Part shown: positions 1 through 64,000 of the stretch, one piece after another
Layout: each line of letters opens with the position of its first letter
How positions within the stretch are numbered: the stretch's first letter is position 1
Source of the DNA: Muricea muricata
Taxonomy: Eukaryota > Cnidaria > Anthozoa > Malacalcyonacea > Plexauridae
Assembly (NCBI GenBank): GCA_963855995.1
Contig: OY979719.1
Coordinates: 2,852,001-2,916,000, forward strand
Length of the DNA: 64,000 nt
Direction: 5' to 3'
Made by a program: the position numbers and the translations under genes
Notes under the pieces: generated by a model
What the model was told of the DNA's origin: nothing
The model's input: only the letters and a program-made list of their open reading frames with translations
The model's database searches: none

Positions 1-345
1 TGGCCATCTACACTCATATTATAAAATGTTTCACAAAATTTTCGTTTCTATAAAATACTGTATTGGTCTTTCTACAGTTTCTTAAGTATTACATATATAT
101 GTTTGCCCAGCGAAATGTGCGAGTGACGTCATTGAAAAATGACTTTGCAAAAGTGTAATAAAGTAGCGCTATATATGCGCAAGATAAAGAATTTAAATGA
201 AGACTTGAAAAGTTCAACGTGTACGATTTAAACTAAAAATCATTTGAAGCAGTACTCGGATATAAGTACATGCAAATATATTGTGCAAATAAATTTTTGA
301 ATCCTTCCATATTAACGAAGCATTTTAACATAATTTCAACGTCGT

Positions 346-2881
346 TCACTGGACGAAAATATATCCAAATGTGAACTTTTTGTTTTTAGCTGTACTGGAT
401 TTGTACCAGTACCCACTCGACCACTCCAAACTGCCTATTTTAATACCAAAACCGATTACTGCTTTACAATAAGAACAATCATTTTTATCGCTAGTTAAAA
501 TGCCAATTCGCGACTTTCTCCCTTTATACAGACACTGTGCATTAAATCCTTCCTTGGTGCAGTTAGGTTGTAATATGGCGTCATTTATGAGTGATTTCCA
601 TGCTTCTCTTCCTAAATTTGTTTCGTGGTAACTACCGTCTGCGATCACACTGTAAAGCGAAGTTGCGGTGTAACTGAGAAGTATCCAGTTTGTGACGTCA
701 TTTCCAGTCATTCCCAGACAAATTTTGTCAAAAGGAGTGTTGTGGTAGGAAGCCAGCTTTGTTTCATTCTTCCCCAAACCATCCAGACCTGATTCAACAT
801 TCCATATTTCCTTGTTTGCCCAGAATGAAGAGTCGTATTCAAATGTTGGCTACAAAGCAATACAGAAAAACTTTTGTATCAGACCATTTGTATTTTATTT
901 TAAAAATATTTGTTAGGTGTGATTTCACTTGAATTTCGAGTGTGCTTGTCCTACAGGTAAAATCTCTAGGACTACTATGCAAAACTTATATATTGTTTAT
1001 TATCTAAATATTTCACCTTGTTTCCATCCAATTTCATGACTAGTGTCCAACCCCCTCCGCCACACTTGTTAGACAATCTCGACATATGACAATAAACTGG
1101 ATATATTTCTGAGCTCTCGTTTGACTTGAGGTAGTAAACTCCATCGGTTGCTGAACTAAATGCGAGACAAGTTATGTCGTAAATTTTGCAGTTTTAAACT
1201 CTCTATAGCTACTGCTTTTTAACCATCCAAGAATTCAGTCACTGATGATCTAACACTATCAGTTTTAGCCAGACATACAAAACCAACCTGTTGCTAGTGA
1301 GAACGTCTTTGCACGAAGCATGTGTTTCTAGAGTTTGAGAAATATCGAAACATATTAGAATTGCAAGTATTTATATCGTAATGGAAATAACATTGTAAAA
1401 AAAGTATATTTTTATGAATGTTAATGTTTCTATGCAGCCTCTATTTCGAGCACAAAATAATGAACTGAAAATATTCTGGAGTTGAGCCATTGCAAAGTTG
1501 TTTTTATCATCTTGAAACGCTATTTCTTGCTCTTTGGTAGAAACTGTGACATTTAAAAAAGATTCAGAGAATTTATTAATATAATTTCTTACTTTCACAA
1601 CGAAGTCCTGAACTTCCAGCAAGACATGAACAAAAATATCCTGCAGATCCATTAACACACGATCCATTATTTAGACACGGAGAGGACGAACAGATATCAA
1701 CTGAAATAGTAAAAATACAGTCATTTCGTTAGCTTTGATCTGTCATTGCCAGTGCCGCTAGGACTGTTTTATCACCGACAGAAAGAGAAATTTGATGTTT
1801 TTAGTTTCGTATACTTACATTTTTCACAAAGTTCTCCGAAATAATTCTTTGGACATTGACATTTGAAAGGCTTCACTGGATCCCAGGCCGCTTCTCCACC
1901 ATTCTGACATTCATTTTCTTCTTCGCATTCAGACTGAAATAAATATTACTGTACGTCACTATAAAGTTGAGAGTAAACAGCAAACCAACAGTTCCAATGA
2001 TACAGATACGTTGGCAATGAGCCTCATTTTACTCCAAGTATATGCTTCATGTAAAACTAGCGAATTGTTAAAATACTCTTACATTTTTTTTTATTGTTTT
2101 GTAAAACGTCCAGCCTTTGTCTTCTGTGCTCATTTTTTCAAACGTCTGATCATCAGCGTGGGTTAACTGACAATTAATTTGGCCGTCTGTTGAACTTTTC
2201 TTGAAGTTGTAGCCGACACAAAAACGAGTTTTTACGCAAGTAAACCCACATTCAAACCAATCCAAAACGTTTAACTCAAATATGATATTTTCCTTCAAGC
2301 GCGATACATCTGAAATCAAAATTTAAACGCTGTAAACAGATCGTTAAAGCTTTAAAACCAAGTTAGAAACATGTATAGTTAGAAGTAATATTAATTATAA
2401 AGTTACTTAAAAGGTAAAGAATTTTTTGAAAGTAATTGCGCTGCAAAATAATGGCCTCATACATTGTTTTTCTTCTTCATATAGCTTATGCTGGACCTCT
2501 TGCTAGTTCATATTTAATGCTTCATGGAAAATTATTTTGCTTAAAGTTGAAGACAAATTTCAACTCGCCAAATTTTGTTTGCTAGATTCTCTTTGACCAT
2601 TTATTCCATATTATATTTGTGAATTTAAAACAGGGCGAAAGCAATTAACGTACTAATGGCTATACCATTTAACCATACAAAAATTCTTGTTCGTAACGGC
2701 AAACAAAGGCAAAAACTTCCCTAACTTGAAATATTTTACACTTACCACGAGCTGTCGCATAAAAATATTGAGATACATGGTTCACTTGACCAGACTTGCA
2801 AGTCTTCTTCGCTTTACAACAACTGAAAAACAAAACGATGGGCAAAAATTGCCTCAGAAATTTTATTTGAAGGTTCTTCAT
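346..2881 (-). CDS. Secreted PAN/apple-EGF-EGF-fibrinogen-like protein (skeletal organic matrix protein-like), gene A
   Basis: Seven exons, read from high to low coordinate: 2881-2746, 2309-2083, 1933-1819, 1700-1593, 1327-1288, 1155-1017, 849-346. All six junctions have GT/AG and the phases match, giving 1,269 nt, or 422 residues plus stop, with no internal stop. Residues 1-24 form a signal peptide (MKNLQIKF, then a hydrophobic run ending SCCKA). Residues about 46-121 are a PAN/apple module (WFECGFTC, CVGYNF, NCQLTH). EGF-like modules follow at about 124-158 (NECQNGG, CQCPKNYFGELC) and 162-195 (CSSSPCLNNGSC, CSCLAGSSGLRC). Residues 199-422 are a divergent fibrinogen-like domain ([31 protein letters not shown], ending GYIFVQ). 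I recognise this architecture from coral 'uncharacterized skeletal organic matrix protein' entries. A role as a secreted matrix or adhesion protein is inference; the family has no proven biochemical activity. The start is the only ATG before the signal peptide. No promoter could be assigned. Confidence 0.9.
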
Positions 2882-3394
2882 TCTTCTAGAGTTCGCCAGG
2901 CTATGTGCAAAATGAAGTGGGCAGGCTTTGAATGATTCTATGATATGAGATGTGACAGAACCACTTAAAGAAATGTCTACGCAAGAATATTAATATTCGC
3001 ATGCATATGATAGAGTAAACAGAGGCAAAAATGACACGTTTTTAAAAATATTTTAATGTAGTATATATTTGTACACTTGCACTGGATTTTATTCCTGACT
3101 GGGGCTCGAAAATTACCAGTCCGTCCCTGATCCTGCGTCATTCGTGTCGCGTCTATAATTGTCAAAACCTCGTTTCTCGACTGCTGTTTTGCATGTGATC
3201 ATTTACTTATCCGATCTTTTATTATATTACATCTACCGCAAACTAAATTACGAAGCTTGCACATGCAAAAAATAATGTTTGCATTGCATATAATGAGATA
3301 CACACGAGAAATCGAGAAATAATAAATTTGCAAGATATAATGAGATGTAATGAAAACTGACAATTATATGTGACAGCTTTATAATTTATAGTTT

Positions 3395-4660
3395 TCCGTC
3401 CACAACCCTCGCCTAGGTCTAAAATATGATCGATGTAATTCGGCTTCAAAACAAAAAAATAGACGTCCTGTCAATTATACATATCAATGGCTATAGTGAA
3501 AATGATATTAAGCTAGTTTATTTTTAACATCTAATAATGAAATTGCAGGTCACATTTGAGATAACTAACGTTTGGTTCTGTAAACAGCATTTTAATTTTC
3601 TTCACATAAATTCGTCAAGTGGAACACGTACAGCTGTTAGTGCGGCTCTAAGTAGTACAAGACTACAAGTGCCTTATATTCGTGTCGATGTAGACGTATG
3701 TTTTGCATATATAATAAACAATATTAAGAGTATCTACTGAGTTACAATAATAAAAATTCTGCTTGTTAGGTAGTGTGGCATTGTATGATATATATGTCAA
3801 TTATAATATTACATTGCGACATCGTTGGAAAATAATTGCAGCTATATGAATGGTTTTTACTTGGGAACTTCGTGTATGTACCATAAGATAAAATAAACTT
3901 TTGCATTTAGAGCCTTTCAGGTGTATGGATGAGTTCGTTTTAAATTCAGGTCGAAACGACAACTGCATAAGTTGGCAATTCTTCTTCTTCAGTATAGGCA
4001 TAATTATCAACAGTACAGAAATAATGTCTATTATTTTTATGTGACTTACATAAGAAAGAAAACAGGCTTGTAGAGTGATTTTGATTGGCTGGGTTCACAA
4101 TTGCTTTTGTATCTGAGTAATGACATGTGCATCCAATCACATGTTACATGGAAGCAGTGAGCTCCATATACAACTGGAGTGAGAACTTCATTCATTTGGT
4201 TAGAAAAGTAAAGCTAATTAAGATGACGGGAATTGATGGAGCTATATAAGACATCAAACTTAGTACTCTGCGGTCAACACAGTCACAAAAATTTAGTCAG
4301 CTGCGTACAGGACTAAGATTGGCGCAAAAATTTCGTCGTGTTTTTGTTATCAGTTTGTGGATGGTTCTATAGTGCTTGGGGGGAGGGGCTTATATATAAC
4401 TGAGGTGAAATAAAGGTCTCTCTATGACTGAATAAAATTATTGCTTCTTGGAACCATGCTTAATTAACGTGACAGGTTAATGTTAAAATATTTCAGTGTT
4501 CATATCTTGCTGACAGTGTTGAATGAAATTTATTCACCCGGTTGACATTTAGACAGAGAAAACGGACATAACAAATAATATTTATTCAGACTGTTTGCCA
4601 ACAACTTATACTATTAACAGGCTTTGTGAGTGGTTGGTTATAACAATGAAGAACAATAAG
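3395..4660. repeat. Upstream spacer of gene A, copy of 11640-13545
   Basis: Non-coding. It shares long stretches with 11,640-12,965, for example the string AAAATATGATCGATGTAATT and the 3,530-3,830 segment, which also recurs at 10,910-11,240. Position 4,611 onward (TATTAACAGGC) is the empty site of the MITE present at 13,282-13,505 in the sister copy. 2,882-3,394 shows nothing recognisable. Confidence 0.75.
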
Positions 4661-4661
4661 C

Positions 4662-4957
4662 TTTAGTAGAATCATACTAGTATTCTATTGCAAATGCTTT
4701 AATTTGATTGGTTACTCTACTCGCTATCTATTCCTCGATAGATAGCGAGAAGCGAAACAATCACCTTCCTATAGAGATTTCTTTTAAAAAAATTGCTTGA
4801 AAATCAAATTTTTTGTTGAATATTCCATCTTTGACCTCTGATTCTACTAAAACAATTAGATTACTCGCTCTCGATTTCTATGCGGTGATAGTTGATTCGG
4901 GCTTCGCCCTCATCAACTATCACCGCATAGAAATCTCGTGCTCGTAATCTAATTGTT
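4662..4957. mobile_element. Two adjacent inverted-repeat elements (MITE remnants)
   Basis: 4,662-4,851 is bounded by TTTAGTAGAATCA and its complement, with a central hairpin CTCGCTATCTA / TAGATAGCGAG. 4,851-4,957 is a strong hairpin with arms of about 48 bp (left arm AACAATTAGATTACTCGC) around a GGGCTTCGCCC-like loop. The equivalent position of copy B (about 13,545-13,580) lacks both. Confidence 0.65.
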
Positions 4958-5359
4958 AAATAGAAATGAGTTTTGTTTCAACAGTCCAAAGCCTGGTCAT
5001 TTTAGGTTGGTAGCTGGCCATCTACACTCATATTATAAAATGTTTCACAAAATTTTCGTTTCTATAAAATACTGTATTGGTCTTTCTACAGTTTCTTAAG
5101 TATTACATATATATGTTTGCCCAGCGAAATGTGCGAGTGACGTCATTGAAAAATGACTTTGCAAAAGTGTAATAAAGTAGCGCTATATATGCGCAAGATA
5201 AAGAATTTAAATGAAGACTTGAAAAGTTCAACGTGTACGATTTAAACTAAAAATCATTTGAAGCAGTACTCGGATATAAGTACATGCAAATATATTGTGC
5301 AAATAAATTTTTGAATCCTTCCATATTAACGAAGCATTTTAACATAATTTCAACGTCGT

Positions 5360-8300
5360 TCACTGGACGAAAATATATCCAAATGTGAACTTTTTGTTTT
5401 TAGCTGTACTGGATTTGTACCAGTACCCACTCGACCACTCCAAACTGCCTATTTTAATACCAAAACCGATTACTGCTTTACAATTAGAACAATCATTTTT
5501 ATCGCTAGTTAAAATGCCAATTCGCGACTTTCTCCCTTTATACAGACACTGTGCATTAAATCCTTCCTTGGTGCAGTTAGGTTGTAATCTGGCGTCATTT
5601 ATGAGTGATTTCCATGTTTCTCTTCCTAAATTTGTTGCGTTGTAAATACCGTCTGCGATCACACTGTACAGCGAAGTTGCGGTGTAGTTGACAAGTATCC
5701 AGTTTGTGACGTCATTTCCAGTCATTCCCGGACAAATTTTGTCGAAAGGAGTGTTGTGATATGAAGCCAGCTTTGTTTCATTCTTTGCCGAACCATCCAC
5801 ACCTGCTTCAACATTCCATGTTTCCTTGTTTGCCCAGAATGAAGACTTGTATTCAAATGTTGTCTACAAAGCAATACAGAAAAACGTTTGTATCAGACCA
5901 AAAAAAATGTTCGTTTGAAATAGACCTTTCCGGTAATTACGTCACAGCTAACACTGTTTTCGACTTAGGACCACCTTAAATGTAGTGGATTTTAAGTTTG
6001 TTTCTCACAGGCTATGCTCAGAGGCCAAGAACGTACATTTTTCGTCAACACATACATAAAAAAGAATTTGGGATTTTGACTATTAATTAAACATGGTTAG
6101 CTTAAACATGAAAACGAGGCTGAGGGTCATGACACCCCCAGCGTCGGTTTCGTGTTTACGCTTATTTCCACATTTTTTGGTCAAAGCCCAAAATTCTTTT
6201 TTATGCATGTGTTGACGAAGGATGTCCTGCGCCTCTGACCATAGCCTGTGAGAAATAAACTTAAAATCCACTCTATTTAAGGTGGTCCTAAGTTGAAAAC
6301 AGTGTTAGGGACTGTAAGCTGTGACGTAATTACCGGAAAGGTCTATTGTAATATTCACTTTGATTTCGAGTGTGCTTGTCCTACAGTTTCACCTTGTTTC
6401 CATCCAATTTCATGACTAGTGTCCAACCCCCTCCGCCACACTTGCTAGACAAACTCGACATATGACAATAAACTGGATATATTTCTGAGCTCTCGTTTGA
6501 CTTGAGGTAGTAAACTCCATCGGTTGCTGAACTAAATAGAAGAAAAATTATGTTATAAACTTTGCAGTTTTAAACTCCCTAGCTACCTGTTGTAACCTGT
6601 GGTGAAACCAACCCGACAATTCAGCCATTCTAGCTATATAAACATTTCCGTGATTTTAGAGTAAGAAAACTATGAATTTTTAAAGAAATAAATAATGATA
6701 ATATTGCAGTCGATTTCAGCTAACTTTTCAATGTAATATTCCAAACTTCGTTGCGAAGTTCGGAAATCAAAAGTTCATTTCAGAATTCGCAAGCCGGTTT
6801 GTAAACTAAGCATTTGATTGGCTTCTTTGAGTTCTGAGGCCAATCACAGCCTTTGTTTGCAAACTGGCTTGCAAATTCTGAAATGAACTTTTGAACTTTG
6901 CAACGAATTTCCGAGCCAAACTTCGCAACGCAGTTCGGAATATTACAATGAACAGTTAGCTGAAATCGACTGTAAAACCTTGCATAGCACGACCCAATTT
7001 TCAGGGATTTGCCAATGCCTATGACTGTATGACTGTATGTATACAAATTTATCGATTGACCAAACTTGTGTGATTTCTTTCACATTAATACCGACGTATT
7101 AACGATCAAAAATATTCTGCGAGCCATCCAAACCAACCTGTTATTTTTGATAACTTCTTTGCATGAAGTGTGTGTTTCTAAAAAATGAACAAAAATTGAG
7201 TCAAAATATCAATAGCAAAAGCAAGACAGTTCTTCAAATTGGATGCCATTTTTAAAATCTTGATTATCGTGCACAGCAGAAGTTGTATAGCTCAAACAAT
7301 GAACCAACAATAGCCTAGGTTTGTATACACAACCTCGTACCCAGGCCCTCTTCTCTACGCTCCTCGCTGGAGGAAGAAACCCTGGTGAATGTCACGTGGC
7401 TCCCAGATTTTGGGAGCCGGCTTGTGACGAAGGTGGGTAGTACTTATTAATGTATGTAATTTTAGTCTTGCATTTGATGATAAATGTAACAAGAGTTACA
7501 TTTGCACAAATAACGTACGAATCCTTCCCTAACCAGTAATGGATATCTGAGTGACCCCAAAAATCTGGGAGCCACGTGACCAGCATTCGCTAAAATCTTT
7601 TCCCCAAGCGAGGATCGTAGAGAAGAGAGCCTGGGTACGAGGTTGATCTAAGATGTCTGTAACGCGTTATATAATTGTATTGCTTGCACTTTTCAGGCTT
7701 GTGGAATAATATCTAATTTCTTACTTTCACAACCATTGCCAGAAATTCCTGGTAAACAAGTACAAAAATAACCTCCAGATATATCATCATTACATTCTCC
7801 GTCGTTTGCACATGGCAAGGAGGAACAACTGTCAGCTGAAATATAACAAACAAAATTGTTTTTCCATGCAGTGCTGGTCAGTTTCGACAGCCAAACGGAG
7901 ATGTTTTTTTTGATAATCCGGCTCACCGCGGTAAGAGAAATGTTTAAGAAATTCCGGAGAACTTTTAGTCGAATATATTGACCTCATATTTTGAGCTTAA
8001 TCGAGCATATATGTGAATTCATTTCTTAATTTCACAATGAGTGTCTGTGGTCATGCATGTGCCGCTATTCACAATCAACAACATTTCCGTTCCTTACTTA
8101 ACGAACTTGTACATTTCCTGAACTGATAACTGCGCCTTTGTCAGTTAATCGAGAAACATATAGCGTTATCTTTAACACCTGTTTGATGATTTTCACAGGA
8201 GACATGTTCTTTTAAAAATTCTGAAATCAGGCTAATTCAACTTTTCAAAACACATTGCTACAACACCAGATCAGTGTACATGGCTTACAAAATGTGCAAA

Positions 8301-9488
8301 ATCATCTATCTCACAAGTCACAATAACGCGGAAGTATCAGAGGGGGGTGTGGGTTTTTAACAACGACCAATTCATACTTGTATTAACATGCTTCTCGGAT
8401 TCTTTAGGAATGCAACTTGTATTATACTCCTAGAAAAAGAAGAGGTGTGTTATTATTTTTATCAAAACTAACTTTGCCAAATGCCATTGTGGGCAGTGCA
8501 GTTAAAAACACGCAGACATAGGATCTTTTACACTTTCACAAATAAAACATAAATAGTTCTAATAACCTTCAGTGGGTGAGTGAAAAAGATATGATCAAAT
8601 GAAGAATTTGGCTCCAAAACTTGGCTCGTATTTTCCACCAGATCGTGCAGTAGTTCACATTTGTTCGAGTGATTGGCCGAGGTAGCAAGATTGTAGTTAA
8701 TAGATCTGCAACACGGATGAGCGAAGCAGTCGTCCATACATGCGCTTTTTGAAAAAACACTGCGCACTTCCATCACTGTCGCGTTAAGTCGAAGACCTAT
8801 ATAGAGAAATTAAATCTACTAGTCCGTATGTATGTAAATATACCTATATAGAGAAATTAAATATACTAGCCCGTGTTATGCTTATGCTGAAAAACTTTAT
8901 CAATTTAGCTCAAATTCTTTTAAGAATTTAAAAACCTTAATGGTTACATTTAAAAGTTTCGTTTTATTTAAATTTGATTTTATTTAGAAGTTTAAAAACT
9001 TTGGTTTCATTACAGGGTGGTCCCATAGCTATATAAGGTTTTAGTCGTAATTGGTTTTAGTCTTGGACATGTTAACAATACAAATATACAATCAATGATC
9101 TAAATACAGCTTAAAAACCTAAAAAGGAGAGCTCATCGCTATATCGTATACTGTCAAGGAAGACAAATTTTATACTGTATAATCCTGTGTTCGATTCAAT
9201 CTGTTTTATTTCTGAACTAAAGTTAGTTTTTTTTCATCATACGTATATGATAATTGATGAATATAAACCACAAAAAACAAGTGCATTGAATGCATGGTTT
9301 AGTCTTGTTAGGTAATTTTATACATTCGCGATCGTACAATATACAGTATACTGACCTTTAAGGGTGGAATTGAAACAAAAGAGTATGTCATTCGTAGAGA
9401 TAGTCAGTTGTTCCGGTTGCAGCCCCTTGAACTTTGCCAACAGGCACGTGAACAGACAGAGAAGTTTCAATGTTTTAAATTGAGTCAT
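5360..9488 (-). CDS. Secreted PAN/apple-EGF-fibrinogen-like protein, gene B (paralog of gene A)
   Basis: Exons: 9488-9356, 8796-8567, 8429-8378, 7835-7725, 7177-7138, 6531-6393, 5863-5360. Together they give 1,209 nt, or 402 residues, in frame throughout. Residues 1-20 are a signal peptide ([18 protein letters not shown]). Residues 45-121 form an apple module ([18 protein letters not shown]). A 17-codon linker exon ([17 protein letters not shown]) follows, then one EGF module (140-175, [24 protein letters not shown]), then the fibrinogen-like domain. The linker exon is the least certain part. It was chosen because it has a pyrimidine-rich TTTCTAG acceptor and a GTATGA donor, and because it alone converts phase 0 after the apple exon to phase 1 before the EGF exon. 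Gene A's first EGF exon has no counterpart here. The 3' exon is close to gene A; the middle exons are close to gene C. Introns hold three foldback elements. Confidence 0.8.
5921..6345. mobile_element. Foldback MITE in intron of gene B
   Basis: Long imperfect inverted repeat: TAGACCTTTCCGGTAATTAC at the left end and its complement at the right, with arms running inward about 190 bp. It is absent from the matching introns of genes A and C, so it inserted into copy B. No coding sequence. Confidence 0.75.
6732..6948. mobile_element. Foldback MITE, intron of gene B
   Basis: Arms begin with TGTAATATTCC (left) and end with GGAATATTACA (right), and continue through TCAAAAGTTCATTTCAGAA and AATTCTGAAATGAACTTTTG. 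It is shared with gene C (15,074-15,293), so it was inserted before B and C separated. Gene A lacks it. Confidence 0.75.
7330..7645. mobile_element. Foldback MITE, intron of gene B
   Basis: Terminal arms of about 40 bp (left CAACCTCGTACCCAGG; right the complement ending CCTGGGTACGAGGTTG) plus inner matches around GTGGCTCCCAGATTTTGGGA and TCTGGGAGCCACGTGACC. A related copy with a damaged left arm lies at about 15,694-15,996 in gene C. Confidence 0.75.
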
Positions 9489-9561
9489 GACACTGAAGTG
9501 TGGACCACTGTTTGCTCTCTGTGAGTTCCTATACTTTCCAAAAGAAACAAAATTTTAAGGT

Positions 9562-9723
9562 GTAATCAGGAATTTTTGTATCTTGGTGTTATATTCTCAT
9601 ATAGAAATCATGTTTCTTGGGAATCGAACCTACGACGTTTAGAATGTTAGACCAACCTAACACCACAAATATCGTCTTTACCTGAGTGCATAACACTAAG
9701 ATACATAAAACCATGATTACGCC
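9562..9723 (-). mobile_element. tRNA-derived element flanked by inverted ends
   Basis: Minus strand carries a canonical pol III B box (GGTTCGATTCCC, 9630-9619) preceded by TTGGTCTAACATTCTAAACG. The unit is bracketed by an imperfect inverted repeat, GTAATCAGGAATTTTTGTAT on the left against ATACATAAAACCATGATTAC on the right. It is probably a SINE or tRNA-related MITE. Confidence 0.55.
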
Positions 9724-9777
9724 TAACACCACATTGATATGGAATGAACGAGAATCAGTTCCGAAATGTCACAGACT

Positions 9778-9851
9778 TGACTGCGTAGCTGAGCTGGAAA
9801 ACGTCTGACTAGCACTCTAACGATCATAGGTTCGATTCCCGCTGTGCCTGC
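9778..9851 (+). mobile_element. tRNA-like sequence (SINE head or tRNA pseudogene)
   Basis: A-box TAGCTGAGCTGG at 9786-9797 matches TRGCNNAGYNGG exactly, and B-box GGTTCGATTCC at 9829-9839 is canonical. The 31-base gap is tRNA-like. Acceptor-stem ends do not pair well, so this is not called a functional tRNA gene. Confidence 0.6.
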
Positions 9852-11639
9852 ATGTGGTCAAGCATTTTTTTCAGCTAGTCCGTTATGGATATAAAACTCG
9901 GAGTGACACGAACAAAATTTTAAGGTTTGGTGTGCATTTATGCTTTTTGCACGTGGGCACTCTACTTTACGTCCGTAAAAATCTATACAAATTTTTTGAA
10001 ACAATTCAGCAATCCCTACGATTTAGCATGAACTTTTTCGCGCGTGCACGTATGTTTAAAAACGCCTGAGTATGTAAGAACCTTTTAGCTATATATTTAC
10101 TGCTTTGTTTATTGTCTAGCTATTCTTTTGTCATATTTAAAGTGCCTATGACAGAAATTTTTGTGCAACTATTTATTAAGCACTCTAAAGATCGCCTAAA
10201 ATAACAGTATAACTTCTTTGGTACATTTTGTACATTTTTTCTAGCTCTCTTTCTTCTCGAGATATTCGACTTTATTCACATGTAAATAACACAATTTATG
10301 ACATCACGGTGCATAATGAGTATCTTGTAGCATATGACAACATGCAAGAAACAGCTAAAACTGTGCTGTACGAATGTAATCTACGATTAATCACTTAGTG
10401 TCTGCACTTTTGTGCGGAATATATCGATCACGTTGCAAATTACTGATATTTTTGAAAAATTATTATGCAGTGTGTTGTCATAAGTTGTATAATTTACATA
10501 TCCAATAAAGCTGAATGTTTGGAGAAGAGTCAGGGAAAAGAGTCAGAGAGAAGAGTCAAGGAAATTTTATAAAAGAGGTTACCCTGTGATTTTAAGCGAT
10601 CTTTGCAATGTAATGAATAAATAGTTGGACAAAATTTCGTTTCACAGGCACTTTAGTTTCCATGCTATTACAATGCAATATTGCTTATACTTTGTGTAAA
10701 CTTCACTGAACTCTCAAAATCGTAACTTGCATAGTTTCTTTCACGACCACACATATGCTAGTTGTTTTTTTTTCCGAATTGGAGCCTGATCAACTGAGCT
10801 TCGGATAAATTGCAATTTAACTAATTTACCTTTAACATCTCTAATGCATGCAGTTGCCCTTCGACAAGTAACATGTCTGCCTGGATGAATTAGTAATAAA
10901 CTAAAATGCAATTGCGTGGACACAGTTAAATCAAGAAAGGATTGCTTACCTAGCGTTGGTAACGTTTTGGCTCTGTGAACGGCGTTTACCAGTATAGGAA
11001 GTATTTTAATTTTTTTCATGTAAACTCATTAGGAACACACCTGTTAGTGCGGTAGTTGAGTAGCAGAAGACTAGAAGTGTCTTATGTTCGTGCCAATGTA
11101 AACATGTGTTCTGCATATATAGCAAACAACTTGTTCTAGTATGGCATTAATGTGGCATCTGGACTAGGGAGTATGCCATTATTGTATGATATATATTTCA
11201 ATTACAATACTACATATTGCGACATCGTTGAAACTTATTTGCAACAATTTTCCTGCGTATACTGCCTCATCTTCTTTCTCTTAGGCTGAAAAATAAGATG
11301 AAATGAACTATTGCATTTAAAGCCTTGCAGCTGCATGGCTCCTTAACTATTTAAGTATGCAGATCTTCCTCTGCAGATCTTCTGACCTAGCGATCCATTA
11401 TGGCTTCTGATATGTAATTTCATGCGATTTTAGCAATCCAATTTTGAGCTCCAGTTTGGGTTTGACAAAACCTTAATGCAACAAATGTATTGTAGTTTCC
11501 CTATTTGTCGAAATTAAACAAGAAATTTTGCAAACTTTTAGAATTTGAGTTCGTAGTTTTACAAAAGAAAAAAATCATAGGTATGGGCTATGACTTAATG
11601 CACGATGCCAGCTATGCCGTGTAACTAATGGCGGCAAAA
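9852..11639. other. Non-coding spacer; third copy of upstream repeat at 10910-11345
   Basis: No exon-like sequence seen. 10,910-11,240 resembles 3,530-3,830 and 11,780-12,090, and 11,225-11,345 resembles 16,535-16,690 downstream of the gene C break. The remainder is AT-rich with no structure I can name. Confidence 0.6.
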
Positions 11640-12990
11640 CTCGCACAACCCTTGCCTAAGTCTAAAATATGATCGATGTAATTCCGGCTTCAAAACAAAA
11701 AAAAATGTCCTGTCGATAATACATATCAATAATCAATGGCTATGGAGCAAATGAAATTAAGCTAGTTTATTTTTAACATCTAATAATGAAATTGCGTGGA
11801 CACAATTGAGCAAGAAAATTTTAATTTTCTAGCGTTTGGTAAACAGCATTTTAATTTTCTCCACATAAACTCATTAAGTGGAACACAGTTGTTAGTGCGG
11901 CTTTAAGTAGTACAAGTGCCTTATATTCGTGCGGATGTAAACGTATGTTTTGCATATATAACAGACAACATTAAGAGTATTTACTGAGTTACAATAATTA
12001 GGTAGTGTGGCATTGTATGATATATATGTCAGTTATAATACTACATTTCGACATCGTTGAAACATAATTGCAACTATATGACCCGTTTAAAATATCATCT
12101 TCCCTTGTCTTCTTTCTATTTGAAATGGAAAGGTTTTTACTTGGGAGCTTCGTGTATGTGCAATAAGATAATATGAACTTTTGCGTTTAGAGCCCAGCAG
12201 GTGTATGGATGAGTTTGTTTAAATTCAAGTCAAAACAACAACTATACATAAGTCTGCAATTCTTCTTCTTCTGTATAGGCATGATTATCTACCATAGAGA
12301 AATAATGTCTATTATTTTTATGTGACTTAGATAAGAAAGAAAACAGCTGAGGCTGAAGACAGCCCAATATTATCGACTGACTGTGCAGTACTTGCTTGCA
12401 GAGTGATTTTGATTGGCTGGGCTCACATTTGCTTTTGTATCTGAGTAATGAGATGTGCATCCAGTCAGTGGGGCTGGGGGGAGACTGGGGAGGAAGATTT
12501 CGACTTCCGAGCACGTGTTACATGGAAGCAGTGAGCTCCATGTACAACTGGAGTGAGAGCTTCATTCATTTGGTTAGAAAAGTAAAGCCAAAGATGACGG
12601 AAATTGATGGAGCCATATAAGACATCAAACTTACTACTCTGCGATCAACACAGTCACAGAAGTTAAGTCGGCTGCATACAGGACTAAGATTGGCGCAAAA
12701 ATTTTGTCGTGTTTTTGTTATCAGTTTGTGGAAGGTTCTTTAGTGCTTGGGGGGGGGGCTTATATATGACTGAGGGTGAAAAAAATATCTCTCTATGGCT
12801 GAATAAAATTATTGCTTCTTAGAACCATGCTTAGTTAACACAACAGAAAAAATTTTATCAATTAAGTGTTAAAATATTTCAGTGTTCATATCTTGCTGGC
12901 AGTGTTGATTGAAATTTATTTACCAGGTTGACATTTACACAGAGAATACGGATATAACAAATAATATTTATTCCCGTTAAGTAACCAGAC

Positions 12991-13249
12991 CAAAGAGTAG
13001 AGACTATAAAGAGGGGCCACTTCATTCAAAAAGGCGTAAGGTGCTGTCGTCATGATACGTCATGGGCGCCATGTTCCTAGCCAGTGCCCTAAATAGAAGC
13101 ATTTCTCCCCGGTATTAATAGCCATTTTTAATATTTCCGGGGGATGACTTCCTCTGTTTAGGGCACTGGCTAGGAACATGGCGCCCATGACGACAGCGCC
13201 TTACGCTTTTTTGAATGAAGTGGCCCCTCTTTATAGTCTCTACTCTTTG
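12991..13249. mobile_element. Palindromic MITE with 7-bp target duplication
   Basis: Near-perfect inverted repeat of about 110 bp per arm, starting CAAAGAGTAGAGACTATAAA and ending with its complement. Flanked on both sides by ACCAGAC (12,984-12,990 and 13,250-13,256). No open reading frame. Superfamily unassigned. Confidence 0.85.
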
Positions 13250-13281
13250 ACCAGACGGTTTGCCATCAACCTATAATATTA

Positions 13282-13505
13282 GAAAGCTTAAGCTTCACGT
13301 TTCCGGCAAACGGTAAGGTCGAAATTTCTTGTCAGTATTTTCGTGTAATTTGTACGTTTTAGATTTTCTTTCTTAAGTTTTGATTTTGGTTATACAATAA
13401 AGTTTTGAATAGTCGATAATTTAGTTGCTCTTTGCCTCCTATATTAACTTTCTTTCTTTTCCTGGCGTTTGCCGTTTCACGTTTAAACGCGAAGCTTAAG
13501 CTCTC
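13282..13505. mobile_element. MITE with TATTA target duplication and a paralogous empty site
   Basis: Ends GAAAGCTTAAGCTTC and its near-complement GAAGCTTAAGCTCTC. Flanked by TATTA at 13,277-13,281 and 13,506-13,510. The gene A spacer near 4,611 reads straight through TATTAACAGGC, which shows insertion after the duplication. Confidence 0.85.
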
Positions 13506-15073
13506 TATTAACAGGCTTTGTGATAACAATCAAAGACAATAAGCTATGGAAATTGGATTTCTAAAAAACGAACCACAAACAATGGTGAGTTTTGTTTCAA
13601 CAGTCCAAAACCTGATCATTTTAGGTTGGTATTTGGCCATCTACACTCACATTATACAATGTTTCACAAAATTTTCGTTTCTATAAAATATTGTATTGGT
13701 CTTTCTACAATTTCTTAAAGATTACATTTACGGGTTTTTTCAGCGAAATGTACGAGTGACGTCATTGAGAAATGACTTTGCAAAAGTGTAATAAAGTAGC
13801 GCTATATATGCGCAAGATAAAGAATTTAAATAAAGACTTAAAGATTTCAACGTTTACGGTTTAAACTAAGAATCATTTAAAGCAGTACACGTATATAAAC
13901 ACATGCAAATATATTGTGCCAATAAATCCTTCAATGTTAACGAAACATTTCAACGTGATTTCAATGTCGTTCACTGGACGATAATATATCCAAATGTATG
14001 TCCCAATATACCCAACTTTTTATTTTCAGATGTACTTGAACGGTACCGGTACCATTTGAAATTTTTATTTTCACTTTGATTTCGAGTGTGCTTGTTCTAC
14101 AGTCTCACCTTCATCGGCAGTTCACGGGTAAACCTTCTGGTGGCAATGTGCTTCACTGAACGAAAATATATCCAAATGCTTTCAATTTTTGTACCGTAGG
14201 AACAGTCTTAATGTTCCCACTTGACCAATGATTCGATCTTATTTGAAAACCAAAACCGATGACCGAATCACATCCTCCACAATTATTTTTATCATTACCA
14301 AAAATTCCAATTCGCGACTTCCGGCTACGATAAGAACACTGAACATTAAAACCTTCCTTGTTGCAATTAGGTTGTAATTCTGCGCCATTTATGAGTGACA
14401 TCCATTCTGCTCTTCCTGCTTTTGTCTCACTGGTAATTCCTTCTGCGATCACACTGTACAGTGAAGATGCGGCGTAGTCGACAAGTATCCAGTTTGTGAC
14501 GTCATTTTCAGTCATTCCCAGACAAATTTTGTCGAAAGAAGTGTTGTGATAGGAAGCCAGCTTTGTTTCATTCTTTTCCAAACCATTCAGACCTGCTTCA
14601 ACATTCCATATTTCCTTGTTTGTCCAAAATGAAGAGTTGTATATAAATGTTGGCTACAAAGCAATACAAAAAAACTTTTGTTAAAATCCGCAGGACTATT
14701 TTGCAAAACTTATATATTGTTTATCTAAATATTTTTCACCTTGTGTCCATCCAACTTCATGACTAGTGTCCAACCCTCTCCGCGACACTTGGTTGACAAA
14801 CTCGACATATGACAATAAACTGGATATATTTCTGAGCTCTCGTTTGACTTGAGGTAGTAAACTCCATCTGTTGCTGAACTAAATGCGAGACAAGTTATGT
14901 TGTAAATTTTGCAGTTTTAAACTCCCTAGCTACCTGTTATAACCTGTCGTGAAGCCAACCCGACAATTCAGCCATTCTAGCTGTAAACACTTCCGTGTTT
15001 TTAGAGTAAGAAAACTATGAATTTTTTAAGAAATAAATAATGATAATATTAAGTTGGTTTTAGTTAACGTTTC

Positions 15074-15293
15074 GCTGTAATATTCTCCGAACTTCGCAAC
15101 GAAGTTCGGAAATCAAAAGTTTATTTCAGAATTCGCAAGCCGGTTTGTAAACTAAGCATTTGATTGGCTTCTTTGAGTTCTGAGGCCAATCACAGCCTTT
15201 GTTTACAAACCGGCTTGCAAATTCTGAAATGAACTTTTGAACTTTGCGAGAGTTTCTGAACTAAACTTCGCAACGAAGTTCGGAATATTACAG
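15074..15293. mobile_element. Foldback MITE, intron of gene C (same insertion as 6732-6948)
   Basis: Same arms and same intron position as in gene B, so an ancestral insertion predating the B/C split. Confidence 0.7.
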
Positions 15294-15693
15294 TGAAAAG
15301 TCATCTGAAATCGATTGTCAAACCTTGCATGGCACGACCGAATTTTCAGGGTTTGCTAATGCCTATGACTGTATAACTGTGTATATGTAAAAAAGAATTT
15401 ATTACATATTTTCCATTGACAAATTTATCGATTGACCAAACTTGTGTGATGAAAATAAGATATATTATTACCGACGTATTAACGATCAAAAATATTCCAA
15501 ACCAACCTGTTATTTTTGATAACTTCTTTGCATGAAGTGTGTGTTTCTAGAAAAATGAACAAAAATTAAGTGAAAATATCAATAGAAAAAGCAAGACAGT
15601 TCTTCAAATTGGATGCCATTTTTAAAATCTTGATTATCGTGCACAGTAGAAGTTGTGTAGCTCAAACAATGAACCAACAATATACATACACTC

Positions 15694-15996
15694 AGGGTCT
15701 CCCTTACTGTAGGAAGAAACCCTGGTGAATGTCATGTGGCTCCCAGATTTTGGGAGCCGGCTTGTGACGAAGGTGGGTAGTACTTATTAATGTATGTAAC
15801 TTGGGTCTTACATTTGATAAAAAGTGTCACTGTGACTAGAGTTACATTTACACCAATAACTACAAATCCTCCTCTAACTAGTGATGAAGATCTGTCTGGT
15901 CTCTCAAAATCTTGGAGCCACGTGACCAGCATTCGCTAAAATCTTTTCCCCAAGCGAGGATCGTAGAGAAGAGAGCCTGGGTACGAGGTTGATATA
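15694..15996. mobile_element. Damaged copy of the 7330-7645 foldback
   Basis: The right arm (GTAGAGAAGAGAGCCTGGGT) is intact and the inner TGGCTCCCAGATTTTGGGAG is kept, but the outer left arm is replaced by unrelated sequence. Confidence 0.6.
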
Positions 15997-16380
15997 AGAT
16001 GTCTGTAACGCTTTATATAATTGTATTGCTTGCACTTTTCAGGCTTGTGAAATAATATTTAATTTCTTACTTTCACAACCATTGCCAGAAATTCCTGGTA
16101 AACAAGTACAAAAATAACCTCCAGATATATTATCATTACATTCTCCGTCGTTTGCACATGGCAAGGAGGAACAACTGTCAGCTGAAATATAACAAACAAA
16201 ATTGTTTTTCCATGCAGTGCTGGTCAGTTTGGACAGCCAGAGGGAGATGTGTTTTTTTGGTAATCCGGCTCACCGCGGTAAGAGAAATGTTTAAGAAATT
16301 CTGGATAACTTTTAGTCGAATATATTGACCTCAGATTTTGAGCTTAATCGAGCATATATGTGAATTCATTTCTTAATTTC

Positions 16381-16530
16381 ACAACCAGTAGCGTAGCCAG
16401 CCCGACGATTTAGTCCCGCTATGCTGATATTTTCGTGTTCATTGACTGTGAAAACAACAATTTCTGAAGAAATGAATAATTATAATGATTTGAAATTTAC
16501 ATAGCGGGACTAAACTGTTGGGCTGTACGA
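16381..16530. mobile_element. Foldback at the gene C truncation point
   Basis: Left arm GCCCGACGATTTAGTCCCGC and right arm GCGGGACTAAACTGTTGGGC. Left of it the sequence matches the intron of gene B near 8,030; right of it the sequence matches the region upstream of gene B near 11,225. The element therefore sits at the deletion junction. Confidence 0.6.
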
Positions 16531-17478
16531 TTTCATCGTTGAAACTTATTTGCAACTATTTATTTTTCTACGTACACTGCCTCATCTTCTTTCTCTTAGG
16601 TTGAAAAATAAGATGAAATGAACTATTGCATTTGGAGCCTTGCAGCTGCATGGCTCCCTAACTACTTAAGTATGCAGATCTTCCTCTTCACTATTGGCAT
16701 GTTTGAGTACCATATGGAAATATTGTCCATTAAGGCCTAGACAGATCGGACGCGATTTGACAGCGCGACGCGAATTTTCGATGCTCAACAACCTTTGCCT
16801 TTAATCCTTTTCTGTTTTTCTCCAATCCTCGAAAGGACTTCAGCAATTTAAGCTATTTGGTGCACATATCTAACCAAATTTCTTTCTGTGGGTGGTTTTA
16901 TTTGCTTTTAAAAGTCGAAAAATCGCGTCGCGTTGTTGGTTTGGAAAATAGTTTGATTTCAAAGACCAAAGAACATATTCAGGGTCATGAAGGGACAGTC
17001 CCATTCCCTTTTCCAAGCCCAAATTTTGATTAAATCCCATTCTCAAAATGCACAAATCCCCTAGACCTATGGTGGCTGTCTTGTTCAAGTCTTAATCCAT
17101 TCGAATTTTCTAATTTTTTTTTTGGCCAATGAATCCCAGTCCCAGTGCATTAAATCTCATCAGGACCCTCAATAATCTATGCCATGGCTGCAACGTGCAT
17201 GCAAACGCCCCTTTCCATGACACTGCATGTCCACAGCCAACAGCATATCTTTTCAATCGTTGTAAAAATCCCAAAAAAGTTATATAATTGTAAATTGTCC
17301 ATGCGAAATTGATAAATTTAACTTAAAAAGTTTAACCCGAATCACATGCTTTATAAGGAAGCTTGAATGCCTTGAAAAATCGCCCTGGGTAATAAGTATA
17401 AATACAATATTTTTTCATACAATTTATGTACCCAATATTTATTCCGGTTATTAAGTAACCTAGCCTTGCCAGTGTATC

Positions 17479-17603
17479 CACAGGTCACCCGGAATGCGTA
17501 CAGTTCTAATATAGCGTTCAGTGGGACAGCATCTGTTATTATGTAACAGATGCTGTCCCACTGAACGCTATATTAGAACTGTACGCATTCCGGGTGACCT
17601 GTG
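17479..17603. mobile_element. Near-perfect 125-bp palindrome with 7-bp target duplication
   Basis: Arms of about 60 bp beginning CACAGGTCACCCGGAATGCG are fully complementary around a 5-base loop (TTATG). GTGTATC flanks both sides (17,472-17,478 and 17,604-17,610). No coding capacity, so a very compact MITE. Confidence 0.85.
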
Positions 17604-17639
17604 GTGTATCACAATACATGTCGCCACTTACCACAGGGG

Positions 17640-18300
17640 GAAACCTAAACTAAGATAACTTTATTTCAACTGGATAGCTCTTTCAGTTTTAAACTGTTCT
17701 TCTAGGCAAGGGCGTAACTTGGATATCCGAACGATGGCGAGGGTAAAATTTTGGAAAACTAGAAATGGCACTTTCAGGGTCCTCGTAACCCTTATATTCA
17801 GGTTTTTCTGCACTTTTTGCCCGACCACTTGTAGATATTTGCCCGACAATTGGGGGGGGGGGGAGTCACACCCCTTAAGCCCCTAGGCATTACGCCTGTG
17901 CTTCCAAAAGGTCCAGAAGGATCTTATTGATCCAGTGTTGCTACAGGGAAAAACCAAACTAAACTAACTTTTTCTACTGGATGGCTCTTTCAGTTCTCAA
18001 CTGTTCTTCCAACAGGTCCAGAATAAGGGTCATCTCTTATTGATCTACTGTCACTACAGAGTACAGATGGAAACCTAAACTAATCTAACTTTATTTCTAC
18101 TGGGTAGCTCTATCAGTTTTAATCTGTTCTTGCTAGAAGTCCAGTAAGGATCATCGCTTATTTATACATTGTTGCTACAGGAAGAAAACTAAAATAACTT
18201 TATTTATACTGAATAGCTCTATCAGTTTTTCAAAACAGTTTAAAACTGTTCTTGCTAGAGGTCCAGTAAGGATAATCTGTTATTGATCCACTCTTTTCTT
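17640..18300. repeat. Tandem repeats of about 115 bp, four imperfect units
   Basis: Each unit contains a version of AAACCTAAACTAA, TAACTTTATTTCTACTGG, TAGCTCTATCAGTTTTAA, CTGTTCTTGCTAGAGGTCCA and TTATTGATCCACTGTTGCTA. The first unit is interrupted at about 17,706-17,901 by a C/G-run element with hAT-like ends (CAAGGGCGTAACTTGG versus CACAGGCGTAATGCC); its target duplication is degraded. Confidence 0.65.
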
Positions 18301-18486
18301 CTTAGAGATTTAGTGATAAATATCATCCGGTGGTGAAAGCACAGCGAAAATCAAATCATCAAATATAACCACAGATCATAACCATAATTGCTAGCTCGGA
18401 GTCTGTCGACTTGCCCCGTGAACGCGTTCGGTGTTCGGACGGAATTACGACAATTTCCGAATTTCAGTTTCTTCTTCGCTGGGAGA

Positions 18487-19657
18487 ATGGCAGCAGCCGA
18501 CATGTTCGAAAATCCACCAAGTTTTGTCTATCAATCCTATCATAATTCGAAGGTGATATGCTTTATTTTCTATCAATATTTGTTGTAGAGTATCTAGATT
18601 GCTGGTATAGATGAAAATAAGAACGATCGAGCGTGAAACTAGCGTAATATTAAGTAACAAAATTAGGCAGTACTTTGCATGGGTTTGGTTGTGAAAGAAA
18701 CCTCGATTTAGTTATAATGAAGAGTAATTGAGAGTAATAACTTATTTGAAGAACTATATGCGATCTAAAAATTATAAAATTGACGTGATCTTGTGGAGAC
18801 AGTGTTTTATTTTTTAGAAAAATCTTTTTCAAGCTGAATTTTTAAAATCCCCCCCCCCCTGTTCTGGTGAATATAATCGCCAACGTGCGAGAGAGTAAAA
18901 CACCAAAGTACGCAATATTGAAGGTTTATGTGTTGAATAATGAACAGACAGTAAATTCTGTGTATGAAGGAGTTGCAAAGACAAATTTTGGGTCCAGAGT
19001 GTGGCTCAGTGGGTTTGTGGGTGCACAGGGTGTGGTCCTGTCAGCTTCAGTAAGCTGTGATGCATGCAAGGGGAGTGAAGACTGATTTATTCCAGTTTTA
19101 GACAACTTTTGTTAGGAATTTAAGGCAGCACTACTTGTAAATACAGTGGTTCAAAATATCTATGAATGTTAATATTCTAAATTTTACTGTAAAGTGCCCT
19201 TCATGGACATGTAAGCTTAATTAAAAAATGTTAGTTCCAGAAGAAAAAAACTGGCATAGTTTTTTTTTACATATCTAAGGTAATAAAGTCGTACATTACA
19301 GTCTTACATCTGTTTGAAATAGGATACCACCAGGTGCACATTATAATTATGTTGGATGGTGCTTAATTTACGTGTTCCATTCATCATCCAAATTATCCTA
19401 AATGTTTCCAGGTGGAAGCTAAAGAATGTTCAAGTTGTTTCCAGATGATTTGTTGATGATGAAATTATGCAAGTGGATCTTCCCCTTAACCAATGTGGAA
19501 GGTATTTTCTTCTTTTTCTTGTATATTGTCTATGATTTCCTTATTGATGAAATATCCTTAATCACATCCCTTCCAATATTTTTTTAAAAATATTTCTTAA
19601 GATATTCGCAAGTTCGAAGAATGTTCAAACCAAGATTTCGCCAACCAAGAGACATGA
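18487..19657 (+). CDS. Putative exons of an unidentified gene
   Basis: 18,487-18,552 opens with ATG in a reasonable context (GGGAGAATGG) and encodes MAAADMFENPPSFVYQSYHN then SK before a GTGATA donor. 19,426-19,501 encodes MFKLFPDDLLMMKLCKWIFP, TNVE and joins in phase (GAA G / AT ATT) to 19,602-19,657, which encodes DIRKFEECSNQDFANQET and a stop. Frames of the first and second pieces do not join directly (an in-frame TAA precedes the 19,426 ATG), so either an exon is missed or these are separate. I do not recognise the protein. The GC-richer stretch before the first ATG looks like a 5' UTR. Transcript data would decide. Confidence 0.3.
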
Positions 19658-20030
19658 CGACCAAGGACACTGTCAATGGAAAGTATGAAAAGGTCCTTAT
19701 TTTTCTCTCCTCTTATTGAAAACAAAGTGCTTTGAAAATTACACAAGATTAGTGGCTGTGCATATTTCTCACTATTTAGAGTATAAGATAAGTCAATGAC
19801 AACCACTTTAAGTTAAACTGTTGTTTACTTTTTTGTTTATCAGTCCAGAAATTACATCATGTAAACCTTTTCAAATTTTTAAAACCACACAGTTTTCTCA
19901 TTTACAAGGGCGTAGGTAAGGGGGGCGGTCACCAATTAGTATTGTTTCAACTATTATTCAACTATTTTGAAACTGGAAATTCTGCCCACTTCTGATGTTT
20001 TTGCATCCTTTTGTCAAGTTTTGTACTTTC

Positions 20031-20820
20031 CAGGGGTGGATTTAGGGGAGGGGTGTGCACCCCTGTTGGCCTTGGTCAACAGGGGTGCAAGGGGGGTGCA
20101 AAAAATCAGTATTACTATAATCTCAGTAAATGCCCATCATTATAAGTATTCAATATTGAAAAGAGAAATTACAAGACGGATAAACACCAATCAAAAACAC
20201 TCAAATATAAACAAAGAAGTCGTTTTATATTATATTAAAGGCCGCTCGTCGAGGCTTGCCATTGAAAAATGGCCTATTTACAAAAATCAAGCAAGTTGTG
20301 CCAGAGGACAGATCATTAGCCAGTTTATGTTTATTACTCCTGACAATTATTTTGTTCTGAAATCTGAATATTGAAGTATCTCAGATCATAGTAGAAACTG
20401 TGCTCAGATCAATATCTCACATAATCATTTCAGTACAAGCCCCAGCGAGTAAACGCTCCATAGAGCATCTTGTTTTACATTAAAAATCCACATTCATCGC
20501 CATTTTAACTTTTCAATATTGCGTGTACTTCATGTAAGCGTACTTTACTTGTCCGGTCATTTTGTGTCCAGGCTCACATGAAAATTACACGGGATATTTA
20601 GCTCAGAAATATGGTATAATTTCAAAGGTTTTTCCTTTTTTTAAGTCAAGCTGAAGTTCATAATTCAATGTTCAAATTGCAGAAAATGGTACTTCTGGGG
20701 TTCTAATTTTTAAAATTTTCAGGGGGGGAATGCTCTGTACCCCCCCCCTAGGGGCCTCGCGCCTTTGCCACTCGACTCACCTGGCAACCCCCTAAAAAAA
20801 CACTGCTGGATCCACCCCTG
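20031..20820. mobile_element. Non-autonomous hAT-like transposon, 790 bp
   Basis: Terminal inverted repeats CAGGGGTGGATTTAG and CAGGGGTGGATCCAGC (right end complemented), flanked by a perfect 8-bp target duplication GTACTTTC (20,023-20,030 and 20,821-20,828). An 8-bp duplication and a CAGGGG-type end are hAT hallmarks. The interior has G/C-runs and no transposase. Confidence 0.9.
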
Positions 20821-20828
20821 GTACTTTC

Positions 20829-23070
20829 ACTAATCACATAAGTGTCTAATTTTCAAAGCGTTTTAATTTCAAAACAAAGCAAAAAATGATAAACTGTATG
20901 TATTTGTCATTATTTGTTTTTGCTATATGTGAATTAAACATTGGGAAGATTCAGGTGATTTTATAGAAAATGAAAACATTTTATCATAAATTCCAACACT
21001 GTTTTTGCACAATTTATTGTTTGGTAAAATTTTAATTGTCACATCTAAAACACCAAATAGCAACATTGTCAACATACTGTATGTTGCTAAGAAAAACTTA
21101 TATGGGTTCCTTGTTTACCATCTCAGTCTTCTCATGTTTAAATCAACATTTGTTTGAAAGTTTTAAAACTTTATCTGGAAGTCACAAGGAATATTACACG
21201 TGGGTCCTTGAAAACCATTTGATTCAAATTCCCCAATGGTCATGAATGCAATTCAAAAAAGTTTAAAGAAACTTTCTACTTAACAAAACTAGTATTTCAT
21301 AATCTTTTACTGTCTGTAAAAATGTTTGGTTTGAAACTGACCTTGTGATTTTCAGAAATAATTTTTACAACTTTTGATTAGCAATTACAATATAAAATCA
21401 TTGCAGAGTGGAACTTGTTTGAATAAAGTTGAACTGAAGCAGCAAACTTAATACCTATTTATGTCACAGATAAAATAAACATATTGCCTTCATGAATGAG
21501 AATGGATGCTGCAACCAGGCACAAAATATTTTAGTAAGAGAAGAAAAACTAGGGAATATTTAAAAAAACTTTTAAAGTTAACTGTTTCATAAAAGAGTTG
21601 AATGAATTTAAATTATTTTGTGGAGTAAGTCTTGTAAAACATAGTTTTAAACCAAGAAAAAAATAAGAAAGCTATGGAAAGAAAGCTTTCTTCAGTAAGT
21701 TGTGCAAGTTGATCCACAGACAATATGACCACAAGTGAGTCAGATAAAAGCATCTTGATAATTTTGTTTTCTTTTGTGGCAAGTTTCTTTTACATTTCAA
21801 ATTATTTTAACCAAATTGCGATGCTTGTTTTATAGTTTTGTACAACCCATTTTTAGTTTGGAATAACGATGAATTATTTTTAACTTTGGTTTTATTGCAT
21901 TTTATTTTATGAAACAGTTTGTGTTTGACATTTTGTTGGCTGGTTGTGACAATTTCTGTTTTGGCAAATGAAATTATTTTCATGGTTTCAAATGTTATTG
22001 CTTTGCCTTCAGTTCAAATTTAATTTTACATAGTTTCACTTTGTCTATATCAAAGTAATAATAAAAGAAAACAGGTTTACATGGCTTTTGAACATGGTCT
22101 TTCCAACAAGTAAGTAAAGATAAATTTATACTTCAAAGCAATTTGTTCTTAACCTGACAATGATACCTTATAAAATTTACAAAAATTCAATCATGTCTTC
22201 TTTGATTTAAGTTCAATTCAGAATGATTAAAAAATATTCGATTGTCAACTTCATATAAATATTTGATTTTTTTATTCTCTTTTTTTGATGTTTCTGTTTG
22301 GTTTTTTAAAGTTGATACTGAGAGCTTTTGTAAATTAAGTAGTTCAAACTTTCCTGCTCTTGAATAACTTTAGTTGAAATGTTGTAAAATAAAAAATGGA
22401 AGAGTGAAGAAATAAAGTACAATCATTGAGCTTGAACAACCTACGAAAAAATGTTTTTAAACTTTTTTGCAAGAATGCAAGACAAACAACAAATAAAATT
22501 TAAGAAAACGCGCGTTCCTAAAAGCATAGATGTATAATTTGTAATTTCATTACATTTTCAAATTCATGAGGAACGCTTAAAGAAAAAAAATGAAAGGGAA
22601 AAATATATCAGCACGATTCATTTCGTAATTCGCGAACAGTTGTCAGGTTAAAAACATAAGGTGAGGCATATATGGCTGCGAAAGATAGGTACAAATATTT
22701 TTATTTTTTATGAAAAAATGACTTCAAGGATATTGCTATAATATTCCAAACTGAATCAATAATTTGCGTCGAACGTTTTGTCATCTAAATACTTTTGGGT
22801 GGAATAGTTTTTGATTTTTTAAAGTTTCGTCAAGACAATCACGATGAGTACGATTTGGTAACTGCTAATTTCAAGCATTGAAAATTTATTAGGAACGCTT
22901 ATTAGTAACTTTGCAACTATCTTGATATGAAAATGAAAACCATTAATGGGAAAAGTATGCGAAACATTTTTCAAAATCTTTCCAGAATGCATGTTGAGCC
23001 ATATATTTTCTCTCTGATTGAGGTATAAGTATTTATCTTGAAAAGACCAAGTTCTTTTTAACATTTGACT
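20829..23070. other. AT-rich non-coding stretch
   Basis: No exon, repeat or palindrome of note was seen on either strand. Open frames are short and of low complexity. 19,660-20,022 is similarly empty. Confidence 0.5.
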
Positions 23071-23079
23071 TTGTTCACT

Positions 23080-23418
23080 TGTGTTTATTCACGGTGTTTA
23101 TTCACGGGTGTTTATTCACGGGTGTTTATTCACGGGTGTTTATTCACGGGTGTTTATTCACGGGTGTTTATTCACGGGTGTTTATTCACGGGTGTTTATT
23201 CACGGGTGCTTATTCACGGGTGCTTATTCACTTGTGCTTATTCACTTGTGCTTATTCACTTGTGCTTATTCACTTGTGCTTATTCACTTGTGCTTATTCA
23301 CTTGTGCTTATTCACTTGTGCTTATTCACTTGTGCTTATTCACTTGTGCTTATTCACTTGTGCTTATTCACTTGTGCTTATTCACTTGTGCTTATTCACT
23401 TGTGTTCACGGGTGTTAT
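23080..23418. repeat. 14-bp minisatellite in two homogeneous blocks
   Basis: About nine units of TGTTTATTCACGGG are followed by about thirteen units of TGCTTATTCACTTG. The change is abrupt near 23,212-23,222. All plus-strand frames are open because the unit lacks stops, so the 130-147 residue frames are artefacts. Confidence 0.9.
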
Positions 23419-23630
23419 ATGCAATGTCAATTGCTTTTGCCATGTTCTGTTTTCTTCTATTGTTTTTAAGTAAGTGCAAGCCTCTTGTAGTTAATCTCTT
23501 TTTATTGTCATTCAAATTGTAATCTTTACAAATTCTTTTCAATAAATTGTTCATAAATTTACCTGTCAACCCTTTTTAATTAAAAATTCAATTCCCATGG
23601 GAATTGAGAAATTGAATAAAAAAAATCCCT

Positions 23631-23751
23631 CTACCCCGGCCAGCTCCCCAAGTGCTACTTCCACCTAAATAGAAGTACTTGTATTGTATATATTACAAGT
23701 ACTTCTACTTATTTACAGTGGAAGTAGCACTCAGAGAGCTGGCCGGGGTAG
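23631..23751. mobile_element. Short palindromic MITE
   Basis: Ends CTACCCCGGCCAGCTC and its exact complement, with inner arms around GTGCTACTTCCAC and GTGGAAGTAGCAC. Total 121 bp, non-coding. Confidence 0.75.
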
Positions 23752-24084
23752 CGGGGCGAAGAGAAGACCAACTTTGCAAATGCTAGTGCAAATTGCTAAG
23801 TTGATCTTCTCTAGAGAGCAGCCGCGCATACCTAACAAATTAAAACAACAAACGTTAGTAACTTAAATACTTAGCATGCAAATTTGATTCCCAAAGCCAA
23901 AATGACAAGTGCCCCCCACTGATCCTACCATCTGCCTACCTGCCTCAGTTCTAAGCTGTCTTCCTCAGTGCTAAACTCCTGCATTCCATTCGTTACCCTC
24001 ACTTTCCTCGCTATCGCACAGTCACTCACAGCTGATAAACCCGCATGCACCGCGACCAACCCGACTGCCACCCAAATTCCGGAA

Positions 24085-24388
24085 ATTAGAGGAATTAAAA
24101 TTTCAGTAAAGTATGCGTAGTAAAATTTTTTTCGGTTATTTTAGGCCAAAGGTAAAAAGAAACGGTCGAAAATAAAAAAAAACAGGTGAGCTATCTAGCA
24201 TACGTTAAACTTGCTTTCTAAACATGCAAAAATATCAATTAATACCAAACATGCATAAATAGCAATTTGAATTATAACACTTGACCAATTTATTCGATGT
24301 TGAGAAATTACACCTTCAGCTGTTTTGTCAGACAAGACGGTAGATTTCGAGTTTTAGCATACTTTCAAAAATTTTAATTCCTTTAATC
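24085..24388. mobile_element. Foldback MITE remnant
   Basis: GAGGAATTAAAATTT and AGTAAAGTATGC at the left mirror GCATACTTT and AAATTTTAATTCCT at the right. Interior AT-rich. The flanks (23,760-24,080 and 24,390-25,170) show no supported gene. Confidence 0.5.
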
Positions 24389-25179
24389 AGCCTAACCCCA
24401 TGCAACTTACACACGGCTCACACCTTCACAGTCCATACATTTAGCTAATAAATTACGTTATAAACAAAAAATCAAAATAAAAAGGTAAATTACGTTATCT
24501 CTAGCTACTTAAACCCACTTAGACTGAGTATTTGATTGATTGTTCAAGCCTTAAACCTTAGCTGAAAGGGCATGGGCTTTTCGTTGTGTTGACTGAAGTA
24601 AATATAAACCTAATACTTACCAAAATTTAAGGCTGGGTCAAATAAGTATGAAAATATATTAAGCCTAGCAGACGAAATTATAAAATGTTAAACTGAATTG
24701 TTTTTCAGTTATTGCCAAACTAGAAAATAAAAGTTTAGATTCGGCTGTCTTTATCTTTGGTCATCTATACGAGGCCCTAGTGTAAATTGCCGGACATTTC
24801 ACAGATTGGAATATTAATTGTCCACGATTTTCATACTCATTTAACCGAAACGCCTTCATTTGCATGGTACGTCGCAGCTGCTCTCAAACCACTTTCGTAA
24901 TTTGCTTAAGTGCACACAGACAATTGTTTAATCGTTGTTTATGCTAGCCAAAGCAAACCCGAAAGCACCAAGATACTTATCATATCTATGATCAAAGAGG
25001 ATTCTCATTATGATGTCATGTCTCACCATATCACAATGAAACAAAGCATATATATACTCCCATGGGAATTTAAAATGCGCAAAAAAACTTTTGCTTTTTT
25101 TAATGCTCGTGCTGTTGGAAACGAAATATTTACCCTCTTATGAATTACAACAAAAGGTACTAAAGTCTTATTTGCTCTA

Positions 25180-25679
25180 CAGAGTGTCCCAAAAAAACCC
25201 AAAAAACTATTGAAAATGATCTATTGTTAGAATTTCAATGCCTAGCACTAAATTGAACCCACGAGTGGATAAACTATTGACATAACCGTCATAATTAAAA
25301 GTAATACTCAGTGTTAACCATTTTTATGCCAGACAAAAAAACTAAACCGACGAGTGCATATTAAAAATGCCATCAAATTTTGTGCACTTCAGTTTTACTG
25401 AGTGTTCTCGTATAACTTAACACAATGAAAACTCTTTGTTCGCCAGTCAGTTGAACCATTTCTCTCGAAGTGATAACAGGACTAATCAGTATTGTTTTCA
25501 TTTTTTCTAAGCCTGATTTGCTTTTAGAGTTTAGAGAAAACAATTTACAAATGTAAATTCCCATGAGCAAAACAAACGTACTTTTACAAAGATATTTTAA
25601 TTTTTTAACAAGTGCTAGGGCATTCAAATGTTAAGAATAGGTGATTTCAATAGTTTTTGGGGTTTTTTGGGACACCCTG
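25180..25679. mobile_element. Tc1/mariner-like MITE, 500 bp
   Basis: Inverted ends CAGAGTGTCCCAAAAAAACC and CAGGGTGTCCCAAAAAACCC (right end complemented) flanked by TA on both sides (25,178-25,179 and 25,680-25,681). No transposase frame; the interior minus-strand frame of 84 residues is not recognisable. Confidence 0.75.
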
Positions 25680-25681
25680 TA

Positions 25682-26440
25682 GTTGCTTTAAATATGCGAA
25701 TGCTTGTAACCGTCTTTGCAAATCAATAGAATTTCGCAAACGCTTAACTCAGCTTCAACACAATGCGAACATGCATGGCGGAAACGCCAAATTACTATTT
25801 CAAGTGACTTTTACTGATTTTTGTCAAGCTTCTATTCACAAACGAAACTCAACCAAAATGGTTAATTGATTAAGAATACGATCGCGAATGAATTTTTGTG
25901 CTCTTTGAAAACTGGAATGAAGAAATTAATTTTTTTTCATTCAAATGATTTTCTTTTGAGTTTTTCTTTTAAGAAATCCCCTTTGATCTCTGGATAATAA
26001 GCATCTTGTGTTTTACTAACTTACATTGGTAAAATTTGCACTACTTCTATGGATCATTGTTCTTTTTCGGGTGCAGGGATTTGTTCATTCTGGCCTTTCC
26101 TTCTTGCATTTTTTCACATCACATCACCTTCTGAAATAGAAGCATTAAAGGTAATAATTAGTTGACAATTAAAGTCAAAGTAAACTAATATATATTGGTA
26201 AGAAGACAGAGGCAATTAAAGATGAAATGATTGAAAAGTTTGAAAATAACAGGCTTGTTCGAATCGTCTCGAAGTTATCCTAATAACGACTTTTTACTGT
26301 TTTGTATTTGTAAATAGTCGAAACCTTTGCGTTTCATACACTGCTGAATATTTTAGATATTTTTCGTATTCAAAAGCTGTACGTTAATATCGAACAAATG
26401 CATTTTATTTTTGCGTGCATCAGTAGTGTAATAGATCACA
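25682..26440. other. Spacer with one decayed exon-like patch
   Basis: Minus strand 26,140-26,050 resembles the patches at about 29,271-29,205 and 29,518-29,432 (lysine- and glutamate-rich, broken by stops). Otherwise nothing supported. Confidence 0.3.
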
Positions 26441-26452
26441 GATGACGTCATG

Positions 26453-26519
26453 GCTTGCGAAGAACAAAAAAGTACGACACGAGACGAAGCCGAATGTCGA
26501 CTTTTTGTTCTTCGCACGC
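26453..26519. repeat. Hairpin with ACTTTTTTGTTCTTCGC arms
   Basis: GCTTGCGAAGAACAAAAAAG at the left pairs with CTTTTTGTTCTTCGCACGC at the right. Flanked by TGACGTCA-like motifs, a pattern that recurs at 28.11 kb. Probably a MITE core. Confidence 0.55.
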
Positions 26520-27749
26520 AATGACGCCTTCTGTAATTTATTACGGTAAAGAAGCTGAAAAATGAAATCTGTTTGTTTTATACAACAAAAAAGCTTAAAC
26601 TGAGGGAAAACCGCGAAAAAAGTTTGCTCAAATGACGATGACGTCATCCGTGTGTGTACTGTAATAACACACAGCACTCTCATTATTGTATAAAACTATG
26701 TAGCGTAAGAGTTATATTTATAATAAACAACCATGTCTAATAGACCTCCTCAGTTTACATGTAAATTAACCATTTCAGATGTCGTGTTTGTTGAATGACC
26801 AATAAAAGTTAGCCATTTCAGATTACATGATCTCAGTAGGGTTAATTTACATGTGGAGTGAGTTCTATTATTATTGTACATGGAACGAAAAGTTCCAGCA
26901 TGTGAGAAATTTCGGGATATTATTTATGGGCCGTTTTCAAGACCTCGGGCACAGTTTCTCCCCATCCGGACCGACGCTGCCGGTAAATAACAGATTTATT
27001 TTTTCACTCAAAACAATAAAGCTCCAAGCAATGCGGCTTTGCCATTTCAATTTTTTATTGAAAACATTTTTAAATTAAAATTATTTGTACACGCAATTCA
27101 ATTTTGCATACGCGAGATTTGAAACAAAGTTGCCATAAATGGTAAAAAACAAAACATATATGGTAAGCGCTAGGGAAAACCGTTAGCGGTCGGGTTGAGC
27201 GGTCCGTATTCTTGGGTTTCACTGGAACCTTTTTCAGTATTTCTGAGTGGGGGTCAACCCAAAATGTATTGATGATTGTTCTGTACTGGAGCAAGCAAAT
27301 CTCACGAAATTGCACACATTTGCTGCCAAACACAAGGTCAACACATACAGTGAAAATTTTTTTCAGTCTAATGACAGCGTATCGATTTGGAGTTGACCCC
27401 CAGTGAAATTTATGACGTCACGTAAAACCCAAGATTAGGGAAAAACTTGACCACTCGTCACCCAATCAGATTACAGGATTCAGTGGGAAACCGGACCGGG
27501 AAAAATAAAATGTTATACCGTAGATTCTGGCTAATCTGACCGTGACTGAATGTTAAGCCTGGGACTATCTACCGAATAGAAATCCACTTTCGTTTTTAAT
27601 CATATTTTGTTTTCCTTAACAAAACTTGATCCAGCCAATATGAAAAAAACTTTCATCACTTAATATTAGTAGAACTGCAAAGTTTGGTGGCGAAATGTTG
27701 TAAATATAGCGGAAAATATAGCCTTTTGAAATTTGCCAATTTTGTATAT

Positions 27750-27821
27750 ATTTGTATTACGCATTAAAAACCTACCACATGTGAGGCGAAAGTGGTGGGC
27801 TTTCCCGTGCGTAATACAAAT
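27750..27821. repeat. Hairpin, arms ATTTGTATTACGCA
   Basis: 14-bp perfect arms around a loop of about 43 bases. 27,208-27,434 is another imperfect foldback (TCTTGGGTTT, TGGGGGTCAACCC and complements). Confidence 0.5.
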
Positions 27822-28111
27822 TTATATAATATATAGTTCATTCTGGATTTTCATTGGTCGAGAACTGTGATCTGTTAGAGGACAGACGCACGCTGACGCC
27901 ATTTCAGCGACAAGCCAATCACAGCAATTTTAGAATTATCGACAGCCAATAGCGTGCTTTGTTTTGTATAGATCACGGTCACGTCAAATGGCGTGCGAAA
28001 GTCTTTTCGTCGCACTACAAAGCTTATTTTGGCAAAATTTTTCACATTTTTATTATATAAGACAAATAGATAACATCTTGTTGTTGTCTGTTCAGTTATA
28101 AATACACCGTA

Positions 28112-28199
28112 GACGTCATAATGTGGTAAGACCATCATTGACCCACTCGCCTAGGTGGTTCGTGGGCCACTTTTTTGTTCTTACCACATTATGACGTCA
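28112..28199. repeat. Hairpin, arms GACGTCATAATGTGGTAAGA
   Basis: 20-bp perfect arms around a loop of about 48 bases. Likely part of a MITE related to the 26.45 kb hairpin through the shared GACGTCA ends. Confidence 0.6.
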
Positions 28200-28398
28200 T
28201 ACCGTGTATCTATTTGTTAAATATACAAAATTTATGAACTTCGTAGGGCTATACTTTCCGTTTCCGCAAATTTATAGTGATTGATATATGGAAAGGGAAC
28301 AATTTGATACAATGTTACAATTTTATTCTCGAATTGCCACCATCTTTTTATTGTAATTAAAAACTAGTTAAAGAAGCATATTCTGGTTGCTAACTTAC

Positions 28399-31300
28399 GT
28401 TGGTGTATGTTGCGTCACAGTTCTCTCTGATAGTGCCATTGTTGTTAGATCTGTTATGGTAGGCCTGATCTGTTTCTATGTTGCATCCTCTTTGACTGAA
28501 CTCGTCGTCGTTACACTGCATGACATCCTTGAAATATAAGAGTCATTTCGATTAGATAATAGATTGTGTGTTCTCCCCTTGTAGGGTGGAAACACTTTCA
28601 AGTTCTAGCAAAGTTCCACCCGATCCGAACGTTGTATCCCAATAAAATTATTGTCTCCAAAAAATTAATGGGATTGTTAGGGTTAGGGTTAGGGTTAGGG
28701 TCAGGGTTGGGGTTTGGGTCAGGGTTCATTTTATATGCATGAAATGACAATTCCAGTAACTATTGGAATTATCAAACGTTGTAACCAGTAATTTTATTGG
28801 AATACAACGTTCGGATCGGTTGAAAGTTCAGATTTGGCTTCTATCACCACTGCCTTTTCCAAGGCTTACAAAAAACTGGACTGGTTAATCGTGAGGATGC
28901 AACATATCTGATTGGCTAAAAGATAGAATAATTAAGGTACTGGTGGAGGTCGTGACAGTCAAGCTGAACCTCGCTATTACATTTGCTTAGTTGAGTCTTT
29001 TGTGCAGAAGAAAAATTTTATGCTAAAATTAAAAAAATTGCATAGGGAAAAATTGCCTGGATGGTGTGGCGAATCTTGGACAATCAGTACGGCAATTGGT
29101 TAAGGAGATTGGACGTCGTCGCAATTAAAGTAAGCACGTAGTAAAATATATTGTATTATATTATTTCTAGCATACAAATTTTACCAAAAAATTCACCTTC
29201 ACTCATCGTTTCGTTTGGGTCGTTTGTTCATGGTTTCATCTTCTTTGCATTCTTTCTTCATAAAACATCATCTCGATCCAGTAGGTAACAACCATGCTCA
29301 GTTTCCCGGAAAGTATCAGAAAATAAAGAGAAAAATCATACTAAGTTATAAATAGAATAAGTCGTTGAGATACGAAGAGAAAACATTATGATGGTAACAT
29401 ACCGTGCGTCTTCATTTGCATCAAAAACGGGTTATTCATTTCTTGGTTCTGTCACTGTTATCGATTTTCCTTTCTGTTCTGTCTTGTTAGTGTTTTCAGT
29501 CTCCTTCATATTACATCCTTCAGGAAAATAGACAACTATCATGTTAGAAATTAATTACAAAGTGAAAAGCTATAAAAAATAGGACTCAACTTCAATGAGT
29601 TCTATACAAGGTGTATTAAAAAAACCTATATCGAAAATCTCCTCTAAGCCTGAGCTGACGTAAAATTCAAGGAATATTTCCTAGCTGATTATTTATAAGC
29701 AGGGAAATACTTCTTCAGAAATGTTATCAGAATCCGAACAGTAGTTTTGGTTTCAAAAGTTTGAAAGAAACAGATAAGTGGACAAAAATTGAAACAGTGT
29801 GTTAAACTTTAACACGTTTCAACGTTAACCCAGCTTTGAAAAACTGGCCTCGGGTTACAAAAAATATCCCAAATTTTTTAGAATATCAGAATTGAAGGAA
29901 ATTTTGGATATGTGACTTTTTCATACACCTCGTGTTTAATGATTTTTCGTGTAAGAAAACACAGTGGATGTGTCGAGATTCTGGACAAACGTAGAAACTC
30001 TTAAGCTTATTAAGGCCAGTGTCTTTGTACGCTTTCTGACTAGTCGAGCTACATGCTAGGTATATAGAGGCGCTATCGCGCATCACAGGAAATTATTTCG
30101 TAATTGCTTTATAAAATAATTAAAGTGAAACACAAGCCAACGCTAGAGAATTTAAGTTTTTCGTGTAGGATTGTTAGATCCTGCACAGTAATGACCAAGT
30201 GGTGCAATCGTCAGAGTAAGCGCCCGTCACCTCTGGGATCGTTGGTTCAATCCCCACTTCAGACTTGTGACTCTCATGTGAGGAGTTAGCAAACGTTCTG
30301 CCGACACTCGTCGGTTGTATCAATGTCACCAGGTACTCCGATGGGATAGAAAAAGTAATAGGGTGGTTGGAATCGTGAAATGTCTATAATCTGCGCGCCT
30401 GCAGGGGGTTGGGTAGGAACGTTGCAGTTAGTCAACTTCAAGGCGCAATGCGTGTTTCACGGTAATTATCATATAAAGAAGATTGTGAAACGGCTAGATG
30501 AGCAGTGACTAGGTCAGAAGAGCAAATTAGTGGAATGAATAATTGGGATAATAGGGACAGTTGGATATGAGTCAAAGAAAAGAAAATTACATAAAAAATG
30601 GAAAAAATGCGGAAGAAGTTGACGACAGGGGAGAATGAAGGAGAAGCCTGTAATCATAATAAAAGTAAGGGGAAAAAGATGAAAAAAGTAAAAAGGTCGA
30701 GAAAGAACAGTCAAAAAACTATTGTCAGCAGTTCATACATGATAATTATAATAATCATACAGCATGTTCTCTTCCCTACAATTAATAATAATTGTAAATT
30801 TTAATTAGGGCCATCTTAAGAACGAAGTAATATTACTGGTTAAAAAATTGTTGGGTCTTACTCGCCCTTCGGGCTCGCGCTTTAGCTAAATTTGGTGAAG
30901 CAGATAGTTTTAATAAGCCCCATCTCCGCCCCCGACCTCCCACCCCTAATTGTTGTGGTGCAGTTTTTAGTTCTACAATTTATAATTATTGTAAATCGGA
31001 GAAGAATATGTAATTTATAATTATTATAAATCGGAGGGAAGAGAACATGTTGAATCATAACTACCTAAGTACTAATCAGGGGGGGGGGGAGGCTGCTAGA
31101 ATCTAAGGGACGGGGGATAGAGAATTTGCAACAATAGTATAATTTTGATCTCAAAATATATTTGCAAAATATAAGATATGAAAATATTTACATCTTTGAA
31201 GACGAGAAAACTACTCAAATTCTACCTAAGACTAAATGATGCATACTTTAGTACATAAATTTTTTTACCTCGAATATATAGATTCAGTTTTCATGATCTC

Positions 31301-31599
31301 ACCGGTGTTCCATTTACAGGCCTCCCTCGACTGTTTGCTATAGAAAACATAGAAACTCGGTCATTGAATATAGTACTGAAATTTTGACTTGCTAAGCAAG
31401 CTATACCGTGAGAAATAGAAACTCAGTCAAATTATGACATTAAATTGAATTTTACTTAACAACTAAAATATTTATCATTTAAATACGCAGAATAGTAAAA
31501 AATACTTACGTGTTTCATGAATACCCAATATTGTTGATAACTGACTTCACTAAAACGATTTGGTTGTATCTTTGAGATTGAAGAAGAAGACGACGCCAT
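28399..31599 (-). CDS. Unidentified gene, two supported exons (partial)
   Basis: Exon 31,599-31,510 begins ATGGCG and encodes MASSSSSISKIQPNRFSEVS then YQQYWVFMKH, ending exactly at a consensus GTAAGT donor, phase 0. Exon 28,527-28,399 has a TTTCAAG acceptor, encodes 43 residues beginning DVMQCNDDEFSQRGCNIE and ending CDATYTN, and has another GTAAGT donor in phase 0. The two join in frame and give 73 residues with no stop. Further 3' exons were not found. I do not recognise the product. The second exon is cysteine-bearing and rich in N/D. A broken copy of the first exon lies inverted at 35,706-35,795, and decayed look-alikes of the second exon lie in the intron. Confidence 0.45.
28619..28820. 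mobile_element. MITE carrying telomere-like TTAGGG repeats
   Basis: Inverted ends (CGATCCGAACGTTGTATCCC at the left, complemented at the right as CGATCCGAACGTTGTATTCC) flank GTTAGGGTTAGGGTTAGGG followed by degenerate TCAGGGTTGGGG units at about 28,675-28,735. About 200 bp in total. Confidence 0.7.
29205..29518 (-). pseudogene. Two decayed exon duplicates in the intron
   Basis: 29,518-29,432 reads (frame 2) GCNMKETENTNKTEQKGKS then ITVTEPRNE and stop. 29,271-29,205 reads MKKECKEDETMNKRPKRNDE and stop. Both follow a GATGT start like the intact exon at 28,527 but break the phase-0 frame. They could alternatively be terminal exons in another phase. Confidence 0.3.
30160..30290 (+). mobile_element. 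tRNA-derived SINE head
   Basis: Contains GACCAAGTGGTGCAATCGTC, AGAGTAAGCGCCCGTCACCT and the B box GGTTCAATCCC. The same element lies inverted at 37,505-37,610 and as a fragment at 43,575-43,640. The 3' tail may continue to about 30,480. Confidence 0.65.
30762..31048. mobile_element. Foldback MITE
   Basis: CATGTTCTCTTCCCTACAAT at the left and its near-complement AGGGAAGAGAACATG at the right, with repeated ATTTATAATTATTGTAAATC inside. G-run at 31,079-31,091 just outside. Confidence 0.6.
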
Positions 31600-32945
31600 T
31601 TTGCTTTTGAATTTCTTCGCCTACGCCAACAAATGCTTCGCAATTTTTGCCGTATTTCTACGTCACTTTGGTTCGAGTTTCCTCCACATACCTTCCTCAA
31701 GTATTGTTCGTCATTTCTTTGTAATAAGTTGGTATTTACTCTCGTTTTTTAAGGTACATTCAAGACTGTTTGTTAGGACATCCTTTGTCTTGGCAGACAT
31801 ATTTTCCCGAAGCTTCTTGTTGGACTACCAGCAGCAAATGACGTCAAATGACCATGGTTCGCTGCTAAATACCCGTATGTGTAGTAATTAAATCTCTGTA
31901 TACGAACTTAAAATGTGCTTTTTATGGGCCGGATATAGCGATCTTGCTATTATTTTTAGCCCAGATGTTTCGTCTCCTTTTTTACTCTAAGGTTACTGAG
32001 TTAATTCGCCCAAAAAAAGTCTGTAAGGTGCGTTTTTCTATTTTTTTTTTATTAGCACGCCGATGAGCAAAGAAAGACTTTTTCGAGTTTTTATTGGCAA
32101 ATATCGTTTCCTCCGTGGCCCAGAGGTAAAAGTAACTGTCTTCCCATATCGCCTGGCTTTGGTTTTGAATGGATCGGGAACCGCTCAAGTCCAACTGTGC
32201 TTATTGAAAATTTAGTTCTTCACTCGCTCAGTTGGCCAGATCGGTCCCCGATCCACCCAAAACTCAAGTCAAAGCTGGGAATGCAGTGGAGGAAAACACT
32301 ACGCAGTACCGCGAGGCCAAGGAGGCGAACGTTATGGCCTAGTGTTTTAAACTAATATTTAAGCAAATTTCCTTAACTTGATTGTTGGGGACAGTCCTGT
32401 AGGGTTGGTGCATTGAAGACTTCTCGTCGTTATTTCCCTTCGTTCAAGAAGAAAGAGAAATAGCGACGAGAAGAAATCAATGCACCACTAAACCACTACA
32501 CTTTAAAACAACAGTGTAGTGGTTTAGCTGGCTAAAACCACTACACTGCGCCAAATATAGATGGCGGACTTCTCCCCAAAGCTTACGGTACAAGCATGGA
32601 TGCGCAAAGATGCGCAAACATTTTAAAGCCTTTAAAACAAGTGTTTTCTTTCAGGCAAGAGTCAAAGACGACAATGTTTACTAAAATCAAAACCGTGTAG
32701 TCATGTTTTAAGTTGTTTAGCTATGTTTAACGGTCTTTTATGACAAGTTCTTTGCAAGAAGGGAAGTCGAAGTTTGCATGACTAAGAATTTTTGTCTTTT
32801 TTCACTTTCCAATGGGCCTTCCTTCTTGATGGAGCTTTATATGCCATTACGTTCAGTGTCCTTGATATAGGAGTCATTTATTTATGGCCTTGGGTTTAAT
32901 TCCCAAACTCTGAATGGCTGTCTTCAGCTCTTTCAAGTAATGCGA
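31505..32945. repeat. Arm 1 of an inverted duplication
   Basis: 31,505-31,855 (first exon plus upstream, including TGTTGGACTACCAGCAGCAA) and 32,800-32,945 (including CGTTCAGTGTCCTTGATATA) match the complement of 35,335-35,810. 31,860-32,800 has no counterpart and holds hairpins at about 32,420-32,495 and 32,490-32,565 (ACCACTACACT arms) plus a weak tRNA-like patch near 32,105. Confidence 0.75.
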
Positions 32946-33065
32946 TAACATTGCAACAAATGGCAATACGTTGACTCCAATTTTTCAACGACGGACAAAC
33001 ACATAGTATATTTCATAAGCCGTAACGCAGAACCTTCGATTCAATTTGTATCATTTAACATGTAG

Positions 33066-33360
33066 TTTACATCTGATATAACGTATAAACAAGCTACGAC
33101 CCCAAGCTTTCTCGTTGATTGGAAACTGTTTTCCTGAAGAATAATAGGTTTGTTTTAAGACAACGAAGTTTACTTGTGATGTAACCTATAAAATGTCTGG
33201 TTATATACAAGCTGTGAGCAGCAATCTTTCTCGTTGATTGGTAGAAAACTGTTTTCGCGAGGAGTAATAAGTTTGTTTTTGAACAATGGCATGCATATAA
33301 CTAGTTTACCTTGTTGTCTATTTGTGATATAACCTATAAAATGCATGGTTATGTACAAAC
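33066..33360. repeat. Imperfect tandem repeat, about 120-150 bp unit
   Basis: GTGATATAACCTATAAAATG and CTTTCTCGTTGATTGG recur two to three times. Short minus-strand frames arise from the repetition and are not supported as genes. Confidence 0.55.
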
Positions 33361-33444
33361 TGGGAGTCTCAAACTTTCCTGCATGTCGGTAGTGAACTAT
33401 CTTTAGGTAAGGGTTATTCTTAGGATCAATAGTTTCCTACCAGA

Positions 33445-34347
33445 ATGCTTGTGCTGGGACCATTACTTTTTATTATTTACACTAACGAATTGTCTTCTGT
33501 GGTCAACTCGTGCGAACTGTTGTTGTACGCGGATGATACTGTAATCTATTATTCATCGTCCAACATCAGAGATCTTGAGCAAAAATTAAACTCCGACCTT
33601 ACTAACCTTTGCCAGTGGCTTAATAACAACTTTTTAACCTTAAACGTTAGTAAATGTAAGTTTGTGCTCTTTGGAAGTCAGCAAAAGGTGCGTTCGTCTA
33701 GTCAACTTTCACTGAAAATTTACGATCACGTTTTGGAACGGAAGGACTCTTTTAAATACCTTGGTGTTAAAATTCATCAGAACATGTCCTGGTCTGATCA
33801 TATTGAAATCCTGTCGAGAAAAATCAGTCAAAGACTTTCTCTTCTTCGCCGCATAAGACATCTTCTTCCATTACATGCCCGTTTAGCAATCTACAACAGT
33901 CTTATTCTTCCTCTGTTTGATTATGGTGACATAGCTTGGGGCGATAAAAATAACATCGTACATATGGACCATCTTCAGATCTTGCAAAATAATGCCGCGC
34001 GGATAATACTGGACATGCCAAAATATTTTTCTGCATCTAAAGCGCTTGAGCAATTAAATTGGAAACCACTATCAGCTCGCCGATGTCGTCATCGTTGTAT
34101 TGCTATTTTTAAATGTTTAAATAAACTGGCTGACTTTGACTTTAATCTAATAAGGAACACTGATGTCCATAGTTATAACACCCGCATTAGCAATGATATT
34201 AATATTCCGTGGTCACGAACTAACTGGGGTAAACAGCGTTTCATTATTCATGCAGCAATGAACTGGAACAACTTAGAACTGAAAGTACGGCAGTCCACCA
34301 CTTTGACTGCATTCAAAAGGTCACTTAATAACGGACTCGTGATATAA
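33445..34347 (+). pseudogene. 5'-truncated non-LTR retrotransposon reverse transcriptase
   Basis: 300 codons open. It begins at the conserved LGPLLFIIYTNEL motif, then LLLYADDTVIYYSS (YADD catalytic pair), then FKYLGVKIH and the usual RT C-terminal tail (LRRIRHLLPLHARLAIYNSL, LPLFDYGDIAWG). The N-terminal RT blocks and endonuclease are missing. Upstream, CCAGAATG in place of the expected CCxCAGGG-type codons suggests a frameshift at the truncation. It is most like Jockey/CR1/L2-type LINEs; the clade is inference. It ends seven bases before a large palindrome. Confidence 0.85.
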
Positions 34348-34353
34348 ACCAAT

Positions 34354-34907
34354 TTACAACCATTTGCAAGCTACCGTTAACCGTGCATTCAAAACAACGT
34401 TTTAAAAAGTTATGAAGAGCATGTTAGTCAGTTGAAACTTATTAGTTTCAGCTGTCAAACTTGTAAGTTTTGAACGCGTAACCTGTAGTTTTGTGCGCGT
34501 AACTTGAAGTTTTGGTGCCGTAACTTGTAGTTTTGATGCCATAACTTGTAGTTTTGATGCCATAACTTGTAGTTTTGATGCCATAACTTGTAGTTTTGAT
34601 GCCGTAACTTGTAGTTTTGAAGTTACGACAAGTAATTACGACATCAAAACTACAAGTTTTGAAGTTACGACAAGTTACGACATCAAAACTACAAGTTATG
34701 GCATCAAAACTACAAGTTATGGCATCAAAACTACAAGTTACGGCACCAAAACTTCAAGTTACGCGCACAAAACAACAAGTTACGCGTTCAAAACTTACAA
34801 GTTTGACAGCTGAAACTAATAAGTTTCAACTGACTAACATGCTCTTCATAACTTTTTAAAAGGTTGTTTTGAATGCACGGTTAACGGTAGCTTGCAAATG
34901 GTTGTAA
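34354..34907. mobile_element. 554-bp palindrome made of 21-bp repeats
   Basis: Outer arms TTACAACCATTTGCAAGC and complement. Inside, both arms carry ACAAGTTATGGCATCAAAAC-type 21-bp repeats in opposite orientation, meeting near 34,630. Paired short open frames on opposite strands (MASKLQVMASKLQV-like) are a consequence. Foldback element. Confidence 0.85.
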
Positions 34908-35063
34908 TATCAGATTTTGTTTGTTTGTTTGTTTTTGTTGTTGGTTTGTGATTTTGCTTTACTCTGAGATATATTTATGTTGTAATCAATGTATACAGTA
35001 TGTATGCAAGGCCTCCTTGAAAATCACTACGGTGAGCGGAGCACTCCTGTTAAAATATTGTTC

Positions 35064-35209
<146 letters not shown>

Positions 35210-35334
35210 TGAATCGAAAGTTCTTCGTTGACGCTTATAGAATATACTATGTGTATGTCATTGTTGACAAATTGGTTACAGCGCGACAACATATAGGCGA
35301 TCTTCTTGCATTGCAATTTCTCTGCTTGAAAGAG

Positions 35335-35810
35335 CTGAAGACAGCCATTCAGTGTTTGGGAATTAAACCCAAGGCCATAAATAAATGACTCCTATATCAA
35401 GGACACTGAACGTAATGGCATATAACGCTCGATCAACAGAAAGGTCAATCAATTAATGGTCATTTCACGTAATTTGCTGCTGGTAGTCCAACAAGACGAT
35501 TCGGGAAAATATGTCTGCCAAGACGAAAGTTGCCCAACGAATGGGGCTTGAAAGTACCTTACAGAACTAGTATAAATACGAATTTCTGGCACAGAGATGA
35601 AGAGAAAATTAAGGGGAGGCATGTGGATGAAAATCGGACCAGAATAACGAAGGAGGAAAAATTGGCAGCTTTAATATGACGTGGACGAAGAAATTCAAAA
35701 CCAAAATGGCGTCGTTTTCTCTCCAATCTCAAAGATGCAACCAAACCTCTTGTAGTGAAGCTCTGCATTAACAATATTTGGTATTCATTAAACACGTAAC
35801 TACTCTTTAA
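35335..35810. repeat. Arm 2 of the inverted duplication
   Basis: Complement of 32,945-32,800 followed directly by complement of 31,855-31,505. The intervening segment of arm 1 (about 940 bp) is absent here. Confidence 0.75.
35706..35795 (+). pseudogene. Broken inverted copy of the first exon at 31599-31510
   Basis: Exactly 90 bp from ATGGCG to AAACAC, then GTAACT where the intact copy has GTAAGT. Reads MASFSLQSQRCNQTSCSEAL then a stop after H. Length is conserved, frame is lost by substitution. Confidence 0.6.
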
Positions 35811-37504
35811 TTATTCTGCGTATTTAAATGGTAAATATTTTAGTAATTGAATGTTACCTTTCTGATAAAAATCCGGCCTGCTCAGTGGCAATCTCTATTT
35901 TCTGTAATTAAATAAAATTCACTTTAATGTAATAATATGAAATAGAACAGTAGTCACATGATCAAACAGAACCTTCAATTCTGTATCTTAAGTCTGCGTC
36001 TTTTAGCTCTACAACTGGTTCGGACTAACGCTCTGACATTATTTTTATCACAAATTAACATATTGCCCACATTTCAGGTACACCGAGAGATATTGCGAGG
36101 CAACTGCGAGACAAATGTGATACGAGTTCAAATAGTTCTCTTTTGAGATGGCTTCCAGTCACTTTACGAGGGCCTTAACTTCAGGCCCTCGTTTCATTTC
36201 GTCATTAAACCCCCCTTCCTTTCCCCAATCCAAAAATATCAATCACTTTTCAACAATTTCTTCACGGTGTAAAGGTAACAAAATCGATCGATACTTTTTA
36301 CTTCGTGTTGGATTTTTACACAACGAATGTTACAGTAAAAAGTAGTTTAAAGAAATCCATCAACTAGAATTCAAACTATACAACAATGTGATGAAAGATA
36401 TTTAGCTTAACTTGAAATGTACAAATTTGCTGGGTCTGGAGAGCATTTTTACGCTAAACGCGCGTCAGTTTAAGTAAGTGAACTGAGTTTGCCAAAATCG
36501 TAATCGTACATGAAAAACGTTCACAATTAATTTTTTACCTTTACACCGTGAAGAAATTGTTGAAAGGTGATTGATATTTTTATAGATACTTGATAAATGT
36601 TGACGGTAGACATTTAAATCGGTTATCGTAACCACACGATGCATCGAAACAGACGAAGATATAGCGAAAATGTTACACCAATTCAGACCAAAGCAACTAA
36701 AAAACATCAACTCCGATTTGAGTATCTCCATATACAAACAAACAATAATAAGCTCGACATACCTGAAATAATATTACGTGGGGCAGCAATTTGACTTGTA
36801 TTTCCTTATTGAATATCTTGTCTCCTATTACACCCATACTTTTCAAGCCATTTATCCACAACAGAACAAAGCAAGAACAGTCCAATGAACACAAAAAAGC
36901 TCTCAGACGTAAGGGAAACATTGTTTCGAAACTTCAAGTTAAGAATTTCTTAAAACTTCGCATAAAACCGGAGTAAAAACCTCACAAAGATAAAGCTAAA
37001 AGATCACGCTCCTTCCGAATTCGTTCAAAAAACACGCTTGCAACAGTTCTCTGCCGCATCACAACATCGATCAGCGCTTTGTGAGCGCGTTTCCCCGCCC
37101 GATATACAAGCCCCTGATCCAATCTTCTGATCACCCCTTCTTTTCTTCCAGTACCCTCCCCCCCAGGGTCATACCTCCTCCCTTCACTTCAATCTTTATC
37201 TTTCCACAAACTTATTACTTACATTACCCCTCGTAGAGTACCCCTTTCGTCAACCCAATTCATTCTTTATCCTGTTTCTCCCCTTTTTTGTCTCACTGCC
37301 CATCCTATACGTGCAAGTTGTTCATTTATCACACATACAGCAGAATTCACTCAGTTTAACAATTACATTTATATGATCACTAAAAGTTTTAATTCCGCCT
37401 CGTCGTTACCTAGCACTAGTATAGATAATTAACTAAGCTGGTAAAGTTGATCACTTATATTTTACCTGATTTTACAATTCCGACAACCCATTCCGAAATC
37501 AACA
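35811..37504. other. Non-coding stretch with one inverted repeat (36239-36583)
   Basis: CAATCACTTTTCAACAATTT at 36,239 faces its complement at 36,583, arms of about 45 bp. A C-rich segment at 37,090-37,260 has no recognised feature. Confidence 0.45.
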
Positions 37505-37610
37505 TCTCCATAACTGCAACGAGTCTGAAGTGGGGTTCAACCCGCGATCTCGGAGGTGACAGGCGCTTGCTCTGACGATTGCGCAACTTGGTCATCACTG
37601 TGCAAGATCA
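37505..37610 (-). mobile_element. tRNA-derived SINE head, inverted copy
   Basis: Complement reads GACCAAGTTGCGCAATCGTC ... GGGTTGAACCCC, matching the element at 30,160. It abuts the LINE fragment that follows. Confidence 0.6.
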
Positions 37611-37639
37611 AACAATCCTACACGAGAGATGGTCATCCT

Positions 37640-38210
37640 ACGGAGATGGTCATACACGGTAAAATATCTCGGCCACTTCCTGAGCCTTTGCCTATGATTA
37701 CTCGCAAAAGTTGGTTGAAGATATTAGGTGTAACGTTTCAAGAAAATCCTACTATGTGGGACTAGCAAATGAATGAGTTAATGAGTAGAGTTTGCAGCAG
37801 ACTGTATATTATCCGGACTTGTAAATACTATGGGTTTTCTAGTAAAGAATTGGATCTTCTGTTTCATAGTCTTATTTTATCAATATTAGTTTTTGGTATA
37901 GAGGTCTGGGGATGTGCGTCGTATTCTAAGTACCTCAGTCAAATAGACAATTTTTTAAAACGTTCATACAAGTATGGATATCTTGCACAAGAATTATCTA
38001 TTGTCGACATGTTAAACAACAAAGACAGAGTCCTATGGAAGAAAATAACTACAGATCCCAACCATGCCTTGAAAACCTTGTTACCTCCTCAACGACAACT
38101 CGAATTACGCGACCGAGGACATAAATATGAACTACCGAGAGTTAGAACACAACGATTTAAAAGAGTGTTTGTCAATAGATGTCTTTTTAACTTCATATGA
38201 TATTTTATAA
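37640..38210 (+). pseudogene. LINE reverse-transcriptase 3' fragment
   Basis: KILGVTFQENPTMWD, a stop (TAG), then MNELMSRVCSRLYIIRTCKY and LFHSLILSILVFGIEVWGCA, the tail region following the RT palm in LINEs. Only the C-terminal part is left. It belongs to a different family from the 33.4 kb element. Confidence 0.7.
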
Positions 38211-38391
38211 TATAATTCCAATACGATTAGAACAAATTTGGAATAATTAATATAAATGGACTTTTGTCTTAATATTCAATTACTAGTACTATATATCGTA
38301 GGAAATAATTTAATATGAACTGTTATTATTATTGCTACTGTAAGCCCACACGTTTGTTGTGAGGCATTGTTTTTACATTTCAAAATAAAGA

Positions 38392-38394
<3 letters not shown>

Positions 38395-38443
<49 letters not shown>

Positions 38444-38510
38444 TTCAAAATAAAGAGTTATATATATAATATACAATATATATATACATATATATGTATA
38501 TATATAAACT
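38395..38510. repeat. (TA)n microsatellite tract
   Basis: Alternating TA from 38,395 to about 38,436, repeated after CAAAATAAAGAG. It probably grew from the LINE 3' tail. Confidence 0.85.
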
Positions 38511-38538
38511 TTTTCGCGTTGCATTGCGTTTCACTGTA

Positions 38539-38729
38539 AAGCCTGGTTTCCATTTGGTCGTAACTGTCGTAGCAAAGTACTAGTTATTCTCGACGATGTG
38601 ATATAGTGTAGATCTACCTCTTCTTTTGTAGTGGCTGTATTTAAATTAGTCATAGTAAGTGTAGATCTGCGTACATACTCTATCACATCGGTCACTTTGA
38701 TATTTTCACGACTAAATGGAAACTAGGCT
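38539..38729. mobile_element. MITE with TA duplication
   Basis: AAGCCTGGTTTCCATTTGGT at the left and CTAAATGGAAACTAGGCT at the right, TA on each side, and inner arms GATGTGATATAGTGTAGATC / GATCTGCG...CTATCACATC. Confidence 0.7.
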
Positions 38730-38765
38730 TACCTCGACTAATTTCAGTGTATTAGCTCCTCAAAC

Positions 38766-39296
38766 GTGATGATGTATGCAGATGACACAGTAATATACTT
38801 CTCTGGAAAAACAATTGCAGAATTGGATATCACTCCAGGTACAGATAATAATAATATCTCAATCTGGATGCAGGCAAATAAACTGTTTTTAAATAAGGAA
38901 AAAACAGACGTCGTGATCTATGGAACGCGCCGAAATCCTCGGTTAAAGGACAATATGAGCTTATTATATGAAGGAGCTGAACTCAGAAGAGTTTTTACCT
39001 AAAAATACCTGGGCGTGTTTCTCGACCAACATCACTCATGTGGATTATCATGTAGTTTTAAAGTTGGACGGTTGGTTCTCGCGTGCGCAAACTCTTGCGT
39101 GATTCAAAGACTAATTAAAACCTGGCGCGTGCAGAATACGAAAATGCTTAAATCCTGCCAAACACTACCATATCTGCGCCATTCTGGATCGCGTTTCTCG
39201 TGGGATTATCTTGGCTCTATACAAGATCGAAGCCTCAGTTTACACACCCTAAAACCAGCGAACTTCCTCAAAATATTTCAATATCTTCAGAATTAG
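38766..39296 (+). pseudogene. LINE reverse-transcriptase remnant with YADD, frameshifted
   Basis: MMMYADDTVIYFSGKTIAEL through NKLFLNKEKTDVVIYGTR, then a TAA, then KYLGVFLDQHHSC. Downstream frames shift. Clearly dead. Confidence 0.75.
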
Positions 39297-39570
39297 CATC
39301 AGCTCCTAACAGACTGGGTAGTCCTTGGACTTCCACGCGCGACATCATCATACGAAAATGTATCAGAGGCCGGTTGTATAAAGCTCTTAACTGCTTTTCA
39401 ACTACCCAAAAAGTAGTTAAATAGTGGTTAACTTTAAATAAGGTTTTGATGCAACACAGGTAGCACAGACAAAGCCATTTGAATATAAATTAGGTGAATT
39501 AGTGCTTCAGGCAATTAAGCATTCTTAAAAATATAATTCCATTATAAGTATTCCCAGAGTTTATACCTAA

Positions 39571-40540
39571 GTCCAAAGTTAGTTTATTCTTAAGAGACCA
39601 GTGGTACAGTAGTGCATACAAAATTTCAACTGATTTCGATGCACAATGATAAGGCTCTGAATAAGGGCAGGTAGCGCATAGAAAGAGCCATTAGGAGGTT
39701 AAATGGGTTCAACTGATTTTGATGCAAAATGGAAATGTTTTAAATCAAGACAGGTAGCACATAGAAAGAGCCATTGGGAGGCCAAATGGGTTAAACCATG
39801 GGCAAGCTGAATGATAACTAGAATGCATTTCAAGAACTCCAAACTAAGTTTTTTCACAAACAATGCGTCATTTGGACAATTCCACCAAGTTTCAATGAAT
39901 TCCGTCACAAATTCCACATTTTCAAAATTTCAGGTACAATTATGCAACAATTACCAATGAGGAAAAAGTTACAAGAGATATCTTCAACTAACCTTTTCCA
40001 AATATAATGAGACAAGTCCAAAGTTAGTTTATTCTAAAGAGACCAGCGGTACAGTGATGCGTGCAAAATTTCAACTGATTTCAATGCAAAATGCAAAGGT
40101 TCTGAATCAAGACAGGTAGCACATAGAAAGAGCCATTGGGAGGCTAAATGGGTAAAATCATGGGCAAGCTGAATGATAACTAGAATGCATTTCAAATACT
40201 CCGAACTAAGTTTTTTCACAAACAATGCGTCATTGGGACATTCCCACCAAGTTTCAATGAATTCCGTCACAAATTGCACATTTTCAAAATTTCAGGTACA
40301 ATTATGCAACAATTAGCAATGAGGAAAAAGTTACAACAAGAGGTATCTCCCACTAAGCTTTTCCAAATATAATGAGACAAGTCCAAAGTTAGTTTATTCT
40401 TAAGAGAGCAGCAGTACAGTGATGCGTGCAAAATTTCAACTGATTTCGATGCAAAATGCAAAGGTTCTGAATCAAGACAGGTAGCACATAGAAAGAGCCA
40501 TTGGGAGGCCAAATGGGTAAAACCATGGGGGAGGTTAAAA
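39571..40540. repeat. Three tandem units (445 and 365 bp)
   Basis: GTCCAAAGTTAGTTTATTCT starts units at 39,571, 40,016 and 40,381. Each unit contains GACAGGTAGCACATAGAAAG. A minus-strand frame of about 72-81 codons (FVTEFIETWW, PNDALFVKKLS, QWLFLCATCLD) stays open in successive units but has no recognised function. Confidence 0.8.
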
Positions 40541-40570
40541 TATAACGATACATATATAACTCCGAACTTT

Positions 40571-40811
40571 GCTCAAGCGCAGTAGTTCCTCGGATCGATT
40601 CCTCAAAATTTAGAAGGAGTGCCGTAAAAGTTCACTGCTTCATGTTAATTGACCAATCAGAATGCTATATCTTATTCATGAGCATTCTCTGATTGGTCAA
40701 AATGGTCAAGGAACAGGAGTTGCAAACTTTTAAGGAACTCCTTCAAAATTTTGAGGAATTATGGGAGGAATTGATCAGAGGGATTGATCAGAGGAACTGC
40801 TTGACCTGAGC
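40571..40811. mobile_element. Foldback MITE
   Basis: GCTCAAGCGCAGTAGTTCCT at the left mirrors GAACTGCTTGACCTGAGC at the right, with inner arms TCCTCAAAATTTAGAAGGAG and CTCCTTCAAAATTTTGAGGA and a core AATCAGAATGC / GCATTCTCTGATT. Confidence 0.65.
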
Positions 40812-42350
40812 AGATGAATTGGTCAAATATTTTCTGAGAAGTCCTCTATTGGCACGACTATAAGCCTTACAGCCTTCAAAAGTTCAAAGTATGTTCTCAC
40901 ACCTCACACCTTCAATAAAACGTAAATAAAATAGGTTTAATGTGCAGAAGATCATGCAGTGAGTGACTTTGTTAAACAAAAAGACAGAGTGAGGATAAAA
41001 TGCCAGATTAACATCTTCAGCGGAGGTTCTACTTATCCCACAGGTTAATAAAACATTTAGGAATTGTATTCTATCCCATAGGCACTTAAATACAAGTGCT
41101 GGTAAATAAATACAAATGCCAGTAAATATCATAGATCTGATTTATCATAGTGGCTAGTACTTTCCTGGGATTACTAATTCCAAACAGAGGGCCTTTGCTT
41201 GGAACATCTAATTACTGATTTGCAGATAATTTGCAAACTGATTGTTCTTCCACTTGTTGCTTTTCTCAAACTAATTTTTTTGGAATTCAAATAAAGTTGC
41301 CAATGAAAATAGTTGACATATGCAAACATTTGTCTGAGCTGATGCCACAGCAAAATTTTAAATGCAATATTTCTGCACATGTTTAATAGATGACATAACC
41401 AGTTTACAAATCCTAAATGACTTGTCAAACTATGTAATGAAAGAAGCCTTTTCGCTATATTTGAACCTATTAATCAAACTGTACCGGTACAAGTAAAATA
41501 AAATGTAGGTCAGTTGCTGCTTGGTAACAGCACTGTGAACAGTTAGAATGGAAACATACTTTCTTTCTTTTCCTGGGACTAATAATGAATTGGCAGTTAA
41601 TGTTCAGTGAAAATCAATGAGAGACTGCCTTTAGTCTATAAAAGGTTGCAAACAAGGGCAAGTTGAAAACAATCAGGAAGATAAATATGATTATTTGGTA
41701 TTCGAAAGTACAAATACTAAAACAAAGTGCTGCATACTCTGCCCAAATGTCCAGGACCCCCCCCCCCCAAAAAAGAGCACACACAAGGTGAACAAAACCA
41801 GGTCAAACTATAATATGAACTACAATAATAAATATATCAACTACAATAATAAATATATCAACTATAACTCGCTAATTTATACTATACACATTACAGGGGT
41901 GATTCGCATATAAAACACAAGCAAACTTGCATTATTTGGGTAAATAAATAGACACAATGACAGCATGCCAAGGCTATCGAGTATTATAATATGGTAATAT
42001 GGCCTTGCTGTATATTTTATACACGCTTCACGAATAAAATATTCCTATGAACTCTATACAAATATTAATATTTATATATTATTCATAAAACTGACCTGAC
42101 AGGAAAGTGATTTAAACGGCGTTGTTGTTGACTTCGTCGGAACTGCAAATGTGAAAAATTGCACGTACGGTCAAAAACTTTTTTGTCTGCCTTCCTCCAC
42201 AATAGCTCCCGCACACATTGACTTAACGGATGCTAGTTTAGTCGCCTTTTGAGTAAATGGATATTCTCATTCATGACACAAAGAAGCTCGTCGAGTGAAT
42301 CAGTTGATACATGTCTTTATATATTAACGAGCGTCAAGTAAAATTTACGG
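40812..42350. other. No supported gene
   Basis: AT-rich. It contains a C-run followed by A-run at 41,758-41,775 and a short AATAAATATATCAACTAC repeat near 41,825-41,865. Confidence 0.45.
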
Positions 42351-42358
42351 AATACAGC

Positions 42359-42700
42359 CAGTGGCGGCGCCAGGGCATTGAAGTTGGGGGGGGGGGGGAC
42401 AATCTAGGGGGTTCGAGAGCATGCTCCCCCGCGAAAATTTTGAAATCTGGAATCCCTGACATGCAATTTCCTGGATTTTCCGGGTAGTAATGAAGTGAAT
42501 TCTCAAGATCATAAAGAAACTTGAACGCACAATTTTTCGTAACTCTACATGTGTATTTGTTAGACCTTGATACGCTGATAAATCCTACCGTACCCCCCCC
42601 CTCTTTCTGATCGGATTTGGACGAATTAGAAAATTGGTCTCGATGAGAAATGGGGGGGGGGGGACGAGTCCCCCCAGTCCACCCCGTGGCGCCGCTACTG
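42359..42700. mobile_element. hAT-like MITE, 342 bp
   Basis: TIRs CAGTGGCGGCGCCAGGG and CAGTAGCGGCGCCACGGGG (right complemented). A perfect 8-bp target duplication AATACAGC sits at 42,351-42,358 and 42,701-42,708. Interior has long G-runs and a CATGCTCCCCCGCGAAAATT motif also seen in the 49.3 kb element. Confidence 0.9.
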
Positions 42701-42775
42701 AATACAGCCAGTATAATGTCGATGTGCAAAGTCACAATATATGAAACATCCTCCTGAAGTCGCTTGGACAGTACC

Positions 42776-43328
42776 AAACCGTAGCACTCTCCTACACAGA
42801 GGCTTTTTGGCACTTTTGCTATTTTTTGGTTGGATAGCAAAAGTGCCAAAAAGCCTCTGCGTAGAGGAGAGTGAAACCGTAGCATTTTGCTACATTCTAA
42901 TTGGCTTCCTTCGACTAACCGTTGCAAACCAATCATAATGCTGCATTTGCCGATTTCTGCTGCGGTCAGTTTCAATGTGACCACTGCAAAAATTTGTCAA
43001 TTCTTGGTTTGCACATGACGTCATTTCGTGTCATTGGGCGCCATCTTGGTTGACTCTGCAAATTACTTCAGCTGTTTGCAGCGAAGTACTTGTGTCAATT
43101 TACTATTTGATCGTTAGTTTTAGCGTATTATGAATGATACTTTAAAGATGTATGGCTCGATAGGATCAGAAATAATGAATAGATACTTTGTGGTTGCCAT
43201 GTGTTTCAAAAGTCAACCAAGATGGCGTCGATTGCAAACCACCTATACAGCGCTTGATTGGTTTGCTACAGTTAGACCATACGAGACGCAGCAAGCCAAT
43301 CAGAATGAGCCAACGCTACGGTTTGCAA
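42776..43328. mobile_element. Foldback element with a strong inner hairpin
   Basis: Outer ends CAAACCGTAGC and GCTACGGTTTG, inner pairs GCGCCATCTTGGTTGACT / AGTCAACCAAGATGGCG. A hairpin at 42,784-42,873 has arms of about 40 bp around GCCAAAAAGCCTCTG. Confidence 0.65.
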
Positions 43329-44392
43329 TGACACGCTGCTGCTTCAGAACGATGCGACATTATCGCTCAAAAAACCCGCAAATAGGGAATTTTTTGGGCG
43401 GAATTTCTCGAAAAAACTGAATTTATTACTATTACTTTAAAAAAGTGATTACGTTAACTACGATTAGTGAAAACATCAACCAATCAGAACAACGTATTTA
43501 GCACTTAATCACTAATCAACTACAAAAAAGTGATTAAGAATTTTATACAACCACCCCTGGAAAGAAAACCTTTATTGAATTAGCTGTACAAGCAATCGTC
43601 AGAGCAAGCGATCGTAGGTTAGATCTTCAACTTTTGACACACTTAGGAAATAGTTGTAAAAGAGTTATGAAATTTGCATCAATTAAAGCCTGTGTGTTTA
43701 CTCCTACAGGTAAGCACTGTATGTGTTCTCTCGCAGAAGACTATAGTCTATTCCAGCAAGAGATATGATCAAATATGCAAATAATAAATGAACTTTTAAT
43801 TACTCTCTAACTTGCGCTCTAATTGACGTACCAGGCATGATGCTGCTACCGGGTTCATTCTCCGATAGAGATAATTCCCCGAGACCACACGGGGGACCAG
43901 AACCAAGAAACCTGATATCATTTGCAATCTTAATGAGACCATTGTTCAATCATCCGGTTTCCAAATGAAAAATTGTTTCTATTGTTTATACAACTTCATT
44001 TAATTACGTGAGAAGACTGAATTTCAAAACTCAATTCAAGATCGTGTTTTGGGAGCCGTTTTACGGTCCTAAAAATTGCCTGAAAAAACCCCCTGACTTC
44101 AACGGAACCTTCTGCATTAAGTTAGCGTTCCAGTTTGTATTATAGACTTATAGACATTTAGTATAAATTTCCAAGTGACTATTGATTTTCCTGCACCCTG
44201 ATTGGTCAAGATTCACTGTCTCTGAAGTGATAGTCGCTGGCCAGTGACTATAGCTTTTTGCTTTTTGCAATTTTTATAACAAAAATAATTTGAAGTGAAA
44301 TTTGGTAAAGTAGTGTTGATTATTATTTGTAAACACCTGGAAACGCTCAGGCTCGGTGATTACAAGCCTATATTCTATAGGCTTGTAATCTC
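43329..44392. other. No gene; SINE fragment at 43575-43640
   Basis: CAATCGTCAGAGCAAGCGAT matches the SINE at 30,160. 44,355-44,388 is a hairpin (GATTACAAGCC / GGCTTGTAATC). Nothing else was supported. Confidence 0.4.
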
Positions 44393-44935
44393 CTCGTCTT
44401 CGGCGACTATTTGTTAAATAGTTGAATTGTTCTTCTATTGAGAAACCTTCATGATCTGCACACGCTATACAACACCTGGTAAATGATAATGACGTTAGTC
44501 CTGCTATCGTTGCCGCCATTTTCTCAGCAAAGCCAATGCTGGTGTTCAGTCCTGTTCCTACGGCAGTCCCGCCAATGGCAAGTTCAAACACTCTTGGCAA
44601 AGTGTTCAAAACTCGTTGTTTACCGTACTTCAACTGGGTCGCATAACCTGAGAATTCTTGACCAAGAGTTAGTGGTGTTCCATCCTAAAAGATATCATAC
44701 GTTTCGTGTATTTAAGTACATGTCACGTTTTTCTGATGTCTGTTCTGACTGTACAGTGTAAATACTCTAAAATAGTTGTTGTATAGGTACTATATTACCT
44801 TGAGTAGTGTGCAAGAATTGAGCCAAATCCGAAAGCTGTGCGCAAACAAGTCGACAGTTTCCGAGCGACAAAAGGGACCGAGCAGCGGTGGGAGAAATCA
44901 GACATTTTAATTAACAATTAGTCGCCGAAGGCGAT
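44393..44935. mobile_element. Inverted repeats bracketing the fumarase exon
   Basis: CTCGTCTTCGGCGACTATTT at the left faces AATTAGTCGCCGAAGGCGAT at the right, arms of about 25 bp. Together they could be the ends of one element that carries the exon, or two unrelated MITE ends. No clean target duplication was identified. Confidence 0.4.
44476..44684 (-). pseudogene. Isolated fumarate hydratase (class II) exon
   Basis: A TTTTAG acceptor, then 69 codons plus 2 bases ending at a GTGTTG donor. The translation starts [20 protein letters not shown] and includes [20 protein letters not shown] and GFAEKMAAT, which match the class II fumarase core, where [11 protein letters not shown] and [10 protein letters not shown] are strongly conserved. 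Fumarase interconverts fumarate and malate in mitochondria and cytosol. Some conserved positions look altered (NTSIGF where NTRIGF is usual; TSLSF where TGLPF is usual). No neighbouring fumarase exon was found on either side, so this is probably a duplicated or captured exon, not the working gene. Confidence 0.8.
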
Positions 44936-45026
44936 GTCTACTAATAATAATCCACTAAACTGTACAAAAATTCACTTTTTATTCAGTACTGTATAAAAAA
45001 GCAAAACACACAGTGTGTCTTGGATA

Positions 45027-45297
45027 CAGTAGGATTGCAACGCAAAGAGAAAAAGAGATGTGTTGTTATTCTCATCAAAACTAACGTTGCCAAATGCCAA
45101 TGTCGGCAGTGCAGTCAAAAACACGCAAAAATTTAGGATCTTTGACACTTTCACAAATGAAACTTAAGACTAAATAGTTCTGATGTGAAAAAGATATGAT
45201 CAAATAAAGAATTTGGCTCCAAAGCGTCGGTTGTATTTTCCCCCACATCATTGATTGGCCGAGATTGCAAGGTTGTAGTTTATCGATATCGATCTGC
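45027..45297 (-). pseudogene. Decayed apple-domain exon related to gene B
   Basis: Plus-strand sequence from TTGCAACGCAAAGAG to GATCGATCTGCAA-like text aligns with 8,410-8,707 of gene B, including shared strings GCAGTGCAGT, AAAAACACGCA, TTTGACACTTTCACAAAT and GATATGATCAAAT. Internal deletions remove apple cysteines and the frame. It ends at the first satellite monomer. Confidence 0.7.
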
Positions 45298-45299
45298 AA

Positions 45300-48099
45300 A
45301 AATTGACTTCAGCCAGGCTTGAACCTGACCAACTTGCTTATAGTTTATCCACACCAAAACCTGGCAACACCCAGTCATGTCTGTACATGGCATTTAAATT
45401 GTTGACTTCAACCACCTTTTCCTCTTTATTTCATTCCAAATTTTTTGCCCAACGCCTGTACCCACTGCACCAATCGTTCATCGGTGTTAGCATGAGATGT
45501 AATTTATTCACTTTAACCATTTTTCCACCATTTTAAGCCAAAATATTTGCAAAGGACTTTAGCGGGATTTGAGCCAGACCAAGTGCAACTCACACTAACA
45601 CCTGTCACCACTGCACCATCCCATCTTGACCGAGCTTAAATGTAAATTGTTGACATTAACAATTTTTTCCTTTATTTCAATCCAAAACGTCTGCAAATGA
45701 CTTTAACAGAGTTTGAACCAGACCAATTGCTAATTCAGACCAAAGCCTGTAACACTGCATCACTCATTCATATGTTGAAAATAAGATGTTAATTACTGAC
45801 TTTAATGATTATTTTCTTCATTTTTACCCCAAAATGATTGCAAAGGACTTTAGCAGGACTTGAACCAGACGAATTGCTAATTCAGGCCAAAGCCTGTACC
45901 ACTACATCACTCAATCATGTTTGAAGAAAGGTGTTAATTATTGAGCTTGATAATTATTTCCTTTATTTTTACCCAAAAATGATTGCAAAGGACTTTAGCA
46001 GGACTTGAACCAGACCAATTGCTAATTCAGGCCAAAGCCTGTACCACCACATCACTCAATCATGTTTGAAGAAAGGTGTTAATTATTGAGCTTGATAATT
46101 ATTTCCTTTATTTTTACCCCAAAATGATTGAAAAGGACTTTAGCAGGACTTGAACCAGACCAATTGCTAATTCAGGCCAAAGCCTGTACCACCACATCAC
46201 TCAATCATGTTTGTAGAAAGGTGTTAATTATTGAGCTTGATAATTATTTCCTTTATTTTTACCCCAAAATGATTGCAAAGGACTTTAGCAGGACTTGAAC
46301 CAGACCAATTGCTAATTTAGGCCAAAGCCTGTACCACTACATCACTCAATCATGTTTGAAGAAAGGGGTTAATTATTGAGCTTAATAATTATTTCCTTTA
46401 TTTTTACCCCAAAATGTTTGCAAAGCGCGTTAGCAGGATTTGAACCAGACGAATTCTTAACTCTGGCCAAAGCCTGTAACACCACATCACTCCATCATGT
46501 TTCGTAATAGGTGTTAATTATTGACTTTAATCATTAGTTCCTTTATTTTTACCTCAAAATGTTTGCAAAGGACTTGAGGAGGATTTGAACCAGACCAATT
46601 GCTAATTCAAGCCGAAGTCTGTACCACTGCATTACTCAATCGTGTTTGAAACAGGATGCTAATTATCGACTTTAACCATTATTTCCTTTATTTTTACCCA
46701 AAAATTATTGCAAAGGACTTTAGAAGGATTTGAACCAGACCAATTGCTAAATCAGGCCAAAGCCTGTACCACTGCATTACTCAATCTTGTTTGCAAAAAG
46801 GTGTTAATTATTGACTTTAATAATTATTTCCTTTATTTTTACCCAAAAATGTTTGCAAAGGATCTTAGCAGCATTTGAACCAGACCAATTGCTAATTCAG
46901 GCCAAAGCCTGTAACACTGCACCACTCAATCATTTTTTAAAAAAGGATGTTAATTATTGACTTTAATGATTATTTTCTTCATTTTTACCCCAAAATGATT
47001 AAAAAGGACTTTAGCAGGATATGAACCAGACCAATTGCTAATTCAGGCCAAAGCCTGTAACACTACGTCACTCAATCACATTTTAAAAAAGGATGTTAAT
47101 TATTGACTTTAATGATTATTTCCTTTATTTTTACCCAAAAATGATTGCAAAGGACTTTAGAAGGATATGAACCAGACCAAATGCTAATTCAGGCCAAAGC
47201 CTGTAACACTACATCACTCAATCACTTTTTAAAAAAGGATGTTAATTATTGACTTTAATGATTATTTCCTTTATTTTTACCCAAAAATGATTGCAAAGGA
47301 CTTTAGAAGGATTTGAACCAGACCAATTGCTAAATCAGGCCAAAGTCTGTACCACTGCATTACTCAATCTTGTTTGCAAAAAGGTGTTAATTATTGACTT
47401 TAATAATTATTTCCTTTATTTTTACCCAAAAATGTTTGCAAAGGATCTTAGCAGCATTTGAACCAGACCAATTGCTAATTCAGGCCAAAGCCTGTACCAC
47501 TACATCACTCAATCATGTTTGAAGAAAGGTGTTAATTATTGAGCTTAATGATTATTTCCTTTATTTTTACCCCAAAATGATTGCAAAGGACTTTAGCAGG
47601 ATTTGCACCAGACCAATTCCCAACTCTGGCCAAAGCCTGTACCACCACATCACTCCATCATGTTTGGAAATAGGTGTTAATTGTTGACTTTAATCATTAG
47701 TTCCTTTATTTTTACCTCAAAATGTTTGCAAAGGACTCGAGGAGGATTTGAACCAATTGCTAATATAAGCCTAAGTCTGTACCACTGCATCACTCAAACA
47801 TGTTTAAAATAGGATCCTAATTATTGACTTCAATCATTTTTCCCTTTATTTTTACCCCAAAATGATTGCAAAGGACTTTAGCAGGATTTGAACCAGACCA
47901 ATTGCTAAATCAGGCCAAAGCCTGTACCACTGCATTACTCGATCTTATTTGCAAAAAGGTGTTAATTATTGACTTTAATAATTATTTCCTTTATTTTTAC
48001 CCCAAAATGTTAACAAAGGACTTTAGCAGCATTTAAACCAGACCAATCGCTAATTGCATCAAGCCAAAGCCTGTAACACTGCACCACTCAATCATTTTT
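45300..48099 (-). repeat. 145-bp tRNA-like satellite, block I
   Basis: About 19 monomers. Spacing between equivalent CAAAGGACTT sites is 145 bp (45,841; 45,986; 46,131; 46,276; 46,421; 46,566; 46,711). On the minus strand each has an A-box-like TGATGCAGTGG and, 32 bases on, GGTTCAAATCC, which fits the pol III B box GGTTCRANYCC. T4-T6 runs follow at about 20 and about 85 bases. The first three units (45,300-45,780) are degenerate, as at a satellite edge. Confidence 0.9.
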
Positions 48100-50653
48100 G
48101 TGGGTAGCCGCGCATGCGCAGCTAACCACTATGTTATAGCCTGAAAAGTGTCCGTATATATATACAAATGTCCACATCTTCGGCGAGCGTCGACTTGACG
48201 ACAATCTTTCGGGAAATGTCGTAAAGCACACGGAATTGCTGAAAAAACATTTCTTATTTACAAGGAGCGAGCGTGGAGACTTTTCGACAAATACCGTGGT
48301 GTTAAACTGAAGGTAAGTGCCATTTTGTCTTTGAAATAATGAGTTTTCTTATTCCAATCGCTGATTGTGTACTCTGATGGAATATTTTGATTTAATTTAA
48401 GAGCGTGCGAATAGAATCACACGGATCAAACTCTTATTTATGACCGTGCGAATAGAATCACACAGTTCTTGTTTAATATTGGTGTTATACGTGTACATTG
48501 AACTGTCCGCATGTCTCATCATATTCGTAAACAATCTGTACTTATTCAGTGCGAATCGTGCCTTCATTTGTCTTTAATTTGATATTGTTTTGTTTTTAGG
48601 CTAGCTGCTGCCCATCTGTATGTCAGTGTTGTTGGGAGCATTAGATCAATGCGATATCAAATCGACGAAAAGACCACAAAGATGAACTATCGATATATTT
48701 GACCTCAAACTTATTTGGTATTTTCATGCAGAATTATAAAATGTCCATTGGAACTAGAGATGCCAAACTGCAAGTGGCAAGTACTAAATAAGGGAAGCAC
48801 CATTGAACAGCTTGACAGTTGACACATTGATACAGGACAAAGGGAGGAAAATAACAAAAATTTCTGGCAACTAATATTTGTAAATATGCTTTAGAAATGA
48901 TGTAATTCAAATTACCTGATTCTCAGATTGATAAACGATGATAAGATATAACTATTAAACCTTGCAAACAAGCTAGCATCCATTCTGGATGAGTGATCTC
49001 GTACTGTTATCTCCAAACAATTAGTGGTGATACATGGGGATTCATACCAGCTCTTTGCTTTGTTTAAAGAGTTCACGACATTGTGTTTGCCAATAGCGAA
49101 TAACTGAATGGTGCAAACTAGCTGTGCATTAATACTGGAGCTGTGGTGTCATTCAAACCCGAAGATTTGACAACATCATGCCTGCTGTTGTTTCTTAAAT
49201 CCAAGTTATTAAATATGGAAGAACAAATTTACAAATTAAAGCTATTGTTCGACATCATATGTAATAAATAGTTTGCTTATATTAGAATAAACTAGTTAGT
49301 AGCTGATTAATTGAGCAATCTTCCATTCAGTGCCAGACACTTCATGAAATATTGGGGGGGGGGGCAAGTTCCAGGGGCCTCTTAAGATTTATATGTCTGT
49401 CCCATGGTAGAGGGATCTGGGGGCATGCTCCTACAGGAAAATTTTGAAAACTACCATCCTTGAAGCACTTTTTCTAGCATTTGGGAACGGTATTTTACAG
49501 AATTCCGAAGGCTGTGAAGTATGTGGAAGACATGATTTTTTCATGGATTATTCTCAATGGTAAATGAATGTGAAAATTTAAATAGAAAGAGGGACATAAA
49601 CTATTATTGAAATTTGTATCTTCCCCATACAACAATTGTCTTCAAGTCTCGAAAACCAAATCTGACTTCAAGACTAAGCCCTGATGCACAATCTCGTTAT
49701 ATTATATATCTAAATTGTACTGAATAATAAGTAATGATTCCACTTATTGAAATAAAAACTTTCTTGTGCTTCCACTTTTTAAAGTAAGCTTCAGTAAAAA
49801 TTATTGGGGGGTCTTGCACCCTCCTTCGCACCTCCCCCCTCCCTAGTGTCTGCCACTGCTTCCATTACCAATCAAAATTTAAAATTGGAAAACTTCTGAA
49901 AACTTACTGTTATTTCCATTAAATCCTGGCTTTATGTCTATATATACTTTGATGTGTACCACCATCCTGGAATTTTAGTTATATTTTTTCCTTCTCTATT
50001 TTCTTCAATTCTGTATACTTATGTTCAAAACTTTCTCTTTATTTTTGGTGTACCGGTACATATGTTGTCTGCATAGTATACTTGTACATTATGTTACTAA
50101 TTATGGTATTAATAAAATCTACTTTACTAGTTTAGCTTTGTGGAAACAGCCATGCAAATGTGCCAACTGCTTTGTCATAACTGTGTCCAATATATATGTT
50201 TACTAGTACACTTTTTTGGCAAGAGAGATTAAAACACTGGAAACGTATAATTAAGCATGACAATTTGTTGCAATTAACCATTGAAATGCTTATGGTACAC
50301 CAGTTTTGAACATTAAGTTGCAATGTAATCTAGGAATTAATTTCAGTTCGTATCAATAGTGGACTTTGTTACATAAACCCCCCAGAAGTCTACTTAGCGA
50401 GTGGTTTGAGCATAACCTGGAAAATTGTGACCACACTGACCACGGGTTTTTAACACTCACAATAGACCATTTTCGAGATATTGCCAGATAATATTGGAAA
50501 CAATGGAATCCTCAAAAAAGGTAAATTTTCAAGTGGGACAATCAGAATGGTAAAAAAATGCACTTGAAGTACATTTAGCGTCGAAAACTTCGAAATAACT
50601 AGCCTAGTGCACTGATCTTTTTGCGGCTACCCACATGTACGCTACGCGTACCT
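48100..50653. mobile_element. 2.55-kb TIR element inserted in the satellite
   Basis: GTGGGTAGCCGC begins at 48,100 and its exact complement GCGGCTACCCAC lies near the right end (about 50,622-50,633). The satellite is split at ATTTTT, present on both sides (48,094-48,099 and 50,654-50,659), and the uninterrupted sequence is seen in other monomers. Inside are an exon-like stretch ending at GTAAGT (about 48,311), a TTTTTAG acceptor (about 48,600) and direct repeats of GTGCGAATAGAATCACAC (48,404 and 48,445). No long frame, so a non-autonomous or decayed DNA transposon. The right TIR is about 20 bp internal to the break. Confidence 0.65.
49328..49858. mobile_element. hAT-like MITE nested in the 48.1-50.65 kb element
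   Basis: TIRs CAGTGCCAGACACTTCATG and CAGTGGCAGACACTAGGGAG (right complemented). A perfect 8-bp target duplication CTTCCATT sits at 49,320-49,327 and 49,859-49,866. Shares GGGGGG...CATGCTCC...GAAAATTTTGAAA sequence with the 42.36 kb element. Confidence 0.9.
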
Positions 50654-50940
50654 ATTTTTTAAAAAAGGGCGTTAATTATTGACTTTAGTGATTATTTTCT
50701 TCATTTTTACCCCAAAATGATTGCAAAGGACTTTAGCAGGATTTGAACCAGACCAATTGCTAATTCAGGCCAAAGCCTGTACCACTACATCACTCAATCA
50801 TGTTTGAAGAAAGGTGTTAATTATTGAGCTTAATGATTATTTCCTTTATTTTTACCCCAAAATGATTGCAAAGGACTTTAGCAGGAATTGAACCAGACCA
50901 ATTCCCAACTCCGGCCAAAGCCTGTACCACCACATCACTC
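50654..50940 (-). repeat. tRNA-like satellite, block II
   Basis: Two monomers continuing block I after the inserted element. They match 54,247 onward (AAAAAAGGGCGTTAATTATT). Truncated at 50,940 where the 21-bp minisatellite field begins. Confidence 0.85.
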
Positions 50941-50984
50941 TATGGAAAGCCATAGCTGTCTTAAGTGATAAAACGTCATTTCAT

Positions 50985-51500
50985 TAGGTGCTTTATACAT
51001 TATATACGGTGCTTTAAACATGACATGCGGTGCTTTGAGTATTATATGCGGTGCTTCAAACATTATATGCGGTGCTTTGAGCATTATATGCGGTGCTTTA
51101 AGCATTATATGCGGTGCTTTAATCATTATATGCGGTGCTTTAAACATTATATGCGGTGCTTTAAACATTATATGCGGTGCTTTAAACATTATATGCGGTG
51201 CTTTAAACATTATATGCGGTGCTTCGAGCATTATATGCGGTGCTTTAAACATTATATGCGGTGCTTCGAACATTATATGCGGTGCTTTGAACATTATATG
51301 CTGTGCTTTGAGCATTATACGCAGTGCTTTCATCATTATACGCAGGTATTTCATCATTATACGCGGTGCTTTCATCATTATATGCGGTGCTTTCATCATT
51401 ATACGCGGTGATTTCACCTTTGTACGCGGTGCTTTCATCATTATATGCGGTGCTTTCACCTTTATACGCAGTGCTTTGAACATTATACGCGGTGGTTCCA
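50985..51500. repeat. 21-bp minisatellite, about 24 units
   Basis: Unit GGTGCTTTAAACATTATATGC. Units before about 51,310 carry the TTTAAACATTATATGC type, later ones the TTTCATCATTATACGC type. Because 21 is a multiple of 3 and the unit lacks stops, long frames exist on both strands (7-residue repeats such as ICGALNI and MFKAPHI). No independent sign of coding. Confidence 0.9.
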
Positions 51501-51815
51501 GCGTCATTATACTCAGTGAGCCAGTACCTTTGGTCAGCGTTGTGGAATCTTACACAATTCTGCTATACGTCATGTCATCAAGAATATCTAAACACTCATC
51601 GAATATTCATAGGGCGATCACGTGTCATTTCCTGCTTGGAAATTTACAAGTTGAGCGCAGTTATAAAACGGTAAAATATATAAGACTTTTCTGGCGTTTT
51701 AAATCGAAAGTAAACCCAGGGGGTTTGAAATATGGAACAAATACTGCAATCTTTAAATTTGGGGACTTTGCGTGGCCGATTTGAAGCACAGCGAATAGAA
51801 CCGCAGGCAGTTTAA

Positions 51816-53290
51816 AATTTAATGGGAAAAAAATTGAAAAAAAATTTGGGAAAAAATTTTGAAAAAAGTTAGGGAAAAAAATTTGAAAAAAAATTCTGGA
51901 AAAAATTTTGACAAAAAACTTTGACAAAAAATTCTGAAAAAAAAATTTGGGAAAAAATCTTGCAAAAAAATTCTGGAAAAAATTTTGAAAAAAAAATTGG
52001 GAAATCATGAATAATTCATGAATAATTCAAGAATTTTTCAGGAAAAAATCTTGAAAAAAATTCCGGAAAAAATTTTGAAAAAGAAATTGGGAAAAAATTT
52101 TTTTGTCAAAACTTTTTCCTAATTTTTTTTCAAATTTTTCTCCCAAATTTTTTTTCAGAATTTTTTCCCAAATTTTTTTTTCAAATTTTTTTTCCCAAAC
52201 TTTTTTTCAAAATTTTTTCCCAAATTTTTTTAGAATTCTTTTTCCAAATTTTTTTTTCAGAATTTTTTTCCAAATTTTTTTTCGAAATTTTTTCCCAAAT
52301 TTTTTTGGGAAATTTTAAAAAAAATTTGGGAAAAAAATTTTGAAAAAAAAATTTGGGAAAAAATTCTGAAAAAAATTTGGGAAATCATGAATAATTCATG
52401 AATAATTCATGAAATTCATGAATAATTCATGAATGATTCATGAATAATTCATGAATTTTCCAGGAAAAAATCTTGAAAAAAATTCAGGAAAAAATTTTGA
52501 AAAAGAAATTGGGAAAAAAAAATTTTGTTAAAACTTTTTCCTAATTTTTTTCAAGATTTTTTCCTGAAAAATTCATGAATTATTCATGATCATGAATTAT
52601 TCATGATTTTCATGAATTATTCATGATTATTCATGAATTATTCATGAATTTCCCAAATTTTTTTTCAAAATTCTTTCCAGAATTTTTTTTCAAGATTTTT
52701 TCCCAAATTTTTTTCGGAATTTTTTGTCAAAGTTTTTTGTCAAATTTTTTTCCCAAACTTTTTTCAAAATTTTTTCCCAAATTTTTTATTCAAAATTTTC
52801 CCCAATATTTTTCATGAATTATCATGAATTATTCATGAAATATTCATGAATTATTCATGAATTTCCCAAATTTTTTTTTCAAAATTTTTTCCAGAATTTT
52901 TTTTCAAGATTTTTTCCCAAATTTTTTTCAGAATTTTTTGTCAAAATTTTTTCCCGAATTTTTTTTCAAATTTTTTTCCCAAAATTTTTTCCCAAATTTT
53001 TTGTTCAAAATTTTTCCCAATATTTTTGTCAATTTTTTTTTCAGAATTTTTTCCCAAATTTTTTTTTTAGAATTTTTTCCCACATTTTTTTTCAAAATTT
53101 TTTCCCAAATTTTTTTGTTCAAAATTTTCCCCAATATTTTTCATGAATTATCATGAATTATTCATGATATTCATGAATTATTCATGAATTTCCCAAATTT
53201 TTTTTCAAAATTTTTTCCAGAATTTTTTTTCAAGATTTTTTCCCAAATTTTTTTCAGAATTTTTTGCCAAAATTTTTTTTTAGAATTTTT
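51816..53290. repeat. Purine/pyrimidine strand-switching repeat field
   Basis: 51,816-52,100 and about 52,313-52,520 are runs of GGGAAAAAATTTTGAAAAA type; 52,100-52,312 and 52,525-53,290 are the complement type (TTTTTTCCCAAATTTT). Switch points carry CATGAATAATTCATGAA palindrome clusters. The frames of F/N/P/K repeats are artefacts. Confidence 0.85.
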
Positions 53291-53295
53291 TCCCA

Positions 53296-56200
53296 ATGAT
53301 TGCAAAGGACTTTAGAAGGATTTGAACCAGACCAATTGCTAAATCAGGCCAAAGTCTGTACCACTGCATTACTCAATCTTGTTTGCAAAAAGGTGTTAAT
53401 TATTGACTTTAATAATTATTTCCTTTATTTTTACCCAAAAATGTTTGCAAAGGATCTTAGCAGCATTTGAACCAGACCAATTGCTAATTCAGGCCAAAGC
53501 CTGCAACACTGCACCACTCAATCATTTTTTAAAAAAGGATGTTAATTATTGACTTTAATGATTATTTTCTTCATTTTTACCCCAAAATGATTAAAAAGGA
53601 CTTTAGCAGGATATGAACCAGACCAATTGCCAACTCTGGCCAAAGCCTGTACCACCACATCACTCCATCATGTTTGGAAATAGGTGTTAATTGTTGACTT
53701 TAATCATTAGTTCCTTTATTTTTACCTCAAAATGTTTGCAAAGGACTTGAGGAGGATTTGAACCGATTACTAATATAAGCCAAAGTCTGTACCACTGCAT
53801 CACTCAAACATGTTCAAAATAGGATCCTAATTATTGACTTCAATCATTTTTCCCTTTATTTTTACCCCAAAATGATTGCAAAGGACTTTAGCAGGATTTG
53901 AACCAGACCAATTGCTAAATCAGGCCAAAGCCTGTACCACTGCATTACTCGATCTTATTTGCAAAAAGGTGTTAATTATTGACTTTAATAATTATTTCCT
54001 TTATTTTTACCCCAAAATGATTGCAAAGGACTTTAGAAAGATTTGAACCAGACCAATTGCTAAATCAAACTAAAGCCAGTACCACTGCATCACTCAATCT
54101 TGTTTGAAATAGGATGTTAATTATTGACTTTAATAATTATTTCCTTCATCATTACCCAAAAATGTTAACAAAGGACTTTAGCAGCATTTAAACCAGACCA
54201 ATCGCTAATTGCATCAAGCCAAAGCCTGTAACACTGCACCACTCAATCATTTTTTAAAAAAGGGCGTTAATTATTGACTTTAGTGATTATTTTCTTCATT
54301 TTTACCCCAAAATGATTGCAAAGGACTTTAGCAGGATTTGAACCAGACCAATTGCTAATTCAGGCCAAAGCCTGTACCACTACATCACTCAATCATGTTT
54401 GAAAAAAGGTGTTAATTATTGACTTTAATAATTGTTTCCTGTATTTTTACCCCAAAATGACTGCAAAGGGCTTTAGCAGGATTTGAACCACACCATTTGC
54501 TAATGATGGCCAAAGCCTGTACCATTACATCACTCAATCATGTTTGCAAACAGGTGTTAATTATTGACTTTAATAATTGTTTCCTTTATTTTTACTCCAA
54601 AATGATTGCAAAGCGCGTTAGCAGGATTTGAACCAGACGAATTCTTAACTCTGGCCAAAGCCTGTAACTCCACATCACTCCATCATGTTTCGTAATAGGT
54701 GTTAATTATTGACTTTAATCATTAGTTCCTTTATTTTTACCTCAAAATGTTTGCAAAGGACTTGAGGAGGATTTGAACCAGACCAATTGCTACTTCAAGC
54801 CGAAGTCTGTACCACTGCATTACTCAATCGTGTTTGAAACAGGATGCTAATTATTGACTTAAACCATTATTTCCTTTATTTTTACCCCAAAATGATTGCA
54901 AAGGACTTTAGAAGGATTTGAACCATACCAATTGCAAAATCAGGCCAAAGCCTGTACCACCACATCACTCAATCTAGTTTGAAATAGGTTGTTAATTATT
55001 GACTTTAATAACTATTTCCTTTATTTTTACCCCAAAATGTTTGCAAAGGACTTTAGCAGCATTTGAACCGGATTAATTGCTAATTGCATGAAGCCAAAGC
55101 CTGTAACACTACATCACTCAGTCATGTTTAAAAAAAGGATGTTGATTATTGACTTAATAATTGTTTCCTTTATTTTTACCCCAAAATGATTGCAAAGGGC
55201 TTTAGCAGGATTTGAACCACACCAATTGCTAACTCTGCCCAAAGCATGTACCACCACATCACTCCATCATGTTTGGTAAAAGGTGTTAATTATTGACTTT
55301 AATCATTAGTTTCTTCATTTTTACCTCAAAATGTGCGCAAAAGACTTTGGGAGGATTTGAACCAGACCAATTGCTAAATCAAGCCAAAGCCTGTACCACT
55401 GCATTACTCAATCTTGTTCGCAAAAAGGTGTTAATTATTGACTTTAATGATTATTTCCTTTATTTTTACCCAAAAATGATTGCAAAGGACTTTAGAAGGA
55501 TTTGAACCAGACCAATTGCTAAATCAGGCCAAAGTCTGTACCACTGCATTACTCAATCTTGTTTGCAAAAAGGTGTTAATTATTGACTTTAATAATTATT
55601 TCCGTTATTTTTACCCAAAAATGTTTGCAAAGGATCTTAGCAGCATTTGAACCAGACCAATTGCTAATTCAGGCCAAAGCCTGCAACACTGCACCACTCA
55701 ATCATTTTTTAAAAAATGATGTTAATTATTGACTTTAATGATTATTTTCTTCATTTTTACCCCAAAATGATTAAAAAGGACTTTAGCAGGATATGAACCA
55801 GACCAATTGCCAACTCTGGCCAAAGCCTGTACCACCACATCACTCCATCATGTTTGGAAATAGGTGTTAATTGTTGACTTTAATCATTAGTTCCTTTATT
55901 TTTACCTCAAAATGTTTGCAAAGGACTTGAGGAGGATTTGAACCGATTACTAATATAAGCCAAAGTCTGTACCACTGCATCACTCAAACATGTTTAAAAT
56001 AGGATCCTAATTATTGACTTCAATCATTTTTCCCTTTATTTTTACCCCAAAATGATTGCAAAGGACTTTAGCAGGATTTGAACCAGACCAATTGCTAAAT
56101 CAGGCCAAAGCCTGTACCACTGCATTACTCGATCTTATTTGCAAAAAGGTGTTAATTATTGACTTTAATAATTATTTCCTTTATTTTTACCCCAAAATGA

Positions 56201-59200
56201 TTGCAAAGGACTTTAGAAAGATTTGAACCAGACCAATTGCTAAATCAAACTAAAGCCAGTACCACTGCATCACTCAATCTTGTTTGAAATAGGATGTTAA
56301 TTATTGACTTTAATAATTATTTCCTTCATCATTACCCAAAAATGTTAACAAAGGACTTTAGCAGCATTTAAACCAGACCAATCGCTAATTGCATCAAGCC
56401 AAAGCCTGTAACACTGCACCACTCAATCATTTTTTAAAAAAGGGCGTTAATTATTGACTTTAGTGATTATTTTCTTCATTTTTACCCCAAAATGATTGCA
56501 AAGGACTTTAGCAGGATTTGAACCAGACCAATTGCCAATTCAGGCCAAAGCCTGTACCACTACATCACTCAATCATGTTTGAAAAAAGGTGTTAATTATT
56601 GACTTTAATAATTGTTTCCTGTATTTTTACCCCAAAATGACTGCAAAGGGCTTTAGCAGGATTTGAACCACACCAATTGCTAACGATGGCCAAAGCCTGT
56701 ACCATTACATCACTCAATCATGTTTGCAGAAAGGTGTTAATTATTGACTTTAATAATTGTTTCCTTTATTTTTACTCCAAAATGATTGCAAAAGGCTTTA
56801 GCAGGATTTGAACCAGACCAATTCCTAACTCTGGCCAAAGCCTGTACCACCACATCACTCCATCATGTTTGGAAATAGGTGTTAATTGTTGACTTTAATC
56901 ATTAGTTCCTTTATTTTTACCTCAAAGTTTTTGCAAAGGACATGAGGAGGATTTGAACCAGACCAATTGCTAATTTAAGCCAAAGTCTGTACCACTGCAT
57001 CACTCAAACATGTTTAAAATAGGATCCTAATTATTGACTTTAATCATTTTCCACTTTATTTTTACTCCAACATGATTGCAAAGGACTTTAGCAGGATTTG
57101 AACCAGACCAATTGCTAAATCAGGCCACAGCCTGTACCACTACATCACTCAATCATGTTTGCAAAAAGGTGTTAATTATTGACTTTAATAATTGTTTCCT
57201 TTATTTTTACTCCAAAATGATTGCAAAGGGCTTTAGCAGGATTTGAACCAGACCAATTGCTAATTCAGGCCAGAACCAGACTTTAATGATTATTTTCTTT
57301 ATTATTACCCCAAAATGATTGCCAAGGACTTTAGCAGGACTTGAACCAGACCAATTGCCAATTCAGGCCAAAGCCTGTACCACTACATCACTCAATCATG
57401 TTTGAAGAAAGGGGTTAATTATTGAGCTTAATAATTATTTCCTTTATTTTTACCCCAAAATGTTTGCAAAGCGCGTTAGCAGGATTTGAACCAGACGAAT
57501 TCTTAACTCTGGCCAAAGCCTGTAACACCACATCACTCCATCATGTTTTGTAATAGGTGTTAATTATTGACTTTAATCATTAGTTCCTTTATTTTTACCT
57601 CAAAATGTTTGCAAAGGACTTGAGGAGGATTTGAACCAGACCAATTGCTAATTCAAGCCGAAGTCTGTACTACTGCATTACTCAATCGTGTTTGAAACAG
57701 GATGCTAATTATTGACTTTAACCATTATGTCCTTTATTTTTACCCCAAAATGATTGCAAAGGACTTTAGAAGGATTTGAACCATACCAATTGCAAAATCA
57801 GGCCAAAGCCTGTACCACCACATCACTCAATCTAGTTTGAAATAGGATGTTAATTATTGACTTTAATAACTATTTCCTTTATTTTTACCCCAAAATGTTT
57901 GCAAAGGACTTTAGCAGCATTTGAACCGGATTAATTGCTAATTGCATGAAGCCAAAGCCTGTAACACTAAATCACTCAGTCATGTTTAAAAAAAGGATGT
58001 TGATTATTGACTTAATAATTGTTTCCTTTATTTTTACCCCAAAATGTTTGCAAAGGATCTTAGCAGCATTTGAACCAGACCAATTGCTAATTCAGGCCAA
58101 AGCCTGTAACACTGCACCACTCAATCATTTTTTAAAAAAGGATGTTAATTATTGACTTTAATGATTATTTCCTTTATTTTTACCCAAAAATGATTGCAAA
58201 GGACTTTAGAAGGATTTGAACCAGACCAATTGCTAAATCAGGCCAAAGTCTGTACCACTGCATTACTCAATCTTGTTTGCAAAAAGGTGTTAATTATTGA
58301 CTTTAATAATTATTTCCTTTATTTTTACCCAAAAATGTTTGCAAAGGATCTTAGCAGCATTTGAACCAGACCAATTGCTAATTCAGGCCAAAGCCTGCAA
58401 CACTGCACCACTCAATCATTTTTTAAAAAAGGATGTTAATTATTGACTTTAATGATTATTTTCTTCATTTTTACCCCAAAATGATTAAAAAGGACTTTAG
58501 CAGGATATGAACCAGACCAATTGCCAACTCTGGCCAAAGCCTGTACCACCACATCACTCCATCATGTTTGGAAATAGGTGTTAATTGTTGACTTTAATCA
58601 TTAGTTCCTTTATTTTTACCTCAAAATGTTTGCAAAGGACTTGAGGAGGATTTGAACCGATTACTAATATAAGCCAAAGTCTGTACCACTGCATCACTCA
58701 AACATGTTTAAAATAGGATCCTAATTATTGACTTCAATCATTTTTCCCTTTATTTTTACCCCAAAATGATTGCAAAGGACTTTAGCAGGATTTGAACCAG
58801 ACCAATTGCTAAATCAGGCCAAAGCCTGTACCACTGCATTACTCGATCTTATTTGCAAAAAGGTGTTAATTATTGACTTTAATAATTATTTCCTTTATTT
58901 TTACCCCAAAATGATTGCAAAGGACTTTAGAAAGATTTGAACCAGACCAATTGCTAAATCAAACTAAAGCCAGTACCACTGCATCACTCAATCTTGTTTG
59001 AAATAGGATGTTAATTATTGACTTTAATAATTATTTCCTTCATCATTACCCAAAAATGTTAACAAAGGACTTTAGCAGCATTTAAACCAGACCAATCGCT
59101 AATTGCATCAAGCCAAAGCCTGTAACACTGCACCACTCAATCATTTTTTAAAAAAGGGCGTTAATTATTGACTTTAGTGATTATTTTCTTCATTTTTACC

Positions 59201-62200
59201 CCAAAATGATTGCAAAGGACTTTAGCAGGATTTGAACCAGACCAATTGCTAATTCAGGCCAAAGCCTGTACCACTACATCACTCAATCATGTTTGAAAAA
59301 AGGTGTTAATTATTGACTTTAATAATTGTTTCCTGTATTTTTACCCCAAAATGACTGCAAAGGGCTTTAGCAGGATTTGAACCACACCATTTGCTAATGA
59401 TGGCCAAAGCCTGTACCATTACATCACTCAATCATGTTTGCAAACAGGTGTTAATTATTGACTTTAATAATTGTTTCCTTTATTTTTACTCCAAAATGAT
59501 TGCAAAGCGCGTTAGCAGGATTTGAACCAGACGAATTCTTAACTCTGGCCAAAGCCTGTAACTCCACATCACTCCATCATGTTTCGTAATAGGTGTTAAT
59601 TATTGACTTTAATCATTAGTTCCTTTATTTTTACCTCAAAATGTTTGCAAAGGACTTGAGGAGGATTTGAACCAGACCAATTGCTACTTCAAGCCGAAGT
59701 CTGTACCACTGCATTACTCAATCGTGTTTGAAACAGGATGCTAATTATTGACTTAAACCATTATTTCCTTTATTTTTACCCCAAAATGATTGCAAAGGAC
59801 TTTAGAAGGATTTGAACCATACCAATTGCAAAATCAGGCCAAAGCCTGTACCACCACATCACTCAATCTAGTTTGAAATAGGTTGTTAATTATTGACTTT
59901 AATAACTATTTCCTTTATTTTTACCCCAAAATGTTTGCAAAGGACTTTAGCAGCATTTGAACCGGATTAATTGCTAATTGCATGAAGCCAAAGCCTGTAA
60001 CACTACATCACTCAGTCATGTTTAAAAAAAGGATGTTGATTATTGACTTAATAATTGTTTCCTTTATTTTTACCCCAAAATGATTGCAAAGGGCTTTAGC
60101 AGGATTTGAACCACACCAATTGCTAACTCTGCCCAAAGCATGTACCACCACATCACTCCATCATGTTTGGTAAAAGGTGTTAATTATTGACTTTAATCAT
60201 TAGTTTCTTCATTTTTACCTCAAAATGTGCGCAAAAGACTTTGGGAGGATTTGAACCAGACCAATTGCTAAATCAAGCCAAAGCCTGTACCACTGCATTA
60301 CTCAATCTTGTTCGCAAAAAGGTGTTAATTATTGACTTTAATGATTATTTCCTTTATTTTTACCCAAAAATGATTGCAAAGGACTTTAGAAGGATTTGAA
60401 CCAGACCAATTGCTAAATCAGGCCAAAGTCTGTACCACTGCATTACTCAATCTTGTTTGCAAAAAGGTGTTAATTATTGACTTTAATAATTATTTCCGTT
60501 ATTTTTACCCAAAAATGTTTGCAAAGGATCTTAGCAGCATTTGAACCAGACCAATTGCTAATTCAGGCCAAAGCCTGCAACACTGCACCACTCAATCATT
60601 TTTTAAAAAATGATGTTAATTATTGACTTTAATGATTATTTTCTTCATTTTTACCCCAAAATGATTAAAAAGGACTTTAGCAGGATATGAACCAGACCAA
60701 TTGCCAACTCTGGCCAAAGCCTGTACCACCACATCACTCCATCATGTTTGGAAATAGGTGTTAATTGTTGACTTTAATCATTAGTTCCTTTATTTTTACC
60801 TCAAAATGTTTGCAAAGGACTTGAGGAGGATTTGAACCGATTACTAATATAAGCCAAAGTCTGTACCACTGCATCACTCAAACATGTTTAAAATAGGATC
60901 CTAATTATTGACTTCAATCATTTTTCCCTTTATTTTTACCCCAAAATGATTGCAAAGGACTTTAGCAGGATTTGAACCAGACCAATTGCTAAATCAGGCC
61001 AAAGCCTGTACCACTGCATTACTCGATCTTATTTGCAAAAAGGTGTTAATTATTGACTTTAATAATTATTTCCTTTATTTTTACCCCAAAATGATTGCAA
61101 AGGACTTTAGAAAGATTTGAACCAGACCAATTGCTAAATCAAACTAAAGCCAGTACCACTGCATCACTCAATCTTGTTTGAAATAGGATGTTAATTATTG
61201 ACTTTAATAATTATTTCCTTCATCATTACCCAAAAATGTTAACAAAGGACTTTAGCAGCATTTAAACCAGACCAATCGCTAATTGCATCAAGCCAAAGCC
61301 TGTAACACTGCACCACTCAATCATTTTTTAAAAAAGGGCGTTAATTATTGACTTTAGTGATTATTTTCTTCATTTTTACCCCAAAATGATTGCAAAGGAC
61401 TTTAGCAGGATTTGAACCAGACCAATTGCCAATTCAGGCCAAAGCCTGTACCACTACATCACTCAATCATGTTTGAAAAAAGGTGTTAATTATTGACTTT
61501 AATAATTGTTTCCTGTATTTTTACCCCAAAATGACTGCAAAGGGCTTTAGCAGGATTTGAACCACACCAATTGCTAACGATGGCCAAAGCCTGTACCATT
61601 ACATCACTCAATCATGTTTGCAGAAAGGTGTTAATTATTGACTTTAATAATTGTTTCCTTTATTTTTACTCCAAAATGATTGCAAAAGGCTTTAGCAGGA
61701 TTTGAACCAGACCAATTCCTAACTCTGGCCAAAGCCTGTACCACCACATCACTCCATCATGTTTGGAAATAGGTGTTAATTGTTGACTTTAATCATTAGT
61801 TCCTTTATTTTTACCTCAAAGTTTTTGCAAAGGACATGAGGAGGATTTGAACCAGACCAATTGCTAATTTAAGCCAAAGTCTGTACCACTGCATCACTCA
61901 AACATGTTTAAAATAGGATCCTAATTATTGACTTTAATCATTTTCCACTTTATTTTTACTCCAACATGATTGCAAAGGACTTTAGCAGGATTTGAACCAG
62001 ACCAATTGCTAAATCAGGCCACAGCCTGTACCACTACATCACTCAATCATGTTTGCAAAAAGGTGTTAATTATTGACTTTAATAATTGTTTCCTTTATTT
62101 TTACTCCAAAATGATTGCAAAGGGCTTTAGCAGGATTTGAACCAGACCAATTGCTAATTCAGGCCAGAACCAGACTTTAATGATTATTTTCTTTATTATT

Positions 62201-64000
62201 ACCCCAAAATGATTGCCAAGGACTTTAGCAGGACTTGAACCAGACCAATTGCCAATTCAGGCCAAAGCCTGTACCACTACATCACTCAATCATGTTTGAA
62301 GAAAGGGGTTAATTATTGAGCTTAATAATTATTTCCTTTATTTTTACCCCAAAATGTTTGCAAAGCGCGTTAGCAGGATTTGAACCAGACGAATTCTTAA
62401 CTCTGGCCAAAGCCTGTAACACCACATCACTCCATCATGTTTTGTAATAGGTGTTAATTATTGACTTTAATCATTAGTTCCTTTATTTTTACCTCAAAAT
62501 GTTTGCAAAGGACTTGAGGAGGATTTGAACCAGACCAATTGCTAATTCAAGCCGAAGTCTGTACTACTGCATTACTCAATCGTGTTTGAAACAGGATGCT
62601 AATTATTGACTTTAACCATTATGTCCTTTATTTTTACCCCAAAATGATTGCAAAGGACTTTAGAAGGATTTGAACCATACCAATTGCAAAATCAGGCCAA
62701 AGCCTGTACCACCACATCACTCAATCTAGTTTGAAATAGGATGTTAATTATTGACTTTAATAACTATTTCCTTTATTTTTACCCCAAAATGTTTGCAAAG
62801 GACTTTAGCAGCATTTGAACCGGATTAATTGCTAATTGCATGAAGCCAAAGCCTGTAACACTAAATCACTCAGTCATGTTTAAAAAAAGGATGTTGATTA
62901 TTGACTTAATAATTGTTTCCTTTATTTTTACCCCAAAATGTTTGCAAAGGATCTTAGCAGCATTTGAACCAGACCAATTGCTAATTCAGGCCAAAGCCTG
63001 TAACACTGCACCACTCAATCATTTTTTAAAAAAGGATGTTAATTATTGACTTTAATGATTATTTCCTTTATTTTTACCCAAAAATGATTGCAAAGGACTT
63101 TAGAAGGATTTGAACCAGACCAATTGCTAAATCAGGCCAAAGTCTGTACCACTGCATTACTCAATCTTGTTTGCAAGAAGGTGTTAATTATTGACTTTAA
63201 TAATTATTTCCTTTATTTTTACCCAAAAATGTTTGCAAAGGATCTTAGCAGCATTTGAACCAGACCAATTGCTAATTCAGGCCAAAGCCTGCAACACTGC
63301 ACCACTCAATCATTTTTTAAAAAAGGATGTTAATTATTGACTTTAATGATTATTTTCTTCATTTTTACCCCAAAATGATTAAAAAGGACTTTAGCAGGAT
63401 ATGAACCAGACCAATTGCCAACTCTGGCCAAAGCCTGTACCACCACATCACTCCATCATGTTTGGAAATAGGTGTTAATTGTTGACTTTAATCATTAGTT
63501 CCTTTATTTTTACCTCAAAATGTTTGCAAAGGACTTGAGGAGGATTTGAACCAATTACTAATATAAGCCAAAGTCTGTACCACTGCATCACTCAAACATG
63601 TTTAAAATAGGATCCTAATTATTGACTTCAATCATTTTTCCCTTTATTTTTACCCCAAAATGATTGCAAAGGACTTTAGCAGGATTTGAACCAGACCAAT
63701 TGCTAAATAAGGCCAAAGCCTGTACCACTGCATTACTCGATCTTATTTGCAAAAAGGTGTTAATTATTGACTTTAATAATTATTTCCTTTATTTTTACCC
63801 CAAAATGATTGCAAAGGACTTTAGAAAGATTTGAACCAGACCAATTGCTAAATCAAACTAAAGCCAGTACCACTGCATCACTCAATCTTGTTTGAAATAG
63901 GATGTTAATTATTGACTTTAATAATTATTTCCTTCATCATTACCCAAAAATGTTAACAAAGGACTTTAGCAGCATTTAAACCAGACCAATCGCTAATTGC
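53296..64000 (-). repeat. tRNA-like satellite, block III, 4,894-bp higher-order repeat
   Basis: ATGATTGCAAAGGACTTTAG at 53,296, 58,190 and 63,084 defines a 4,894-bp period: 53,296-58,189, 58,190-63,083 and a third copy running off the window. Each higher-order copy has about 34 monomers, including one shortened to 98 bp (57,221-57,318, again at 62,115). A nested 2,180-bp (15-monomer) duplication aligns 53,296 with 55,476. Minus-strand A and B boxes persist in nearly every monomer. Confidence 0.92.

Follow-up and report, generated by a model that had tools for sequence, protein, structure and literature searches.

The window, a stretch of 64,000 nucleotides from Muricea muricata, ends in a long tandem array of a short unit with tRNA-type promoter boxes, and this raises the question of whether a tRNA-related element was amplified in place, as a preliminary description of this DNA had proposed, or whether the array belongs to a larger, dispersed structure. 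Comparison with related loci makes it fairly probable that this array makes up the long left arm of a locus with foldback-like (long inverted repeat) structure and that it represents a dispersed non-coding family, probably a non-autonomous foldback transposon.

Organization of the Window Array

A search with nhmmer gives 98 monomer matches in the window, all on the minus strand between 45,301 and 63,998 and 92 of them near full length, with a unit of ~145 bp and a tandem period of 144–146 bp across most of this interval, in agreement with the ~95 monomers of ~145 bp reported in the preliminary description. The span of 45,300–64,000 that was assigned to the array is mostly occupied by it, but is broken by two inserts (~48,100–50,656 and ~51,010–53,295; Table 1), and the array passes the window edge, extending to ~C4:2,921,904 and then on the opposite strand to ~C4:2,923,644. 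The placement of the boxes on one strand is correct for 98 of 98 matches in the window but fails beyond it, where the strand flips near C4:2,921,904. The higher-order repeat that starts at 53,295 has a unit of 4,894 bp in ~2.8 copies; shifted by one unit, block 3 shows 8 mismatches in its first 8,684 bases, or 20 if the decaying edge of the repeat is taken in.

Table 1. Features of the array region, in window coordinates
Feature	Position	Strand	Description
Array block 1	45301..48107	-	20 monomer matches, outermost few diverged; outer end of left arm
Insert 1	48100..50656		Transposon-like, with inverted ends GTGGGTAGCCGC..GCGGCTACCCAC; sits within a monomer
Array block 2	50657..51010	-	3 monomer matches, 2 of 3 partial
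Insert 2	50987..53294		21-bp repeat x24 (50,987-51,494); from 51,823 A/T-run simple repeats among others
Array block 3	53295..63998	-	4,894-bp higher-order repeat; goes on beyond the window
Example monomer	53872..54014	-	Leader GTCAATAATTAAC; A-box-like TAATGCAGTGG; B box GGTTCAAATCC, starting 43 bases after the start of the A box; TTTT follows

Pol III-type Boxes and tRNA Likeness of the Monomer

The window consensus contains an A box of tRNA type, then a B box whose start lies 43 bases downstream of that of the A box, which is the spacing found in tRNAs, and then a T-run. Its A/B-box score is 23.9, against −4.7 for the opposite strand, and for each of two consensuses the box score was matched by none of 2000 dinucleotide shuffles. 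With the A/B-box matrix, each of the 92 window monomers scores higher than the shuffles do at their 99th percentile. The weakest of 22 tRNAs, a set on which the matrix had also been trained, is equalled or passed by 68 of these monomers. The pol III type-2 promoter pattern (A box, B box, T-run) that had been noticed earlier is therefore well above shuffled controls, and B-box matches are likewise more frequent in real monomers than in shuffled ones. Of 81 GGTTCRANN sites, 70 have TTTT starting 23 nt past this motif and 21 nt past the 11-base B box, and the A-to-B start spacing is 43 in 55 and 51 in 21 of the 92 monomers. The statement that each monomer has both motifs 32 bases apart does not hold for exact matches: on the minus strand of the window TGATGCAGTGG occurs 13 times and GGTTCAAATCC 54 times, and both are exact at that separation in only 2 cases. 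The monomer resembles a small-gene-like unit with a tRNA-type promoter pattern, and its A and B boxes and T-run might even now recruit TFIIIC or initiate short RNAs.

Likeness to tRNA beyond the two boxes is weak. The window contains no real tRNA gene by ARAGORN or by Rfam at gathering, and no match to any Rfam family at that threshold; tRNA is also absent from the related stretches L051 and L045 up to E 10. In L051, the Rfam family that comes closest over the boxes is not tRNA but lincRNA-p21_2 (E 0.78, far under its cut-off). When a cross-locus consensus is aligned with tRNAs, the best alignment, with tRNA-Gln, is equalled in 14 of 500 shuffles that keep the boxes, and for three other consensuses the best alignment is equalled by 33, 74, and 120 of 500. 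A cloverleaf was rejected, as 44.3% of cells are paired over 15 sequences, the same as in shuffles, and the RNAalifold consensus has −1.04 kcal/mol and 8 pairs, 3 of which are altered at both positions in at least one sequence. Of the tRNA-related origin proposed earlier, the boxes at tRNA spacing stand, but Rfam, the cloverleaf, and the Gln alignment give it little else. A retrozyme or hammerhead reading was also set aside, since no hammerhead is found by Rfam in the window at gathering, or in L051 and L045 up to E 10, and L046, L047, L060, and L058 have no match up to E 0.5.

Dispersal and Mirror-image Architecture

The monomer core (a pattern of 26 places, with up to 3 mismatches allowed) matches at least 3,769 places in the genome, as opposed to 10 for the reversed control. 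Among the matches listed, related arrays are present on C2, C3, C4, C5, C7, C10, and C13, and monomers or the flank F described below on 12 contigs. None of the 17 loci examined in sequence, which hold a minority of the genome copies, is a solitary copy, and no related dispersed SINE was found among them. The earlier proposal of tandem amplification without dispersed copying is not supported, because members of the family occur on many contigs as divergent array pairs, some of them within a longer shared inverted repeat.

Eleven of the 17 loci are two-armed, and all 11 point outward from one centre. Ten of the 14 loci at which strands were counted (hits of at least 25 bits only) carry both strands, each with a single flip and with minus on the left and plus on the right; L061 brings this to 11 of 17. 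The same minus-then-plus order is seen in the matches listed at C3:2.15, C5:5.43–5.46, and C5:16.85 Mb, and a plus-to-minus transition occurs in none of 8 two-strand clusters of listed matches, a comparison that used 165 of 327 monomer rows (same-array rows being thinned) and 40 of 66 F rows, the F rows left out being short second pieces. The other 6 of the 17 loci have plus-strand monomers only: three of these stretches open inside the array or next to the centre of it, two have weak minus-strand matches on the side where these would be expected, and the remaining one has a lone 9-bit minus fragment to the right of its plus monomers. Stray fragments that score under 25 bits depart from this strand order at C3:58.09, C3:9.85, C10:11.1, and C4:2.90 Mb.

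Arms range from 1 to 138 monomers (at least 25 bits) across loci. At the centres of 8 of the 11 two-armed loci, leaders (model positions 2–28) face each other across a gap of at most 47 bp; seven of these centres have one near-complete leader (starting at 2–4) opposite one cut at 19–28, and in the eighth the leader is cut at 24 on both sides, a comparison in which two centre monomers have low scores, 14 and 23 bits, and the loci at C3:8.12 and 9.85 Mb are close relatives. Exact-leader patterns were tried as counters of centres and rejected, picking up at most L061 among the loci examined in sequence. The palindrome at C3:11.67 Mb has 2,938 bp at 100% between its two ends, its arms matching fully or almost fully in the outer ~8 kb and being 84–90% alike inside, and the arms at five other loci are 84–98% alike in their longest match. 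Several centres have telomere-like repeats (CCCTAA/GGGCTA) within them or close by.

A flank of more than 3 kb, F, is common to the outer sides of the loci at C3:1.70, 9.85, and 11.67 and C4:4.49 Mb. Among the matches listed, the six F pairs at most 35 kb apart are all divergent, and in 12 of 13 cases F is distal to the nearest listed monomer and on the same strand; at C13:11.18 Mb a piece of F is on the inner side, and F is absent from the window's own locus and several others. Identity is 94–95% among the copies at C3:8.12, 9.85, and 11.67 Mb and 73–79% for diverged, older copies. No element end, fixed terminus, or target-site duplication is seen at the loci examined, where array ends differ between loci; F was followed to a point short of its outer end. 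Four stretches of F contain no open frame longer than 137 aa, and a conserved block, available from two sequences only, has in the frame compared substitutions of 3, 4, and 2 over the codon positions and seven gap columns and is therefore not coding-like. No transposase is found near the loci, the nearest MULE being at 142 kb and the nearest P-element at 58 kb among the matches listed; 150 of 269 MULE and 150 of 338 P-element candidates were scored, with distances from 43 of 103 and 65 of 150 rows, respectively, the rows outside this measure being on C1 and on small contigs without a listed locus.

Alternative Explanations

The boxes and the tandem structure would also be explained if a tRNA-derived SINE had multiplied where it stood and formed an ordinary satellite of the SINE-derived or PolIII kind, its inversions having arisen by chance; known cases of this kind are described in the relevant part of one survey (PMC10702118). 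This reading is nevertheless improbable, because copies lie on many contigs with no solitary one among the loci examined, all 14 two-strand loci are divergent (11 examined in sequence, 3 from the matches listed), eight have similar centres, and the inverted flank F is shared. Segmental duplication, for example driven by palindromes, could be the source of some loci, and the lack of visible termini or target-site duplications, the close relationship of the three C3 loci that share F at 94–95%, and the telomere-like repeats are consistent with it; as an account that dispenses with a mobile element it is rather doubtful, given the spread of monomers or F over 12 contigs among the matches listed, the very different arm lengths, and the older F copies. 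Mis-assembly might be suspected from the exact or near-exact outer arms at C3:11.67 Mb and the near-exact 4,894-bp repeat, but it is very improbable as their cause, since the inner arms of that palindrome differ by 10–16%, those at five other loci vary as described above, and the orientation rule holds at 14 loci.

There is little probability that the arrays are kept by selection as putative pol III or TFIIIC platforms, acting as boundaries or producing a family of short RNAs. In a sample of 608 monomers (near full length, at least 40 bits), the B box ranks 5 of 130 11-mers for conservation across 13 loci, the window one base upstream ranking 1, and 14 of 130 within the window's own locus; over the 13 loci the A-to-B stretch has gaps of 0.5%, as opposed to 3.2% elsewhere, and the position of the T-run is nearly fixed. 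However, pooled within-array data from eight loci put B at rank 32 and A at rank 79 of 130, so that the boxes are not clearly better conserved than other parts of the monomer; A ranks 100 at the window's locus and 62 of 130 across loci, the best conserved within-array block is the non-tRNA leader AGTCAATAATTTAC, and there is no conserved fold. Selection on the boxes is thus not clearly visible in these alignments.

Proposed Origin of the Arrays

Under the foldback explanation, an ancestral head-to-head pair would have spread by copying to numerous places in the genome, the vehicle probably being a non-autonomous foldback transposon. Where both arms are seen, a head-to-head centre sends two arrays of ~146-bp monomers outward, and some loci are enclosed by inverted F. 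The arms would have lengthened by unequal exchange, of which the 4,894-bp higher-order repeat may be a recent case, and exchange between arms would keep them alike, as over ~8 kb at C3:11.67 Mb. The boxes and T-run would be inherited from a tRNA-related unit and may start outward RNAs of roughly 90–95 nt. A bolder reading, to which only a slight probability is attached, is that the arms are working batteries of tRNA-type promoters firing outward, at which TFIIIC and pol III open chromatin, block spreading, or stall forks at the centre, so that copying to new sites and arm growth would be favoured; if this were true, pol III promoters would be coupled to the spread of a DNA element.

Comparison with Known Systems

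Short tandem repeats of 150–450 bp also characterize metazoan retrozymes, present in animal genomes including that of a coral, but according to the sections of PMC7229834 concerned these carry a type I hammerhead ribozyme, to which the present family has no Rfam match. Squamate reptile SINE-derived satellites, as treated in part of PMC10702118, are similarly tandem, some with units of similar size, and can retain part of a tRNA-related head or the B box, but their parent SINEs are known, whereas no solitary copy was found here. The same source describes amphibian pol III satellites, PolIII/TAN (newt), OAX or Satellite 1 (Xenopus), Rana/PolIII, and Hy/PolIII, two of which are also tabulated in PMC9659126; their tandem units, of ~200–360 nt or more, include a region claimed to be tRNA-related and of pol III type, as in the present monomer, no parent SINE is established for them, and a tRNA origin is doubted for Hy/PolIII (PMC10702118). 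In contrast to the present family, no mirror-image arms are mentioned for them in the relevant sections of these two papers (PMC10702118, PMC9659126).

The closest architecture is that of Tetris (TIR-220), a foldback transposon of Drosophila virilis, in which, according to the structural sections of its report, a flanking domain, variable tandem repeats, and an inner domain are mirrored, conserved ORFs are lacking, some assembled contigs carry the repeat without the flanking domain, and the repeats have expanded into satellite-like arrays (PMC4079207). Mirrored arms with variable tandem repeats are shared with the present family, in which an outer inverted flank is present at some loci and absent from others, the window's own included. 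Here the monomer has tRNA-type A and B boxes and a T-run, arms reach ~25 kb with inserts as compared with up to 1.7 kb, the flank exceeds 3 kb as compared with up to 866 bp (PMC4079207), and no terminus or target-site duplication, the latter 8–10 bp long in the Tetris type, is seen. Foldback elements that seed satellites and satellites with pol III promoters are already known separately; the two features in one family, in thousands of copies and with arms that point only outward where both are seen, were not found in searches of the open-licence PMC literature. A satellite seen in one window may accordingly be one arm of a dispersed element, and the family provides a natural system for asking if a repeat spreads more readily when it carries pol III boxes.

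Results

A profile built from the ~145-bp unit gave 98 matches between 45,301 and 63,998 of the window, 92 of them near full length and all on the minus strand, and Tandem Repeats Finder reports arrays with a period of 145 across most of 45,497-63,998, which bears out the preliminary description of a tandem satellite with its monomers on one strand. The array is interrupted twice, and the first interruption, which holds no ORF of 110 or more amino acids, is a candidate non-autonomous transposon. From 53,295 on, the array consists of a 4,894-bp higher-order repeat, which is recent, as a shift by one unit gives 8 mismatches in its first 8,684 bases. Elsewhere in the window, three similar ORFs constitute a small gene family; the two that were searched against Pfam gave no match above cut-off.

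The window array is one arm of a two-armed locus. It runs beyond the window to about position 2,921,904 of the contig (C4), after which plus-strand monomers, with a lone minus fragment of 12.6 bits among them, reach about 2,923,644. Related arrays were found on contigs C3, C4, C7, C10, and C13, with matches to the tRNA-like part also on C5 and to the core pattern on C2; at three or fewer mismatches the core pattern occurs at 3,769 places in the genome, versus 10 for a reversed control. In the 17 loci read (14 plus L061, L062, and L063), with strands called at 25 bits or more, both strands are occupied in 11, each with a single flip from minus on the left to plus on the right, and every monomer therefore faces outward. 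The remaining six are plus only; the stretches of three of these start within the array or beside the centre, and in two others weak minus fragments occur at the expected left-arm position. Among the matches listed, three further, unread loci have the same strand order, and none of eight two-strand clusters has the reverse. In 8 of the 11 centres the leaders of the two arms face each other across a gap of at most 47 bp, mostly with one leader whole and its partner cut at model position 19-28, and judged from these sequences the centres look like copies of one ancestral junction rather than separate inversions. The two-armed loci are not all independent, since some are close relatives. Several of the mirror-image arrays have telomere-like repeats at their centres or close by.

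Features of the window, of the loci read (L numbers), and of the genome (G000, with contigs C)
Feature	Location	Remarks
Insert with inverted ends GTGGGTAGCCGC / GCGGCTACCCAC	window 48100-50656 (approx.)	interrupts array
Second array interruption	window ~51,010-53,295	21-bp repeat and A/T-run simple repeats
Three similar ORFs, 166-167 aa	window 346-849, 5360-5863, 14153-14653	minus strand
14-bp minisatellite	window 23074-23404	23.7 copies, 98% matches; open in all three plus frames
Reverse transcriptase fragment	window 33433-34347	RVT_1, E 4.8e-14
Telomere-like repeats	L052 3515-3910; L062 1-150; centres of L047, L049, L059	(GGGCTA)n or CCCTAA variants
Divergent P-element-like transposase pairs	G000:C3:12956642/12957683; C3:36959850/36960891; C11:5882520/5883556	
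Outer-flank block, ~275 bp	G000:C4:4509665-4509940	copies on C2, C3, C8, C9, C11, C14, C15

The mirror symmetry extends past the arrays. In a masked comparison, the sequence beyond the plus arm is common to the loci at C3:1.70, 9.85, and 11.67 Mb and C4:4.49 Mb over ~1 to 2.5 kb or more, and at C3:11.67 Mb an inverted copy (2,938 bp, 100% identity) lies beyond the minus arm. The arms of that locus are identical or nearly so over their outer 8 kb and 84-90% identical farther inward, a pattern that suggests either a recent event or conversion between the arms. When a 601-base piece of this flank was searched against the genome, its main matches numbered 40 and were spread over nine contigs; all six pairs of copies within 35 kb are divergent, and copies near a listed monomer are distal to it and on the same strand in 12 of 13 cases, the exception having been measured against the opposite arm. 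The flank extends outward for more than 3 kb, a lower bound, as mirrored pairs at several loci; it is absent from the window's own locus, and a small part of it is on the inner side at C13:11.18 Mb. No open frame in the stretches examined exceeds 137 amino acids, and Rfam matched none of these stretches at E values up to 0.5. Old copies of the ~275-bp block are mostly 80-88% identical where the remaining query fails to align, and the block shows no coding-like pattern in the two sequences compared.

On C1, which exceeds all other contigs in length and makes up about one quarter of the genome (matches up to 123 Mb), there is no monomer among the matches listed and none of the 34 genome places of the outermost flank piece, all candidates being scored; five weak matches (69-75%) to another flank piece count against full absence. 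Listed matches to P-elements and MULEs, in turn, are frequent on this contig. Within each P-element-like pair the two members are separated by ~1 kb and score the same or almost the same, and such pairs may represent mirror-image P-type elements.

The monomer had been described as a tRNA-like pol III unit. With a weight matrix trained on 22 human tRNAs, the A and B boxes score 23.9 in the window consensus and 25.1 in the cross-locus consensus (opposite strands, −4.7 and −4.3); among 2000 dinucleotide shuffles of each consensus, none attains its score. Across 13 loci, 547 of 608 monomers exceed the shuffles' 99th percentile, and 325 equal or surpass the weakest training tRNA, as do 0 of 1824 shuffles. 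The start-to-start distance of the boxes is usually 43, as in many of the training tRNAs, and TTTT begins 23 nt past GGTTCRANN at 70 of 81 window sites. With these scores, this box spacing, and this TTTT position, the unit resembles a small pol III gene, roughly 90-95 nt in length. The exact motifs of the preliminary description are scarcer than claimed, with 13 and 54 copies in the window and 2 at the stated 32-base spacing.

The likeness to tRNA appears confined to the promoter. Rfam gave no match in the window at the gathering threshold, and in two related stretches searched up to E 10 it returned no tRNA. A cloverleaf fold was rejected, with 44.3% of cells paired over 15 sequences, on par with shuffles. 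When 22 tRNAs were compared, the cross-locus consensus aligned best with Gln, but 14 of 500 box-keeping shuffles matched as well; the window consensus aligned best with Cys, a result reached by 33 of 500. For two further locus consensuses the figures were 120 and 74 of 500.

There is no clear sign of promoter selection, with the B box a possible partial exception. Among 11-mers compared between 13 loci, the B box ranks 5 of 130 in conservation and the A box, at 62, is average; within arrays the ranks are 32 and 79 for eight loci pooled, and 14 and 100 in the window's own locus. Within-array conservation is highest in the non-tRNA leader AGTCAATAATTTAC. Gaps amount to 0.5% in the A-to-B stretch versus 3.2% elsewhere.

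Discussion

These loci probably began as a non-coding inverted-repeat element, mobilised by an enzyme and bearing the tRNA-related unit in its arms. Unequal exchange, to which the young 4,894-bp repeat points, would have lengthened the arms, and exchange from one arm to the other would maintain their similarity. The putative promoters would have been carried along. Transposition itself we can only infer, because no ends or target-site duplications were seen and the listed transposases are distant, the closest MULE being 142 kb and the closest P-element 58 kb from any listed locus among the matches listed.

No paper combining a foldback layout with pol III-type tandem repeats was found in the open-licence PMC literature; each has a counterpart of its own. 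Amphibian tandem repeats in which a pol III region resembles that of a tRNA include PolIII/TAN, OAX, Rana/PolIII, and, with its tRNA origin in doubt, Hy/PolIII (PMC10702118; two of the four in the table of PMC9659126). Tetris of Drosophila virilis has 8-10 bp target-site duplications and lacks conserved ORFs. The Tetris repeats have expanded into satellite-like arrays, some contigs containing the repeat without the flanking domain (PMC4079207). From the outside inward, each mirrored arm of Tetris comprises a flanking domain, ~220-bp repeats in variable number, and an inner domain (PMC4079207). The M. muricata loci have this same layout, the flank being present at some of them.
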